Assembly (NCBI GenBank): GCA_022818135.1
Contig: JAFMSR010000019.1
Location: 5,701,773 to 5,765,772 of the forward strand
DNA length: 64,000 nt
From: Saxidomus purpurata
Taxonomy: Eukaryota; Mollusca; Bivalvia; Venerida; Veneridae
Reading direction: 5' to 3'
Shown here: piece by piece, positions 1 through 64,000 of the stretch
Layout of the letters: every line of letters begins with the position of its first letter
How positions within the stretch are numbered: the stretch's first letter is position 1
The notes under the pieces: model-generated
Databases searched by the model: none
What the model saw: the letters and a program-made list of their open reading frames with translations, nothing else
Told to the model about the DNA's origin: nothing
Made by a program: the position numbers and the translations under genes

Positions 1-440
1 ACTTAGGACCACTACTTGCCACACATTATAAGGACAATGAAAGGAGACATTTAAAAATTGTCACGTCTAGATTAACTGTTTACCTTTAATGGAAAATGAT
101 AACAATTACTAGGAAAATGAAGCCTATACGGGCAAAATAATAACTTAAGGGTAAGGGAAGATTATGTAAATATCCATAATGAATTTAAAACAGTAAGGAC
201 AATTTCTTACTCTTTAGGTAAAATGACTCATAGTTAGTTAATAACAATATATATTGATAAAATGACACCTGAATGGGACGTAACATAAACTTTATGGACA
301 TCATTACGGTGTGTGTGTGCGTGTGTGTGCGTGTCGGTGTACGTGTGCGTCAGCGCGTGTGTGTGTGTGTGTACGTGATTGCCTGCGTGCGTGTATGTTA
401 GTTGGGCAATGTTACACATAATAAGGGGACTGCAGTCCAT
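1..440. other. non-coding, GT-rich tract
   Basis: No gene seen. Positions about 308-402 are a degenerate GT/GC-rich microsatellite (GTGTGTGCGTGTG-like). The His/Thr-rich minus-strand reading frame across it is an artefact of the repeat. Confidence 0.6.
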
Positions 441-1020
441 GCATATACAAGTTACAGAGAAAACAGGAAATATTTCTGTATATAAGACCATGTGAAAGGG
501 TTTGAGCCCTAAGTGTGCCCTTGACCTCAGGAGTAGTTGGCTGGATGTTGTGCATGACACACCCTCATAACAGGGATAACACTCCTGTGAAGTTATAATG
601 AAATTGGTCCATGCACTAAAAAGATACAGAGCGGACAGGAAATATTGCAATATAACACTAACTAGCAAGGTTAGGCCTTAAGTGTAAGCTTTACCTATGG
701 AGCAGGTGACTGGGTGTTGTACATGACATACGTTCATCGCATGGGTAACAATTGTGTAAAGCTATATCAAAATCGGTCCATGCATGTTGAAGATACAGGC
801 CAGAAACGAAATTACAGGTAGTAGTGTTTGAGCCCTATGAACGACCTCCCAAGTGTGACCTTGACCTGGGGATAAGTGGCTGGTGGTTTTTTATGCATGG
901 CACACTCTTCGGGTATGGGAAATAATTACATGTATGTGAAATTATGTCAAAAACGGTCCATGCATGTGGAAGATACAGACCGGAAACGAAATTGCGGACG
1001 AGGAACAGCGCAAACCTATA
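440..1020. repeat. three diverged tandem units of about 170 bp
   Basis: Three copies of a unit start near 513, 681 and 855. Each reads roughly GTGTGACCTTGACC, then a CATGACACAC-like stretch, then GGTCCATGCATGT, AGATACAG and a GGAAACGAAAT-like end. Copies are diverged but collinear. The CTTGACC core is shared with the array at 32.7-33.3 kb, so this is probably another version of the same repeat family. No coding capacity. Confidence 0.65.
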
Positions 1021-1690
1021 GTCCCCAAACCATAGGGGACTAATAGTCTTAAAGTAAAATAAAAATCACAATCATTTATTACCATAAGTAAACTTATAAG
1101 GAAAATACGATTCCTTTTATCAGGAAAGGGTAACACATGAAGGCAACTGATACCTACAGGGGAGAAGTACCTTACTTTAAAAAAAACTATTAATGTATTA
1201 AATATTACCAAGTAGGTCAATTATTCAGCTTAAGGACGAAATTTGACATAACTGAGTGGGAAGAAATTCTAAACATCAAGGAAAAGACTTCAGGACAATT
1301 ACTCGGCTTTTAAGTAAAACAATACTTTCCTTTTTTAATTGTTCAAATGAAACCGAGACCTCAAACAATTAAAGAAGGAAAATAATCCCTTTACACCCCA
1401 ACAATAGCCAGCCAGATCACTATTAGTAATTAAATGTCTGATATATCTTCCTTAATATAAGATTATCCATACATTGTAAGTATTTAAATTAATGAAACTA
1501 AAATTTCATCAAAAGCTATTGTAAATGAAGCAACTATTATGGAAGGCATTTTGAAAATCGTGGTAACTGACTACATTATGGTGTAGAATTATATCATTTA
1601 AGGATATGTATACAAAGTATTGCATTGCTTATTCCAAAACAGATTTCTTCTATCTTATAATTGAGATTAACAGAAGACATGATGTAATCG
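1021..1690. other. non-coding, nothing recognised
   Basis: AT-rich sequence with no ORF of note and no repeat that I can pair with another part of the window. Confidence 0.5.
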
Positions 1691-3115
1691 TAATTCCTCA
1701 GTAATGTGCTTACAATGACTATGACCTTGATAATGATCTTGCATGATTACAAAGTGCTATAATTAAAAGTAATGTCTTCGTACAAATGCTTTTGTGTGTT
1801 TCACTTGCATCTTCTTTTTCTTAGATATTTCATGCATTGGCTTGGAAAGAAACTGCCATTGTGAAATGCAGTGGCCTCTTCGGACAGTCTTGCATTTTTC
1901 TATGGCGGTCAATAATATTTGCACAAAATGGTTATGAAAGGAAAGCGTAACTTGCCACATCATATACAATGTAGTTTTGAATCAACAGAAATGGTAATGA
2001 GTAAAGGCAGTAACTTTTTTGTCATTTTGTTATTTTTACCATAACACCGATATTGACAGTGACCTTGTATGAAACTCAAAATACCATATTTATTTATTTC
2101 TTACTTAGTTAATATGCTAATGTGTGTTTCATTTTCTTTTCCTATCCATATTGTTTACCTTGACTGGGAAAAATAACCAGTTTTTGAGAAAAACGGTGGC
2201 CATGTTGAACACTGTCTTGCATTCTCCGTGGCAAGCACTAGAAGCATATGTATATATGACGTTCAGTATATTTAACAGAACTAGTTACATCATATAAGTT
2301 TGAATCTACAGAAGATGTAATGAGACAAAACAGTGATTGTTTTAGTCATTTTGACTCTTTGCCCTTGATAATGACCTTACATGAATCTGAAATTACTATA
2401 ATTTTAGTATTTTTATAACTGTTCTAGTTCAAAAGCTTATACATGTTCCTTTTGTACTTTCTTTTACTTGTATGGCTGTATAACACTATAAATTTCAAAC
2501 AAGATTGGCTTCAAAATACAGTTTTGATGTATAGTTTTGATTAATCACAAAAACAGATGAGGTGAAACAGTGAATTCTTTAGTCATTTTGACCTTTTGAC
2601 CTTAAATATGACCTCGGTAGTGACCTTGTATGAAACTCAAAGTATCTTATATATTTAGCGCTTCCTTAGTAAACATGCTAACGTGTGTTTCATTTGCATT
2701 TTCTTTTCAGATAAATATTTTATACCTTGACTAGCTCAAAAACCTGTCAGTGTGAAAACGGCAGCCATTTTGGTGCCATCTTACGTTTCTCCAGACACAA
2801 CCCATTTCATTAGCATCAAATAGTTGTTAAATAAAAGTATATGCATATAAGATATCATTTATACCATTCAGGACTTGCTACATCATATAGTTTTGAATCA
2901 ACAGAAGAAGTACTGAGGTGAAACAGGGATTTTGTAGTAATATTGACCTTTTGACATTATATGACCTTGATAGCGATCATGTAAAAACTCAAAATCTCGT
3001 CACACTGAGCCTTTTTTGTACATATGTTAATATGTGTTTCTTTTATCGCTTTGATAACGATTTTAGATGACATGAATAAACCTGGCAAAAACGGCGGCCA
3101 TATGCGCCATTTTAG
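1690..3115. repeat. degenerate tandem array, units about 240-360 bp
   Basis: At least four or five units recur, beginning near 1720, 2050, 2368, 2600 and 2955. Each has GACCTTGATAGTGACCTTG-like text, then AACTCAAAAT, then GTGTGTTTCATTTGC, then an AAAACGG-GGCCAT-like stretch, and ends in a CATCATATAGTTTTGAATC plus TTAGTCATTTTGACC-like text. Units have drifted and differ in length. This looks like an old locally amplified repeat. The 85-residue ORF at 3024-3281 lies partly in it and shows no domain. Confidence 0.6.
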
Positions 3116-4179
3116 CTTTCCCGGTCCCGCACCACTTTTTTCTTATCCATGCCGTAAAACTTCAGAGTATCCCGAAAATTTTGGTATATGCCTAATTTTT
3201 TTCATTTTTGTTGCCCAGTTATTTCTTAACGAAGCCACTTTTGGGAGCTTTGTTACTCTGTCATTACGTTTTTGCATATAAAACAAAAACAGTTAAGAAA
3301 CTGATATACCCTTATATAAGTGTATAAAATATTTGTGTACATAGATTTAACATTTCTTGAAATCTGCGATGGCTGATATTCACAACAATCATCTGATGTG
3401 CTGATAACTATCTTTATTTTACACTGTAAAGATCGTTCATTTGATTTTGACGAATTTATACTCAAAGTAATGTAACAAATCATGACAGTTCATACCTTAT
3501 GAAAATGTAGTGAATGTATATCAGTACTTAGTGTATCAAAATGCTGAAATAATGTTTACAGTATTAAATTAAATTGTGAAGACGTTGCTGAGTCATTTTG
3601 AATGACAAACCGATAAATTTGATTTGATTTTGATTTGCCACAAACGAGTGCGTTCTTTACTTAATGTTTGAGCAGATATTTTTCATCGTGTCTGATGTTG
3701 TATAGCGGATCATATTTATGACGATATATCTTCTCATTTTTGCTAACATGGTATAGAGAGTCTAATTCGCGCGGGAAAACTTTCGCTGTTAAAAGTTGTT
3801 TAACTCTTGGTGTTTCTCTTATTGTAAGAACTTCTTTAAGGTGTAGTTTACTTTAATTCGCGACAGCAAGAGAACAAAAAGCCGCAAATAAGTGTAGCCG
3901 TAGCGGAAAATAAAATTGTAGCGAATAGAGGGTCATGTTCAATACCGAAATTTTCATATATACTTTCATATTGCCCCGTTCACTTTCACCCACGGAATTC
4001 TTTCGCTATTCTACGATACTAAATTTTGGCAACTTAGACAGTTCTAACGATATGCTGTTCTGACTATTTCATTTGTTTACAAATGTTATTTTAATGAAGG
4101 TTTGTATTTAGAATTGAGACACGTTTTGCATTTACATTAACTTTTGTCTCATAAAACATAGCTTTATTTTTAAAATGGT
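3116..4179. other. non-coding, nothing recognised
   Basis: No supported gene. Short ORFs here lack any recognisable motif. Confidence 0.5.
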
Positions 4180-4374
4180 TCGACAATTCCGGAACAAGAG
4201 GACCTGGGTTCGAATCCCAGACCAAGCACGAGATGTGTCCTTGGGCAAAGATACTGATGCCACACGTGCCTCAGTCCTGCCAGCCGTAAATGGGTAGCAG
4301 TGATGAAGATCTCGCTACCTGTCTCTCGCGGACGTGATGACATCTGGAATGAGTGTCCGAGAGCGTCTCAATAA
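4180..4374 (+). mobile_element. tRNA-derived SINE fragment (LTR element target)
   Basis: GGTTCGAATCCCAG near 4208 is a near-perfect RNA polymerase III B box in its T-arm context, as in tRNA-derived SINEs. The following text (GTGTCCTTGGGCAAAG and onwards) is a typical SINE body. I cannot see a convincing A box upstream, so the head is truncated or diverged. The element runs to the ATAA that the gypsy retrotransposon duplicated on insertion. The sequence after 15518 (ATAAACTACAAAG) is therefore the original continuation. Confidence 0.6.
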
Positions 4375-5010
4375 TGTAATGACTGTATGGCTATCCGAAA
4401 TACACTGTCCGAAAGTTGTCACTTATTTGATTTCAGCTTACCTTGATTTTTAGCGTAAATAAGTCATTCCTTTGTTTAATTCCATTTGTAATAATAACTT
4501 TGCTTAACACTTGATGTTTTTAGCACAGTTTATGTTCACAGAATTGTTGTGTATCATTGTATTTTGCATTTCCAGCATTTATGACACTTGCTGTCAAGTT
4601 GAAAATGTCCGCCATGTTTACTATTTTTGTTACGGCGAATTAATCGAACCAAAATTCTGTTTTATCTATTTCATGTATAATTATGCATTACAGAGTTGTA
4701 TTTTAACTGAACGGTTGTTTTAAGTATTATGGAGTAATTCATAATAATAGATTACCATATTCTGAGATACAAGAAGTAAAAGTATTAGGGACTATTTTAG
4801 TCACTTGTGCGGAAGAAGCTGGCAAGTTTTTATGTTAGAATATCAGCGTTATTTAATGTCTGTTACAGTTTTAAAGTATATTTTATGCTATTTTCAGTTA
4901 AAATGGAACCACTTTGTATTGTTAGTGATTAACTTGGAACATTTTATTAATACTTTAATTTTCTTGTCCATCACAGTGTCCGAGGCCGTATAACTACTGT
5001 GCTGGATTGC

Positions 5011-5071
5011 TGGATGCTGCCAAATTCTGATTGGCTATCAGCTATTTGCCAGCATCCGCACCCTATATAAG
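5011..5071 (+). promoter_or_regulatory. LTR promoter: inverted CCAAT, stem-loop and TATA box
   Basis: TATATAAG at 5064-5071 is a good TATA box, predicting transcription start near 5095. An inverted CCAAT box (ATTGG, 5030-5034) lies 30 bp upstream. The two flank sequences GGATGCTGCCAAAT and ATTTGCCAGCATCC form an imperfect inverted repeat around it. The same module occurs in the 3' LTR at 15041-15101. Start site and R/U5 boundaries are inferred. Confidence 0.55.
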
Positions 5072-5199
5072 TGGCTCAGGTCCAGTAATGGCAGCCAGTT
5101 GACAGCTCGAGCTCGGCAGCATCTGAAATTTAAGCTTGACCCATCTTTTTTTTAGAATATTTCACCTTTAGACAGTTTTCTACATTCATAAGTATACTG

Positions 5200-5205
5200 G
5201 TAAGA
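5200..5205 (+). promoter_or_regulatory. candidate splice donor in U5
   Basis: CTG|GTAAGA is a strong donor consensus lying inside the predicted transcript and upstream of the primer-binding site. Together with the acceptor-like sequence at 11171-11181 it could make a spliced message for the third ORF. This is inference; no transcript evidence is available. Confidence 0.3.
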
Positions 5206-5491
5206 CCAAGTTTGGTTATTTGAAACTGCAGATCCCTTGTATAATATTTGACAGCAGTTTGTTGATAAACAAACAGTGTTTATCAAAGTAGTCCCATAGC
5301 AACTGGCGAGCATTGCTGGACCTGCCGCGATTTTTAATCACTTTTACCAGACTATCGGTCACTCGGATGATATATATATATTTATATATGATTATTACAA
5401 TAATCAATTAATAGATTATTGAAACAACATTGTGTTTGTCTTTTACTTTTGAGAGTCTTCAACTAAATAATAAGCCAGGTGGCTTACAAAC

Positions 5492-5508
5492 TGGTGTCAG
5501 AGAAGTGG
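5492..5508 (+). other. primer-binding site, tRNA-Leu type
   Basis: Three bases after the LTR, TGGTGTCAGAGAAGTGG begins with TGG, the complement of the universal CCA tRNA end. It then matches the complement of the acceptor stem of tRNA-Leu (TGTCAGAAGTGGG type), with an extra GA in the middle. The tRNA assignment is from general knowledge of these primers. Confidence 0.6.
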
Positions 5509-5645
5509 AATGTACTAAGTGTCAAAGTACATTACGAATACTTACACCTACATTAACCAGACTGAAATCAACAAAATATAGTCGAACCTCAACCTACAAC
5601 TAGCTACCTGATTCTACATACTGTATAATAAATCAACTGTTTGAT

Positions 5646-6833
5646 ATGGCATCGCCTGATCCTGAAATAGAATTCAATATGCAAAATGTTGATCAGTTAC
5701 ATGAGAACCAAGAACCCGAGATTGATGTACTTCACCATGATGATATTGACAATTCTGATAATGAGAGTATATGTAGTATATCAACTGTAATTAGTCACAA
5801 TTCAATTGAAAACCCGCTGGGCAATCGTTCCAACATAAGAAATAATGATCACATCTATCATCAACCTTCAATTGGTTCAAGAATAAGACAGGACAGTTCA
5901 AATAACTGTGGTGACTTCCGTCAGCCTTATGTACCACCAACACCAGTCGTGCAATCTATAAAGCCTGATTCCTATGATGGCTCACAAAGTTTTGACCAGT
6001 ATCTTTCACATTTTGAAGATTGTTCTGAGCTGGCTCGCTGGGATTATCGAACCAGAGTGTTGATCCTTTCGGCTAGTTTAAGGGGTACTGCAAGGACATA
6101 CTATATGAGCTTAACAGAAACTGAACGTCGCGATTATCACATGTTAGTTTTAAGACTACGCAACCGTTTCGGACATTTGAAACATCAAGCTCTGTGGCTA
6201 AGCAAGCTTGAAAATAGAAAACGTCAACGTGGTGAAAGCATTGCATCACTTGGTGATGACTTACGACAGCTTTCGCAAAAAGCTTACTCAGATCTTGACG
6301 CGGCCGCACAAGAAAAATTAGCTTTGAATCAGTTTTATCGTTCATTGTCTGTAGACATGAAATGCAGGTGTGTAGACAACAATTGTAGAACAGTCTCAGA
6401 GGCTGTTTCTGTTGTTGAAAAATATGAATGCATCCTTGGTACACAAAATGCTTCCATTCGCGCTCTTGAAACAACTCCTTCATCATCTCAGAATACTGAA
6501 AATTTGCTAACTGAAATAAAACGACTAGAAACAAAAATCAACAAACTAGAGACTCAGGGCAACAAAAACATGAGTAAAAATGATCGCAATGTACGTACAT
6601 GTTTTGGGTGTAATTCACCTAATCATCTTTGGAAAGAATGTCCTAGAAACACACAAAATAGTCAAAGATTCAATATGAACTCCAACTTCACAGGTACACA
6701 ACAAAACCATGCTGCATCATTCAGACAGACAGCTGGTCACAGTAATGTTAGAAAATACATCAATCAAGCTCATTCACAAAATGGTCAACGTTCTTCTCAG
6801 CCAAGCTCAAGCCGTAACTACCAGGGAAACTAA
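5646..6833 (+). CDS. gag: Gag-like polyprotein
   Basis: 395-residue structural protein expected to form the virus-like particle and package element RNA. The acidic N-terminal 80 residues are low complexity. Residues about 105-215 have the pattern of a retrotransposon capsid domain (SYDGSQSFDQYLSHFED, then an LRxRFG-like segment). Residues about 317-330 form a CX2CX4HX4C zinc knuckle (CFGCNSPNHLWKEC), the nucleocapsid signature. The tail is Asn/Gln/Ser-rich. ATG at 5646 is the first Met of the open frame and leaves a leader of about 140 nt after the primer site. The frame ends at TAA 6831-6833, directly after a slippery heptamer. No internal stops, so the gene looks intact. Confidence 0.9.
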   Translation: MASPDPEIEFNMQNVDQLHENQEPEIDVLHHDDIDNSDNESICSISTVISHNSIENPLGNRSNIRNNDHIYHQPSIGSRIRQDSSNNCGDFRQPYVPPTPVVQSIKPDSYDGSQSFDQYLSHFEDCSELARWDYRTRVLILSASLRGTARTYYMSLTETERRDYHMLVLRLRNRFGHLKHQALWLSKLENRKRQRGESIASLGDDLRQLSQKAYSDLDAAAQEKLALNQFYRSLSVDMKCRCVDNNCRTVSEAVSVVEKYECILGTQNASIRALETTPSSSQNTENLLTEIKRLETKINKLETQGNKNMSKNDRNVRTCFGCNSPNHLWKECPRNTQNSQRFNMNSNFTGTQQNHAASFRQTAGHSNVRKYINQAHSQNGQRSSQPSSSRNYQGN

Positions 6834-9800
6834 TCTCAGCTGACTCTACAGGCCAAGAGTCAGCAGATTTACAATCTCAAAGGCCTCCAACAACTAATTT
6901 TTCTGAAATTCAGCATACTGCTAGAGCTGGTTCTAGTTTCAATGAATTTGATAATGGTTTTTACACTTCCTGCAACATAAATAAAATTTCTGTTGATTTT
7001 CTTATTGACTGTGGTGCAACATCATCGCTTATCTCTGAACAAAAGCTATCTGAAATAGATCCTCACCACCAGCTTTTCCGCTTGTTACCTGCCCCAAACT
7101 CACTTCACACTGTCAATGGTGAACAAATAACTGTAGCTGGTAGCATTGACATTGTATTGAAACTTGGCAATCAACACTATGATATTAATTTCATAGTATG
7201 TGATATGGACACACAAGGCATTCTTGGACAAGACTTCTTAAAGAGACATGTAGATAGCATCAACTATAAAAAGTCTTGTCTTCAAATGGGTGATAACATT
7301 ATTCCATTGTATACGGGAGGTAGGTCCTGCCAAATCTGTAGAGTAGAAATGAAAGAAACTATCAAAATTCCAGGTCAATCGCGAATGTGGGTCCCGGTTA
7401 AGGTTCCACAATCAGAGCATCTTAATAACAATGGTTTCATTGAACCACTGACATCTTTCATGGCAAAGAATGAAGTACTTGTTATGAGTGGCATTATTGA
7501 TACCAACAAAGATCCTGTGGTTAATGTCATTAACTATGGGAATGCACCTGCCACTCTTTATAAGAATACTAATATTGGCTTATGTGAATCATACCTTGAA
7601 ACTGAGAGCATTGCAACTGCACGGGTTGCGCATGTTTGCGAAACTGACAGTGACCCTTTTATTTCGGAGCATCTTCACGATCTGTATGACAGAAGTTCAA
7701 TACATCTTAATGATACTGAAAAGCAAGGACTTATAAAGCTCCTCCATAAATATCGCAACACATTTTCAAAGTCATCTGAAGACATTGGCATTACAAATTT
7801 AGTACAACATGCAGTTAATACTAGGGATGCTATCCCAGTACGCCAACCTCCACGTAGGCTTCCGTTAGGTAAACGTACTGTTGAAAAAGAAGAAATAGAC
7901 AAAATGTTATCCCGCGGTATAATTGAACCATCTTGTAGTGCATGGGCGTCACCTGTAGTTTTAGTTACAAAGAAAGACGGAACACCAAGATTCTGTATTG
8001 ACTATCGTAAGCTTAATGACCTCACTGTTAAGGACGCATACCCTCTTCCACGCGTTGATGACTGCATAGATGCTTTATCTGGAGCACAGTACTTCAGCTC
8101 ATTAGATTTAAATAGTGGGTACTGGCAAGTGGGCATGAAGCCAGAAGATAAAGAGAAAACTGCCTTTGCAACAACCATGGGTCTTTTCCAGTTTACAGTA
8201 ATGAGTTTTGGTCTTGCCAATGCGCCTTCAACTTTTGAACGTCTAATGGAAAATGTACTTCGTGGACTCCAATGGGAGGAATGTCTCCTTTATATGGATG
8301 ACATAATCTGCCCCTGTCACACAGTAACACAGGGCCTAGAAAGGCTTGACCATATACTTCATCGCTTGAAGGAAGCTAACCTAAAGCTAAAACCGTCTAA
8401 ATGTTCCTTGTTTCAAAAGAAAGTTAACTTTTTAGGTCATGTAGTATCTGAAAATGGTATCTCAACAGACCCCAGTAAGATTAATGCAGTGAAAAACTGG
8501 CAAACTCCTAAAAATGCAAAAGAGGTCAGAAGTTTTCTCGGACTTTGTTCATATTATCGTCGCTTTGTAGAAGGGTTTGCTAAACTTGCACGTCCACTCC
8601 ATCGATTAACAGAAAAGGCATTCAAATTTGACTGGACAGACGACTGCGAAAAAGCCTTCCAAACTTTGAAAACAGCACTTATTTCGGCTCCAATTCTTGG
8701 ATACCCTGTTCCAGACAAACAGTTTATACTTGACACAGACGCGAGTGACACAGCAACAGGTGCAGTTCTATCGCAAGTTCAAAATGGCCATGAAGTTGTT
8801 ATCGCTTACTTGAGTAAGAGTCTTAACAAACATGAGCAAAGCTACTGTGTTACGCGTAAAGAATTACTTGCAGTTGTACATGCCTTGAAATCATTTCACC
8901 ATTACCTTTATGGTCAACCAATACTATTAAGAACTGACAATGCAGCTGTAAGCTGGATGCGAAATCTTAAACAACCTACTGGTCAAGTTGCGCGCTGGTT
9001 AGAACTTTTAGGTACTTATAACATAAACGTTAAACACAGACCTGGCTTACAACACCGAAATGCTGATGCATTATCAAGAGCACCATGTACGAGGTGTACT
9101 AAACAACAAAGTGGCAATGATGTCAATGACTCTGTTGACTGCATTGCTACAAGTGAACCAGACAATGAAGTAATCACTGACACACCTAGCAACAACTCTG
9201 TCCAAGACTCAGCACTTGAAACACTTCCACAACTTGCACGGGTAGTCACATCAAACCCATCCCCACAACATTCACCTTTTGAGGAAACACACATTCTTTT
9301 GTCAAGATGGTCACAAACAGAAATAAGCGAACAACAATTAAGTGATCCTCATTTAAAAATTCTTCTTCTGGCTCTCAATCAGTCAAATGATCGTCCACTA
9401 TGGCAGGATGTTAGCAACTGTTCGTCAACTACCAAGACTCTGTGGCGTATGTGGGACCGTCTTTCTGTTGATGGAGGTGTCCTATTTAGGTCGTGGGTCG
9501 ATGATGAACATACAATACGTAAACAGCTTATAGTACCTGAAGCAATGCAAAAAGAAGTTTTTCATTTTATGCATGATTTACCATCTGCTGCACATTTAGG
9601 GGCTGATAAAACACTTTCTAAAGTTCGCCAAGATTTTTACTGGCCAGGAATGAAAGATGACATTGAAAGGTTTTGTAAACAATGTTCTCAGTGTGCTTCT
9701 CGTAAACCACACAAACCTGTGAAGTCACCATTAGGTCAGATACATGTTTCGCAACCAATGGAAAAGGTTGCATTGGACATCTTTGGTCCTTTACCAAAAT

Positions 9801-10663
9801 CTGAAAATGGCAATGTCTATATTTTAGTTATCTGCGACTGCTTTACACGGTGGACTGAAGCAATACCTTTGCCAAATCAGGAATCAGAAACAATTGCAAA
9901 AGCATTTGTCAATGAATTTGTTTCTCGTTTCGGTGTCCCTCTTCAAGTGCATTCTGATCAAGGCACAAATTTTGTTTCAAAGCTATTCAGCAATATGTGC
10001 AGTCTACTACATATCCATCATACAAAATCTACAGCTCTGCACCCTCAAGCTAATGGAACAGTTGAGCGTTTTATGCGCACATTAGCGGCAATGTTAAGCA
10101 TGTATTGTTCTACAAACCAACGTCAGTGGGATCGCTACCTACCACAAGTAATGATGGCCTATAGGTCATCAGTAAATGCATCCACTGGTAAAACTCCAAA
10201 TCAAATGGTTTTTGGAAGAAATATAGTCCTCTCCCTTCAGGCATTTATTGGGTTTCTACCTCAGTCAAACCACGCCCAAGTTAATGATGCGACAACATCA
10301 GACTACATCACTAGTTTGAAGGATCAGCTGGTTGTGATACATGATCAAGCACACAAGGTCCTGAAAACTAAAATTGAATACAGAAAGAGGCATTATGATC
10401 TTACAGCAAAGAATCGAGCATTCTCAGTAGGTAATCCAGTATGGCTGCATGACAAACAGCGACGCCCTGGTGTCTGTAGCAAACTTTCACCGCACTGGAA
10501 GGGTCCCTTTCTCATTACCAAGAAAATTGATGACTTGGTCTATCTTGTTAAAAGATCTCTTAAGTTACCAGCAAAAGCTGTTCATATTGATAGACTGGTG
10601 AAATACAACTGTGGGAATGTACCAAAGTGGTTTGCTGCCTACTTGAGTGAAAAGTCACAGTAG
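6818..10663 (+). CDS. pol: Pol polyprotein: protease, RT, RNase H, integrase
   Basis: Open frame from 6818 to stop 10661-10663, with no ATG needed because it is entered by -1 frameshifting from gag. Protease: LIDCGATSSLIS at about 7001-7036, with Cys where most aspartic proteases have Thr or Ser. RT: CIDYRKLND near 7990, LDLNSGYWQV near 8105 and YMDD at 8291-8302. RNase H: DTDAS at 8732-8746. Integrase: HHCC zinc domain near 9565-9700, then catalytic D 9776-9778, D 9956-9958 and E 10064-10066, giving D,D(35)E spacing. A GPF motif near 10500 marks the C-terminal module. All catalytic residues are present and there is no premature stop, so the copy may be functional. Confidence 0.95.
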   Translation, partial: LPGKLISADSTGQESADLQSQRPPTTNFSEIQHTARAGSSFNEFDNGFYTSCNINKISVDFLIDCGATSSLISEQKLSEIDPHHQLFRLLPAPNSLHTVNGEQITVAGSIDIVLKLGNQHYDINFIVCDMDTQGILGQDFLKRHVDSINYKKSCLQMGDNIIPLYTGGRSCQICRVEMKETIKIPGQSRMWVPVKVPQSEHLNNNGFIEPLTSFMAKNEVLVMSGIIDTNKDPVVNVINYGNAPATLYKNTNIGLCESYLETESIATARVAHVCETDSDPFISEHLHDLYDRSSIHLNDTEKQGLIKLLHKYRNTFSKSSEDIGITNLVQHAVNTRDAIPVRQPPRRLPLGKRTVEKEEIDKMLSRGIIEPSCSAWASPVVLVTKKDGTPRFCIDYRKLNDLTVKDAYPLPRVDDCIDALSGAQYFSSLDLNSGYWQVGMKPEDKEKTAFATTMGLFQFTVMSFGLANAPSTFERLMENVLRGLQWEECLLYMDDIICPCHTVTQGLERLDHILHRLKEANLKLKPSKCSLFQKKVNFLGHVVSENGISTDPSKINAVKNWQTPKNAKEVRSFLGLCSYYRRFVEGFAKLARPLHRLTEKAFKFDWTDDCEKAFQTLKTALISAPILGYPVPDKQFILDTDASDTATGAVLSQVQNGHEVVIAYLSKSLNKHEQSYCVTRKELLAVVHALKSFHHYLYGQPILLRTDNAAVSWMRNLKQPTGQVARWLELLGTYNINVKHRPGLQHRNADALSRAPCTRCTKQQSGNDVNDSVDCIATSEPDNEVITDTPSNNSVQDSALETLPQLARVVTSNPSPQHSPFEETHILLSRWSQTEISEQQLSDPHLKILLLALNQSNDRPLWQDVSNCSSTTKTLWRMWDRLSVDGGVLFRSWVDDEHTIRKQLIVPEAMQKEVFHFMHDLPSAAHLGADKTLSKVRQDFYWPGMKDDIERFCKQCSQCASRKPHKPVKSPLGQIHVSQPMEKVALDIFGPLPKSENGNVYILVICDCFTRWTEAIPLPNQESETIAKAFVNEFVSRFGVPLQVHSDQGTNFVSKLFSNMCSLLHIHHTKSTALHPQANGTVERFMRTLAAMLSMYCSTNQRQWDRYLPQVMMAYRSSVNASTGKTPNQMVFGRNIVLSLQAFIGFLPQSNHAQVNDATTSDYITSLKDQLVVIHDQAHKVLKTKIEYRKRHYDLTAKNRAFSVGNPVWLHDKQRRPGVCSKLSPHWKGPFLITKKIDDLVYLVKRSLKLPAKAVHIDRLVKYNCGNVPKWFAAYLSEKSQ
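6824..6886 (+). promoter_or_regulatory. -1 ribosomal frameshift signal: slippery site plus predicted pseudoknot
   Basis: GGGAAAC at 6824-6830 is read in the gag frame as G GGA AAC, the canonical X XXY YYZ heptamer, and is followed at once by the gag stop. After an 8-nt spacer, GCTGACTCT (6839-6847) pairs perfectly with AGAGTCAGC (6856-6864). The loop sequence AGGCC (6850-6854) can pair with GGCCT (6882-6886). This makes an H-type pseudoknot with a 2-nt loop, one unpaired A (6855) between stems and a 17-nt second loop. The pol frame is open from 6818, so a -1 shift here joins gag to pol. The same heptamer is used by betaretroviruses; the fold is read by eye. Confidence 0.85.
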
Positions 10664-11186
10664 AATTTAAGCTTCTCAAGAAATACACGTAGTAGTTGAA
10701 CTTTAAGTGATGACTTTATTATGAGAATAAAGTGATATCTCTGTAGTGAGCATATTTTGTGTTGTTGTTTTTTTTGGAGGCGCCTCCACTGGGTATTGAA
10801 AGTGGATTGATCACCCGCTTGCGATATACCTAATTATAGATGTAATTTTGTGTGATATCATTGATGGATATCAGATGTTATTGTGAAATTGAGTAATTGC
10901 GAACTCAATATTTTGTGAATTCAACTATGCAGTGTACGCATATTTCTTGATTAGCAGGCAGCAATGCAAATACGAGAGCGCGGACTACTTTGATAATTCA
11001 GCCTATGAGTAACATTGTTATATTTGAATTGATCCTACCTACATCCCAGTCCTTCACCCTATTACATCTTCGAATGAGTTTTGTAATAACATCGACGCGC
11101 TTTGATGAAATGACTCAATTGATGAAATTTGGAATGTTATTTAGACATCATTGTCTTACCACACATATTTACTCCTTTCAGAAATG
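10664..11186 (+). other. inter-ORF region with acceptor-like site
   Basis: Non-coding stretch after pol. It ends in TTTACTCCTTTCAG (11168-11181), which fits a splice acceptor, followed by an ATG at 11184-11186. That ATG may have been the original start of the third ORF before a retroelement tail inserted right after it. GGAGGCGCCTCC near 10776 is a short palindrome. Confidence 0.4.
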
Positions 11187-11278
11187 AAAACAAAAATAAT
11201 ATCAAACAGGGAATGCCACGTACCAAAAACGCAGCCTCCCCAAAACGAACCCCACAGCACCCAGAAGTGCACACCACC

Positions 11279-11326
<48 letters not shown>

Positions 11327-11418
11327 CACACGACACACACACACAATCATGTACACACACACAAATACACTACCAACACACACTAGCATACAAAGCAAAC
11401 ACACGAGGACAAAACGAA
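11187..11418 (-). mobile_element. 5'-truncated 3' end of a retroelement (family with TG array)
   Basis: On the minus strand this reads a TG array, then the conserved tail ending GATATTATTTTTGTTTT. The same tail recurs at 23925, 33838, 48443 (all minus) and 58803 (plus). The 33.8-35.1 kb copy shows it is the 3' end of an element encoding reverse transcriptase. Homology with that copy runs through the GAGGACAAAACGA text to about 11418. The copy sits inside the gypsy element, just before the open frame of the third ORF. Confidence 0.75.
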
Positions 11419-13321
11419 GTCTGCAGTAGCCACATTCAGCTGTGAAGATTGTCCTGCAGTTTTCAAGACAAAACGAGATCTGCAAAGTCATATACTGAAA
11501 GCAAACCACAAGATGGTAAGGATAGTCTGCCCTTGGTGTGTTGAAAGCAAGGTTCGATTTTTCAAGTATGTACAGGACCTCAGACGTCATGTAAAAGGTC
11601 AACACCCCATCAACTTTGACCAGCTGCCACCTAGAGCTCTTTCAACAACCAACTGCTTCTACCTCTGCCAGGATCCTAAAACGTATCTGTCTCTTTATGG
11701 CTCTTCATCCTTTGACTCACAAGAATCTCTTTTTATTCGCAACATCATAACCAAGTGGACAGCTGGCAGAACTCCGGGGCTTACTCACTGGTTGACTGGC
11801 TGGAATTTGGCTAAGGGTAATCTTACTTCATCAGCACCACACAACAGACCTCCAACTACACACCACTCTGGATCTTCCAACAGCAATGTTTCATCTTCTT
11901 CATCTACTTTGACTTCTACAACTACCACCAAGACATCTGACTTGAACGCCAACTCACCACAACCATTACCTACTACACGCATTCCAAAGAGGCAACATGA
12001 AACCTCAATTGAACTTCAATCCATACATATTTCTGCTGAAGTGAAAGCATATGCATCAACAGACAACAATGAAGTTCTTCTCATAAGGCTCAACCCTTCA
12101 ATCATGCACCATCACAAATACTTAGACGCACTTACAAGAAGAATCAGACATCTCCCATCTACCTTTGTTCCTCCATCTGGCAACTGGAAGCTTCATCTTG
12201 ACGCCAACATCAAAGAGCGGTGTGCTCAAATATTGTCAATTGAACACTCCTTCATTACAACTGTTCTACATCAGCCCGCTGAGCATTTCAAGGCATTACG
12301 CACCTCACCAGAACTTCTTCATCCCACAGAGACTGGGAACAACTTGAAATCACCATTCCCAGATCTTAACAACAACACTGAATCCACTACCGAAACAACA
12401 ACATTAGCTACTTCTGTGTGTTACAACAGCAAGCCACTACTGGAAAACCAACTTACAACACAGAATTCCATCCTTTCTCCTTCAGCATCAACCCAACTGG
12501 ATTATGAGTCAGACCAAGAATCTCTTCGCACACCATCGACAATTACATTACATACTGGAGCTACACCATCTCAACAAGTTGATTCACCGACATATCCAGT
12601 GCACAGCCCACCTCCGATGTACAATAATTGTCCAACACCATCTAATAATCCAACAGAAACCACTGCAACTACCACCACCACAACTACCATATCTACACCC
12701 CTCACATCATCGTCATCAACAATTTTAGATACGTCAACAGCCAGTCAGTCTGTTACTACAATATCGTCAACAGCAGAATATACACCATCTTCAGCTCTGA
12801 ATATTCCGAAGCCCATCTTCTACAAACCAACACCCATACACAAGACACCATCTGATCTAGCACGCAACCTTCTCAAAACTGGGAGTATGCCTATCTTGCC
12901 TCCAGGACGTCGTGACTGGGCAGCAGTACCAGAAGAGAGCATCTCAATCACATCACATCTCAATTGGCCTCCGAAAAACTGGACAACTTTCTCCAATGAC
13001 CAGAAATTACTAGCCACTGAATACGCCGCTATGCTGCTGGAGCAACAAGACCAATTCCATCCCATTGATAGAAGTTCGCTATTGGCAAAATACAACTTCC
13101 TGATTCTCCCAGCTACAACAGTAAAGAGTACAACAAATCATTCAAAAATGCAAGTCTTCAATTATCTAAATGTAAAGGCAATAGCAGAAGGAGCATCAAG
13201 ATCCAGTATCCAAGACCAGCTTTCACTTATTAGATGTTTCCTTCCATCACCAACCACAGACTTTCTTCAAAAGATAGCTCAAATTCCACTAAGACTAAAA
13301 GACTCAACAGCAACTGTATGA
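11387..13321 (+). CDS. accessory ORF3 with zinc fingers, env position
   Basis: The frame is open from 11387 (stop TAG 11384-11386 just before). Its first Met is at 11513, giving 602 residues. A classical C2H2 finger (CEDCPAVFK...H...H, CX2CX12HX5H, 11441-11509) lies upstream of that Met, so the true protein probably starts earlier. A second C2H2-like motif follows (CPWC...RRHVKGQH, with a longer spacer). The middle is Ser/Thr-rich low complexity with near-pure Thr runs. A conserved-looking C-terminal block starts near residue 430 (PPGRRDWAAVP, DRSSLLAKYNFLILP). No signal peptide or membrane segment, so it is not an envelope protein. Function unknown; nucleic-acid binding is inferred from the fingers. 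Confidence 0.7.
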   Translation, partial: HTKQTHEDKTKSAVATFSCEDCPAVFKTKRDLQSHILKANHKMVRIVCPWCVESKVRFFKYVQDLRRHVKGQHPINFDQLPPRALSTTNCFYLCQDPKTYLSLYGSSSFDSQESLFIRNIITKWTAGRTPGLTHWLTGWNLAKGNLTSSAPHNRPPTTHHSGSSNSNVSSSSSTLTSTTTTKTSDLNANSPQPLPTTRIPKRQHETSIELQSIHISAEVKAYASTDNNEVLLIRLNPSIMHHHKYLDALTRRIRHLPSTFVPPSGNWKLHLDANIKERCAQILSIEHSFITTVLHQPAEHFKALRTSPELLHPTETGNNLKSPFPDLNNNTESTTETTTLATSVCYNSKPLLENQLTTQNSILSPSASTQLDYESDQESLRTPSTITLHTGATPSQQVDSPTYPVHSPPPMYNNCPTPSNNPTETTATTTTTTTISTPLTSSSSTILDTSTASQSVTTISSTAEYTPSSALNIPKPIFYKPTPIHKTPSDLARNLLKTGSMPILPPGRRDWAAVPEESISITSHLNWPPKNWTTFSNDQKLLATEYAAMLLEQQDQFHPIDRSSLLAKYNFLILPATTVKSTTNHSKMQVFNYLNVKAIAEGASRSSIQDQLSLIRCFLPSPTTDFLQKIAQIPLRLKDSTATV

Positions 13322-14404
13322 ACTCAACAACACAACATCAACTCAACAAAACTTTCACGAACCTTTTCTGAACTCTACAGCAACTTTTTATTAAGGCAAC
13401 TCATCAACAAGAACTTTAATGAATTCATCATGAACCAAAAAAAAAAAACCTAAAAATAAACAGTGAACTTTATTAACTGTAAATCATATACTAAACCATT
13501 CCTGGCGAAGTACCTGATGATCATCAACTCAACAATTTTCATATTATTGGTTCAACAATACTACCTCAAATTGTATTGTACTACATGAAGAACCGACGTC
13601 TACATTGGAACTATATCGTTTAACCATAATACCGATGTCTACACTGGAACTATATCGTTTAACCATAATACCGATGTCTACACTGGAACTATATCGTTTA
13701 ACCATAATACCTATGTCTACACTGGAACTATATCGTTTAACCATAATACCGATGTCTACACTGGAACTATATCGTTTAACCATAATACCGATGTCTACAC
13801 TGGAACTATATCGTTTAACCATAATACCGATGTCTACACTGGAACTATATCGTTTAACCATAATACTGATGTCTATACTGGAATCTCTACAAACTAGTGA
13901 CATTTATCCGCGACAATATTCTATGATTAAAATAAAAAGTGATTTAATTTGAAAATTTAATGAACTCTTATAGACTTTCGAACTACAGTTTAGCTCTTAT
14001 TCATAGATTCACCACAGAAATTACAAATCAGGAACAGTTAAATGAAATGTTATTAAGGTATTAAGATGAACATGAACAGAAACTTTGGGATAAGATGTTA
14101 CATTAAATATTGTAAAGCAAATGAGTAAGTATATCATGTTATTGTCATTATGCATGTTATTTATTTTCAGGTAATAGATACCCAGTTGCATTTTCTCATG
14201 TTTGTCATTTTTGAGAATTTTAAGGTTTAAGCTTACCTATTTCAGTAAAGTATATCTAAGGTACTTGCATACCCAGATAATAAGAATTGAATTATTGCTG
14301 AAAGTTCTATTTATTGTGCATTTATTAATGTATTTGATGTTTTAACTTAATGACTTATTGCTTTGTAAACTTCAGGTGAAGTTCATTCTTTAAGGTGGGG
14401 GAAG
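13322..14404 (+). other. 3' non-coding region of the LTR element with 39-bp minisatellite
   Basis: Seven regular 39-bp copies of a unit containing AACTATATCGTTTAACCATA begin near 13608, 13647, 13686, 13725, 13764, 13803 and 13842, almost identical to each other. The period is a multiple of three, so both strands stay open and give spurious 115-119-residue repeat ORFs. The rest, 13890-14387, is AT-rich with no gene. Confidence 0.85.
14388..14404 (+). other. polypurine tract
   Basis: AAGGTGGGGGAAG directly abuts the 3' LTR. It is the expected primer for plus-strand DNA synthesis. Confidence 0.75.
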
Positions 14405-15518
14405 TGTAATGACTGTATGGCTATCCGAAATACACTGTCCGAAAGTTGTCACTTATTTGATTTCAGCTTACCTTGAATTTTAGCGTAAATAAGTCATTCC
14501 TTTGTTTAATTCCATTTGTAATAATAACTTTGCTTAACACTTGATGTTTTTAGCACAGTTTATGTTCACAGAATTGTTGTGTATCATTGTATTTTGCATT
14601 TCCAGCATTTATGACACTTGCTGTCAAGTTGAAAATGTCCGCCATGTTTACTATTTTTGTTACGGCGAATTAATCGAACCAAAATTCTGTTTTATCTATT
14701 TCATGTATAATTATGCATTACAGAGTTGTATTTTAACTGAACGGTTGTTTTAAGTATTATGGAGTAATTCATAATAATAGATTACCATATTCTGAGATAC
14801 AAGAAGTAAAAGTATTAGGGACTATTTTAGTCACTTGTGCGGAAGAAGCTGGCAAGTTTTTATGTTAGAATATCAGCGTTATTTAATGTCTGTTACAGTT
14901 TTAAAGTATATTTTATGCTATTTTCAGTTAAAATGGAACCACTTTGTATTGTTAGTGATTAACTTGGAACATTTTATTAATACTTTAATTTTCTTGTCCA
15001 TCACAGTGTCCGAGGCCGTATAACTACTGTGCTGGATTGCTGGATGCTGCCAAATTCTGATTGGCTATCAGCTATTTGCCAGCATCCGCACCCTATATAA
15101 GTGGTTCAGGTCCAGTAATGGCAGCCAGTTGACAGCTCGAGCTCGGCAGCATCTGAAATTTAAGCTTGACCCATCTTTTTTTTAGAATATTTCACCTTTA
15201 GACAGTTTTCTACATTCATAAGTATACTGGTAAGACCAAGTTTGGTTATTTGAAACTGCAGATCCCTTGTATAATATTTGACAGCAGTTTGTTGATAAAC
15301 AAACAGTGTTTATCAAAGTAGTCCCATAGCAACTGGCGAGCATTGCTGGACCTGCCGCGATTTTTAATCACTTTTACCAGACTATCAGTCACTCGGATGA
15401 TATATATATATTTATATATGATTATTACAATAATCAATTAATAGATTATTGAAACAACATTGTGTTTGTCTTTTACTTTTGAGAGTCTTCAACTAAATAA
15501 TAAGCCAGGTGGCTTACA
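14405..15518 (+). repeat. 3' LTR
   Basis: Copy of 4375-5488 at constant offset 10030, followed by the ATAA target duplication at 15519-15522. Confidence 0.95.
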
Positions 15519-15522
15519 ATAA

Positions 15523-17624
15523 ACTACAAAGCTTTCTTCGTAATCGAACTAAAATAAATTCGTATAAACTAAATGGTTCGAACTTTTAAGGCACGCAAGC
15601 TCATTGTTCCCGCCATATCAACTCGTTCAAAATAGTATTTCGCCATATAAGTTCAATAACATTTTCGTAAATTAGGATGTTGTCCTTAAATAGCTCATGT
15701 CAGTCATTGTTTCTTAGAAGCAAAATGTATATTTTGATTTCAAACGCTGAGCGATTATAGCTCTCAAGCATTGTACTGTAGTTGTATGATTACATTTCCA
15801 TTTTACTCATTTCACAATATATATTGCATATTCGCATACATTCTATTATAAATTTGACCTATAATAAAATGGAAGTGTCACGTTTAAAGTAAATCAGTGA
15901 TAAGAGTTTTTTTATTAAGTAATTTAGTATTGATATAAAATATCAGATATTATCTGATTTAAACTAACCGCCTACCGAGATATGTTAAGGATGAGCTGTT
16001 TTGGCCAATCACCACCCTTCTGCTGGCATCTGTTTGAATATAACAATTCGCAATCACGCTCTCTTTATCAGGTACATTGCCATGTACCATGTTTTCGTTA
16101 CTAGTATGATTATCTAGATTAGAGAGTAATACTTTTGGAGTTGAGTACACGGAAAAAAAATGTCAGCATAAGTCTTGTACATTTGTACCTTTAAGCCGTT
16201 TGTTTCCAAAGGTATACTTAAACTGTTGTACACTACATCATATCTAGGTTGTTCATTATTGCTTCTTTTTTTATAAAGAATTCGTGAACCGAAAGATAAT
16301 TCGTCCTTTACTAGAGAAGGCGGGGAGGGGGGGGGGCATCTATAGTCGGGATAACCACCGAACATCGGAGAGTGATAAGTGTGAACGATGGATGCCGCGA
16401 AACCATTTCAATCGTTGTCGCCATCTCGGCAATAAATATTTATATCTTCAGTGCGAGGAGGTGAGCTAGTATTGTATCACGTGACGTTAAAAAATTAATA
16501 TCCATAAATGCAGGAAAGGTTAGATGTTGACGTAAAATATAAATTGCATGAATTTACATTTGCATGTTGTTTCATTGTACAATACGAAATGCAGTTGACA
16601 ATCAATCCGTTTTCATTTGATTAAATCCTGCTGAACTGACGTCAATGCTCGTTACTTATTTATCTTTATGTATAACACACATTTTAGATTCTTCATTGAT
16701 AATACAGATTTGTCATTGGAGCATGGGGAATAAATTTTTGACTATTGACGTCACACACAAATAACTAAACATTGCCTGGTATGTGGTATACTACAGCGTG
16801 CTTAAATAGATGTGCTTTAAGCGAGCTAAACAGGAGTGTAAACTTGTAAATATTGCTTATCTCCTAACCCTATTGCTTATGTGTACATAAAGTGGATTTA
16901 ACCTTGTGCTTAAAATATTCATTATCCCAAGCTGAGTGCCTCGGTATTGGAAACCCTTTAGCGTCCGTCAGGGTGACAGAGGCAATCCATTACAGTATCG
17001 AAATTACTGTTCCCACAAAGTAAAATGTCTTTCAAGCTTCTTTCAGTAACGGAAATAATAGCATGCTAATTAAGGTGTATTAATAAAGGCAATACAATAC
17101 ACGATGACGTGTAAATAATGCTTTAAACCTAAATAACATATAAATGAAAATGTTTATTTTTGCCAAACAATTTAACAAACTTTGCCAAACTATTTAAACA
17201 AACCTAAAATAAACTATTCATTTACATAAAAAGGAAATCAGGAGCGCTGGCGCTGTTGACGTCGCAATGATTACACAGTGTCAGCATGGTTTGTCTTCTT
17301 ACTTTTAGTTTACTTGGTTCAACTAGCGACAGGTTTTTCAGTACTTTCAGTGCTTTGATATAATTTTGGTTAATATGTATTATCTTTTACTTTAAAAACA
17401 AAATATAAAATAACTATTAGATTTCCGGAAATTATCGATATTGTTTTACAATTCGAAGAGCAGGATCGCTCGTTCGCGGATTCATGGTCTCGTGTATAGA
17501 GCCGGAGATAAAAAAATCGCGAACTTTCTATCTAACGATTTGAAAGTGATTTACAGTATTTGATTGGTGGACGCTGGATGCAGACTACAATGATTTTCGT
17601 TGATTTGACCGGTCTCCTATGACA
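15523..17624. other. non-coding, nothing recognised
   Basis: AT-rich with no supported gene. A G-run at about 16319-16336 is low-complexity. The short ORFs here are domain-free. Confidence 0.5.
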
Positions 17625-18722
17625 TGTAAAGGCTGGGGACCAGGTAGACCACCCTCTTATAAAGGATGTCTGGATTAAGGCTGGGTACCAGGAAGACCCG
17701 TTCTAATGAAGGATGTCTGGATTAAGGCTGGGACCAGGAAGACCCGTTCTAATGAAGGATATCTGGATTAAGTCTGGGGACCAGGAAGACCACATTCTAA
17801 TGAAGGATGTCGTGATTAAGGCTGGGGACCAGGAAGACCACGCATTAATGAAGGATGTCGGGATTAAGGCTTGGGACCAGGAATACCACATTCTAATGAA
17901 GGATGTAAGGATTAGGGTTGGGGACCAGGAAGACCTCATTCAAATGAAGGATGTCTGGATTAAGGCTTGGTACCAGGAAGACCACATTCTAATGAAGGAT
18001 GTCGAGATTAAGGCTCGGGACCAGGAATACCATATTCTAATGAAGGATGTCGGGATTAAGGCTCGGGACCAGTAAGACAACATTCAAATGCAGGCTGTCG
18101 GGATTAAGGATGGGACTAGGAAGACCACATTCTAATGAACGATGTCTTAATTAAAGCTTGGGACCAGCAAGACCACATTCTAATGAAGGATGTCGGGATT
18201 AAGGCTGGGGACCAGGAAGACCACACACTAATGAAGGATGTCGGGATTAATAATTGAGACCAGGAAGACCACATTCTAATGCAGGATGTCTCGATTAAGG
18301 CTAGGGACATGGAAGTCTTCTATTATAATGAAGGATGTCTGGCTGGGGACCAGAAATATCGAATTGTAATGAAGGATGTCGGAATTAAGGCCGGGTACCA
18401 GGAAGACCACATTCTAATGAATCATGTCTGGAATGAAGGTGGGGACCAGGCAGACCATACTCTAATGAAGGATATCTGGATTTATAGTGGGTACCAGGAA
18501 GACCAACCTCTGATGAAGGATGTCTTTATTAAGGCTGGGTAGCAGGCAAAGACCACACTCTAATTAAGGATGTCTTGATTAAGGCTAATGAACAAGAAGA
18601 CCACACTATAATAAAGTATGTCTGGATCAAGACTGGGGAACAGGCAGACCATATTCAAATGAAGGATGTCTGGTTTAAGGGATCGTACAAGGAAGACCAC
18701 ATTCTAATGAAGGATGTCTGGT
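17625..18722. repeat. 48-bp minisatellite, about 22 units
   Basis: Units carry AATGAAGGATGTCTGGATTA then AGGCTGGGGACCAGGAAGAC and CACATTCT. Spacing is 46-48 bp with many point differences. Where the length is exactly 48 (16 codons) both strands remain open, which explains the ORFs at 17713-18075, 17703-17939, 18116-18310 and 18279-18542. Nothing suggests a translated protein. Confidence 0.9.
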
Positions 18723-19519
18723 TCACATAAATGATGGCAGTATTACAAATGGCAATGGAATAGCCATAATGACTGTTAGAACTCAACAGCTTTAGTAATT
18801 TGCTTTTGTAATAAGTTTTTTAAATGTACTTTACATAGATTATTGAATGGGCTACCGATTTTGACTGAAATGTATAGTTTAAACTTTAAGGTTAGGTGAT
18901 ACTACTCGCAAATATTCTGTTAGTTATCTTCTTGAAGTTATTTAATTTTATTCCAGTTTAAGGGAGTGTCTCTTAAAATATTTGACATCCTTGTGCTGAT
19001 AAGTAAGCGACTTATTAGAATGACATTGAGTTTTTTTCAGATATTAAATTCAATTTTCGGCAAAGTATACGTACGTATATGTAGAATCTATTTTAAATCC
19101 TGCATTGAGGTGTGGGCACAATTTTCATTATCAATGATATTGACTGTGATTGTGTGACCCACAGTTTAAACTTAAAACACGTTTGAAGAAGCCAATCCGT
19201 GTAGAAATCGTTTGGTACATGTATGTGGAAACTTTCAGAATGTGTGTTTCTTGGGTAAGGTATTTTGTAAATATAAACTGGGAATGTATGTAGCGTTAAT
19301 AAATGATCAAATCGAAACTTAAACTTAGCCCTCTAGAACCCAAAGTAACACATCTGCTACATACAAGTTTAAATAATGAAAATTTAATAAAAAATTACAA
19401 CCCATATTGTGTTTATTTCTAAAGAACTATCCTTTGCAAATATGTTAAAACTATCCTTGCACTTAGTTGTGGAATTGTGCAGTTACATCCCTTTGTTATA
19501 CAATCACCATTTGTAGTAC
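18723..19519. other. non-coding; possible piggyBac-type terminus
   Basis: At 19324-19346 TTAGCCCTCTAGAACCCAA resembles a piggyBac-type terminal repeat, and matches in reverse complement the end beside the dead piggyBac at 39.98 kb. No transposase lies next to it. The rest is unremarkable. Confidence 0.35.
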
Positions 19520-19521
19520 TA

Positions 19522-20709
19522 CAGTAGTCGGAACGTAATAGTTGTCAAAATTTGCCTATATCGTGCGTGTAACGTGCGTATAACGAGCGTGCGCTCATCG
19601 TGTATTTTGGCAATCGTATATCGTGTATCACATAATTTCATTCATCGTGCAACGTGCACCATATACTATACACGATATACAATACACGATTCCCGGTGCA
19701 CGATAAGCCTATACGGTATACGATTCGATATTGTATTCAATTGTTAATTGTTTTACTAAGCGTGTACATCTCCGAAAAAAGAAATAAAGTGCTGACTTCA
19801 CATTGTATTATTTTGTATTCGCCAGTGCAATACGGACAATAATGACTTCCGGGACAGGTGATAGACAGTTAACACCTGAAATCCGAATTATATTTCATTG
19901 ACGGAAAGGATATTAGTTTTCTTCGAAATCTAAACTGTTGTTGTCACAGCGTTTTTTTAAGTGCAGTAGACAAGGTATAAGGAAATTTATTAGGAATTAT
20001 AACAGGAAAGGGAACATCTACATTTACTACTTTAGAAGGTAAGCTATTGAATATTTATTGGGTACACATAATATGACGAATTGCCGACTCAACGATAGTT
20101 TTACAAAATCAGTTAAATTCCGAGCAAAAATTAATAGAATAATTGTACAGTACCTTATTTAAATTGCATCTTGCTTAGGATAATCCATGTATTCGTTATA
20201 AAAATAATCGCCACTCGAAACACATAAAAAATTGAATGATTTGTTGAAAAGATAATTATGTTGACTTTCAAAAAGACAAATGGATATTGTCTTTTGTGTT
20301 GTGTCGTTTTAAAGATAGCTGTTGACAGCTATTAACTTCCGCTCTAACTTTCCGAAGTATTTCTGCTACTGTGTAGGTGCGACGCCTGTAACTAATTGGA
20401 CTTATTATTTTGGTCTCATTAAACTGTATAAGGAAAACAAATTGTTAAAGAGAACCAAAAAAAACCAACAAATTTGATGGAGGGGGGGGGGGAATTAAAT
20501 TTAAGTGAACTGTAAAAAGTCAAAAGTAATCGTATTACGTGTATTCCGTCTAACGTGTAGCGTGCAGCGTGCGCCTCGTATATCGTTCCTATCGTGTATC
20601 GTTCTGAATCGTGTACCGTGTATTACCGTACGTATAACGTGCGTATATCGTGCGTACATTGTGCGTGTATCGTGCGCTCCGTGTGACAACTGTTACGTTC
20701 TGACTACTG
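19522..20709. mobile_element. non-autonomous TIR element, 1.19 kb, TA target
   Basis: The left end CAGTAGTCGGAACGTAATAG continues GTTGTCA, and its reverse complement is found at 20684-20709 with two mismatches (26-bp TIRs). TA dinucleotides flank both ends (19520-19521, 20710-20711), as for Tc1/mariner-type elements. Just inside each TIR is a low-complexity block of CGTGTATCGTGCG-like text (19558-19720 and 20535-20680) in the same orientation. A diverged relative of the right end is at about 45530-45680. No transposase. Confidence 0.7.
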
Positions 20710-20808
20710 TAAAAAGGTGACAGAAAGGTCAGCTTATTTTCCAGGTGAAGTACATTGTTTCAACAGGTAAATTTTATGTTATTGTCATTTTCGTAAAATG
20801 TTAGACTA

Positions 20809-21110
20809 CAGTAAACTCAGCTTATAACGATATTCAGGGGACAGTAGATTTTATATCGTAATATCCGAATATCGTTATATCCAATGTAGACCACTGGCGG
20901 CGGCCGAAACCGAAAGAAGATTTAGCGTGCTTGATTAAATTTGATCGATTAGCCGTTATCGTTATAGCGCCGGTCATTGTCACGCATTCACACCGTCTCG
21001 TAAACTGTATTTATCTTTTTAAAAGGGAAAACAAAGCGTTCGGGACCTTGAAAACGCATCGTTATATCCGAAATATCGTTACATGCAATATCGTTACATC
21101 CGGAGTGAAA
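20809..21110. mobile_element. pogo/Tigger-like terminus, truncated
   Basis: TACAGTAAACTCAGCTTATA at 20807 followed by repeated ATCGTTATATCC text is the style of pogo/Tigger-type ends. It matches the first 11 bases of the complete MITE at 31300-32148. No matching right end is seen. Confidence 0.45.
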
Positions 21111-21159
21111 GTATATGAAATATAGAAGGCCAGAGTCGGGACTGCAACAACAGCATCGT

Positions 21160-21607
21160 TTCATGTCCGTTTGGCCAAAACAGATTGTTTTGCATTTCTG
21201 TGTGTTGAATGGAAAATGGCCAGTCTAAATTCCTCCATAAAATAGAATGTTTCATCTTCAAAAACATGATAAATTGTAATATTGCTATATCTTCGGGTTT
21301 TTTTAAACTCTGTAGTCTGTTTTGTATCATCACTGAAAAGCCTACGATTCTTTAATTGCACTGCCTATGGTAAGTCATTAGTCGTTAATATATAAGGCTA
21401 GTTGCATGATACAATTATATACAATACAAAGAGCAGTGGTCCGAAAATATTACCCTGGGGTACACCAGATTTAATGTTTATCCTGTTTGATTTATTTCCA
21501 TTTATAACCACTATTTGCTTCCTTTTTCTGAGAAAGCTTACACTCCACGAAGCCAAGTTACTGGGTATATTGTATGCCTTTAGCTTTCGGAGAAGTCCCT
21601 GAATCAA
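21160..21607 (-). pseudogene. LINE reverse-transcriptase remnant
   Basis: The minus strand at 21398-21607 reads GVPQGNIFGPLLFVLYI, the conserved non-LTR retrotransposon RT block (GVPQGS-LGPLLF), preceded by SWSVSFLRKRKQ. About 60 codons on, a second frame gives LFSDDTK, a degenerate form of the catalytic FADDT block. Stops and frameshifts separate the pieces, so it is a fragment only. Confidence 0.75.
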
Positions 21608-21609
21608 GG

Positions 21610-22073
21610 AGTTGACTGTGATTTTAGAGGGCCGTAATTCAAATACAGCTCCCCCTGAATAACTGTAGTGCAGAATTTAAAGTACATGTACATGTATATT
21701 TGGTTGTCCATACTTATATCTGTTAGCAGTGGATACTTTAAAACCGTAAGGGGACTTTAGTAAATGTTCGATGACTAAGTGGTTGAAAAAGTGGTCAAGT
21801 GGCTATGTACAATTAAATCTGAATTCCCATCAATACTGACTACTTTGGTGAATATAACACTATATTCTAGGCTATGCCGATACGTCATACTGGCCAGTTA
21901 ACCAATCAGATTATAAGATTGCGTTCATTTCTTCAATTGGTAAAAGGTTAAAACTCAATCTAAACCGTAGACTTAAATATCATAATATGCAAGTTTATTT
22001 TCATTTAAAGGAATGAAAATCTTTTAACAACATAGATGTATTATAAATGTCATTCTCTGATGATATAGAGGAT
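21610..22073. other. non-coding, nothing recognised
   Basis: No gene or repeat identified. Confidence 0.5.
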
Positions 22074-22230
22074 AATTGTTGGTTTCGGTGTTAGATCACG
22101 TTATAATTTCAAGGAGTGGGCACCAAAAGTGATATTTTCATGAGCGGCGCAGCCACAAGTGAAAATAACTACTTTTGGTGTTCACGAGTGAAATTATCGT
22201 GATATGACATCAAAACCAACATTTGTTTTT
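22074..22230. repeat. foldback hairpin, arms about 70 bp
   Basis: Left arm GTTGGTTTCGGTGTTAGATC to ...GCACCAAAAGTGATATTTTC (22079-22139) pairs with the right arm 22157-22228 ending CATCAAAACCAACAT. The tip GAGCGGCGCAGCCAC is GC-rich. Arms are imperfect. Likely the core of a foldback or MITE family. Confidence 0.7.
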
Positions 22231-23887
22231 GTTAATTTTATGTCTCAAACTCTACTTTGGTTAAGTTTTTTTTAATAAAATGTCAAAGATCGCGGGAAAC
22301 GTCAACAGAAAGCATCGCAAACATGACGTCATTTTAAAGACGTCATCGTCACATGGTTTCATGCATTCATTATGCTTTGCTCAGTATATCTTTTGACATT
22401 AATCAGGGTAACATATTTTGATAATTTTCACTGTGTGGACAGTGAGTTCATCAGAATATAATCCACCGTTATATTTCGATAAAGCACCGACAAACATAGA
22501 TTAAAAGCTAAGGGTAAGCAGTCTTTCATTTTTATATTTGGATTTTGTACATTTTAATATTAAAGATGCATCTAGAGACCAACGAGGAAAGTCGAGGAAC
22601 AAATGTTCCCGAATATTAACATGATAAATAGTTTATCAGTACCTGGAGAATAAAACCATTGATATCACCATTCTGACGAGCTGTAAATAAGTACAAAATG
22701 ATTGATGGAAATTGAGTGTTCTCTCATCGTTTTAAATTTGATATTGTCTTAAAAAAGCTAGTGTAATTAAACAAATACAACGTTGAAGCTTAGGGAGATA
22801 TATTTTGGATGAGCGCTTTCTACTAGGTTTCACAACTATAAAACATCGAATAATAAACCGGGGTCAAAAGGATGAGCCAAATGAATTAGTTAGTCTTTAC
22901 ACAAACGTTGTAGAACGTACAGAGGTTATGTTGATTCACAAAAACAAATTTTATTTCATGTCGGAACAGCCTACTACAGGGATAAAATTGCTTATGAAAT
23001 GCGCTGTTAACTAAAACCTGACATCTTACCATATTATCTCGTGGTCTGATCATAACATATGGCTATGTAGGTGATATCCCTTACCTGAACAGACCGTGGG
23101 CTGTAAAGTTCATTCTAGACCATCTTATTTAGATTTCTTCTTGTCGTTGTTGTTTATGTCGAGACAAGGTAAAATGCCGCTCCGAATTAATGACTGGGTT
23201 ATGTTGTAATTATCTACGCTCCTTCACTCTAGATATCGTACAAAGATTCTTGTAGCCTAAAATAAATACTTTACTGTATATCAGAGACATAGTCTCTGAC
23301 TATTAGTAAACGAAAACTTGAACGGGACAAATATCAAAATAAAAATATCCAGGGCCGGGAAATATACAGTACAGTAAAGATCTACAGTAGAGAAATTATT
23401 AATCTACAGTAGGTTTATATCATTGTCCGTGTCAACTTTAATTGAACTGTAGATTATATATTGATAAAACAGATCAGCAACGACATCAACGCTAACATTT
23501 CAATGTAAACAAAATTAAAGTATTCTGAAAAAGACACGCTTCGCTGATTAGTGAAACGGCAACAGCCGTGAAAAAAGAACGCGCTGAGAATCTTCTGATT
23601 GGCTGCTTGTTTGAACACGCCTCTTTACCCGGGTACTGCTTCAAATTTGAAGTTACCCGTTTCTTTTACCAGCTATTATTTCCATATTTGAAATTGAGCC
23701 GTTTTTCTCGCGGTAAACGAGTGAAATTTTCAACGCGGTAACAACCATGTGGTAAACGGAACATAAACGTGCGCGCCACTGTAGCTTTAAACCATATTAA
23801 CCTAGTCCATAGATATAAGACAAGTTTGTCTTCTACAAACTCTATGAGTACGTTTACTCAGATATCCCTGTTGAATTGTGCCAAATG
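22231..23887. other. non-coding, nothing recognised
   Basis: The 69-residue ORF at 22805-23014 has no domain I recognise. No other feature. Confidence 0.5.
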
Positions 23888-23924
23888 ACATGGAACTACA
23901 AAAGTACAGATGGTTCCATAAAAA

Positions 23925-23985
23925 CCAAAAAAAATATCAAACAGGGAATGCCACGTACCAAAAACGCAGCCTCCCCAAAACGAGC
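23925..23985 (-). mobile_element. short retroelement 3' tail copy with flanking direct repeats
   Basis: About 55 bp of the dispersed retroelement tail (CAAACAGGGAATGCCACGTA on +). It is bracketed by direct repeats ACATGGAACTACAAAAGTAC (about 23889-23908) and ACATGGAACTACACAAGTAC (about 23993-24012), one mismatch apart, which may be a long target duplication. Confidence 0.65.
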
Positions 23986-24206
23986 CAATAAAACATGGAA
24001 CTACACAAGTACGCTTTTCCCAAATTACATGGAAATCATTTTAAATGATATGAGATTAACCTGTTCAATCACAGATCCAGATAATGTTATTATGTTATAT
24101 GACATAGGTTGACCTCAAGATTTGTTATAACCTAGATGTATCTCTGGATGACCAATTGAAAGAGACAGTTTCGGAATCCGGATCAGTTAAAGTGCTGGCC
24201 AGCTGC

Positions 24207-25699
24207 TCAAAATTTATAGAGGCGCCGTTCATTACCCACAGTCGTCTGCAGCAACTGCTCGACTTGTACACCCCGTCAGGAGGCGGCCATTACAGCCACA
24301 TCCCTAATATATGTCGTAGTGTTCCAACCAGGTGTTTTATTTTCTGTTGCCACTGGGGACATATAAGGGGAGTCCGTCTCGATTAGCAGACGGTCCATAG
24401 GGATAGCCCGAAGAGCAGCCAACTGTTCTGAATTGAAGCTGGACACTCTGGCGGTGTACCCTAAATAGCAGTCAGGGAAGGCTACAGTCCAGACAGCAAC
24501 AACTTGGTAATCTCCGCTAGAGCACTGGAGGTGTATGGGCTGCTTTTTTACGCAGTACTCTTTGAATATATCCAGACCCTTCTTGAAGATAGTGCTGTCA
24601 GTATAGGTGTTCCCCCGTAAGTGGAGAACCAACACCCTACCCACACAGGCATACTGGAGTATATGCCCAAACACCGCCTCCTGCTTATCCCAGGTTCTCG
24701 CATGCTCAGACCAATCCTACCCTATTTCTCCCAAACCAACCGTCATTGGCAGACTCAGAAGTCGTTGAAGGTCACCGAAGTGCTCATCGCAGAACTCCAA
24801 AGCATGCCTAGGAGTGTATCCTACTGAGACTTTAACCAGGTCACAAGCAGGAATTTCCTTGGGGAATGACTGCGGCAAAATAAACCGTAACCAAGCCCAC
24901 AACAGTTACTGAGAATGCCGGAAGCACAGACGGCTCATGTGCTAAAACCCCGGGTAAAAGGGTTAGACCCATAACTTTGCATGTGCTATTCGTGAGTTTA
25001 TTTTTTAGCCTTTTCTCAGTCCTGTCAAGGTGGAAGTGGCTGTCGAACGCCTCTAAATAATTTTGGCTACTATCCATAACAGCCACAGGAGTCGGGATAC
25101 CCTACTGAGCCTCCCCGAAACATGACACAGGGTGCATGGTTTCCGGTTCAGCACCAGCCGGAGTAACCACTGCCTGCCTGGTATCCACAGGAAAAGCCTC
25201 TGCCGCTCCCATAGGGTTCCATTGAAGTTCACCCCGGCACCAATCCATATAAACCTCTAGGTTCGCCTCTGCCATGTATGACACTAGTGCCATAAGTGCC
25301 CTCCAATGTATCAGAGCCGCTACTGAAATGAGAGGAGCCAACTGGAATGTCCTAGGTATTGGTAACCTAAGGTACTGGCAAAGAGCCCTCATAGCGGTCA
25401 GGGTACCCTCAGAGATTGGCGATTGATAGGACAACAGGCGATTATAATTGACATAATCCTGGAGATCCTACAAAGACTTCCCAGGTCCCAGGAGTATGAC
25501 ATCAAGTCTCTTGAGGCTTCACACACGGGCTGTCCGGAATTCGGGATCATTGAGCCTGTCAAGGAAAGTGCCCGGCTGATGACACATAAACGCATGTTTG
25601 CGCAGTGTTCTTTGACAAGAGTCACACGCTGGGCAAATACTTTGACCGTGTCTCACTCTCTGACTTTCTCCCTCCCCTCGATAACTGTGGACTGGCCAT
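24207..25699 (-). pseudogene. TatD-type nuclease ORF in env position (decayed)
   Basis: Starts at ATG 25699 (MASPQLSRGGRK) and ends near TGA 24209-24207, roughly 495 codons with several breaks. An N-terminal Cys/His cluster (CPACDSCQRTLRKH...CH) lies near 25600. A coding-like block of unknown function follows (RALCQYLRLPIPRTF near 25390; WCRGELQWNP near 25215). The rest is a full TatD domain: HFH in FDSHFHLD (25030), E in GLGEIG (24720), H in LHLRG (24620), H in PIHLQCSSG (24530) and D in LIETDSPY (24375). TatD enzymes are metal-dependent hydrolases of DNA, with HxH, E, H, H and D ligands, all of which remain readable. Breaks include TAG near 25101, a frameshift near 24900, TAG at 24717 and TGA at 24276. 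Confidence 0.75.
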
Positions 25700-25739
25700 A
25701 GTGGTGTTCAACCCCAAAGTGCAACCTGCAGCATTATCC

Positions 25740-28700
25740 AGAGTCACTATAAAGAGTTTTATCTCTTACCTGCTGGGGTCTAATACCAGCGTCAGAGAGA
25801 GCCTCTGCAGTGACTGAGGCAGAGCGCTGCCTAGCACGCCTCCTCCTTCTGGATGAAGCCCGCCTAGATAGGCACTGCTCTCCACCGTTAGATTGTTCCA
25901 TTTATGGAACGCGTCTACCACTTTCCATATTAGGGAATTCAATCTGAACCACAAGCTGAGGAATTCCCTGTACTGGACCATCCACCCTCCTTTGTTCCAT
26001 TTCTGGAACCACCAAGAATTGAGAAAATAACCCTTCTTCTGACAATTCCCGCTGAGCTGGAACACGATCAGATTCTTTAGAGTCTTTAGAAATGAATGAC
26101 GGTACCTCAGAATCCAAATTAGCTGGACATGTTGAGGTGGCTGTAGGCACGGAGGTGGAACCCGTCTGGAATTCAGGCCGATAGTCCTTAGTGAGGTGAC
26201 CCTGACCATGATATTCTTGATACGGGGTGACCTTTCGCTTGAAAGTACGACCAGATGGCGACGGCAGTGTTTTATTGATCGTCGCGTCATCAAAGAATGA
26301 ACTCAGATGAGCCCGGGTCGTTCTAATCCACCTGTGAACATTGCGGGACTATGATATTTTCCCCTGTGCCTCAACCAAACTTAGGAACTTATCCGGAAGA
26401 ATCCTAGTACTAAACCTTTGAATGGAATCAATCAAATTGAAGGGACTAAACAGTACCCCCACCTAGTCTTCTATTCTTTGAACCCTATGATACCTTCAAA
26501 GGTCTCTGACCATTCATTACATGACTTTATCGGAAAAAGAATTAATTCTGATTTCTTGCATAATGGACAGAAATATTTGCCAATGTCCATAGCGTCCCGA
26601 GGAGAGACATTCACACAGGCTTCATGATACCACTTCTCACACTCATCACATTGTATCATGAATTCCCCTAAAAATGAACCTCTACACAGACAATACTGGA
26701 CATCCTGTTTCCCTTCCATTGGGGTCGGAAGAGTCTTGGCAAGCAACTGAAAATTATTCTTATATTTTCTGAGCCAATTCGGCAATTCTCGTTATCTACA
26801 TTGGGTTAATTTGGCATGGTTTGCCACAAATACAGAGCTTCTAAGTTTAACCCTATAAAGAAACGAGGTCAATTTTGCTACTACAATCCCGGGACCCTTC
26901 CAAGGTGGAGCCAGTTTTCTACACTTGCCCTTCCAGAAGCTGTATCGAGAATGTACACCAAAGCCCCTGGCTCTTAAGACCTAGCGTAAATCAAAACCTC
27001 TTTTCATTCTACTCTGTGTTGTTTTGAGAGTTTTACGAGCGTTATCATGAGCTATTTTCCCAGTTCTACCAGGTATTCGTCACTCTGCATTGGGTTGGGG
27101 GTAACCAAAGGAAACATGAGATCAGCTGGATGATTCACCTCTCTCCCCAACATTAACTTGTTAGGGGTGAAGCCAGTACTTCTATTGACACATGATCTCA
27201 TTACACTAGCAATCTGCTCTAGGTATCTGTCCCATTGGTTTTGATTTTTGCCAATGCAAAAACGTACCGCGTCCATGAGAGTGCGATTGAAGCGTTCCAC
27301 TTGGCCATTTGTAGAAGCCCTATAAGGTGTAGTTCTTGCCTTATGAATGTTCTTATGAATGAGTTCGCAAATATTTCGAACCAGTACACTCTCAAAATGT
27401 CTGCCTTGGTCCGTAAAGATTTCAAAAGGATAGCCAAATCTTGAAAAAAAATCACCAATTGCTGCATGTGCTCCTCTGCAGTATGGGAAGGCAATGGAAT
27501 GCACTCGACCCACTTTATGAATTGATCAACCATCATTAAAATATATTCATTTCCGTTTTTAGTTTTTGGCAAAGGACCAAGAAAATCCAAATGGACCCGT
27601 TCCATTGGATAACTGGCATGGAAATTAGTCATGGGAATTCTCGCATGCTTGTAAGGCTTTTTGTTTTGTTTACAAATAGCACAGCTGGCTTTATACAGTT
27701 CGATATCCTTCCCATTCCAAGCCAATAATACTTGCACCTTAATCTTGCCTTGGTTCGAACAATGCCCTGGTGTCCCGAAGATGGTATACTATAATGCAGC
27801 TCTATGACGTGTTCAATCAAATAGTTAGGGATTACCAGGACCCTATCGTGATCCAATTTATTTTCTCTCCACAATTACCCTTTTCAAGAAAAAACATCTC
27901 CCGGCAGTTCGATGATTTCTTTGTTATAGGATTAGCCAAGAAAAGCTCCCCTGCGAGGGCTCAACACCACCGTCCAACCATGCTATCAGCATTTTTAGAC
28001 TCTTGTCCTGAGCCTGGGCTTCTAAAACGTCTTTGACATTATGTCCTAAAACCGAAACAACTCGACCCGATGCCTTAGCATCTGATATGGCTGGCCCAAT
28101 ACGTAATATGCATACAACTGGATCTGAGCCAGCCAGAATATCAAAATGCGAATGCATGAAGTCCTCGAAGGAATCTGTGGTCAAAATAGTAACCTTGTTC
28201 CATATTCTGGAACTAGATAGGATATTTTCGGGTGTATTTCCAAAATTGTTGGAATTACACGATTCCAGCCCTACTTGAGATACGGGAAATAGTTCCATAT
28301 GAACTGGACTCGTGATTGTCGCACCAATGTAGTGCACATGAACCTGATTTGGTATTACTATGAGAAGTGAATGCTTTCCAAGAATCTAATGGAATAACAT
28401 CATCCACCTCTGTCGCAAATTCGGCCCAATTTGTATGGGCTCTTTGACAATATGGGCAACCTCCACATGGCAAAGTTTTTAAATCATATCCCATTGAGCA
28501 AGAATTTTCTTCAGATATTCTAGAAAGTGCATCAGCAGTTTTTGACCTTTACGATGCTGAATCTTTTAATTATATTGGCTTAATTCCTCCATTCGTCGGG
28601 CTAATTGACCTTGGGGTTGTTTGAAATTAAGTAACCAAGTTTGACTGCTATGATCAGTTATCCAAGTAAATGAAATGCCTAGGAAATCGGATACTGCTAG

Positions 28701-30250
28701 TAGTTCATTTCTGGTACAGTACTTTCTCTGCTCTTCAGTGAGAGAAAAACTTCTTTACGCTATAACTCTTTCACTGTCCTCTTGGACTTGACTGAGCTCA
28801 CAACCCAGAGCCAAATTACTAGCATCACAATCCAGTATAAATGGACCTGTTTTGTTTGATAGTGCCAGAATATGAGGGGATATCAATTTTCACTTGATAA
28901 GATCAAAAGTTTTCTGTTCTTCCCCCCCCCCCCCCCCACCCACACTTAATTTTTTTGTTTCCGGCCAAGTCATACAGTGGAGCTGCTAGGTCAGCATAAT
29001 CTTGAATAAAAGACCTATGATAATTGGCCAAACCCAGAAACTTCTGAACTTCATTCTTATTCCCTGGTTCAGGCCAATTCTTAACCACTGTGATGTGTTC
29101 ACCACTCATTTGAAGACCATTTTTGCAAACTAGCCTGCCCAAAAATTTTACCTTTTTCTAAAAAAACATGTTTTGGTTTTTAATTCAAGTGGCTGTTTCC
29201 TTAAACGCTCAAACACCTTTTCTAGATTTATCAGGTAATTATTGAAATCCTTGCCCATGACAAGAATACCGTCAAGAAAAGCAAGAACTATATCCCTATT
29301 TAACCCATGTAAGATCAGTTTCATGACTCTGGCAAATGTAGGCGCATAACAAAGTCCGAATGCCATTCTTATATACTCATACAGGCCATACTTTGTAGTA
29401 AAGACAGTTTTCTTGCGATCTTCCTCCGCTATCTTAATTTGCCAGTAAGCACTGTTAGCATCCAGTTTGGAAAACCACTCAGTCCCCTGAAGGGTATCAA
29501 GACATTCTTCCGCATTTGGGAGTGGGAACACGTCTTTAACCGTTACATTGTTAAAAGCACGATAGTCTAGCGCACAGGGCACATAGCCATCTCTTTTTCT
29601 TATCAACACTGGTGCCGAAGCCTATTCTGACATGGATGGCTGAATAACTCCTGCCCGGACCATTTTTATTTGTAAATGTCCTTCTTCTTCAGAGACAAAA
29701 CATACAGGAGTTCTGCGCATTGTTTGTTTAATGGGTTTAGCATCCCCAATGTCAATACGATGCTCAATGTCTGAAAACTGGCCAAGATCGAATTCCGTTT
29801 TTACAAAAACGTCTCGATATTGAATGATTAGCTTTCCAAATTGCAACGCCTGTTCTAGGGATAACATTTTAATGGATTTTTCATACATATCCAAGATGGA
29901 CAGTAACATCCAAATAGTTCTCCCCAGTTACAGTGACTTTATTTACACTTTTTGTTCCCGTTGAATCTGAGACTGGTGTTATGTCAAGAGTTTCATGTGC
30001 CAACCCAATATGAGTTTCTGTTTTCAGGGTAATATACTTGTCCGTCACGTTCAGTGCACAAACTTAAGGATTGGAGTGTGCTTTATGATCATTGGGATCA
30101 GTACTTTTGGCCCTATGGTTGGCTCTACCATGTAGTCAGGCATCTTGTCCCCTAATTTACCCTGAATATGTGTGGTCAAATTTGGCTGTATTACTGCTCT
30201 TTTACTAACAGTAACCTTAGCTATCAAATTGGAATAACTAACACATTGAA
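25740..30250 (-). pseudogene. pol: gypsy Pol with C-terminal PHD finger (decayed)
   Basis: RT occupies about 29910-28900: ALDYRAFN near 29565, and the catalytic motif reads FLDG at 29279-29268 where FLDD is expected, so a catalytic Asp is lost. RNase H (DCDASNLALG, then YCTRNELLAV) lies at 28840-28600. The integrase zinc domain starts near 27830; the core gives HLDFLGPLPK near 27580, FTDQGRHF near 27410 and NGQVERFNR near 27300, split by a frameshift near 27470. A GPY/F-like stretch (LAPPWKGPG) is at 26905. The PHD finger follows within about 50 residues, then a Ser/Glu-rich linker and an Arg-rich tail (SSRRRRRARQR near 25850). Two separate minus-strand pieces (28494-28255, 28337-27924) are linker between RNase H and integrase. 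Confidence 0.8.
26558..26695 (-). other. PHD finger domain
   Basis: C4HC3 ligands are all present: YCLC, CDEC, WYHEAC and CPLC, in standard order and spacing. The segment FMIQCDECEKWYH keeps the Met and Trp, and the domain starts with Tyr before the first Cys. In PHF2/PHF8-type PHD fingers these three positions form the aromatic cage that binds trimethylated lysine 4 of histone H3. That similarity is from family knowledge; binding is inferred. Confidence 0.85.
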
Positions 30251-30424
30251 TAAATGAAAGTGATGAAAAATAGATAGCTATGGAGTACTCTGATTCCCGT
30301 ATAACTGGAACTCAACAACACAACTATCCAGGTTCGAAATTCCAATAAAATTGGAGTTCAAACTTTGATAAATATAAATTCTGAAAATTAGGTGATATTA
30401 CCTATTCTGATGTGGCTAGTGATG

Positions 30425-30745
30425 ATGAACAAGTAGATCACTGATAATAATGACGATGTTAATCACTGATGATGATTCCACTGGTTATGATGTAACGCAC
30501 TGATGATGATAATGTAACTCACTGATGATGATGATGTAACTCACTGATGACGATGGTTCCACTGATGACGATGGTTCCACTGATGATGATTGTTCTACTG
30601 ATGGTGATGGTTCCACTCATGATGATGTAACTTACTGAAGATAATGGTTCCACTGATGGTTCCACTGATGATGATGGTTCCATTGATGATGATGTTACTC
30701 ACTAATGATGAGGTAACTCACTGACGATGATGTAACTCACTGATG
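30425..30745. repeat. GATGAT-rich minisatellite
   Basis: Irregular array of units such as ACTCACTGATGATGATG and GGTTCCACTGATGATG. It abuts the 5' break of the decayed gypsy element. Confidence 0.85.
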
Positions 30746-31297
30746 ATAATTCTAATTCTAATTAAGTTTTAGTAGTTCTAGAAAATGATATCCTTATAGG
30801 GTTATGCCAAACCATTTTAAAGGAAATCCCGGTTATGAAATTAGAATATTTGCACTTATTTCCAATTGCACTTTTCAGAAATTAATTTTATCTAAGAGCA
30901 CCAATGTAAGCAGAAACGATATCTCTTATATAAATACATTTCCACACTTTTCTTTTTTTTAGAGACGATACGGTATTATTAAAAGTGAAATTGAAAGTTC
31001 TTCCAGCTTACTGACTTGTACTACTTTATGTTATTGATTTATCACTGTTTACACAGTTGACCTATATATTTCTCCCCCTTACTTTATTCCATCTTGATTT
31101 AATTAAGAGTGAAATCCAATACAAAAAATATAAAAAGGGTTTAGGGATAACAGGAAATACAAAGATGATAAGGCAAACATCAATGAAGTAAATGGTCCAT
31201 TTCTGGTCCATTTATAAAAAATGCATTCAGCAAGTGTCTTCCAATTCTTGAATGTGCAATTAAATCTGAGTATGCATTTTACCTTGCAACAGGACAA
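30746..31297. other. non-coding, nothing recognised
   Basis: AT-rich with no gene or pairing repeat. Confidence 0.5.
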
Positions 31298-31299
31298 TA

Positions 31300-32148
31300 C
31301 AGTAAACTTCGTATAGATCGACTCCGGATATAACGTACTTTCGGATATAACGAACAGTTTTTTTTTTGGCCCCTTTTTTCCCTTCTTTGTTTAATGTAAA
31401 AATATATACGGTTATATCGTACTCCGGTTATATGAACATTTCGGATATAAGGAACATTATTTTCTGGCCCAACAATGAAAAATGTACAGTAAAGAAATCG
31501 TATATATCGAACTGCAAATATGTTACGAAGAGTTTAAAATATCTGTTGATTTGGCATTTTTCTTTTGCCGTCTGCATTGTATTTTTCATAGCGCACGTTT
31601 AGCTATTATTCATAAAGGTAAATCATTACACTTGCGTAACCTTTTGTTAAACTAGTGAAATGAAAATACAAACATAATTGCTAAGTACGATATTCAAGTA
31701 TTTTACGTCAATGATTGTGAGCGTTTCTTTAAAAGCATGCAGTCCGGATGAAATCCCATTTTGGGAAATATTTCGAGTTATGGCAAGAGAGCGAAAATCT
31801 TCTTCAATTGTGTTTGTTTAAGTATTGCCAATGGAAACATGAACCGTCTTTTTTATGTTTTATTAATCCTTGCAATTATTTTACATAGATTTACGTGTAT
31901 AGGAAAGGATTACAGTTATAGATCGTTATAACTCTTCAAAAAGAGGTAGGGAAATCAAAAGCAACTATAAGTTGATGGTTCGGATTTTATTTCATTAGAC
32001 TATAGAAATACTTGTTCGATATATATTTTAGTTCGATATATAATCATCGTATATAACGAACTTGTTCGATATACGGATATAAGGAACTCCTGATACACGG
32101 AACAATTTTGATAGGTCCCGGGCAGTTTGTTATAAGCAGAGTTTACTG
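31300..32148. mobile_element. pogo/mariner-like MITE, 849 bp
   Basis: Ends CAGTAAACTTCG and (reverse complement) CAGTAAACTCTGC, each flanked by TA (31298-31299 and 32149-32150). Subterminal GGATATAACGAAC-like text occurs on both sides. No transposase; the only ORF (31366-31602) is domain-free. Related to the truncated end at 20809. Confidence 0.75.
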
Positions 32149-32689
32149 TAAGTAGAAAAATAGATCCAAAATACATGGATTCTAACTAATTATATAGTTA
32201 TCCACCTTTGCAAGTGACTGCGGTTTAAATGCAAGATATGATGCATAGATTTTTAGAAAATTAAGCCGCAATAAATACACCATTTCTGTAAAATTTGAAT
32301 ATTGTGCAATCATAGCCACAAAACAGAAAAACCGAGATTCAGTACAAAAACAAGAGCTGGTTGTAAAACACGTATGCTCCCCTTGATGCAAAAGTTGTTT
32401 TTTTGCTATAAAACAATTGAAAACTAAAAAAACAAATTGAAAAATAAGTTTTTTTAGTAACTGTGACCTTGACCTTGACCCCTAAAAAATTTGTTTTGAT
32501 GAAAACAAATAAAAACTAAAAAAAATATGAAAAAAATAATTTTAGTAGAGACCTTCACCTAAAAAAAAATTAAAACTAAAAAGATTAAAAAAAAAATATC
32601 TTCCTCTCCATGCAAGCTACCTACACACCACGTTTCACTGCAAATTGTCACTCCTAGCTCATGTTATAAGGCGGATATCATATTTCTAT
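32149..32689. other. A-rich non-coding sequence
   Basis: Several runs of CTAAAAAAA-type text at 32410-32600. No gene. Confidence 0.5.
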
Positions 32690-33355
32690 TTTTAGTAACA
32701 GTGACCTTGACCTTGATCCTAGTGACCCCAAATGCAACCCAAGCTTCCTCTCCCCGCAAACTACCTACCAATTAAATTTCATTGAAATTGGTAACTCCTA
32801 ACTTAAGTTATTGAGCGGAAACCATTCTACAATTCCGGGTCGCTGTGACCTTGACCTTTGACCTTCTAAGCTCAAAACCATTAGGGGTCCTCTACCGGTT
32901 ATGAACAACATCAACATAAAGTTTCAAGATGTAAGGCCCAAGCGTTCTCGAGTTATTGTTCGGAGACTGTTTTACAATTACAGGTCACCGTGACCTTGAA
33001 ATTTGACCTACTGACCTCAAAATCAATAGGGGTCATTTACTGGTCATGACAAAATCAGTTTTAAGATGCTAGGTCTAAACATTTTCAAGTTATCATCCGG
33101 AAACCGTTTTACTATTCCGGGTCACTGTGACCTTGATCTTTGACATACTGACTTAAAAAAATAATAGGGGTCCTCTGCTGGTCATGACAAACCTCCACAT
33201 CAAGTTTCTGGTTGCTAGGCCTAAGCGTTCTTGAGTTATCATCCGAAAACCAGTTGGTAGACGGACGGACGGACGAACGGACATACTGGCAGGCAGGCAG
33301 GCGGGCAGGCAGGCAGGCATATCAATATATCCATCTTCTTCGAAGGGGGCATAAT
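32690..33355. repeat. bivalve-type GTGACCTTGACC array with terminal module
   Basis: Three or four units of about 140 bp share GTCACTGTGACCTTGACCTT, GACCTACTGACCTCAAAA, ATAGGGGTCATTTACTGGTC and a CAAGTTATCATCCGGAAACC-like end. They are followed by GACG/GCAG tetranucleotide runs (33254-33319) and end in CTTCTTCGAAGGGGGCATAA. I recognise this composite as common in bivalve genomes. Confidence 0.75.
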
Positions 33356-33837
33356 TAGCTGACAATATTGTATTTGGCTTAAAAAATGAGTGTAATTAAA
33401 TTAACTTTTCTATAATGTTAAGGTAAATCTACAATTTTTTTGTAAAATTAGTACATGGTCAAATAGTACATACCGAATTTCTACAGGACCGTCATCATTT
33501 TTGACAGGATTCTAGTAAAATATGCAAAATGTTAGAAATTTAATCCTATCAGAAAACTACAATGATACATTTCTGTGAATTTAATCCATAGGCCACATAG
33601 TGAAAGAAGTTGCCACAACAACTGGCCACGACATTATTAATTACTAAATATGGAAACAAATCAGTGAAATATTCATGTAAATGCCTATTTCCAAGAAGGC
33701 AGGTCATAGAAATATTCAATAATTAGAGTGAACCCATCAACTATCCCATCAGTATTGCCACCTACTGTATATGGCGGTACCCAACAAAAAGCCATATAAG
33801 CTATGAGCTGACCTTAACTGGTCATAAATCCTAACTA
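33356..33837. other. non-coding, nothing recognised
   Basis: No gene or repeat identified. Confidence 0.5.
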
Positions 33838-37830
<3,993 letters not shown>

Positions 37831-39474
37831 ATGGCTGAAAGGCCGAAAAGAATAAAACAGATCCGTGATTTCGCTGAATACTTTGATGGCAATAGCAGTG
37901 ATATAGAAGATCTATCTGACAGTGATGATGATGTGACAAAAGTTCTGAAAAATGCAACTAGTGATAGTGATACTGATAGTGACGATGAACCATTAGTTAA
38001 CTTGAAACGTAAACGACCCAGTGACAGTCAGACAGCTTATTCTGGTGATGATAAGGATAGTTCAGAAGATGGAGATGATGATATTCCTTTGGTCCAGTTA
38101 GTTGGTAACATCACTGACACACCTGTTGATGGTTCTGTGTGGACATCATGCGAATATCGGGCTCCTAACAGTTCTTTTACTGGTGATACAGAGGCCATCC
38201 AAGAAAACTTACAAACGCCTTATGCCTATCTAACAAAAATCATAACTGATGAAATGTTTGATGTTGTTTCTACTGAAACAAATATGTACAGCTTGCAGAA
38301 ATATGGAATTAGTTTAAATACCACCTCAAAAGAGATCGAAATTCTAATTGGTGTTAACCTTCGAATGGGAATTACCAAGGTACACAAGCTGCGAGCTTAT
38401 TGTTATGGCCCTTTTGCCAACGTCATGTCTTGAAACAGATTCTAGAATCTTATTCGGTTGTTGCATTTCTCAAACAATCTGGATCATGTTCACACTGGCA
38501 CTCCAGAAAAATTATGGAAATTGCGACCATGGCTCAATTCACTGCGAGAAAGATTCCTAAGCATGACTTCTGAGGAAAGTTATTCTATAGATGAAATTAT
38601 GGTGCCGTTTAAAGGAAAGTCATCCATTAAACAATACATCAGAGGAAACCAAAATCCCTGGGGCTTTAAAGTGTGGGGCAGAGCTGGTACATCTGGAGTA
38701 CTTTATGATTTCGATGTATACCAAGGGAAAACTGAATCTAATGAAAATGAAAAATCACTCGGAGTTGGTAGAGATGTTGTTATGAGGCTTGTTTCAACTC
38801 TGCCAGAAAAGAAAAAATACAATAATTACTATACGTCAGTACCCCTTGTAAAAACACTGAATGAAAAACAGATTCTGTTTGTGGGAACGATAAGGCAAAA
38901 TAGAATTGAAGCAAAATGGTTAAGGTTCATTAGACAGCAAAGTTGAAACAAACAGTAACATTATTGCTGTAAGGTGGTATGACAATAAATCGGTCAATCT
39001 GTTGTCTTCATACATGGGTGTCGAACCGGCTCAAACTCTGTCGTCTGTTCACTGTATAAACCGCGTGTCAACTCAAGAAGATGGTACTTGTACATTTTCT
39101 GGCACACAATAATGATGTAGTGAATGCATGGCTTTGCCATGAGAAACATAAAAATTTGCAGGGAACCAACTCTATGAAGCTTTCTGACTTTATAAATCAT
39201 GTTGCGGACTCGCTTATCGAGACTACTGCCCTTCTGAATTATCTCCATCGCAAAAGCTCAAAACTTCAAGTAGCAAAATTCCATCGTCTGCTAAACGTCT
39301 AGATTAAATAGGTCTCTTACCACTCTATGAAGATAAGAGGCAAATATGTAAACATTCAGGGTGTGATGAGTTTTCGTTCGTTAAATGCGTGAAGTGTGGA
39401 GTGCACTTGTGTTTCAACAGAAACAAGAATTGTTACATGCCGTATCATGTTTATGTCATTGACAATATAGCATG
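37831..39474 (+). pseudogene. piggyBac-family transposase, inactivated
   Basis: MAERPKRIKQ start at 37831, then a Ser/Asp/Glu-rich N-terminus as in piggyBac proteins. The DDE_Tnp_1_7 domain follows: YGISLNTTSKEIEILIGVNL, SIDEIMVPFKGKS (first Asp), YNNYYTS where DNYFTS is expected (second Asp replaced by Asn, 38821-38823) and RWYDNKSVNLLSSY (third Asp near 38981). A C-terminal Cys-rich finger (CKHSGCDEF, KCVKCGVHLC) is at about 39350-39440, with a stop near 39472. In-frame stops TGA 38431 and TAG 38443 and a frameshift near 38930 break it. A terminal repeat resembling CCCTCTAGAAC lies at 39961-39983. Confidence 0.85.
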
Positions 39475-40309
39475 ACGCTTGCAAACTTGTGCTATAGCTT
39501 TAATATGTTGTTTGTGATCTTGTAAAGCATAAATAGAATGAACTGTTATTTAAGCATAGATTATAGCTATTGATCTCATCTCATCTCTAGTCACCTGAAT
39601 AGAATGAACTGTTATATAAGTATGGATTTTAGAAACTGATCTCACCTCTAGTCGTAGTTCATTTGAGTTTTTTGTTAGACAGTTTTATTATTGATTTACA
39701 AAGTTAACATTAAAGTTTTGTTAATCAATAATGAAGTTTGATTGAGTTCCATACACCTACTTTGTTGCAAAACCTGCCCAAACCTAGTTTCTATTTATGT
39801 AGTAGATCTGCTACAATTCCGTTAAAACCCGGCGTATCAGATATACTACACAAAAAAATTTGTTACCATAGTAACGAGAGAAAAATTAAACTTGGTTTTA
39901 GTTTGCATAGGTCAAATTACTTAAAATAGCAAGTGATCAGAATTTTTCTCATTTGACAACTGCGGTTGAGTTCTAGAGGGCTAATACAAAATGTCAATGT
40001 CAATGTCAATGTATTAGACACCACCCATTCGATTTCATCTATTAACATCAACAAGCCCTTAGTAGAATCTCTGCACATATCTTTTTTTTAAATTTAGTGT
40101 AAACTGATTTGCCGTATTATATACATTTTATGAATATTACTCATATATGTACATGTTCATCGCGGAGACATTGTATATTCATAGTTGTAGCGGATATGTT
40201 TAAGTCGAAAACGTGTTTTAAAACTTCCTTTTTGGCTGAAAGACTTCTTATTTTGTATATTCTAAAACTTGTTTTGGGCAGACGACACGTCTTATTTTGC
40301 AACTCCGAT
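39475..40309. other. non-coding; piggyBac-type end; putative 5' region of receptor gene
   Basis: GAGTTCTAGAGGGCTAA at 39968-39984 is the reverse complement of the 19324 terminus and the likely 3' end of the dead piggyBac, with CTAA in place of the usual TTAA. Sequence from there to 40309 may hold promoter and 5'UTR of the receptor gene; no TATA box is convincing. Confidence 0.4.
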
Positions 40310-40565
40310 ATGGCAACCTCCAATAAAGGGAAGGTATATTACAAGTGTGCGAGTGGAAATACTGAAGTTGATTTGGACGCGACCATTGTGCGATTTGGAA
40401 GCGATGAAGGTTGTGGTTCAAATACTTATGGCACAAATAATCAAGTTGGTAATTCTGCAACTCGTACTCGTAGGTGGAAGTGCATGGTTGAAATTGCAGT
40501 GATCTTGTTTCTTGTGATTTCAGTTGGTATTATCGTATATCTGCTCGTGTCTTCTAAATCAGAAG
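40310..40565 (+). CDS. receptor exon 1: cytoplasmic head and transmembrane segment
   Basis: [13 protein letters not shown] start, then a hydrophilic head of about 57 residues with RTRRWK just before the membrane span ([20 protein letters not shown]), so the N-terminus is predicted inside. The longer open frame back to 40109 is ignored because the 40310 ATG gives a head with no membrane-like extension, but an earlier start is not excluded. Donor G|GTTGGT at 40566 is weak; phase 1. Confidence 0.65.
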
Positions 40566-43500
40566 GTTGGTATAATCACTCTTCATTTTCAAACATGGTA
40601 TTTAGCAATAATGTGATAAAAGTCGTACATTATTAAGTGCATTGTTGAAATATAATTAGAAATGACATGATACGTTAGAAACAAATGTCCAAATTGAACG
40701 TATCGGAATAAATCATACGCACTTGACAAGCATACATAACTGAACTACTAATACAAATGATGAAACGAAAATACCTTTTGTGTTGAAAGTATTAAAACTA
40801 CAAGCAGAACTATAAATCGAGTGTTGAAAGTATTAAAACTACAAGCAGAACTATAAATCGAGTGTTGAAAGTATTAAAACTACAAACAGAACTATAATCG
40901 AGTGTTTAAAGTATTAAAACTACAAGCAGAACTAAAGATAGACTAGGATAAGATGCATCCGGCCTTTTTCGTTCTTCTTAATTTAGATAACAAATAAAGG
41001 TAACCTGTAAATATATATTTAGAGCCGTTTCTTAGGTTGGCTTAAATGTATATGTATGAGATAGCATCAGAAGTCTGATCATTCAATATTTATATGCTCT
41101 GATCATACCCGCTATGTCATACTCTCGGAGTGGTTATCACATCATAAAATTTGGTTCTGTAGTTTGTGGACGGTAAAGCATGCCATACCTGCCATAGACA
41201 TCTTTTTAAGTTTCAGGTTTTGAAGAATATATGGAAATAAATTTTACATGGTTATATTTCTATTTCGCCATGTTTCAGAAAATTCTGAAGAGAGTGGTCG
41301 CTGTCCACAACACACAGATATTCAAAACAGTAAAGTTGTCAATACCACAGGCTCCAAACTCGGAGACGTTATTGAAATTGAATGTGACGAAGGATATGAA
41401 CTAAAAGGATCGAACAATAGCACGTGCACTGCATCAGGTAGCTGGGACCGGCTGCCGACGTGCGAAATGGTGTCATGTGGTGTACCAGACATACCGACAC
41501 ACGCAAGTATATCAGATATAATAGGGACGTCATTTCAAACAACTGCAACCTTTAAATGTGACGAAGGCTTCTATCTAGACGGAAAAAGTGTGATCAGGTG
41601 CCAAGCCAATGGACTCTGGACGAATGATTCAACGTGTAAAGGTAAGCTATTGTCATCGATGTATTGCTCTATACATCTATATTTTTTAAATTGCAATAAG
41701 TGAAATATTTGAAATAAAAAACATTTACAATGCTGACTTACATAAACACATACTTGGTCAACAAAAGGGATTGTTCGCCGGATGTACCACTACAAAAATT
41801 GCTCAAAAGGTTCCGCTTCGCTGTACAAAACTTGATCTAATGTCAGATTGTTGATCGGGTGTTCCAATATCTAAATTGCTCAATCCATGTCGGTACGCTG
41901 TGCAAATAGTCATATCAGCGTAAAGCAGAACGTGAGTTTACCACTGGAACTGGCCATGCCTCTGTACAAATCTGAGGGGGTAGGAGTGTGTGGATGAATG
42001 GGGACAGGGACGAGGGAAGGGCGCAAATGATTCTATGGGTTCAACCTGAATTACGGATACAACACATCTATTTCATATTTTCGACAGTTATATGCGGGAA
42101 AAGGAGTTTAATAACTATTACTTTTGGTGGCGGAATTTTGTTATAATCAAGTTCAGAAAATTTGACAAGTTTGAAAATGCGATAGTAACAAAACAATTTA
42201 GTTTTGATCGTTGATTTTGGATGCCCATGCAACCAACCTCAAAAACGTAGAAAGGGGTAATCTAAACATGAAAATAAGTTTCCGGGGATAATGCAAAATG
42301 TAGCGAACTAAGATTAAAAATGTTAACTAAGATAAGAAAATGTTGCTCATAATAGCCCACCATTAAAATGGCTTTGGTAAACAAACTTAACACGTTGTGC
42401 ATGTGTTTAAAATCAATGATAAAATCACCAAAAGAAGAAACAAACTTCTGTCTCAATGAATGAATGAATGAACGAATGAACGAATGACTGATTGAATGAC
42501 TGAATGAATTAGTCAGTCAGTCCACTTATCAATTAAACAGTTAATCAGGTCCAAATCAAGCGGATAGTCCTATTGATAAGGTTCGAGCCCTGCTACCGAC
42601 CATGTCTAATTTTGTGAGAAAGTTGACAGTTTTTACGTTTTTTAGTTTTTTAGTACTGGTTCATCCCAGGACCCAACCAACTTTCAATAAGATAAAATAT
42701 TGAAATTAATAAATATTCTTTTTATTTTTAACGATGGTTAGGTAAAGTGCTTGCCTGTTAAAATGACCAAACTGGATCGGGTATTAAACCCCAACAACAA
42801 CAACAACCACATATTTCTTCGTACAACGTCGTTGCTGATATGTAAGATATCTTTTATTCTCGAAATATAAACGAATGAAAGGAAACCAAAACGCCGAAAA
42901 TGTCCTTTAAATATCATATTTAACTCTCGGGCGACGGCACATGCAAAACTCCAATTTGCATCGACATAACATCCGTGGTTATGTAATTCATTAAATTTTT
43001 ACCATAGTCTAGTCAATAAAGCTGAGTATTGAGTATCATCTAAGAGAGTTCGATTTCCTCCCATGAGCCACTTCTTCCATCTGTTTAATTATATTTCACC
43101 GGGCGTGATTACAACAAGTGGTCTATTTTTGGAAGTTTACGACAATTAAGCGCGGTAAATTGCGATACAAATATTGATGTATTGATCTCTTATTTTTGTT
43201 TGTTTTATGAAACACTTTGACGGTATTGTTAAAAGCTATCTGCAGATGTTTTATCATGTTCTATTCTTTTAAACTAATTAAACATTTTTAAAGTTAATTT
43301 ATTTGATGTCTAGAATGATCAATGCAACAAGTAAGCGACGGATACGGTGGTTTTCTTTCAAAACTCGACAGTTATTTACTTTTAACAGTTTTACATATAT
43401 TTTATTTTAATCTATTTGAATTTGTCCTTTTGTCTAAATGTGAGTATGATTTCAACATTATAATAATCTCTGTAACGATTAATAGTTTAAATACACATAC

Positions 43501-46500
43501 AGGTGTAATCATTAACTGGAATAAAACTGCATGCACTGTATTCTGCAGTAATATCTTTTCAATATTATGACAATTTTTTAAGATATTCTACTAAAATTGT
43601 TTTATTGGAATAGTTAAAATAAGATAAAATATTGAAATTAATAAATATTCATTTATATTTTTACAGACCTATATGTATCAAACCAGGATAAAGAAAACGA
43701 CCGCGTCGCTACGATAATTATTGCCAACTTTTTAAAATTTATTTTGTGTAAACAACGACATAAATGTTAAGTTGACATTTTAATGATTACTATATACATT
43801 TACCCTGAAAAGAAAAGGGGAATGAATTACAAAAAGCTGCCCGTACACCCGTTTTTGACACTGATTTTATTTCACTGCTTATTTTAACTTCTGTGACATT
43901 TCAAAGATATTTAACAGAAACTTCTTTTGCTGGATTTCAAATTTGTCGTCTACATGGGGAAACAATTCTACCCGTTTACCAACCTATATACATTTTAGCT
44001 GTATGTTAGCATTTTAAAAGCATTTTCTCTCTTTTCATTATTTTTTTCAGTGTTATGGCAACAAATTACAAGATTTATATTAAAAAATATGTTAGTCCGT
44101 TTTTTTCATCATTTGTATAAGCTTAAAGTTGAAATATTAAATGGTACGTACTTTAAGCCCGTATAGAAAATTACCACACGCCCGTTTTATTTATTATACG
44201 TACTTTCTTTAGAATAGTGTGCTGACTTCCTTTAACACATCTTAAAGAAATTCGTTCCATTAAATAGTAGATGGCTATATTTTTTAAAATTAGTATCTAA
44301 ACTCATAATTGATGTGCATTTAGACGTAGCACGTATAGGTCCGTGCACATAGAATTTTTCGAGTTGTACTTGCCATTTCTATTCAACATTAATTGCTTTC
44401 ATTTGAAAAATTACTTTGATATTTTTCAAAATTTTTATCAAAATTTACTTAATAAATTCTTTAGTCTTTAGTTTAAATACTAAAATAATATGTGAATGGT
44501 TAATACACAAAACGCGCCGTAGAAGTGTTTTGTGTGTAAAAAGAAAACTCCACCACCGCGTACTTTTCCTTGAAATACGAGAACGAATTTAATCAAACTT
44601 ATTTAGAAACAATTAGAAGCAAAAATACGATGATAAGGACTAATCAGTCATGATACATAAACAGATGTTATACGATGAGAATAATATAAAAGTGGTCCGA
44701 GATAGTGCGGACGATCAATCGTGTAGAACATTTGCATGTTAGCCTAAGCTTTAACGTGTATTATTTATATTGTTGTACAAAACTAGGATTAAATTATGTA
44801 AGAACGATTGATGAAGTAGAAAGAATCATTCTTTTAATTAACTTAACTATCTTTCTGTTACATATTTTTCTTTTTCTCACGAGCTATTTGAAAGTGAGAG
44901 GAAGAGATGTTGACTTCCGGTGAAACCGAAAGTAGACGTTCTGCATATCGTGCAAGATTTACACCAGAATTAAATAGCAGGAATATATATTTGTAGCATA
45001 AAAAGTAACGCTTACCACCGAAAGTTTCTCCAACCATGATTTAATTCCAATATAAAGTATTATTTAATTTGCCTGCGCGTTTAGCAATGATATCTAAACG
45101 CGCACGAACTTTCTATGTCTTAGTATTTAAGACCAAGTGCCAAAATTAGTTGATACGTTCTAAGGAGTATTTGGGTGGCACAGGTGTTTAATTATGACAC
45201 CTTCGGTCCTAGCGTCTTGAAAATTTTCATTATGACAGCTTTGAAATATTCCGACAGTCTACGAATTGGCAGATGAGCAACACTTGATTTATTTATGTGG
45301 ATATGTAACTAGAGTTTAGCTATAATGTGTATGTGTGCCGCTATTCAACTATTAATTATTCTCATGATATGTTTGGTTTTCCTTTAAATTAACCAACATT
45401 TAGGACCTTAAAAGTGTGTGCATGCGCTTCTTTAAGCTGTTGTAATTAGAGATACTTTAATAACATTGTTGTTAAGCATTTTAAAATGTCCGAGTTTATC
45501 GAATAATCGTATTTCGTTTCGTTCATAGGGAATCGTGTATCGTATCGTTCTTATCGCTCATCATTCATGATTCATTCATCAGTTATCGTGCGCGCATCGT
45601 GCACTTTATTTGCGTGTATCGTTCGTGTATCGTTCGTTCCGTGTGCAAAGCTATACGTGAGTACCACTGTGTACACGCTTTCGTTATCGGACCGAAAATA
45701 CCCCTCAACTGTTTGTGCTCTTTCACGCGGAAGAATACGCAAGAACGACAAATATGTGAAATACCCGTATTGCATGTTTCTTTTATGTTATACATGTATA
45801 TATATATAATATTAGTATCTTGTTATTATTACATAGAACGGCCAATTGCATGTTTCTTTTATGCTATATAATTTGTCCTACCATCACTGCTTTATTTGTA
45901 CAAAATCGGCCTGTCGTATAAACATGAGGTTTACACGACAGGCAAGCTTTACACGACATGGCAACGGTCTGCCATACTGACATTCTTTTTTTAGCCGCCA
46001 TTTTAAAACTTTTAATCGGTTATCAAAGTGATTTTAAAACGCTACAACTCATATCAATGTGCCATTTTACACATGCTTTTATAGCTAGTACTAATATTGT
46101 CATTTTGTACAAAATCAAAGATGAATGACAAGTCTTAAATCATTTAGGACAGCTTTACGAAAAACTTTCCTCACTGGCCTTAGCAACAGCTGATGACGGA
46201 CTACTTTCATGACCTAGTTTGTCGGTCATGAAGTACATGTAAACAATTAAACATTGATTAAAATGCTGACACAATAAAAATACAAACATGAGTTTTCTTT
46301 TGTATACTGCAGTAATTATTTAATTTTCAACATCAACAAATGTCATTTTCAAAATACATAAATACTGGTAGATCTAATCATGATTTTTTCTCAATTGAGA
46401 AAATGCTGTATTAAATTGTCAAAATTAATTGTTTCACTGTTTTTAATCTTTCTCTCTCTGCCAAAATATACAGTAAATGTATCTGAATTTAACTAGAATG

Positions 46501-49500
46501 AACTAGAACTGTGGAGAAAATTGAATGTGTGTGTACTTTAACACCCATGATGTTGCAAGTTTGTGTAAATTTATTTAATTCTTGAAAAACTGCTAATATT
46601 TAAGAATAATGCATGCATGATCTTCTGATAAACCATTGCATGTTGTCGCATTTAAAGGGTTTATCCCAAGCATGATCTTTTTATTATATAGACCCTGACC
46701 AAATGGTTAAATATCCAAGTATTTGATTGAAAATTGAATGTCTGTGCACTTTAACACCCATGATGTTGCAAGTTTATAAATATATTTAATTCTTGAAAAA
46801 CTGCAAATATTTAAGAAAGATGCGTGCTTGATCTGCTGATAAACAATTGTTGTTGAATTTAAAGGGTTTATCCCAAGCATGATCTTTTTATTATATAGAC
46901 CTTGACCAAATGGTTGAATATCCAAGTATGTGATTGAAACATGAACTGTGGTAGGGCCTATAACCAAAGAGTCACTCAGTGATCATTTTCATGTAGATAT
47001 GTTTTTCTTAAAATTTAATATGCCAGAAAACATTAATCTCCATGCATCACAAACATAAACAAGAACTTATCAACATTTAGCCATTTTAGTCATATTAAAG
47101 TCACTAATCAGCTCCTGTGTCTTACTTCTTTAAGTTCTTTCTAATAATTTTCAGCTTATCATACATTGTAAGTTATGATAGGTAGGTGATATTAGATCAA
47201 CAAGTTAGCCTATTGATAGAGTATTGAAATATATATTTTTTGTCACTGGAAGGATTAAAGTTTGTCAGTTTTGCAAGATTTGAAGTCCTTTCTTTTAATA
47301 TGATATTGTACAATATTGTTTATTTGAGTCATTCAATCACTGTGTCAATCATTCCATCAGGAAACATCTGGTCCAGAAATTACGGGATCACAGTATTTCT
47401 TGAATAAAAGATGTTATCCCAAAGCTATCATTGAATACAGTTTGTATCCTTGTATATCTGGCACGAATGACTCATATTTGAATCTATGTTCCACTTGTTT
47501 TTTTGCAACTTGGTTTTTGCTCCAGTCCATTTCTAAGCTAAGAGTCCTGTTTCCAAAGAGAAACAAATGATGTTCGAATCTTCTATCAGCAACTGTTGAC
47601 TACATGTCTCAGACCAACCGAGTCAGTATCAAGCAACTAAGCACGTCCCGTAGATCTACATGACATTTCTATTTACCACAGTCAGCTCCAGTCCAGGGTC
47701 CAGTTCAGCGACACCCCACCCACTCGCACTTATAGCACATATTAGAATCTATACAGTTTTATGGTGCAGTCTTCAGTGTTCAAAATGTCCATATTTATAA
47801 ATGCAATCAGTAAGTAATCGTGGTTATCACCTGAATGGCTAACAAGGTTTAAAATCCGGTATTTTTAGTGAATATTTCACGTCATCACTGTTCATGACAC
47901 ATGTTGTATTGACTGACGTCACTTATATGACTAGCACAGTAGCATAAATTAATAAAGCCTACCAGTAATGTTTATCTCATTCAGTTTAGAATAGCTTAAA
48001 ATAACAGTTTTAGGTGTTGAGCTTTTTAAGTTTTATTTTTGCATGTTGTTTCACTTCAGTCTAACACGGACGTGTTTGTGTAGTGTATTAACTTGATCGA
48101 AATAAATGTGTAACTGGGTTGTGATGTAATGTATTCATACGCGTCATAGCGACAGACAGTTTTAAAGCTGGAATTTAATCTTAATTAATAAAAAAAAACG
48201 AAAAAGACATTTTTTTATGTAAAAGGTAGGATAAAAAGAATATTAGGTTACCGTCTTAGTGTGACTGAATTTATTAGGCTCGTCTCCGAAATGTTTATAC
48301 GGCTCGGCAGAGCCTCGCCGTATAAACCTTTCTCCAACTCGCCTAATAAATTCAATCACACTAAGACAGTAACCTAATATCCTCTATATATATGTTTGTA
48401 AATTATGCACATGCATCGGATGAAATTAAATAAACTTAACAAAAAAACAAAAATAATATCAAACAGGGAATGCCACGTACCAAAAACGCAGCCTCCCCAA
48501 AACGAACCCCACAGTACCTGTTTGAACCTGTTTGAATTTCAGGCTATGATGTTCTACCATAAAGTAAATATACATTATCTTTTTTCTAGATGTAGACGAA
48601 TGTGTTTCACAACCCTGTATACACGGCTCATGTTCTGATGGTATTGGCGAATACACTTGCTCATGTTTTACGGGATACAGCGGCCAGAACTGTGATACAG
48701 GTAATAAATATCAACTGGTCTGATTCATCCGTTACTATATCCGTAAGACATCTTCAACGAATGTTATTGAAATTGTTTTTGATTTAACAAAGTGCCATTA
48801 TCGAATATTCCACATTTATCCGTGTCCTTAAATGGTTTTGGTGATGCTTATACATGCCAGACGTATCATTTGCTATGAACAACTGTTAGGTTTGCAAGTC
48901 ACATAATGTCTATTCATGGCCTATCCTAGACAGGAGGGTTTTCTGACATGAAATCGAACGTAGTTAATACAGCACCATTAACCATTTCAGACCTATAATT
49001 TTACAATGGGGTTCTAAGACACCCAATTTGGGCAAGTCTGTTTCTTTAAATAGGAATGTTTTGGAGAACTGTGGTCTTAAGAGTTTCAATCCTGATCAGA
49101 TGACATTGTATTTGGCGTCTGCTTCGGAGTCGAGCTTTAAAATATGTATAATGTAGGACACACTACACAACAATCGGTTTTGTAGTAATTGTACGTATAT
49201 ATTTGCTGCTCTGTATTCTTTATCCTGATGCGAAAGCAAAGACTGATTTGCATTATAATATAAATTAATTACATGTTTTTCCAATGGATATACATATACA
49301 TAATTTTCATTTTCTAGATATAGACGAATGTGCTCCACAACCCTGTATACACGGCTCATGTTCTGATGGTATTGGCGAATACACTTGCTCATGTTTTACG
49401 GGATACAGCGGCCAGAACTGTGATACAGGTAATAAATATCAACTGGACTGATTCATCCGTTACTATATCCGTAAGACATCTTCAACGAATGTCATTGAAA

Positions 49501-52500
49501 TTGTTTTTGATTTAACAAAGTGCCATTATCGAATATTCCACATTTATCCGTGTCCTTAAATGGTTTTGGTGATGCTTATACATGCCAGACGAAACATTTG
49601 CTATGAACAACTGTTAGGTTTGCAAGTCACATAATGTTTATTCATGGACTATCCTAGACAGGAGGGTTTTCTGACATGAAATCGAACGTAGTTAATACAG
49701 CACCATTAACCATTTCAGACTTATAATTTTACAATGGGGTTCTAAGACACCCAATTTGGACAAGTCTGTTTCTTTAAGTAGGAATGTTTTGGAGAACTGT
49801 GGTCTTAAGAGTTTCAATCCTGATCAGATGACATTGTATTTGGCGTCTGCTTCGGAGTCGAGCTTTAAAATATGTATAATGTAGGACACACTACACAACA
49901 ATCGGTTTTGTAGTAATTGTACGTATATATTTGCTGCACTGTATTTTTAACCTGATGCGAAAGCAAAGACTGGTTTGCGTTATAATATAAATTAATCACA
50001 TTTTTTTCAATGGGTATACATATACATGATTTTCTTTTTATAGATATAGACGAATGTGCTCCACAACCCTGTATACACGGGTTTTGTTCCGATGATATTG
50101 GCGGATACAACTGCTCATGTTTTACGGGATACAGCGGTCAGAATTGTGATACGGGTAATAAGTTACCAACTAGGACTCATTACTCAAACACTGCCTTAGC
50201 TTGGAGCTACAAAACTTTTCTCTTAACGACAATTTATTTTTATTTGAGACACCTTTCGTTTTGTGTTGTTTTAAAGGGTTCTTAATTTTTATTTCGTTTT
50301 GTTACAGTTCTAACCCTTTTCGGGGCTATAATAATTACTATTCTTTGGTAGCCTTTGATCGCTTACTGCTATAAGATAGATTTTTCTGCTAGCGTACTCA
50401 TTTGTGTTTCATGATTGTTTTTCTGATCATATTTAGTAGTGTTCAGTGATATCATATTCTTTTCTATACATTTATGAGATTTTGAAATAGCTTTTATTAG
50501 TCTTGTATATATTAGTGTTATCGGATAGTTTTACTAATGTCTTGAATCGATTAGCCTTCTCTTATAGTATGTATTAGTGTCCACAGGTAGAATCTGTGGT
50601 TGGTTACCTTTTTTATATGTACACGTACATGTGAAGTGGTGTTTCTGAAATAGGTTTCATCGTGTATTATATCTATAAGTAATCGCGGTTAGTTGTTTTG
50701 GTTTCTTATCTCATAGTTTTCTCCAGTTTCTTCTAAATTCACTAAAACAGCTACACTCTTTATTTTTCAAACATACTTACTTGAAGCTATACATAAGCAT
50801 GCGGGTGCAGACAACCGCATGTGGGCTCCAAGAAGTTAGGCGCCAATTTGACTTGAGTTCTATCTTTTCGCGCATATAGAAAATTGTACACCATAAATAA
50901 TTTATAGAGCAGAACGCGTTTGATAATATACTATGTACAGACGTAGTTGAAATTACGGTGTTATGGCAAGTTAGTATAGTACAAATATCAATCACTAACA
51001 AGCATGTATAAAACAAATCATCATTTACGTGTGGCACTGGTACATTTCCTGGGTAAACATTAAATAAATTACATAGATTTGCTACAAATCATGTACTAAC
51101 TAGACATATTCTTGTAAATAACCTTTAGTGAAAAATGAAGTTGATGATTGTGTTACTGTGAATACAGATAATTGTTTAGTATAAGTTATTACGAAAGCGA
51201 AATATAAAAATCGACAGAGCCGTGCATATGATCATTGAAATAACACTTTATGTTTAAGTAACATACCATTACTTATCATCTTTTATTAGTTTGATATATG
51301 ACACACTTTATGTTTCAGCAATATTTTGTTTGAAGGTGCTCAGTAGACATCAACACAATAGTAGTGCTTTGTTCCTCAATTCACAGACTTATACCCCACA
51401 TATATCAAATATTGTAATAGCAATAAAATAAAAAATACCATGCACTGTTTTCCCGACATGCCACATTATGTTTGTTCATTTGTCACATTATGTTTATTCA
51501 TACGCAACATGATGTTTATTCAAACGTCTCATTATGTTTATTTATACGTCATATGTTTATTCATATGTCACATTACGTTTTTTCATACGTCACGTTATGT
51601 TTATTCATACGTCACATTATGTTCATTCATACGTCACGTTATGTTTATTCATGCGTCACATTATATTTATCCATGCGTCATGTAATGTTTATCAATACGT
51701 GACATTATGTTTATTTATACGTCACATTATGTTTATTCATACGTCACATTATGTTTATCTATCGCCACATTATGTTTATCCATACGTCCCATTTTGTTTA
51801 TTAATACGTCACATTATGTTTATCCATCCGTCAAATTCGTCACATTATGTTTATCTATTCGCAACATTATGTTTATGCATACGTCACATTATGTTTATTC
51901 ATAGGTACTGTTACACTGATTCACATCAATTTAATCGGCGATGGCCGAATAAGAACCATAGGTGGATATATAGGCAGATTAGTATCTATACTCGATGCGA
52001 AACCAAAGTCAGTTCTCTTTAAAATGTGATTAGACACCAAGTTACTTGTACTGTACATTTAGGATAATGTGACAGTCACGCCGAAGAAGAGTCCAATATT
52101 ATGGGGTAAATTCTATTGATAATGAAATATTAACTCTTTTCTTGCATATATGATCAACCTTCTCATACAATGATTGTAAACTTTTATGTACATAGATATA
52201 TGTGATGTCACTGTCATATTATCCTAAGTGAACTGTATTTCAGGTTGCGGAGAGACTGTGTCAAGGGCTGAAGAATCATGTGGGTTAGTATTCAGATAAC
52301 ATTAACAATCTCTGAAAGTATAATAATATTATTACATCAGGTACCGGTTGTATTATGTACATTGTAGTATTTTAGAAAATTCAGTATATCAAAACTAACT
52401 AAATCTATCTATGATGTTTTTATGTTCTGATACACATACGTACATAAATGCCTTTTTATAAGAACAATATTTTAAATAAAGTGCAGACTAGAATACTTCA

Positions 52501-55500
52501 TAAAGTCTTGCGGTATCCTCGGTAATATTTCAGAGAAAATCACCAGCGGAAACTTTCATTGTGGGTTAAAAGAGTGACAAGATTTTCTTCTCAGTGGGAC
52601 ACAGTTATGTAAGTCAAATTTTAAATATCAGTACAGTGTGTTACGTCTTCAATGTTTATCTTCTTTGTACACAGAGATAAAGGCCGAGCAGAACAATCTT
52701 GGAAATGGGAGAAAACTCGGACATCTTTAGACTATTTATCATTGTACGATTCCTTGAATCTGAAAAGAGTCTGAATATGATGAACTATTTATTTAGAGCA
52801 TTGAATACGAGAGCAAATGAACGGATATTAGGAGTCCTGGCTACGGATACAGGGGAAATTAATATAGCGTTCCCTTAAGATATGTAGTTTGTTTGTTTCA
52901 AGTGCTATTCGGCACGATATAATCGGCAGTACTTAAAAAGTTTAAGTACCTTTAACCGCTGTTTCCGAGGCAGTGTGGCATCAAGTAGCACTGTATGAGA
53001 TGAATGACAACCGCGCTGAGAAGCGGTATCCAGATATCCCAACTATCTGTCTTGGCAAAACACTGAATAAAAATCTACAAAATCACCACCCCTGAATGTC
53101 TGATACACATACATTTTTGGTAGTGAGAACCCCCCCAAAAAAAAAAAAACTGCTTTATTGCAGTGCTCTATATAGATCTACTAGCTTTCTACACTAAGTA
53201 AGTTACTACTTAGTAAGAACGAATACATTTTGAAACATTGCCTTGCTAGTTGACATCAAAGACTCAGAGTGACAGATTCAGAGGAAATAAAGTAACTAAA
53301 ACATAGTTAACACCATTATCAACATAATTGTGTTTGATTTTTCTGTATCAAATGCATAATTTGAAAAATATCTGTAAAAAACAATAAGATCGTCTTGTAT
53401 TATTTTATATGGCTTGGTAAACAAAATTATTTACAACAAGGGTATGTTGATAATGGTATAAACTATGTTTTAGTTTCTTTATTCCACTGAATCTGTCACA
53501 TTGAGTCTTTTTTGTCAACTAGCAAGACTATGTTTCAAAATGTATCCGTTCTTTATAATAATTCACTGATTTATAGTTCTCTTTACATGAATTATTAGTG
53601 TCAGTATACTACAATTTTATGACATCCCAACCAAAAGAAACAAAGTTTACATAAAAGGAAAAAATAAAATTGAAAAACAATCATGCACCCCACCCACTAA
53701 AGACAATAGTGCTCTACCTTAAACCATAACTCAAGCACGTGGACTTCAAAATGTAGTGATGTGTTATAAACAGTTTATGTGTAAGATTGAAAGAACTGTT
53801 CAACTATTTCTATGGTCGAGCATCTGGAGGAGACATTGAACTAGTAAAAAAGTGCCAGTTTGAATAATTTCATCATTTGACTTTGTCAGGAAACTTGCAC
53901 AAAAATTGGATATTTTTCATGTAAGTAACCCAAGAACTGAAATGACATGTTTTAACAATGTTTGCAACAAAACACACTAAAACAGGTTCTAAAAGCTTAT
54001 ATAACAGTAATTTGTTTGTGTATTATGTCAAAAGACCACCAGACTACATTTTAGTAATAACATCCTTTTTTTCACTGGTGACCATTTTGTTTTGGACAAG
54101 TTACCTTAAACATGTTTTTAGCTGAAACGCTCGGCACTTCAATATCATGCATGCAAAATGCAATCAACACCCAAGTACTGTCACAGGACAAGACACAACT
54201 GAAAAGCAATAAGAATAGTATACATATGATGGTAATTGAAACCAGTATACAATTGATAGACCAGATAATGGAGCCTTGGGGTATACCTTAGACTGTCTGA
54301 AATAAGATTGTTTTGAGACAATTGTTTATAAAGTCAAAGATGATCATTTAAAATTTATTCTAATCTGATCTTTTTAGTTTCTGTAGAATGTAATTGGAAT
54401 AATGCACAGACAGACTATTGATATCTTCTCAGTTGTCTGATCAATTTTATCAAACTGAAAACTATTCTATCTTTATTGTTTGGTTTCTCCATGAGAACAT
54501 GCTTAGGCATGCTGTATAACAAACAAAATTGTATGACACTAAGTGCAATAAATTCATTCTATATAGCTTTAGTTTCTGCATAACACTAGGCATACTCATA
54601 TTGCCAAAATGTGCTCTTTTATCAGACTGGTTTGCCATACAGCAAAATATTATAACAATTTATGTTTAGTTTCTCCATGAGAACATACTTAGTCAAGCTG
54701 TTTAAAATCATATTATCTATTATAAAGTTAACTAAAGCCATTCTTAAAAGCTTTAGTTATTGCAGAAAAAAGAACTCAGGCCTAATGCATATTGTCAAAA
54801 TAAGCATTTTTTCAGACTGGCTTGCCATACAATTTAGATTTCTTCACTATCATTTAGCTCTTTAAGGTTCGAATCAATATATATCTATATGAATAAATGT
54901 AGAATAATGTAGTCAGAAGACATCTACAGACTAATATTTTCAAAAGCTATTCGAACATTAGACACATTCTTTTGAAGGTATGAAAATTTGATATTGATAT
55001 TCTTCATCATTTATTAAACATATGAGAAGTTACATACCTTAAATGAGTCTATGTGTGTGTTAACCTCTGTGTTTCATCAACACATTCAACAATTTTTCTA
55101 TGACAGAATGTCATTCTTTATTTTTATCCGAAACTTAAACACAGGGACATAATTCTTACATCAATGCTTGCAACCTTTGTCAGGGTGGAATCGGTAGCTG
55201 CAGATATACTGACTGTACAACATATCAAAAGCATGTTAAATTATTAAAATTGATTGAGAATTCTTCAGTCATTTGTTAAATTGTTTGGTTCGTCTGATTC
55301 TGTTGATAATCCGGAAGTAAACATTGCAATTAAATTCTGGAACCTAGACCCAAACCGTACACTATTGTACTGTTTTACCATAGACCTCTGTCTATTCAAT
55401 GGGTCTCTGTAGCATGTGATACATTTTATTTTGTTTTACTAAATAAGCATTATTATCATAAATCTACAATTTCTACTTATAGAAGAACCATAATTAAATA

Positions 55501-58500
55501 TGAAAGACATTAAGTCGTGGTGATTGCCCTCGCACTAATTCTCCGAACGTTTACTCTGTAGCCACAAGGACTTGACTTACAATAAAAACATTCCGTTGTC
55601 AGTAAAATAGTTCTGTATTATGGAATTTATATGAGAAATACATTTCAAAATTCTTACATCGTAATTTCATTGAGAAGGTTAATTTGAATTCTGATTCATA
55701 CGCGGGAATGGTTCACATTACTGCAAGCATAATACAGGCCAGCACCCAAAAAGGCTTACGCTGAACTTTAAGATATATACTGACGGACTTTAAAAACGCA
55801 ACACTTATTTCTTCAAATATTTTCCTACATTAAGACAGCACTAAAAAACCGCCGCGGTTATGTAACATTTTAACCAATAATTCGTCATTGCCAACGGAAT
55901 TTCGTGCAATCGGTTCACATGGTTTCCGGCACGGCGTGCACGTGCAACAGATAAAAGAATGTTACATAACGCCAGCCAAGGTCTCTGGGTGTGTTTAAAT
56001 TTTCATTTTAGACAGCGATATAGACACACTTACTTTTACCATAGGAATTGTTTTTTTCCATTAATTATTTAATAATGCCAAAACTTAGACAAGATTTGTG
56101 TAACCAAATCGTTGGTTTATTGCAAGTAGGCATCAGTCAAAGGGAGTGTGCGAGGCGTTTTCATGTACACCAATCGACAAGTTATCGCCTTCATCAGCGT
56201 TTCTTGGGTACGGGTAATGTTGCTGATCGTCCGAGACCCGGTCAACCTCGTGTTAACTACCCGACGTACGTCAGCGTCATCTCAAAAATCGTTTCACAAC
56301 AGCAGTTTCCACGGCGAATTTGATACCAGGACGCCGCCGTCGGAATATACGTGCAAGGACAGTGATAAGACGACTGAGAGATTATGGAATCCACAGCAGA
56401 CGACCGTACAGGGGACAGATCTTAACTCAACGTCACCGGCAGAATCGAGTGCGCTGGGCCCGTGATATGATCAATAATCGACACCTGAACTGGAATCAAG
56501 TTGTATTTTCCGACGAATCACGATTTTTCTTAAGTTTTGCAGATGGCAGAGTTCGTCTGTACAGTCGTCAACATGAACATTACCACGAGCGTGATAGGTT
56601 TGGGTGAGGCAGTATAATGGTTTAGGGTGCCATTAATCATGATTTTCGTTCAGAAATTGTTCTGATTCAAGGTAATTTGACCGTACAACGTTACATTAAT
56701 GAAGTGCTTGCGCCTGTGCTCGTTCCACTGCTTCAACGTCACGGCAACAACCGTCAGCTGACGTTCAAACAGGACAATGCACGCACTCACATGCCAGTCT
56801 CTCCCGGAATTACTTGTTGAACCAGAGAATTGACGTTCTCGAGTGTCCTGCGGTGTTTCCCGATATGAACTGCATCGAGCACATGTGGGATGAGCTTGGA
56901 CGGAGACTTCGACGACGTCCACAGCAACCACAGAACGTCCGCGAGCTTTGGTTAGCACTGGAACAGGAATGGCAGAATATCCCTATGCCAACCATCCAAC
57001 GCTTAATGAGATCGATGCGACGGCGTCTACAGGCTGTAATCGCGAATAATGGGGGCAACAACCGCTACTGTGTTCTGAAACGTTCAATCCTGACACTGCC
57101 TTTATTTGACTAGCTCTACCACCGTCCAAGAAAATCGATTTTGTTCTGAATACCAATAAAATGTTAAGAGATACTTGAAATTTGTTCTGATATATTATAA
57201 TGATCAAATCTCATACTACGGTGTATATATTAAGGAGTATATATCAGTGATGCGTTTCTAAAGTCCGTCAGTATATATCTTGTTTGTTTTACGATCTCAG
57301 GATGGCCTGATACAGGGGAAATTAATATAGCGTTTCCTAAAAATATGTAGTTTAAAAAAGGGAAAAAACAATGGATCACAATCTGAGAAAGAATTCATGT
57401 TTACTATTATATGGTTAAGGTATTGAATGGACATGAAAGTACTTTCTATGTAAAATAACATTACTGGGGGGAGGGGGAGATGTCTGACCGGCGAAATTCA
57501 CCGCTATAAGTACATGCTCTATATATAGCTCAGTATTTTTTCAGTAATATTTCATTAAAACAAGAAAGGCTTTTAGACGAAGCTTTTCGTTTTAGAAGCG
57601 ACACAAATATGACAGAGCACGTAAACACTATTTATATTTAACAGAACATATTTATGAGTATTTAAAGTACTGGGACTTTTATTTTAGAATTTATGATTAT
57701 AATTATGATTTCGAGCGTGGGAATATTATTGGACCATTATCTTACATTACATGGATAGAAACACGAGGACAGTTGCACTCTCATCTTTAAAGTACTGTAA
57801 CTTTTGGGTAAATGTTGCTAACAGATTATTTCTATAACCCTGCCGTCGGGCCCCGTGGGTCATTATTGGACCTCCTACCTTTTATTGGTTTGGAAGATGC
57901 TTAGGGTAGGAAAAGTTATTTAAACTTTTCAATTGAAACATGTTTAAATCACGTCGGCTGAAGGTGAACGTCCCGCATGTTGGTCAAAGTTAATCAGACT
58001 ATATCTCGTAAACAATTCAAAAGATTTTCAAATGTTCATTGCAGTGTGCATATCCATTGCTCCAACATACCAGGTCAAAGTCACGCGGACGAGTCAAAAG
58101 TTACCTTATCTCCTCACAATTTTCGTTATACTATGGTCAAATGTTCATCTCATCGAGTTAACTTGTAAACCCATGTTCATCTAGAATCACACCAGAGATC
58201 AAAGGTTATGAGACCATATTTTCAAATCCCTGGAAGATTTCATGAAATTGTTACAATCGTATCGGCTCGTACCGTATAAGGACATGCCCTATAACTGATG
58301 CCAAACTAAAATAACCTCCAAAACATAAATAATAGAATCATTGGAAGTATTATAACTTAACCTAAAAGTTTCAGCTATGTACTTCAGTCATTATCGATAA
58401 AATCAGCGGTTTAAAATATACTGCAGTACCGTAAATCATTCAATAATCTATGTAGAATTGTTGTAAAGAAACGGGTGGATGCGATTTATTACAGAAGGCC

Positions 58501-60885
58501 TCTCTGTTGATGAATTATGGTAAATGAGGTATTTATTTATCATTTTACGTTCATTGAACACATAATCTGTGTTTCGAGAATATTATTGGCTAGATGTAGG
58601 GTATGTCCCTTTAATGTCAGTCAGGATCACGTTATGCGATATGATTGTGTGTATTTCGTGTGTGTGTGCGTGTGTATGTGTGTGTGTGTCTGTGTGTGTG
58701 TGTGTGTTGGTGGTGTGCGCTTCTGGGTGCTGTGGAGTTCGTTTTTGGGGAGGCTGGGTTTTTGGTACGTGGCGTTCCCTGTTTGATATTATTTTTGTTT
58801 TTATCTCTTAAACCAAGAGAATGAATACATTTGTATATAATGAAATGTTGGTCAAATGATCATTTAAACGAAACAACGTGCAGAAACTATGTCCAAATGA
58901 CAACGGTGCAAGGAAGAGATTACACAAAGGACTCAAGTTTTATACGACTATATTTGTATAACTCTGCTTAGATTTAATAACAATTTCTGCCTTTTCCATA
59001 CTGTGATTCATTTGTTATTTTTAAAATGTATATGAAATTATTTCGGATATGAAGACTCAGACACTTTCTGTACTTTTTCATTTGTCAACACAGCATTGTT
59101 ACAATATGTCTTCATACACACAATGTATTTTCTTTAGATATGCTGCAGACAGAGTGATTGGCTGCCCAGATGTTTATCCTAGATATGGTGACATTGAAGG
59201 AGCATGGAAGACGAAATATGAACACAGAAGCTATATAGTGGTAGTCCTTACATCTAGCCTATCAAACATACTAATACACCATACATAAAGCAATATACAT
59301 ATAATGTTATGCCTTCAACATATATCAAATTTTCGCCAAAACATTTAGCATAACAATCTGGAGATAATTTTCAGTGCGATCATTACATGTAGCACAAATT
59401 GCCTGTATGCCAATACATCCAATAGTTACATCAAGTATGAAGTTCTTCTTTTTTCATTACACATCGCAGTCAGTAAATGTTTGCAGAGTACTTACATGTG
59501 CACTATACATGTAGCATGAAATTCATCCAAGCAATGAAATATGTTTCCTATGGCAAGTTATTTACATCTAATAGTTACATCAAGTATGAGGCTCTTCTTT
59601 TTTCGTTACACATCACAGTCAGTAAATGTTTGCAGAGTACTTACATATGCACTATACATCCAAGCAATGAAATACGTTTTCTATGGCAAAGTTATTTACA
59701 TCTAAAAGTAACATCAAGTATGAGGTTCTTCATTTTTCATTACACATCACAGTCTCTTTTGAGAAATTAAATAATGTACACTAATACAATATAATTGATT
59801 AATGATTGTGTTAGTGAAATGCTTTAATATGCACCATACATGTTGCATGAAATATATCCAACCAATGAAGTACGTTTTATAAGTCAAAGTATTTTGATTC
59901 ATTGACAAATTAAAATTAGTTCACATATTATGTGCAGGCGTTTTTGAGATTGAATATTGTGCTAAAACAAAAAAAATAACTATTGATTATTTAGGTGGAG
60001 TTTGATGTGAAAGTGAATGTCACAAGCGTTGATATCTACGAGACATGGTATGCTGGTGGGGTGTCGGCCATATCGGGTCTGCGTGACGATGGTGTCTGGC
60101 AGACATTGTGGAGCAGAGACAGCACGGAACTTATAGAACGCTCTAGAATTTTCTCACCACCACTTGATGTGATGGTATTATATTATGTTGGAGTTATAAC
60201 GAAACACTATTAATAAACGTTAAAACATAAAATTACTGATTACAACATTATTGATGACGATTATCATAATGATAGTTAAGATAAGAAGTTGAAAAATGAA
60301 CTTTACATAAACATGATATATAAAAGTAAACTGTAACTGACTTTTAGTATTTTAAGTAATACTATAATATACTAGCTTTCCATAAACTCCTAATATCTTA
60401 GGATTCGTCGGCTCCAGTAAGCTGGATTTGCCTCTGTTACTGCATGTAGCAAAATATGTACATGTATAGATCCATTTCAATTATAAATATAGCATCTTAC
60501 TCATTGAATTAATTTCTAAAATGAGATAATTAATATTCTAAATCATAACTCATGTCATATTTTCATAATGCGATAAATTAATGTTACTTATAATGAATGA
60601 TGTATCTTGCTCATGGAATGAAATGTTAAATTGTATTACTCATAATTAGATATCTGACTCATAGAATTTTATTTTATAAATCATACAATTTGCTTGTAGA
60701 ATGTAATGGTTTACGTCATGAATCATAAGATCAGTCCATAGAATGTAAAAATCCAAATCATAAATGTTACTCGCAGAATGTAAAATTTATTTCAGGACTT
60801 CACAAGCTCGACAAAGTATATTAGGATTGAAGTAAATAGCTGGTATCGGGCGATTGATGCAATTCGGTTACATGGATGCGGGTAA
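40310..60885 (+). CDS. type II membrane receptor: 2 CCP, 3 EGF, FBXL4-like discoidin domain
   Basis: Predicted host gene of at least seven coding exons: 40310-40565, 41279-41641, 48590-48700, 49318-49428, 50044-50154, 52244-52283, 59138-59240, 59995-60174 and 60796-60885 (nine blocks if each EGF exon is counted). Intron phases match at every junction (1,1,1,1,1,2,0,0), which strongly supports one transcript. Protein: 57-residue cytoplasmic head, one membrane span without signal peptide, then extracellular CCP1-CCP2-EGF1-EGF2-EGF3-short linker-discoidin-like domain, about 430 residues. Such modules bind glycans, complement-like proteins or other cells; the ligand is unknown. Introns are full of transposons, but all sites are intact. 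Confidence 0.7.
40780..40942. repeat. four 41-bp tandem units in intron 1
   Basis: Copies of GTGTTGAAAGTATTAAAACT plus ACAAGCAGAACTATAAATCGA, with very few differences. Confidence 0.9.
41279..41641 (+). CDS. receptor exon 2: two CCP/sushi domains
   Basis: Acceptor TTTCAG ends at 41278 and donor GTAAGC starts at 41642; 363 bp, phase 1-1. Two CCP modules each with four Cys and the late Trp: GRC...IEC...[11 protein letters not shown] and VSC...FKC...[14 protein letters not shown] modules are typical of complement regulators and adhesion receptors. Confidence 0.85.
41642..46500. other. intron 2, first part
   Basis: No exon seen. Contains a GAATGAAC/GACT array (42458-42525) and a SINE-like stretch 42540-42812 with a B-box-like GGTTCGAGCCC (42581) and an (AAC) tail. 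It also holds an AT-rich middle and, at about 45530-45690, ATCGTGCG-rich sequence ending TTCCGTGTGCAAAGC, related to the right end of the 19522-20709 element. A small hairpin (GCCTGTCGT...ACGACAGGC) lies at 45909-45943. Confidence 0.45.
46505..46960. repeat. tandem duplication, unit about 225 bp
   Basis: 46517-46728 and 46733-46940 share TTTAACACCCATGATGTTGC, ATTCTTGAAAAACTGC and AAAGGGTTTATCCCAAGCAT, in order. Non-coding, in intron 2. Confidence 0.85.
48240..48380. repeat. near-perfect hairpin, arms about 64 bp
   Basis: ATATTAGGTTACCGTCTTAG...GTTTATACGGC pairs with GCCGTATAAAC...CTAAGACAGTAACCTAATAT, about 13 nt loop (TCGGCAGAGCCTC). Only a few mismatches. Foldback or MITE core in intron 2. 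Confidence 0.85.
48443..48513 (-). mobile_element. retroelement 3' tail copy in intron 2
   Basis: Tail of the 33.8-kb element, truncated before the TG array, about 77 bp ahead of the first EGF exon. Confidence 0.75.
48590..48700 (+). CDS. receptor exon 3: EGF domain 1
   Basis: Acceptor TTTTTTCTAG, donor GTAATA; 111 bp, phase 1-1. With the preceding G it reads [15 protein letters not shown]... and ends GQNCDT. Six Cys and the D-x-D-E start fit a calcium-binding EGF module. A retroelement tail copy ends only about 77 bp upstream of the acceptor. Confidence 0.85.
49318..49428 (+). CDS. receptor exon 4: EGF domain 2
   Basis: Near-identical to exon 3, starting [15 protein letters not shown]; 111 bp, phase 1-1; acceptor TTTTCTAG, donor GTAATA. 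Product of a recent exon-plus-intron duplication. Confidence 0.85.
50044..50154 (+). CDS. receptor exon 5: EGF domain 3
   Basis: [15 protein letters not shown], then [10 protein letters not shown]; 111 bp, phase 1-1; acceptor TTTTATAG, donor GTAATA. More diverged than exons 3 and 4 from each other. Confidence 0.85.
50155..51454. other. intron sequence, nothing recognised
   Basis: No exon or repeat seen. Confidence 0.5.
51455..51905. repeat. 22-bp minisatellite, about 20 units
   Basis: Unit ATACGTCACATTATGTTTAT TC with point variation. Three repeats make 66 bp, so all + frames stay partly open and give spurious [15 protein letters not shown] ORFs. Confidence 0.9.
52244..52283 (+). CDS. receptor exon 6: short Cys-containing linker
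   Basis: 40 bp between acceptor ATTTCAG and donor GTTAGT, reading [13 protein letters not shown]. It converts phase 1 to phase 2, exactly what the following exon needs, which is the main reason to accept such a small exon. Confidence 0.55.
52284..53204. other. intron sequence
   Basis: GATACAGGGGAAATTAATAT AGCGTT (52848) recurs at 57310, a short duplicated or repeat-derived segment. A 9-bp palindrome arm pair GTACTTAAA/TTTAAGTAC is near 52930. No exon. Confidence 0.45.
53205..53562. repeat. long inverted repeat, arms about 110 bp
   Basis: The left arm (about 53212-53322) includes GAATACATTTTGAAACATTG, TTGCTAGTTGAC and AGTAACTAAAACATAGTT. The right arm (about 53447-53557) is its reverse complement with scattered mismatches. 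Spacer about 125 bp. Likely a foldback element; would form a long RNA hairpin in the pre-mRNA. Confidence 0.85.
54477..54840. repeat. diverged tandem duplication, unit about 187 bp
   Basis: TTTCTCCATGAGAACAT..., GCTTTAGTT and CAGACTGG[C/T]TTGCCATAC recur in order in both halves. Non-coding; the 67-residue ORF at 54662-54865 is within it. Confidence 0.75.
54841..55779. other. intron sequence, nothing recognised
   Basis: No exon or repeat seen. Confidence 0.5.
55780..57271 (+). mobile_element. Tc1-like DNA transposon, about 1.49 kb
   Basis: TIRs CTGACGGACTTTAAAAACGC (55780) and its reverse complement with few mismatches (to 57271), flanked by TA on both sides. Encodes the broken transposase below. 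With the element removed the target reads AAGATATATATCTT, a palindrome, as favoured by Tc1-like elements. Confidence 0.9.
56075..57113 (+). pseudogene. Tc1-like transposase, frameshifted
   Basis: [20 protein letters not shown] opens a helix-turn-helix DNA-binding domain ([20 protein letters not shown]). Catalytic motifs follow: VFSDESRF near 56507 (Asp 1), [11 protein letters not shown] near 56765 (Asp 2) and [14 protein letters not shown] near 56860 (Glu), DD34E spacing. Frameshifts near 56320 and 56810 and in-frame stops near 56605 break the frame, so this copy is dead. Inserted in the same strand as the host receptor gene, inside its sixth intron. Confidence 0.9.
57272..58275. other. intron sequence, nothing recognised
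   Basis: Includes a copy of the GATACAGGGGAAATTAATAT segment at 57310. No exon. Confidence 0.5.
58276..58613. mobile_element. MITE copy A, TIR TTAAAGGGACAT type
   Basis: Start ATAAGGACATGCCCTATAAC and reverse-complemented end TTAAAGGGACATACCCTACA form short TIRs. The body aligns with copy B at 61004-61329 (TCATTATCGATAAAAT, TTTATTACAGAA, TTTATTTATCATTTTACG). Confidence 0.75.
58636..58803 (+). mobile_element. retroelement 3' tail copy with TG array
   Basis: The only copy of the tail family on the + strand: TG-rich stretch, then GGTGTGCGCTTCTGGGTGCT and the terminal GATATTATTTTTGTTTTTAT. Lies about 23 bp after MITE copy A. Confidence 0.8.
59138..59240 (+). CDS. receptor exon 7: start of discoidin-like domain
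   Basis: Acceptor TTTCTTTAG, donor GTAGTC; phase 2-0. Reads [18 protein letters not shown] then [15 protein letters not shown]. The Y-G-D and W-K pattern resembles the N-terminal part of the discoidin-like domain in FBXL4. Confidence 0.65.
59400..59900. repeat. tandem repeat in intron, unit about 140 bp
   Basis: TAGTTACATCAAGTATGA begins units near 59427, 59570 and 59707; CATCACAGTCAGTAAATGTT and TGCACTATACAT recur too. A decayed extra copy follows at 59822. Confidence 0.8.
59995..60174 (+). CDS. receptor exon 8: core of discoidin-like domain
   Basis: Acceptor TATTTAG, donor GTATTA; 180 bp, phase 0-0. [19 protein letters not shown], then WQTLWSRDS and [10 protein letters not shown]. The IYETW/Y-x-GGV and RIFSPP elements are close to the corresponding strand-loop signatures of FBXL4-type domains (family knowledge). 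Confidence 0.7.
60480..60790. repeat. degenerate AT-rich short repeats
   Basis: CTCATAGAATGTAA and AATCATAA-like text recurs irregularly through the last intron. Weak periodicity. Confidence 0.4.
60796..60885 (+). CDS. receptor exon 9: end of discoidin-like domain and stop
   Basis: Acceptor TTATTTCAG; reads [23 protein letters not shown] then TAA at 60883-60885. The RIE-N...AIDAIRLHG end matches the close of the domain. A donor-like GGTAAAC overlaps the stop, so a further exon downstream cannot be ruled out. Confidence 0.6.
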   Translation, partial: DFTSSTKYIRIEVNSWYRAIDAIRLHGCG

Positions 60886-61003
60886 ACATATTTCCCTCAC
60901 AGTTGCATACTGTTTCAAAGACATTCAAGACTTTTATATTGATGTGCGAATGAACTTTAGATCCAATGTATTGTATAGTCTGTATTCAAGGCGATAGCTG
61001 TAC

Positions 61004-61329
61004 TTTAAAGAGACACTCCCTATAACTGATGTCTTAAAGAATAAACAATAAAATATTTGCAAGTATTATTACTAAACGTCATTATCGATAAAATAGCGTT
61101 TTAAAATGTGTTGCAGCGCCGTAAAACATTCAATAATATAAGTAAAGTTGTTGTTGTACATATAATGGGTGGATAGCGCTTTATTACAGAATGTCTCTTT
61201 GTTGATTATTTGATTATTCGATAGATGTTGTATTTCTAAATTGTATTTATTTATCATTTTACGATCATTTAAAACATTATCTATGGTTTGATAATATATT
61301 CTTCTAGATATAGGGTGTGGCCCATTTAA
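61004..61329. mobile_element. MITE copy B
   Basis: TTTAAAGAGACACTCCCTAT start; the end GATATAGGGTGTGGCCCATT TAA is its imperfect inverted repeat. Same family and orientation as copy A. Confidence 0.75.
61040..61052 (+). terminator. candidate poly(A) signals of receptor gene
   Basis: AATAAACAATAAA, two overlapping-range AATAAA hexamers about 155 bp after the stop codon, provided by MITE copy B. Another AATAAA is near 62090. Confidence 0.4.
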
Positions 61330-63189
61330 GTCTACTTAACAGTGAAGGGTTTTCAATTTACAAACTTTAATTTGTGTTATTTTCGGGAGACGAACGTTTC
61401 GCGATTTGCAAGCGGACACTTTTTCGCGAATTTCATATAATTCACGAAAGGAGAATCATCTAATAGTAAATATATGAGAAATTAATCTTTCGCGAGATTT
61501 TTAAGCAATCGAAGCTTGAAATCCGCAGAAGTAGGAAATAATTAAATTATCGCGAATATTACCCAATCTATAGCAAACAAAACTGAATACTTGCAACTTT
61601 GCAAATTTGTGAACTGCATTTTATGTCGTCGTTAAATAAGTTTTTTCTTGAACAACATAATTTCAGTATGCCATTCTCGTCATGTTATTATATCAATTTT
61701 GTTTGTTTTGTGTTACATTATGAAACGTATATTATGATATAAAAATCTTCCTGTCACTGTGAAACATTTGTCATGAAATATTATAAGAAAAAGAGAAACT
61801 CTAAATGACATAAATTATACAGAAAATATCTAGTAGAGTAGTATTGATAATGACTCTCCACGGGTAAATGATTCAGTCCATTTAAGATTACCCTGTTGAA
61901 ATGTTTTATACTTTGTATCACAAAATTATGATTATTATGTAAAACTAGCTATATATCATTTCTTTTTCCACATGTGTAAAATTATGAATTATATCATTAC
62001 ATTATTCATGTTTGAACGAGCCTAATGTATGTAACTTTTCTTTGTTTATTACCTCTTTTTGTCATGTATACTTGCTTGATATGTGTTAAATAAAGGTTTT
62101 TGACTTTGGTAATTATAAAGAATAAAACAGGTAAAAAAAATGAAAACACTTTGAAATAATTATTTTATATATCACATCAAGTAATGTTAAACAAGCTGTC
62201 ACCCAATCAAAGTATTGCCTGGTGAACTTCCTGTAAACAAAGTCAAGATTTGGTTCCCATATGACGAAGCATGTCTGTAACAAAAGAAAAATGAAAGTTG
62301 AAGTTCCCTGAGTTACTATTGACTAGTAGGCTGCAACTAATATTTCAACACATCTAGTTCACGAGTATAAGGCAATTACAAAGCTTTTGGGCTTCTAAGC
62401 TCTCACCCCGCTGACGGCAAGTTATTGTTGTTCTTACGACCTAGGACCCCGTTGTTCGAAACTTTAACCGGTTGTTAAAATAACAGTTGTTTAACTTTGA
62501 GGGTCATATTTCTGCAGTTGTAAATACTTACTGTAACAAATACATGCATTCAAGAGAATAAGGACTAAAAACTATTCAAAACAAAATAAAAATATTATAC
62601 TAGTGTTCTCTACTTAGAATCAATTTTTAGCTTAAGAGCCTGTTAAAGTTTCGAACAACCGGGTCCTGGATAGATGATGATAACCCTGCACATCCGCGCA
62701 GTCTGATAATAATCTACAGTGGTAGTTATTTAGTAAATGTAATTTCAGTGAGCACCCCTATGTATAAAGGATGGAAAGGTTCATTGTAGTAATTTAAAAG
62801 GAAAGGGTTAATATATATAAATGCGTTTTCTCAATGTTGTAATGACGAGTGTTTGTCGGGATTGAAGGTATTTTTGTGTATATATTGTTGTTTGAAATTC
62901 TTTTTTCTTTGCCTCTGATTATACTTTTGTTTCTTTTCTAAAATGCCGCATTGTAAATAAGTGTATGTTTTGAGCATAGCTTTATGTATAAACCTTCTTT
63001 AAATAAAGATATTATTACATAGTGTTAGCTTTGTTTTGTGTGAATGACTATTATGACTAAATGGTAACATTATAATAGCTTACTGCAATAAACAATCATA
63101 CTTCGTTAGGACTTTGTTGTACTTAACCAGCATTAAGAAAAGCAAGCAGCGAAGTCCCAGTTTTCGTAACAAGATCTGGACAGGTAAAA
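61330..63189. other. non-coding, nothing recognised
   Basis: TTTCGCGA-type words recur at 61390-61560. No gene. Confidence 0.5.
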
Positions 63190-63605
63190 CTAACGACTGA
63201 CTGGTTTTTTCGTTATTGCTTAAATCGCTAAATATTTTTACACGTGAGTTTTACTACTTACGCCGCTAAATAGTTTAGCATGAAACTCACTACGGACTGG
63301 TTTTACCATTACTGGTTACATCGCTTAATATCTGAACAATGTCATGTGAAACCCACAACTGACTGGTAACCGAGTTACTGATTACACCCGCTAAATATGT
63401 TTACATGTGAAACTCACGACTGACTGGTTTCCCTTACTGGTAACATCGCTAAATATTTCAACATGTAAATCTCAAGACTGACTGGTTACCACGTCACAGG
63501 TTACACCACAAAATTATGCTTACATTTGAAACTCAGGGTTGATTAGTTATAACGTCACTGTTTCGCTAAAAATCTGAAACTTGCTACTGACTGGATATTC
63601 CTTTA
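63190..63605. repeat. degenerate tandem array, unit about 66-72 bp
   Basis: About six units with GACTGACTGGTT, TTACTGGTTACATCGCTAAA and ACATGTGAAACTCAC in order, drifted. Confidence 0.75.
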
Positions 63606-64000
63606 TTGGCTAGGCTTTATTATAGAGGAAGACAACCCAAACGTTATCAGTTAACCTACTAATATTGAGCTGCTCCCCTTGTAAGTTTAATATCTTAAGC
63701 TTGTGTTATAATGTACATGTTTGATTCAAGCTTAAAATGTAATTATTTATCTGAATTTATATCAAGTAACAAAACATATACATGGTTTTAAATAGACATT
63801 ACAGTGTTTAAAGTTTTATAGTTGTGTTATACGTGCTATATATTTATCATTAAATAATATTTATCTATGTAATATGATTATAAGTGTGATTATTGATGCA
63901 ATTTTATCTCACTTGTGTAATTTTATCATATCTTAACAAATTACATGTCTCATAAATTTTGATATACTAGACACAGTGTAACTATAACTTCACACTCATT
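63606..64000. other. non-coding, nothing recognised
   Basis: AT-rich, no feature. Confidence 0.5.

What the first reader, a model, noticed from the sequence alone, without database searches (positions are those of the whole stretch)
24207..30250. Gypsy retrotransposon carrying both a PHD finger and a TatD-type nuclease
Seen: on one strand and in order, gypsy RT, RNase H, integrase and GPY/F-like region run into a C4HC3 PHD finger. A second ORF just downstream ends in a full TatD domain. Neither domain belongs to the standard gypsy set, and I know of no described family with both. Inference: a chromatin reader for target choice plus a DNA-processing nuclease in the env position, i.e. a distinct lineage of LTR element.
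Basis: partly seen in the sequence, partly recalled or inferred. Interest (0 to 1): 0.88.

Follow-up and report, generated by a model that had tools for sequence, protein, structure and literature searches.

The report
Retrotransposon with PHD finger and TatD
The window holds the decayed remains of a mobile element of an animal that is probably a mollusc; the element's integrase ends in a histone-reading PHD finger and it also carries a TatD-type nuclease gene, and sister copies in the same genome show that both belong to one element, but what they do for it has not been tested.

Summary
On the minus strand, gypsy RT, RNase H and integrase run into a GPY/F-like piece and a C4HC3 PHD finger in one frame. 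The next ORF is a full-length N-domain + C2H2 finger + helical + TatD protein. This copy is broken by stops and frameshifts.

Elsewhere in the same genome the order recurs. PHD abuts TatD in 5 of 10 places examined (window, C4, C21, C1794, C13; C4 and C21 count as one locus). One place has about 5 kb between them; four hold TatD pieces without pol in the stretches fetched. At C4, 193-bp LTRs (97.9% identical) bracket both. In three other loci the pol stop lies 7 codons before the TatD ATG, same frame. Gene models of Mytilus edulis and Magallana gigas also join gypsy pol pieces to TatD.

Best reading: a Ty3/gypsy lineage whose PHD probably tethers integration to H3K4me3 chromatin (inferred), with TatD as a third ORF acting on replication intermediates (inferred, weaker). 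Nothing seen in nine searches of an open-access library describes it.

The parts
37441..37623 (-). 5' LTR remnant
   Evidence: 84.5% identical to the 5' LTR of copy C4 over 194 columns; collinear 37623-37251
30450..37440 (-). 5' leader of the element in pieces (37251-37440, 35411-35799, 35134-35412, 33355-33848, 32150-32349, 30912-31297, 30450-30896), split by insertions
   Evidence: Collinear blastn matches to C4, 67-91%; the stretches between (35800-37250, 33849-35133, 32350-33354, 31298-32149) have no match in the C4 stretches at E 1e-6
30225..30449 (-). deletion junction: about 3.6 kb present in C4 (4736486-4740072) missing here; in copy C1794 the corresponding region codes for gag and protease
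   Evidence: zf-CCHC, Retrotrans_gag, Asp_protease_2 in C1794
29148..30224 (-). pol: PR-RT spacer and reverse transcriptase, broken
   Evidence: RVT_1 4.2e-17; tblastn of C1794 PR_RT 91-417 to 30224-29250
28545..28922 (-). pol: RNase H
   Evidence: RT_RNaseH_2 1.4e-8, RT_RNaseH 4e-5
27055..27951 (-). pol: integrase, H2C2 and rve core, broken
   Evidence: Integrase_H2C2 1.5e-8, rve 0.001, rve_3 1.2e-4; 60-65% identical to seven IN-PHD relatives, 52% to the partial P0046 (8 rows shown)
26795..26980 (-). integrase C-terminal GPY/F-like module
   Evidence: 57-71% identical to relatives over 42-46 aa (8 rows shown); W/G/P columns invariant in 10 of 10 relatives
26558..26692 (-). PHD finger, all eight zinc ligands present
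   Evidence: PF00628 4.8e-11; closest solved chains CXXC1, PHF2, PHF8, BPTF
26250..26459 (-). N-domain of the TatD ORF
   Evidence: profile i-E 2.3e-6, shuffle control
25579..25635 (-). C2H2-type finger of the TatD ORF (CPACDSCQRTLRKHAFMCH)
   Evidence: translation; C,C,H,H columns conserved in 61-62 of 63 relatives
25264..25578 (-). helical domain of the TatD ORF
   Evidence: tblastn of relatives; helices in the predicted structure of P0005
24207..25053 (-). TatD nuclease domain to the stop codon, broken
   Evidence: PF01026 6.5e-16; relatives aligned to 24210
23782..24206 (-). 3' untranslated part, split by the dispersed repeat 23918-23986; the window copy breaks off at 23782, about 115 bp before the place where C4 has its 3' LTR
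   Evidence: in 8 of 9 fetched places the match to this flank ends at position 424-425 (none at C6)

Best explanation
The locus is a dead copy of one Ty3/gypsy LTR retrotransposon: LTR, long leader, gag, PR, RT, RNase H, integrase with GPY/F and a C-terminal PHD finger, then a third ORF (N-domain, C2H2 finger, helical domain, TatD nuclease), LTR. The arrangement is shown. Inferred: the PHD finger reads H3K4me3 and tethers the integration complex to active promoters, the opposite choice to chromoviruses, whose chromodomain favours heterochromatin (recalled). Inferred, weaker: the TatD protein is a metal-dependent nuclease that trims or clears RNA/DNA intermediates of the element's own replication or integration. 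Rough odds: one element 0.97; PHD as H3K4me3 reader 0.7; TatD as replication nuclease 0.4.
For: One element: same order in the window, C4/C21, C1794 and C13, with PHD and TatD adjacent; paired 193-bp LTRs around both at C4, ends TGTTGTG...TGCTTCA, purine tract GGGAGGAG before the 3' LTR; pol stop to TatD ATG 7 codons, same frame, in 3 of 3 other loci looked at there (TAG read at C1794). Mytilus edulis model P0083 = aspartic protease + pre-integrase stretch (43% to P0048, 1e-17) + TatD; Magallana P0058 = pol stretch + TatD. Constraint: TatD dN/dS 0.32, 0.28, 0.47 in three copy pairs; IN-PHD 0.46 and 0.36 in two of three. PHD: zinc ligands invariant in 10 of 10 relatives; Y/F, M, W at the cage positions 10 of 10; best solved matches CXXC1, PHF2, PHF8, KDM7A, BPTF. 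TatD: metal-ligand columns conserved in 61-63 of 63.
Against: Only one locus (C4) shows both LTRs; its target-site duplication is 4 of 5 (GTGAT/GTGGT). C21 lacks the 3' LTR; no 5' LTR was found for C13, C1794 or C17 in the stretches fetched. Four of ten TatD places have no pol in the stretches fetched. C17 has about 5 kb between PHD and TatD. I could not survey PHD-gypsy copies lacking TatD (search machine busy). P0083 and P0058 are predicted gene models that could fuse neighbours, and P0058's pol part is not shown to be of the PHD lineage. The third IN-PHD pair (C4/C13) gives dN/dS 1.64, on 13 differences. No binding or nuclease activity was measured. Histone specificity and the cage residues are recalled.
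Confidence: 0.75

Rival explanations
1. Two elements: the TatD gene is an unrelated insertion or a host gene that happens to lie beside a gypsy remnant.
For: G+C steps from about 41% in pol to about 50% in TatD. TatD pieces without pol in the fetched stretches at C7 (two places), C73 and C6.
Against: Same junction in C4/C21, C1794 and C13, 7 codons between the ORFs, and PHD next to TatD in the window; shared 3' untranslated part; paired LTRs around both at C4.
Confidence: 0.03
2. TatD serves against host defence (clearing small RNAs, RNA-DNA hybrids or DNA-sensing ligands) rather than in replication.
For: [quoted passage not shown] The N-domain, finger and charged linker suggest nucleic-acid binding (inference).
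Against: No evidence of substrate; P0120, which I take for TATDN2-like, falls outside the element clade in the TatD tree.
Confidence: 0.3
3. PHD and TatD are captured passengers without a role.
For: Few copies found in this genome (counts are lower bounds); no pol-bearing copy whose frames I listed has pol and TatD each in one open frame.
Against: Ligands conserved across bivalve and sea-urchin relatives; dN/dS below 0.5 for TatD in three of three pairs; a PHD tail in 10 of 10 database relatives, which were however found with a PHD-bearing query.
Confidence: 0.08
4. The PHD finger does not read H3K4me3 but unmodified H3, or serves protein contacts inside the intasome.
For: Cage and specificity only inferred; some PHD fingers read H3K4me0 (recalled).
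Against: Closest solved relatives are known H3K4me3 readers (recalled) and the Y/M/W positions are kept.
Confidence: 0.25

Closest known systems
Ty3/gypsy chromoviruses (integrase with chromodomain; recalled)
   Same: RT-RH-IN order, GPY/F module, histone-reading domain fused at the integrase C-terminus
   Different: PHD instead of chromodomain (no chromodomain match); predicted active rather than silent chromatin; third ORF with TatD
Bdelloid rotifer LTR retrotransposons Juno/Vesta (PMC5408684, passages seen)
   Same: Gypsy-type element with an enzymatic third ORF, there a DEDDy exonuclease or GDSL esterase
   Different: No PHD in the passages seen (the word occurs only in a reference title); different nuclease fold
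Ginger1 DNA transposons (PMC2836005, passages seen)
   Same: Gypsy-type integrase with GPY/F plus extra C-terminal domains; Ginger1-9_HM has Ulp1 and PHD
   Different: DNA transposons with terminal inverted repeats
ING2-PHD fused to the LEDGF integrase-binding domain (PMC8149907, passages seen)
   Same: PHD tethering of an integrase; [quoted passage not shown]
   Different: Engineered host factor, not a natural integrase fusion
TATDN2 / TatD nucleases
   Same: TatD fold and metal-ligand motifs
   Different: Element proteins add N-domain, C2H2 finger and helical domain and form their own clade

Membership tests
Ty3/gypsy LTR retrotransposon | RT-RH-IN in gypsy order | tested here: met
Ty3/gypsy LTR retrotransposon | Paired LTRs around gag-pol | tested here: met
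   C4: 193 bp, 97.9%; 5' LTR remnant in the window, 3' LTR lost; not shown at the other copies
Ty3/gypsy LTR retrotransposon | Short target-site duplication | tested here: inconclusive
   C4 GTGAT/GTGGT, 4 of 5; the window has no 3' LTR
Ty3/gypsy LTR retrotransposon | gag with zinc knuckle | tested here: met
   C1794: zf-CCHC 1.7e-4 above cut-off, Retrotrans_gag 7e-4 below it; deleted in the window
Ty3/gypsy LTR retrotransposon | Aspartic protease before RT | tested here: met
   C1794: Asp_protease_2 2.3e-5, 25.4 bits against a cut-off of 24.3, partial because the frame ends; Mytilus P0083; deleted in the window
Chromovirus | Chromodomain after GPY/F | tested here: not met
   No chromodomain match at E up to 1 in the window pieces or in the IN-PHD frame of C1794
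Ginger1 | Terminal inverted repeats, DNA transposon | tested here: not met
   RT present; direct repeats at the ends of C4
PHD finger | C4HC3 ligands | tested here: met
H3K4me3-reading PHD | Binding to H3K4me3 | not testable with these tools
   Cage positions kept and nearest relatives only
TatD nuclease | HxH, E, H, H, D metal ligands | tested here: met
   61-63 of 63 relatives (ligand identity recalled); the window copy lacks one His
TatD nuclease | Nuclease activity | not testable with these tools
   none

The most novel reading that the evidence does not exclude
A widespread marine-invertebrate Ty3/gypsy lineage evolved an integrase that reads H3K4me3 and so aims for active promoters, and expresses its TatD nuclease partly as a pol-TatD read-through product (same frame, one TAG stop), making TatD a packaged replication enzyme.
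Probability: 0.2. Interest if true: 0.82.

Novelty: new variant of a known kind. Interest (0 to 1): 0.68.

Why it matters
How LTR elements choose targets is a long-standing question. A natural integrase-PHD fusion, the counterpart of the integrase-chromodomain, would let the active-chromatin choice be tested directly by peptide binding and insertion-site mapping, and would parallel an engineered PHD tether reported to move HIV-1 integration. A TatD nuclease as third ORF adds a second nuclease fold, besides the DEDDy type reported in rotifers, to enzymes captured by LTR elements. It may also explain part of the TatD/TATDN2-named genes annotated in bivalves: those with this N-domain and finger are likely element proteins rather than host genes.

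Tried and rejected
DIRS hypothesis. I first read 25766-26348 as a fragment of a DIRS-type reverse transcriptase. It is the TatD ORF's own N-domain and linker. Rejected.

Viral contigs: TatD alignment A1 and IN-PHD alignment A3 found no relative. Prokaryote contigs gave only bacterial or archaeal TatD among the 80 loci kept of 546 (not used further).

LTR search inside the window alone found no pair for this element. The long direct repeats 4375-5489 / 14405-15519 belong to another gypsy.

A regular-expression census of TatD motifs gave only 47 of 84 long proteins with all five; the patterns were strict and some proteins are partial. I used alignment columns instead (63 rows chosen from 110 TatD relatives). 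The N-domain profile passed E<1e-3 in 56 of 84 long relatives, and a finger pattern matched 56 of 84.

A first N-domain profile included a badly cut row (P0012) and was replaced.

Not obtained: fold search of the model; a survey of PHD-gypsy copies without TatD and a wider TatD search of this genome; an RT tree with named reference clades (no references at hand); paper PMC10711561 (not held).
Full report
What is there. On the minus strand the window carries broken gypsy pol pieces in order: RT (Pfam RVT_1 4.2e-17), RNase H, integrase H2C2 (1.5e-8) and core (rve 0.001, rve_3 1.2e-4, both below cut-off), a GPY/F-like module and a PHD finger (4.8e-11). GPY/F and PHD share one frame with a single stop between them. 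Downstream lies a TatD domain (6.5e-16).

The TatD ORF. An X-at-stops read of the broken protein found 44 relatives among 8,000 scored candidates, a capped list; most of the named ones are bivalves. Full-length relatives are about 600-1,170 aa: an N-domain, a charged linker, a C2H2 finger, a helical domain and TatD. A second search with the TatD domain of P0004 gave 78 long relatives at E <= 1e-5, partly the same, among them Saccostrea, Pinctada, Mytilus, Mya, Dreissena, Ruditapes and sea urchins; some clusters hold more than 100 sequences (133 for P0056, 125 for P0074). At first I took 25.8-26.3 kb for a DIRS fragment, which was wrong. A profile of the N-domain from 11 relatives hits exactly 26459-26250 (i-E 2.3e-6 over six frames of the window; 23.9 bits for the region against a best of 5.0 in 300 shuffles). 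So the ORF starts where pol ends. The predicted structure of relative P0005 (mean pLDDT 80, pTM 0.53, 63 sequences) shows three confident modules: a five-helix N-domain (about 1-90), finger plus helical domain (about 257-402) and TatD (446-718), with low-confidence linkers. A fold search could not be run.

The PHD integrase is a real lineage. The GPY/F-PHD pieces found ten database proteins (of 50 candidates). All ten have PHD above cut-off; six have rve above cut-off and three of these also H2C2. Each ends 1-11 residues after the last PHD cysteine; since the query bore PHD, this does not count PHD-less relatives. In this genome, one open frame of copy C1794 (475 aa) holds H2C2 1.3e-20, rve 3.4e-11 and PHD 2.6e-10. 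The window integrase piece is 60-65% identical to seven relatives and 52% to the partial P0046 (8 rows shown), but 46% to the intact gypsy of the same window.

One element or two. The own genome (1.135 Gb, window at C19:5701773-5765772) answered once. I fetched nine further TatD places; two weaker ones (C3, and C6 at 50.7 Mb) were not fetched. Of the ten places counting the window, five have PHD and TatD side by side (window, C4, C21, C1794, C13). C4 and C21 are over 99% identical, including the flank upstream of the 5' LTR, and count as one locus; C21's match stops about 30 bases before C4's 3' LTR, and no 3' LTR was found at C21. C17 has PHD and TatD on one strand with about 5 kb between and most of the integrase missing. 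C7 (two places), C73 and C6 hold TatD pieces without pol in the stretches fetched. At C4, direct repeats of 193 bp (97.9%) lie at 4742957-4742765 and 4729988-4729796, outside pol and TatD respectively. Trimmed to TGTTGTG...TGCTTCA they differ at 3 of 187 aligned positions (one of them just past the CA end), K80 0.016; the flanks GTGAT and GTGGT match at 4 of 5. A 3' LTR was also found at C13, C17, C73 and both C7 places, a 5' LTR only at C4, C21 and the window. In C4/C21, C1794 and C13 pol ends CPLCKKSN-stop and TatD begins MSSNEWPG after 7 codons, same frame; the stop was read as TAG at C1794. In the window this stop is not seen at that place.

The window copy from end to end. It is collinear with C4 from 37623 (5' LTR remnant, 84.5%) to 23782. 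Stretches 35800-37250, 33849-35133, 32350-33354 and 31298-32149 have no match in C4; the dispersed repeat 23918-23986 sits in the 3' untranslated part; and about 3.6 kb between 30450 and 30224 is missing. In C1794 that region codes for gag (zf-CCHC 1.7e-4) and aspartic protease (2.3e-5). No 3' LTR was found in the window. Lesion density is similar in pol (8 stops, 6 frame changes, 5.4 per kb) and TatD (7 and 2, 4.2 per kb), as expected if they arrived together.

Other species. Two gene models support the order pol then TatD. Mytilus edulis P0083 has an aspartic protease at about 15-118, a pre-integrase stretch 388-486 whose best matches are the PHD lineage (P0049 2.6e-18, P0048 1.1e-17; the window's other gypsy 1.9e-8), then finger and TatD. 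Magallana gigas P0058 has a pol stretch 6-166 (6e-6 to the window's other gypsy; its lineage is not shown) then TatD. These are predicted models and could fuse neighbours. The other 108 of 110 proteins compared showed no gypsy stretch at E <= 1e-3.

Selection. Between copies of this genome, dN/dS for TatD is 0.32 (583 codons), 0.28 (400) and 0.47 (378); for IN-PHD 0.46 (240) and 0.36 (387); the third IN-PHD pair gives 1.64 on 161 codons and 13 differences. Decay after insertion is included, so constraint in active elements is probably stronger.

How it probably works. PHD zinc ligands are invariant in 10 of 10 relatives, and positions equivalent to the aromatic cage keep Y/F, M and W. The nearest solved chains for the window PHD are CXXC1, PHF2, PHF8 and BPTF; for a relative PHF2, KDM7A (named JHDM1D there), PHF8 and CXXC1. 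That these bind H3K4me3, and which residues form the cage, is recalled. A review reports that ING2-PHD fused to the LEDGF integrase-binding domain redirected HIV-1 integration toward transcription start sites (PMC8149907, passages). So tethering to active promoters is the likeliest role. TatD metal-ligand columns are conserved in 61-63 of 63 relatives (ligand identity recalled), so the family should be an active nuclease. A review says human TATDN2 degrades the RNA strand of R-loops (PMC12754012, passages), which makes RNA-DNA hybrids or single strands likely substrates. Whether this serves replication or defence escape is open. In a 39-row TatD tree the element proteins form one group (32 rows, 100/99, midpoint root) apart from six other TatD proteins, presumably bacterial, and the snail protein P0120, which I take for TATDN2-like; the window copy groups with Mercenaria (99/97).

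What is known. In nine searches of an open-access library, the listings (partial) and the passages I opened describe no LTR retrotransposon with a PHD finger on the integrase or with TatD. Nearest: rotifer elements with a DEDDy or esterase third ORF (PMC5408684, passages) and Ginger1-9_HM with Ulp1 and PHD (PMC2836005, passages). The mollusc surveys PMC6238403 and PMC8905726 do not contain the words PHD or TatD in their held main text. The giant squid paper names TATDN2 beside transposon-type genes in a Hox-cluster figure legend (PMC6962438, passage). Repeat databases and subscription papers were not searched.

Verdict. Observation confirmed and extended; interpretation supported for anatomy and lineage, inferred for function. 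A new variant of a known kind.

Noticed in passing
window 4375-15519, + strand: A second, near-intact gypsy element: 1,115-bp direct terminal repeats 99.7% identical, ends TGT...ACA, probable 4-bp duplication ATAA, gag-like ORF, one 1,281-aa pol without PHD, and an extra 644-aa ORF (11387-13321) with a C2H2 finger in env position.
   Followed up: partly
window 34462-34523 and 34536-35123, - strand: A strong SECIS element (38.7 bits, Rfam) lies just after the stop of a 195-aa ORF inside the 1.3 kb insertion 33849-35133 of the element. The ORF looks to me like a Penelope-like element (no Pfam match); selenoprotein-coding members of that group are recalled, not checked.
   Followed up: partly
window 11187-11251, 23918-23986, 33840-33907, 48442-48508, 58743-58804: The same sequence of about 65 bp, 93-99% identical, occurs at five places, at three of them beside a CA/TG repeat; probably the end of a dispersed mobile element.
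   Followed up: no
L098, L100, L102 (C7 twice, C73): Three places hold the same 3' piece of the element (TatD C-terminal DNA from about position 849 plus 3' LTR) with partly similar flanks: probably one truncated copy duplicated with its surroundings.
   Followed up: no
window 48565-50181: Tandem duplication of about 0.9 kb at 95% identity.
   Followed up: no
window 37768-38430: Transposase-like ORF (Pfam DDE_Tnp_1_7) just beside the 5' LTR remnant.
   Followed up: no
database proteins P0010, P0032, P0086, P0088, P0092: TatD element-type proteins are filed under bacterial MAGs (Candidatus Thiodiazotropha, Sedimenticola), which are clam symbionts or their kin (recalled): probably host DNA in the bins.
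   Followed up: no
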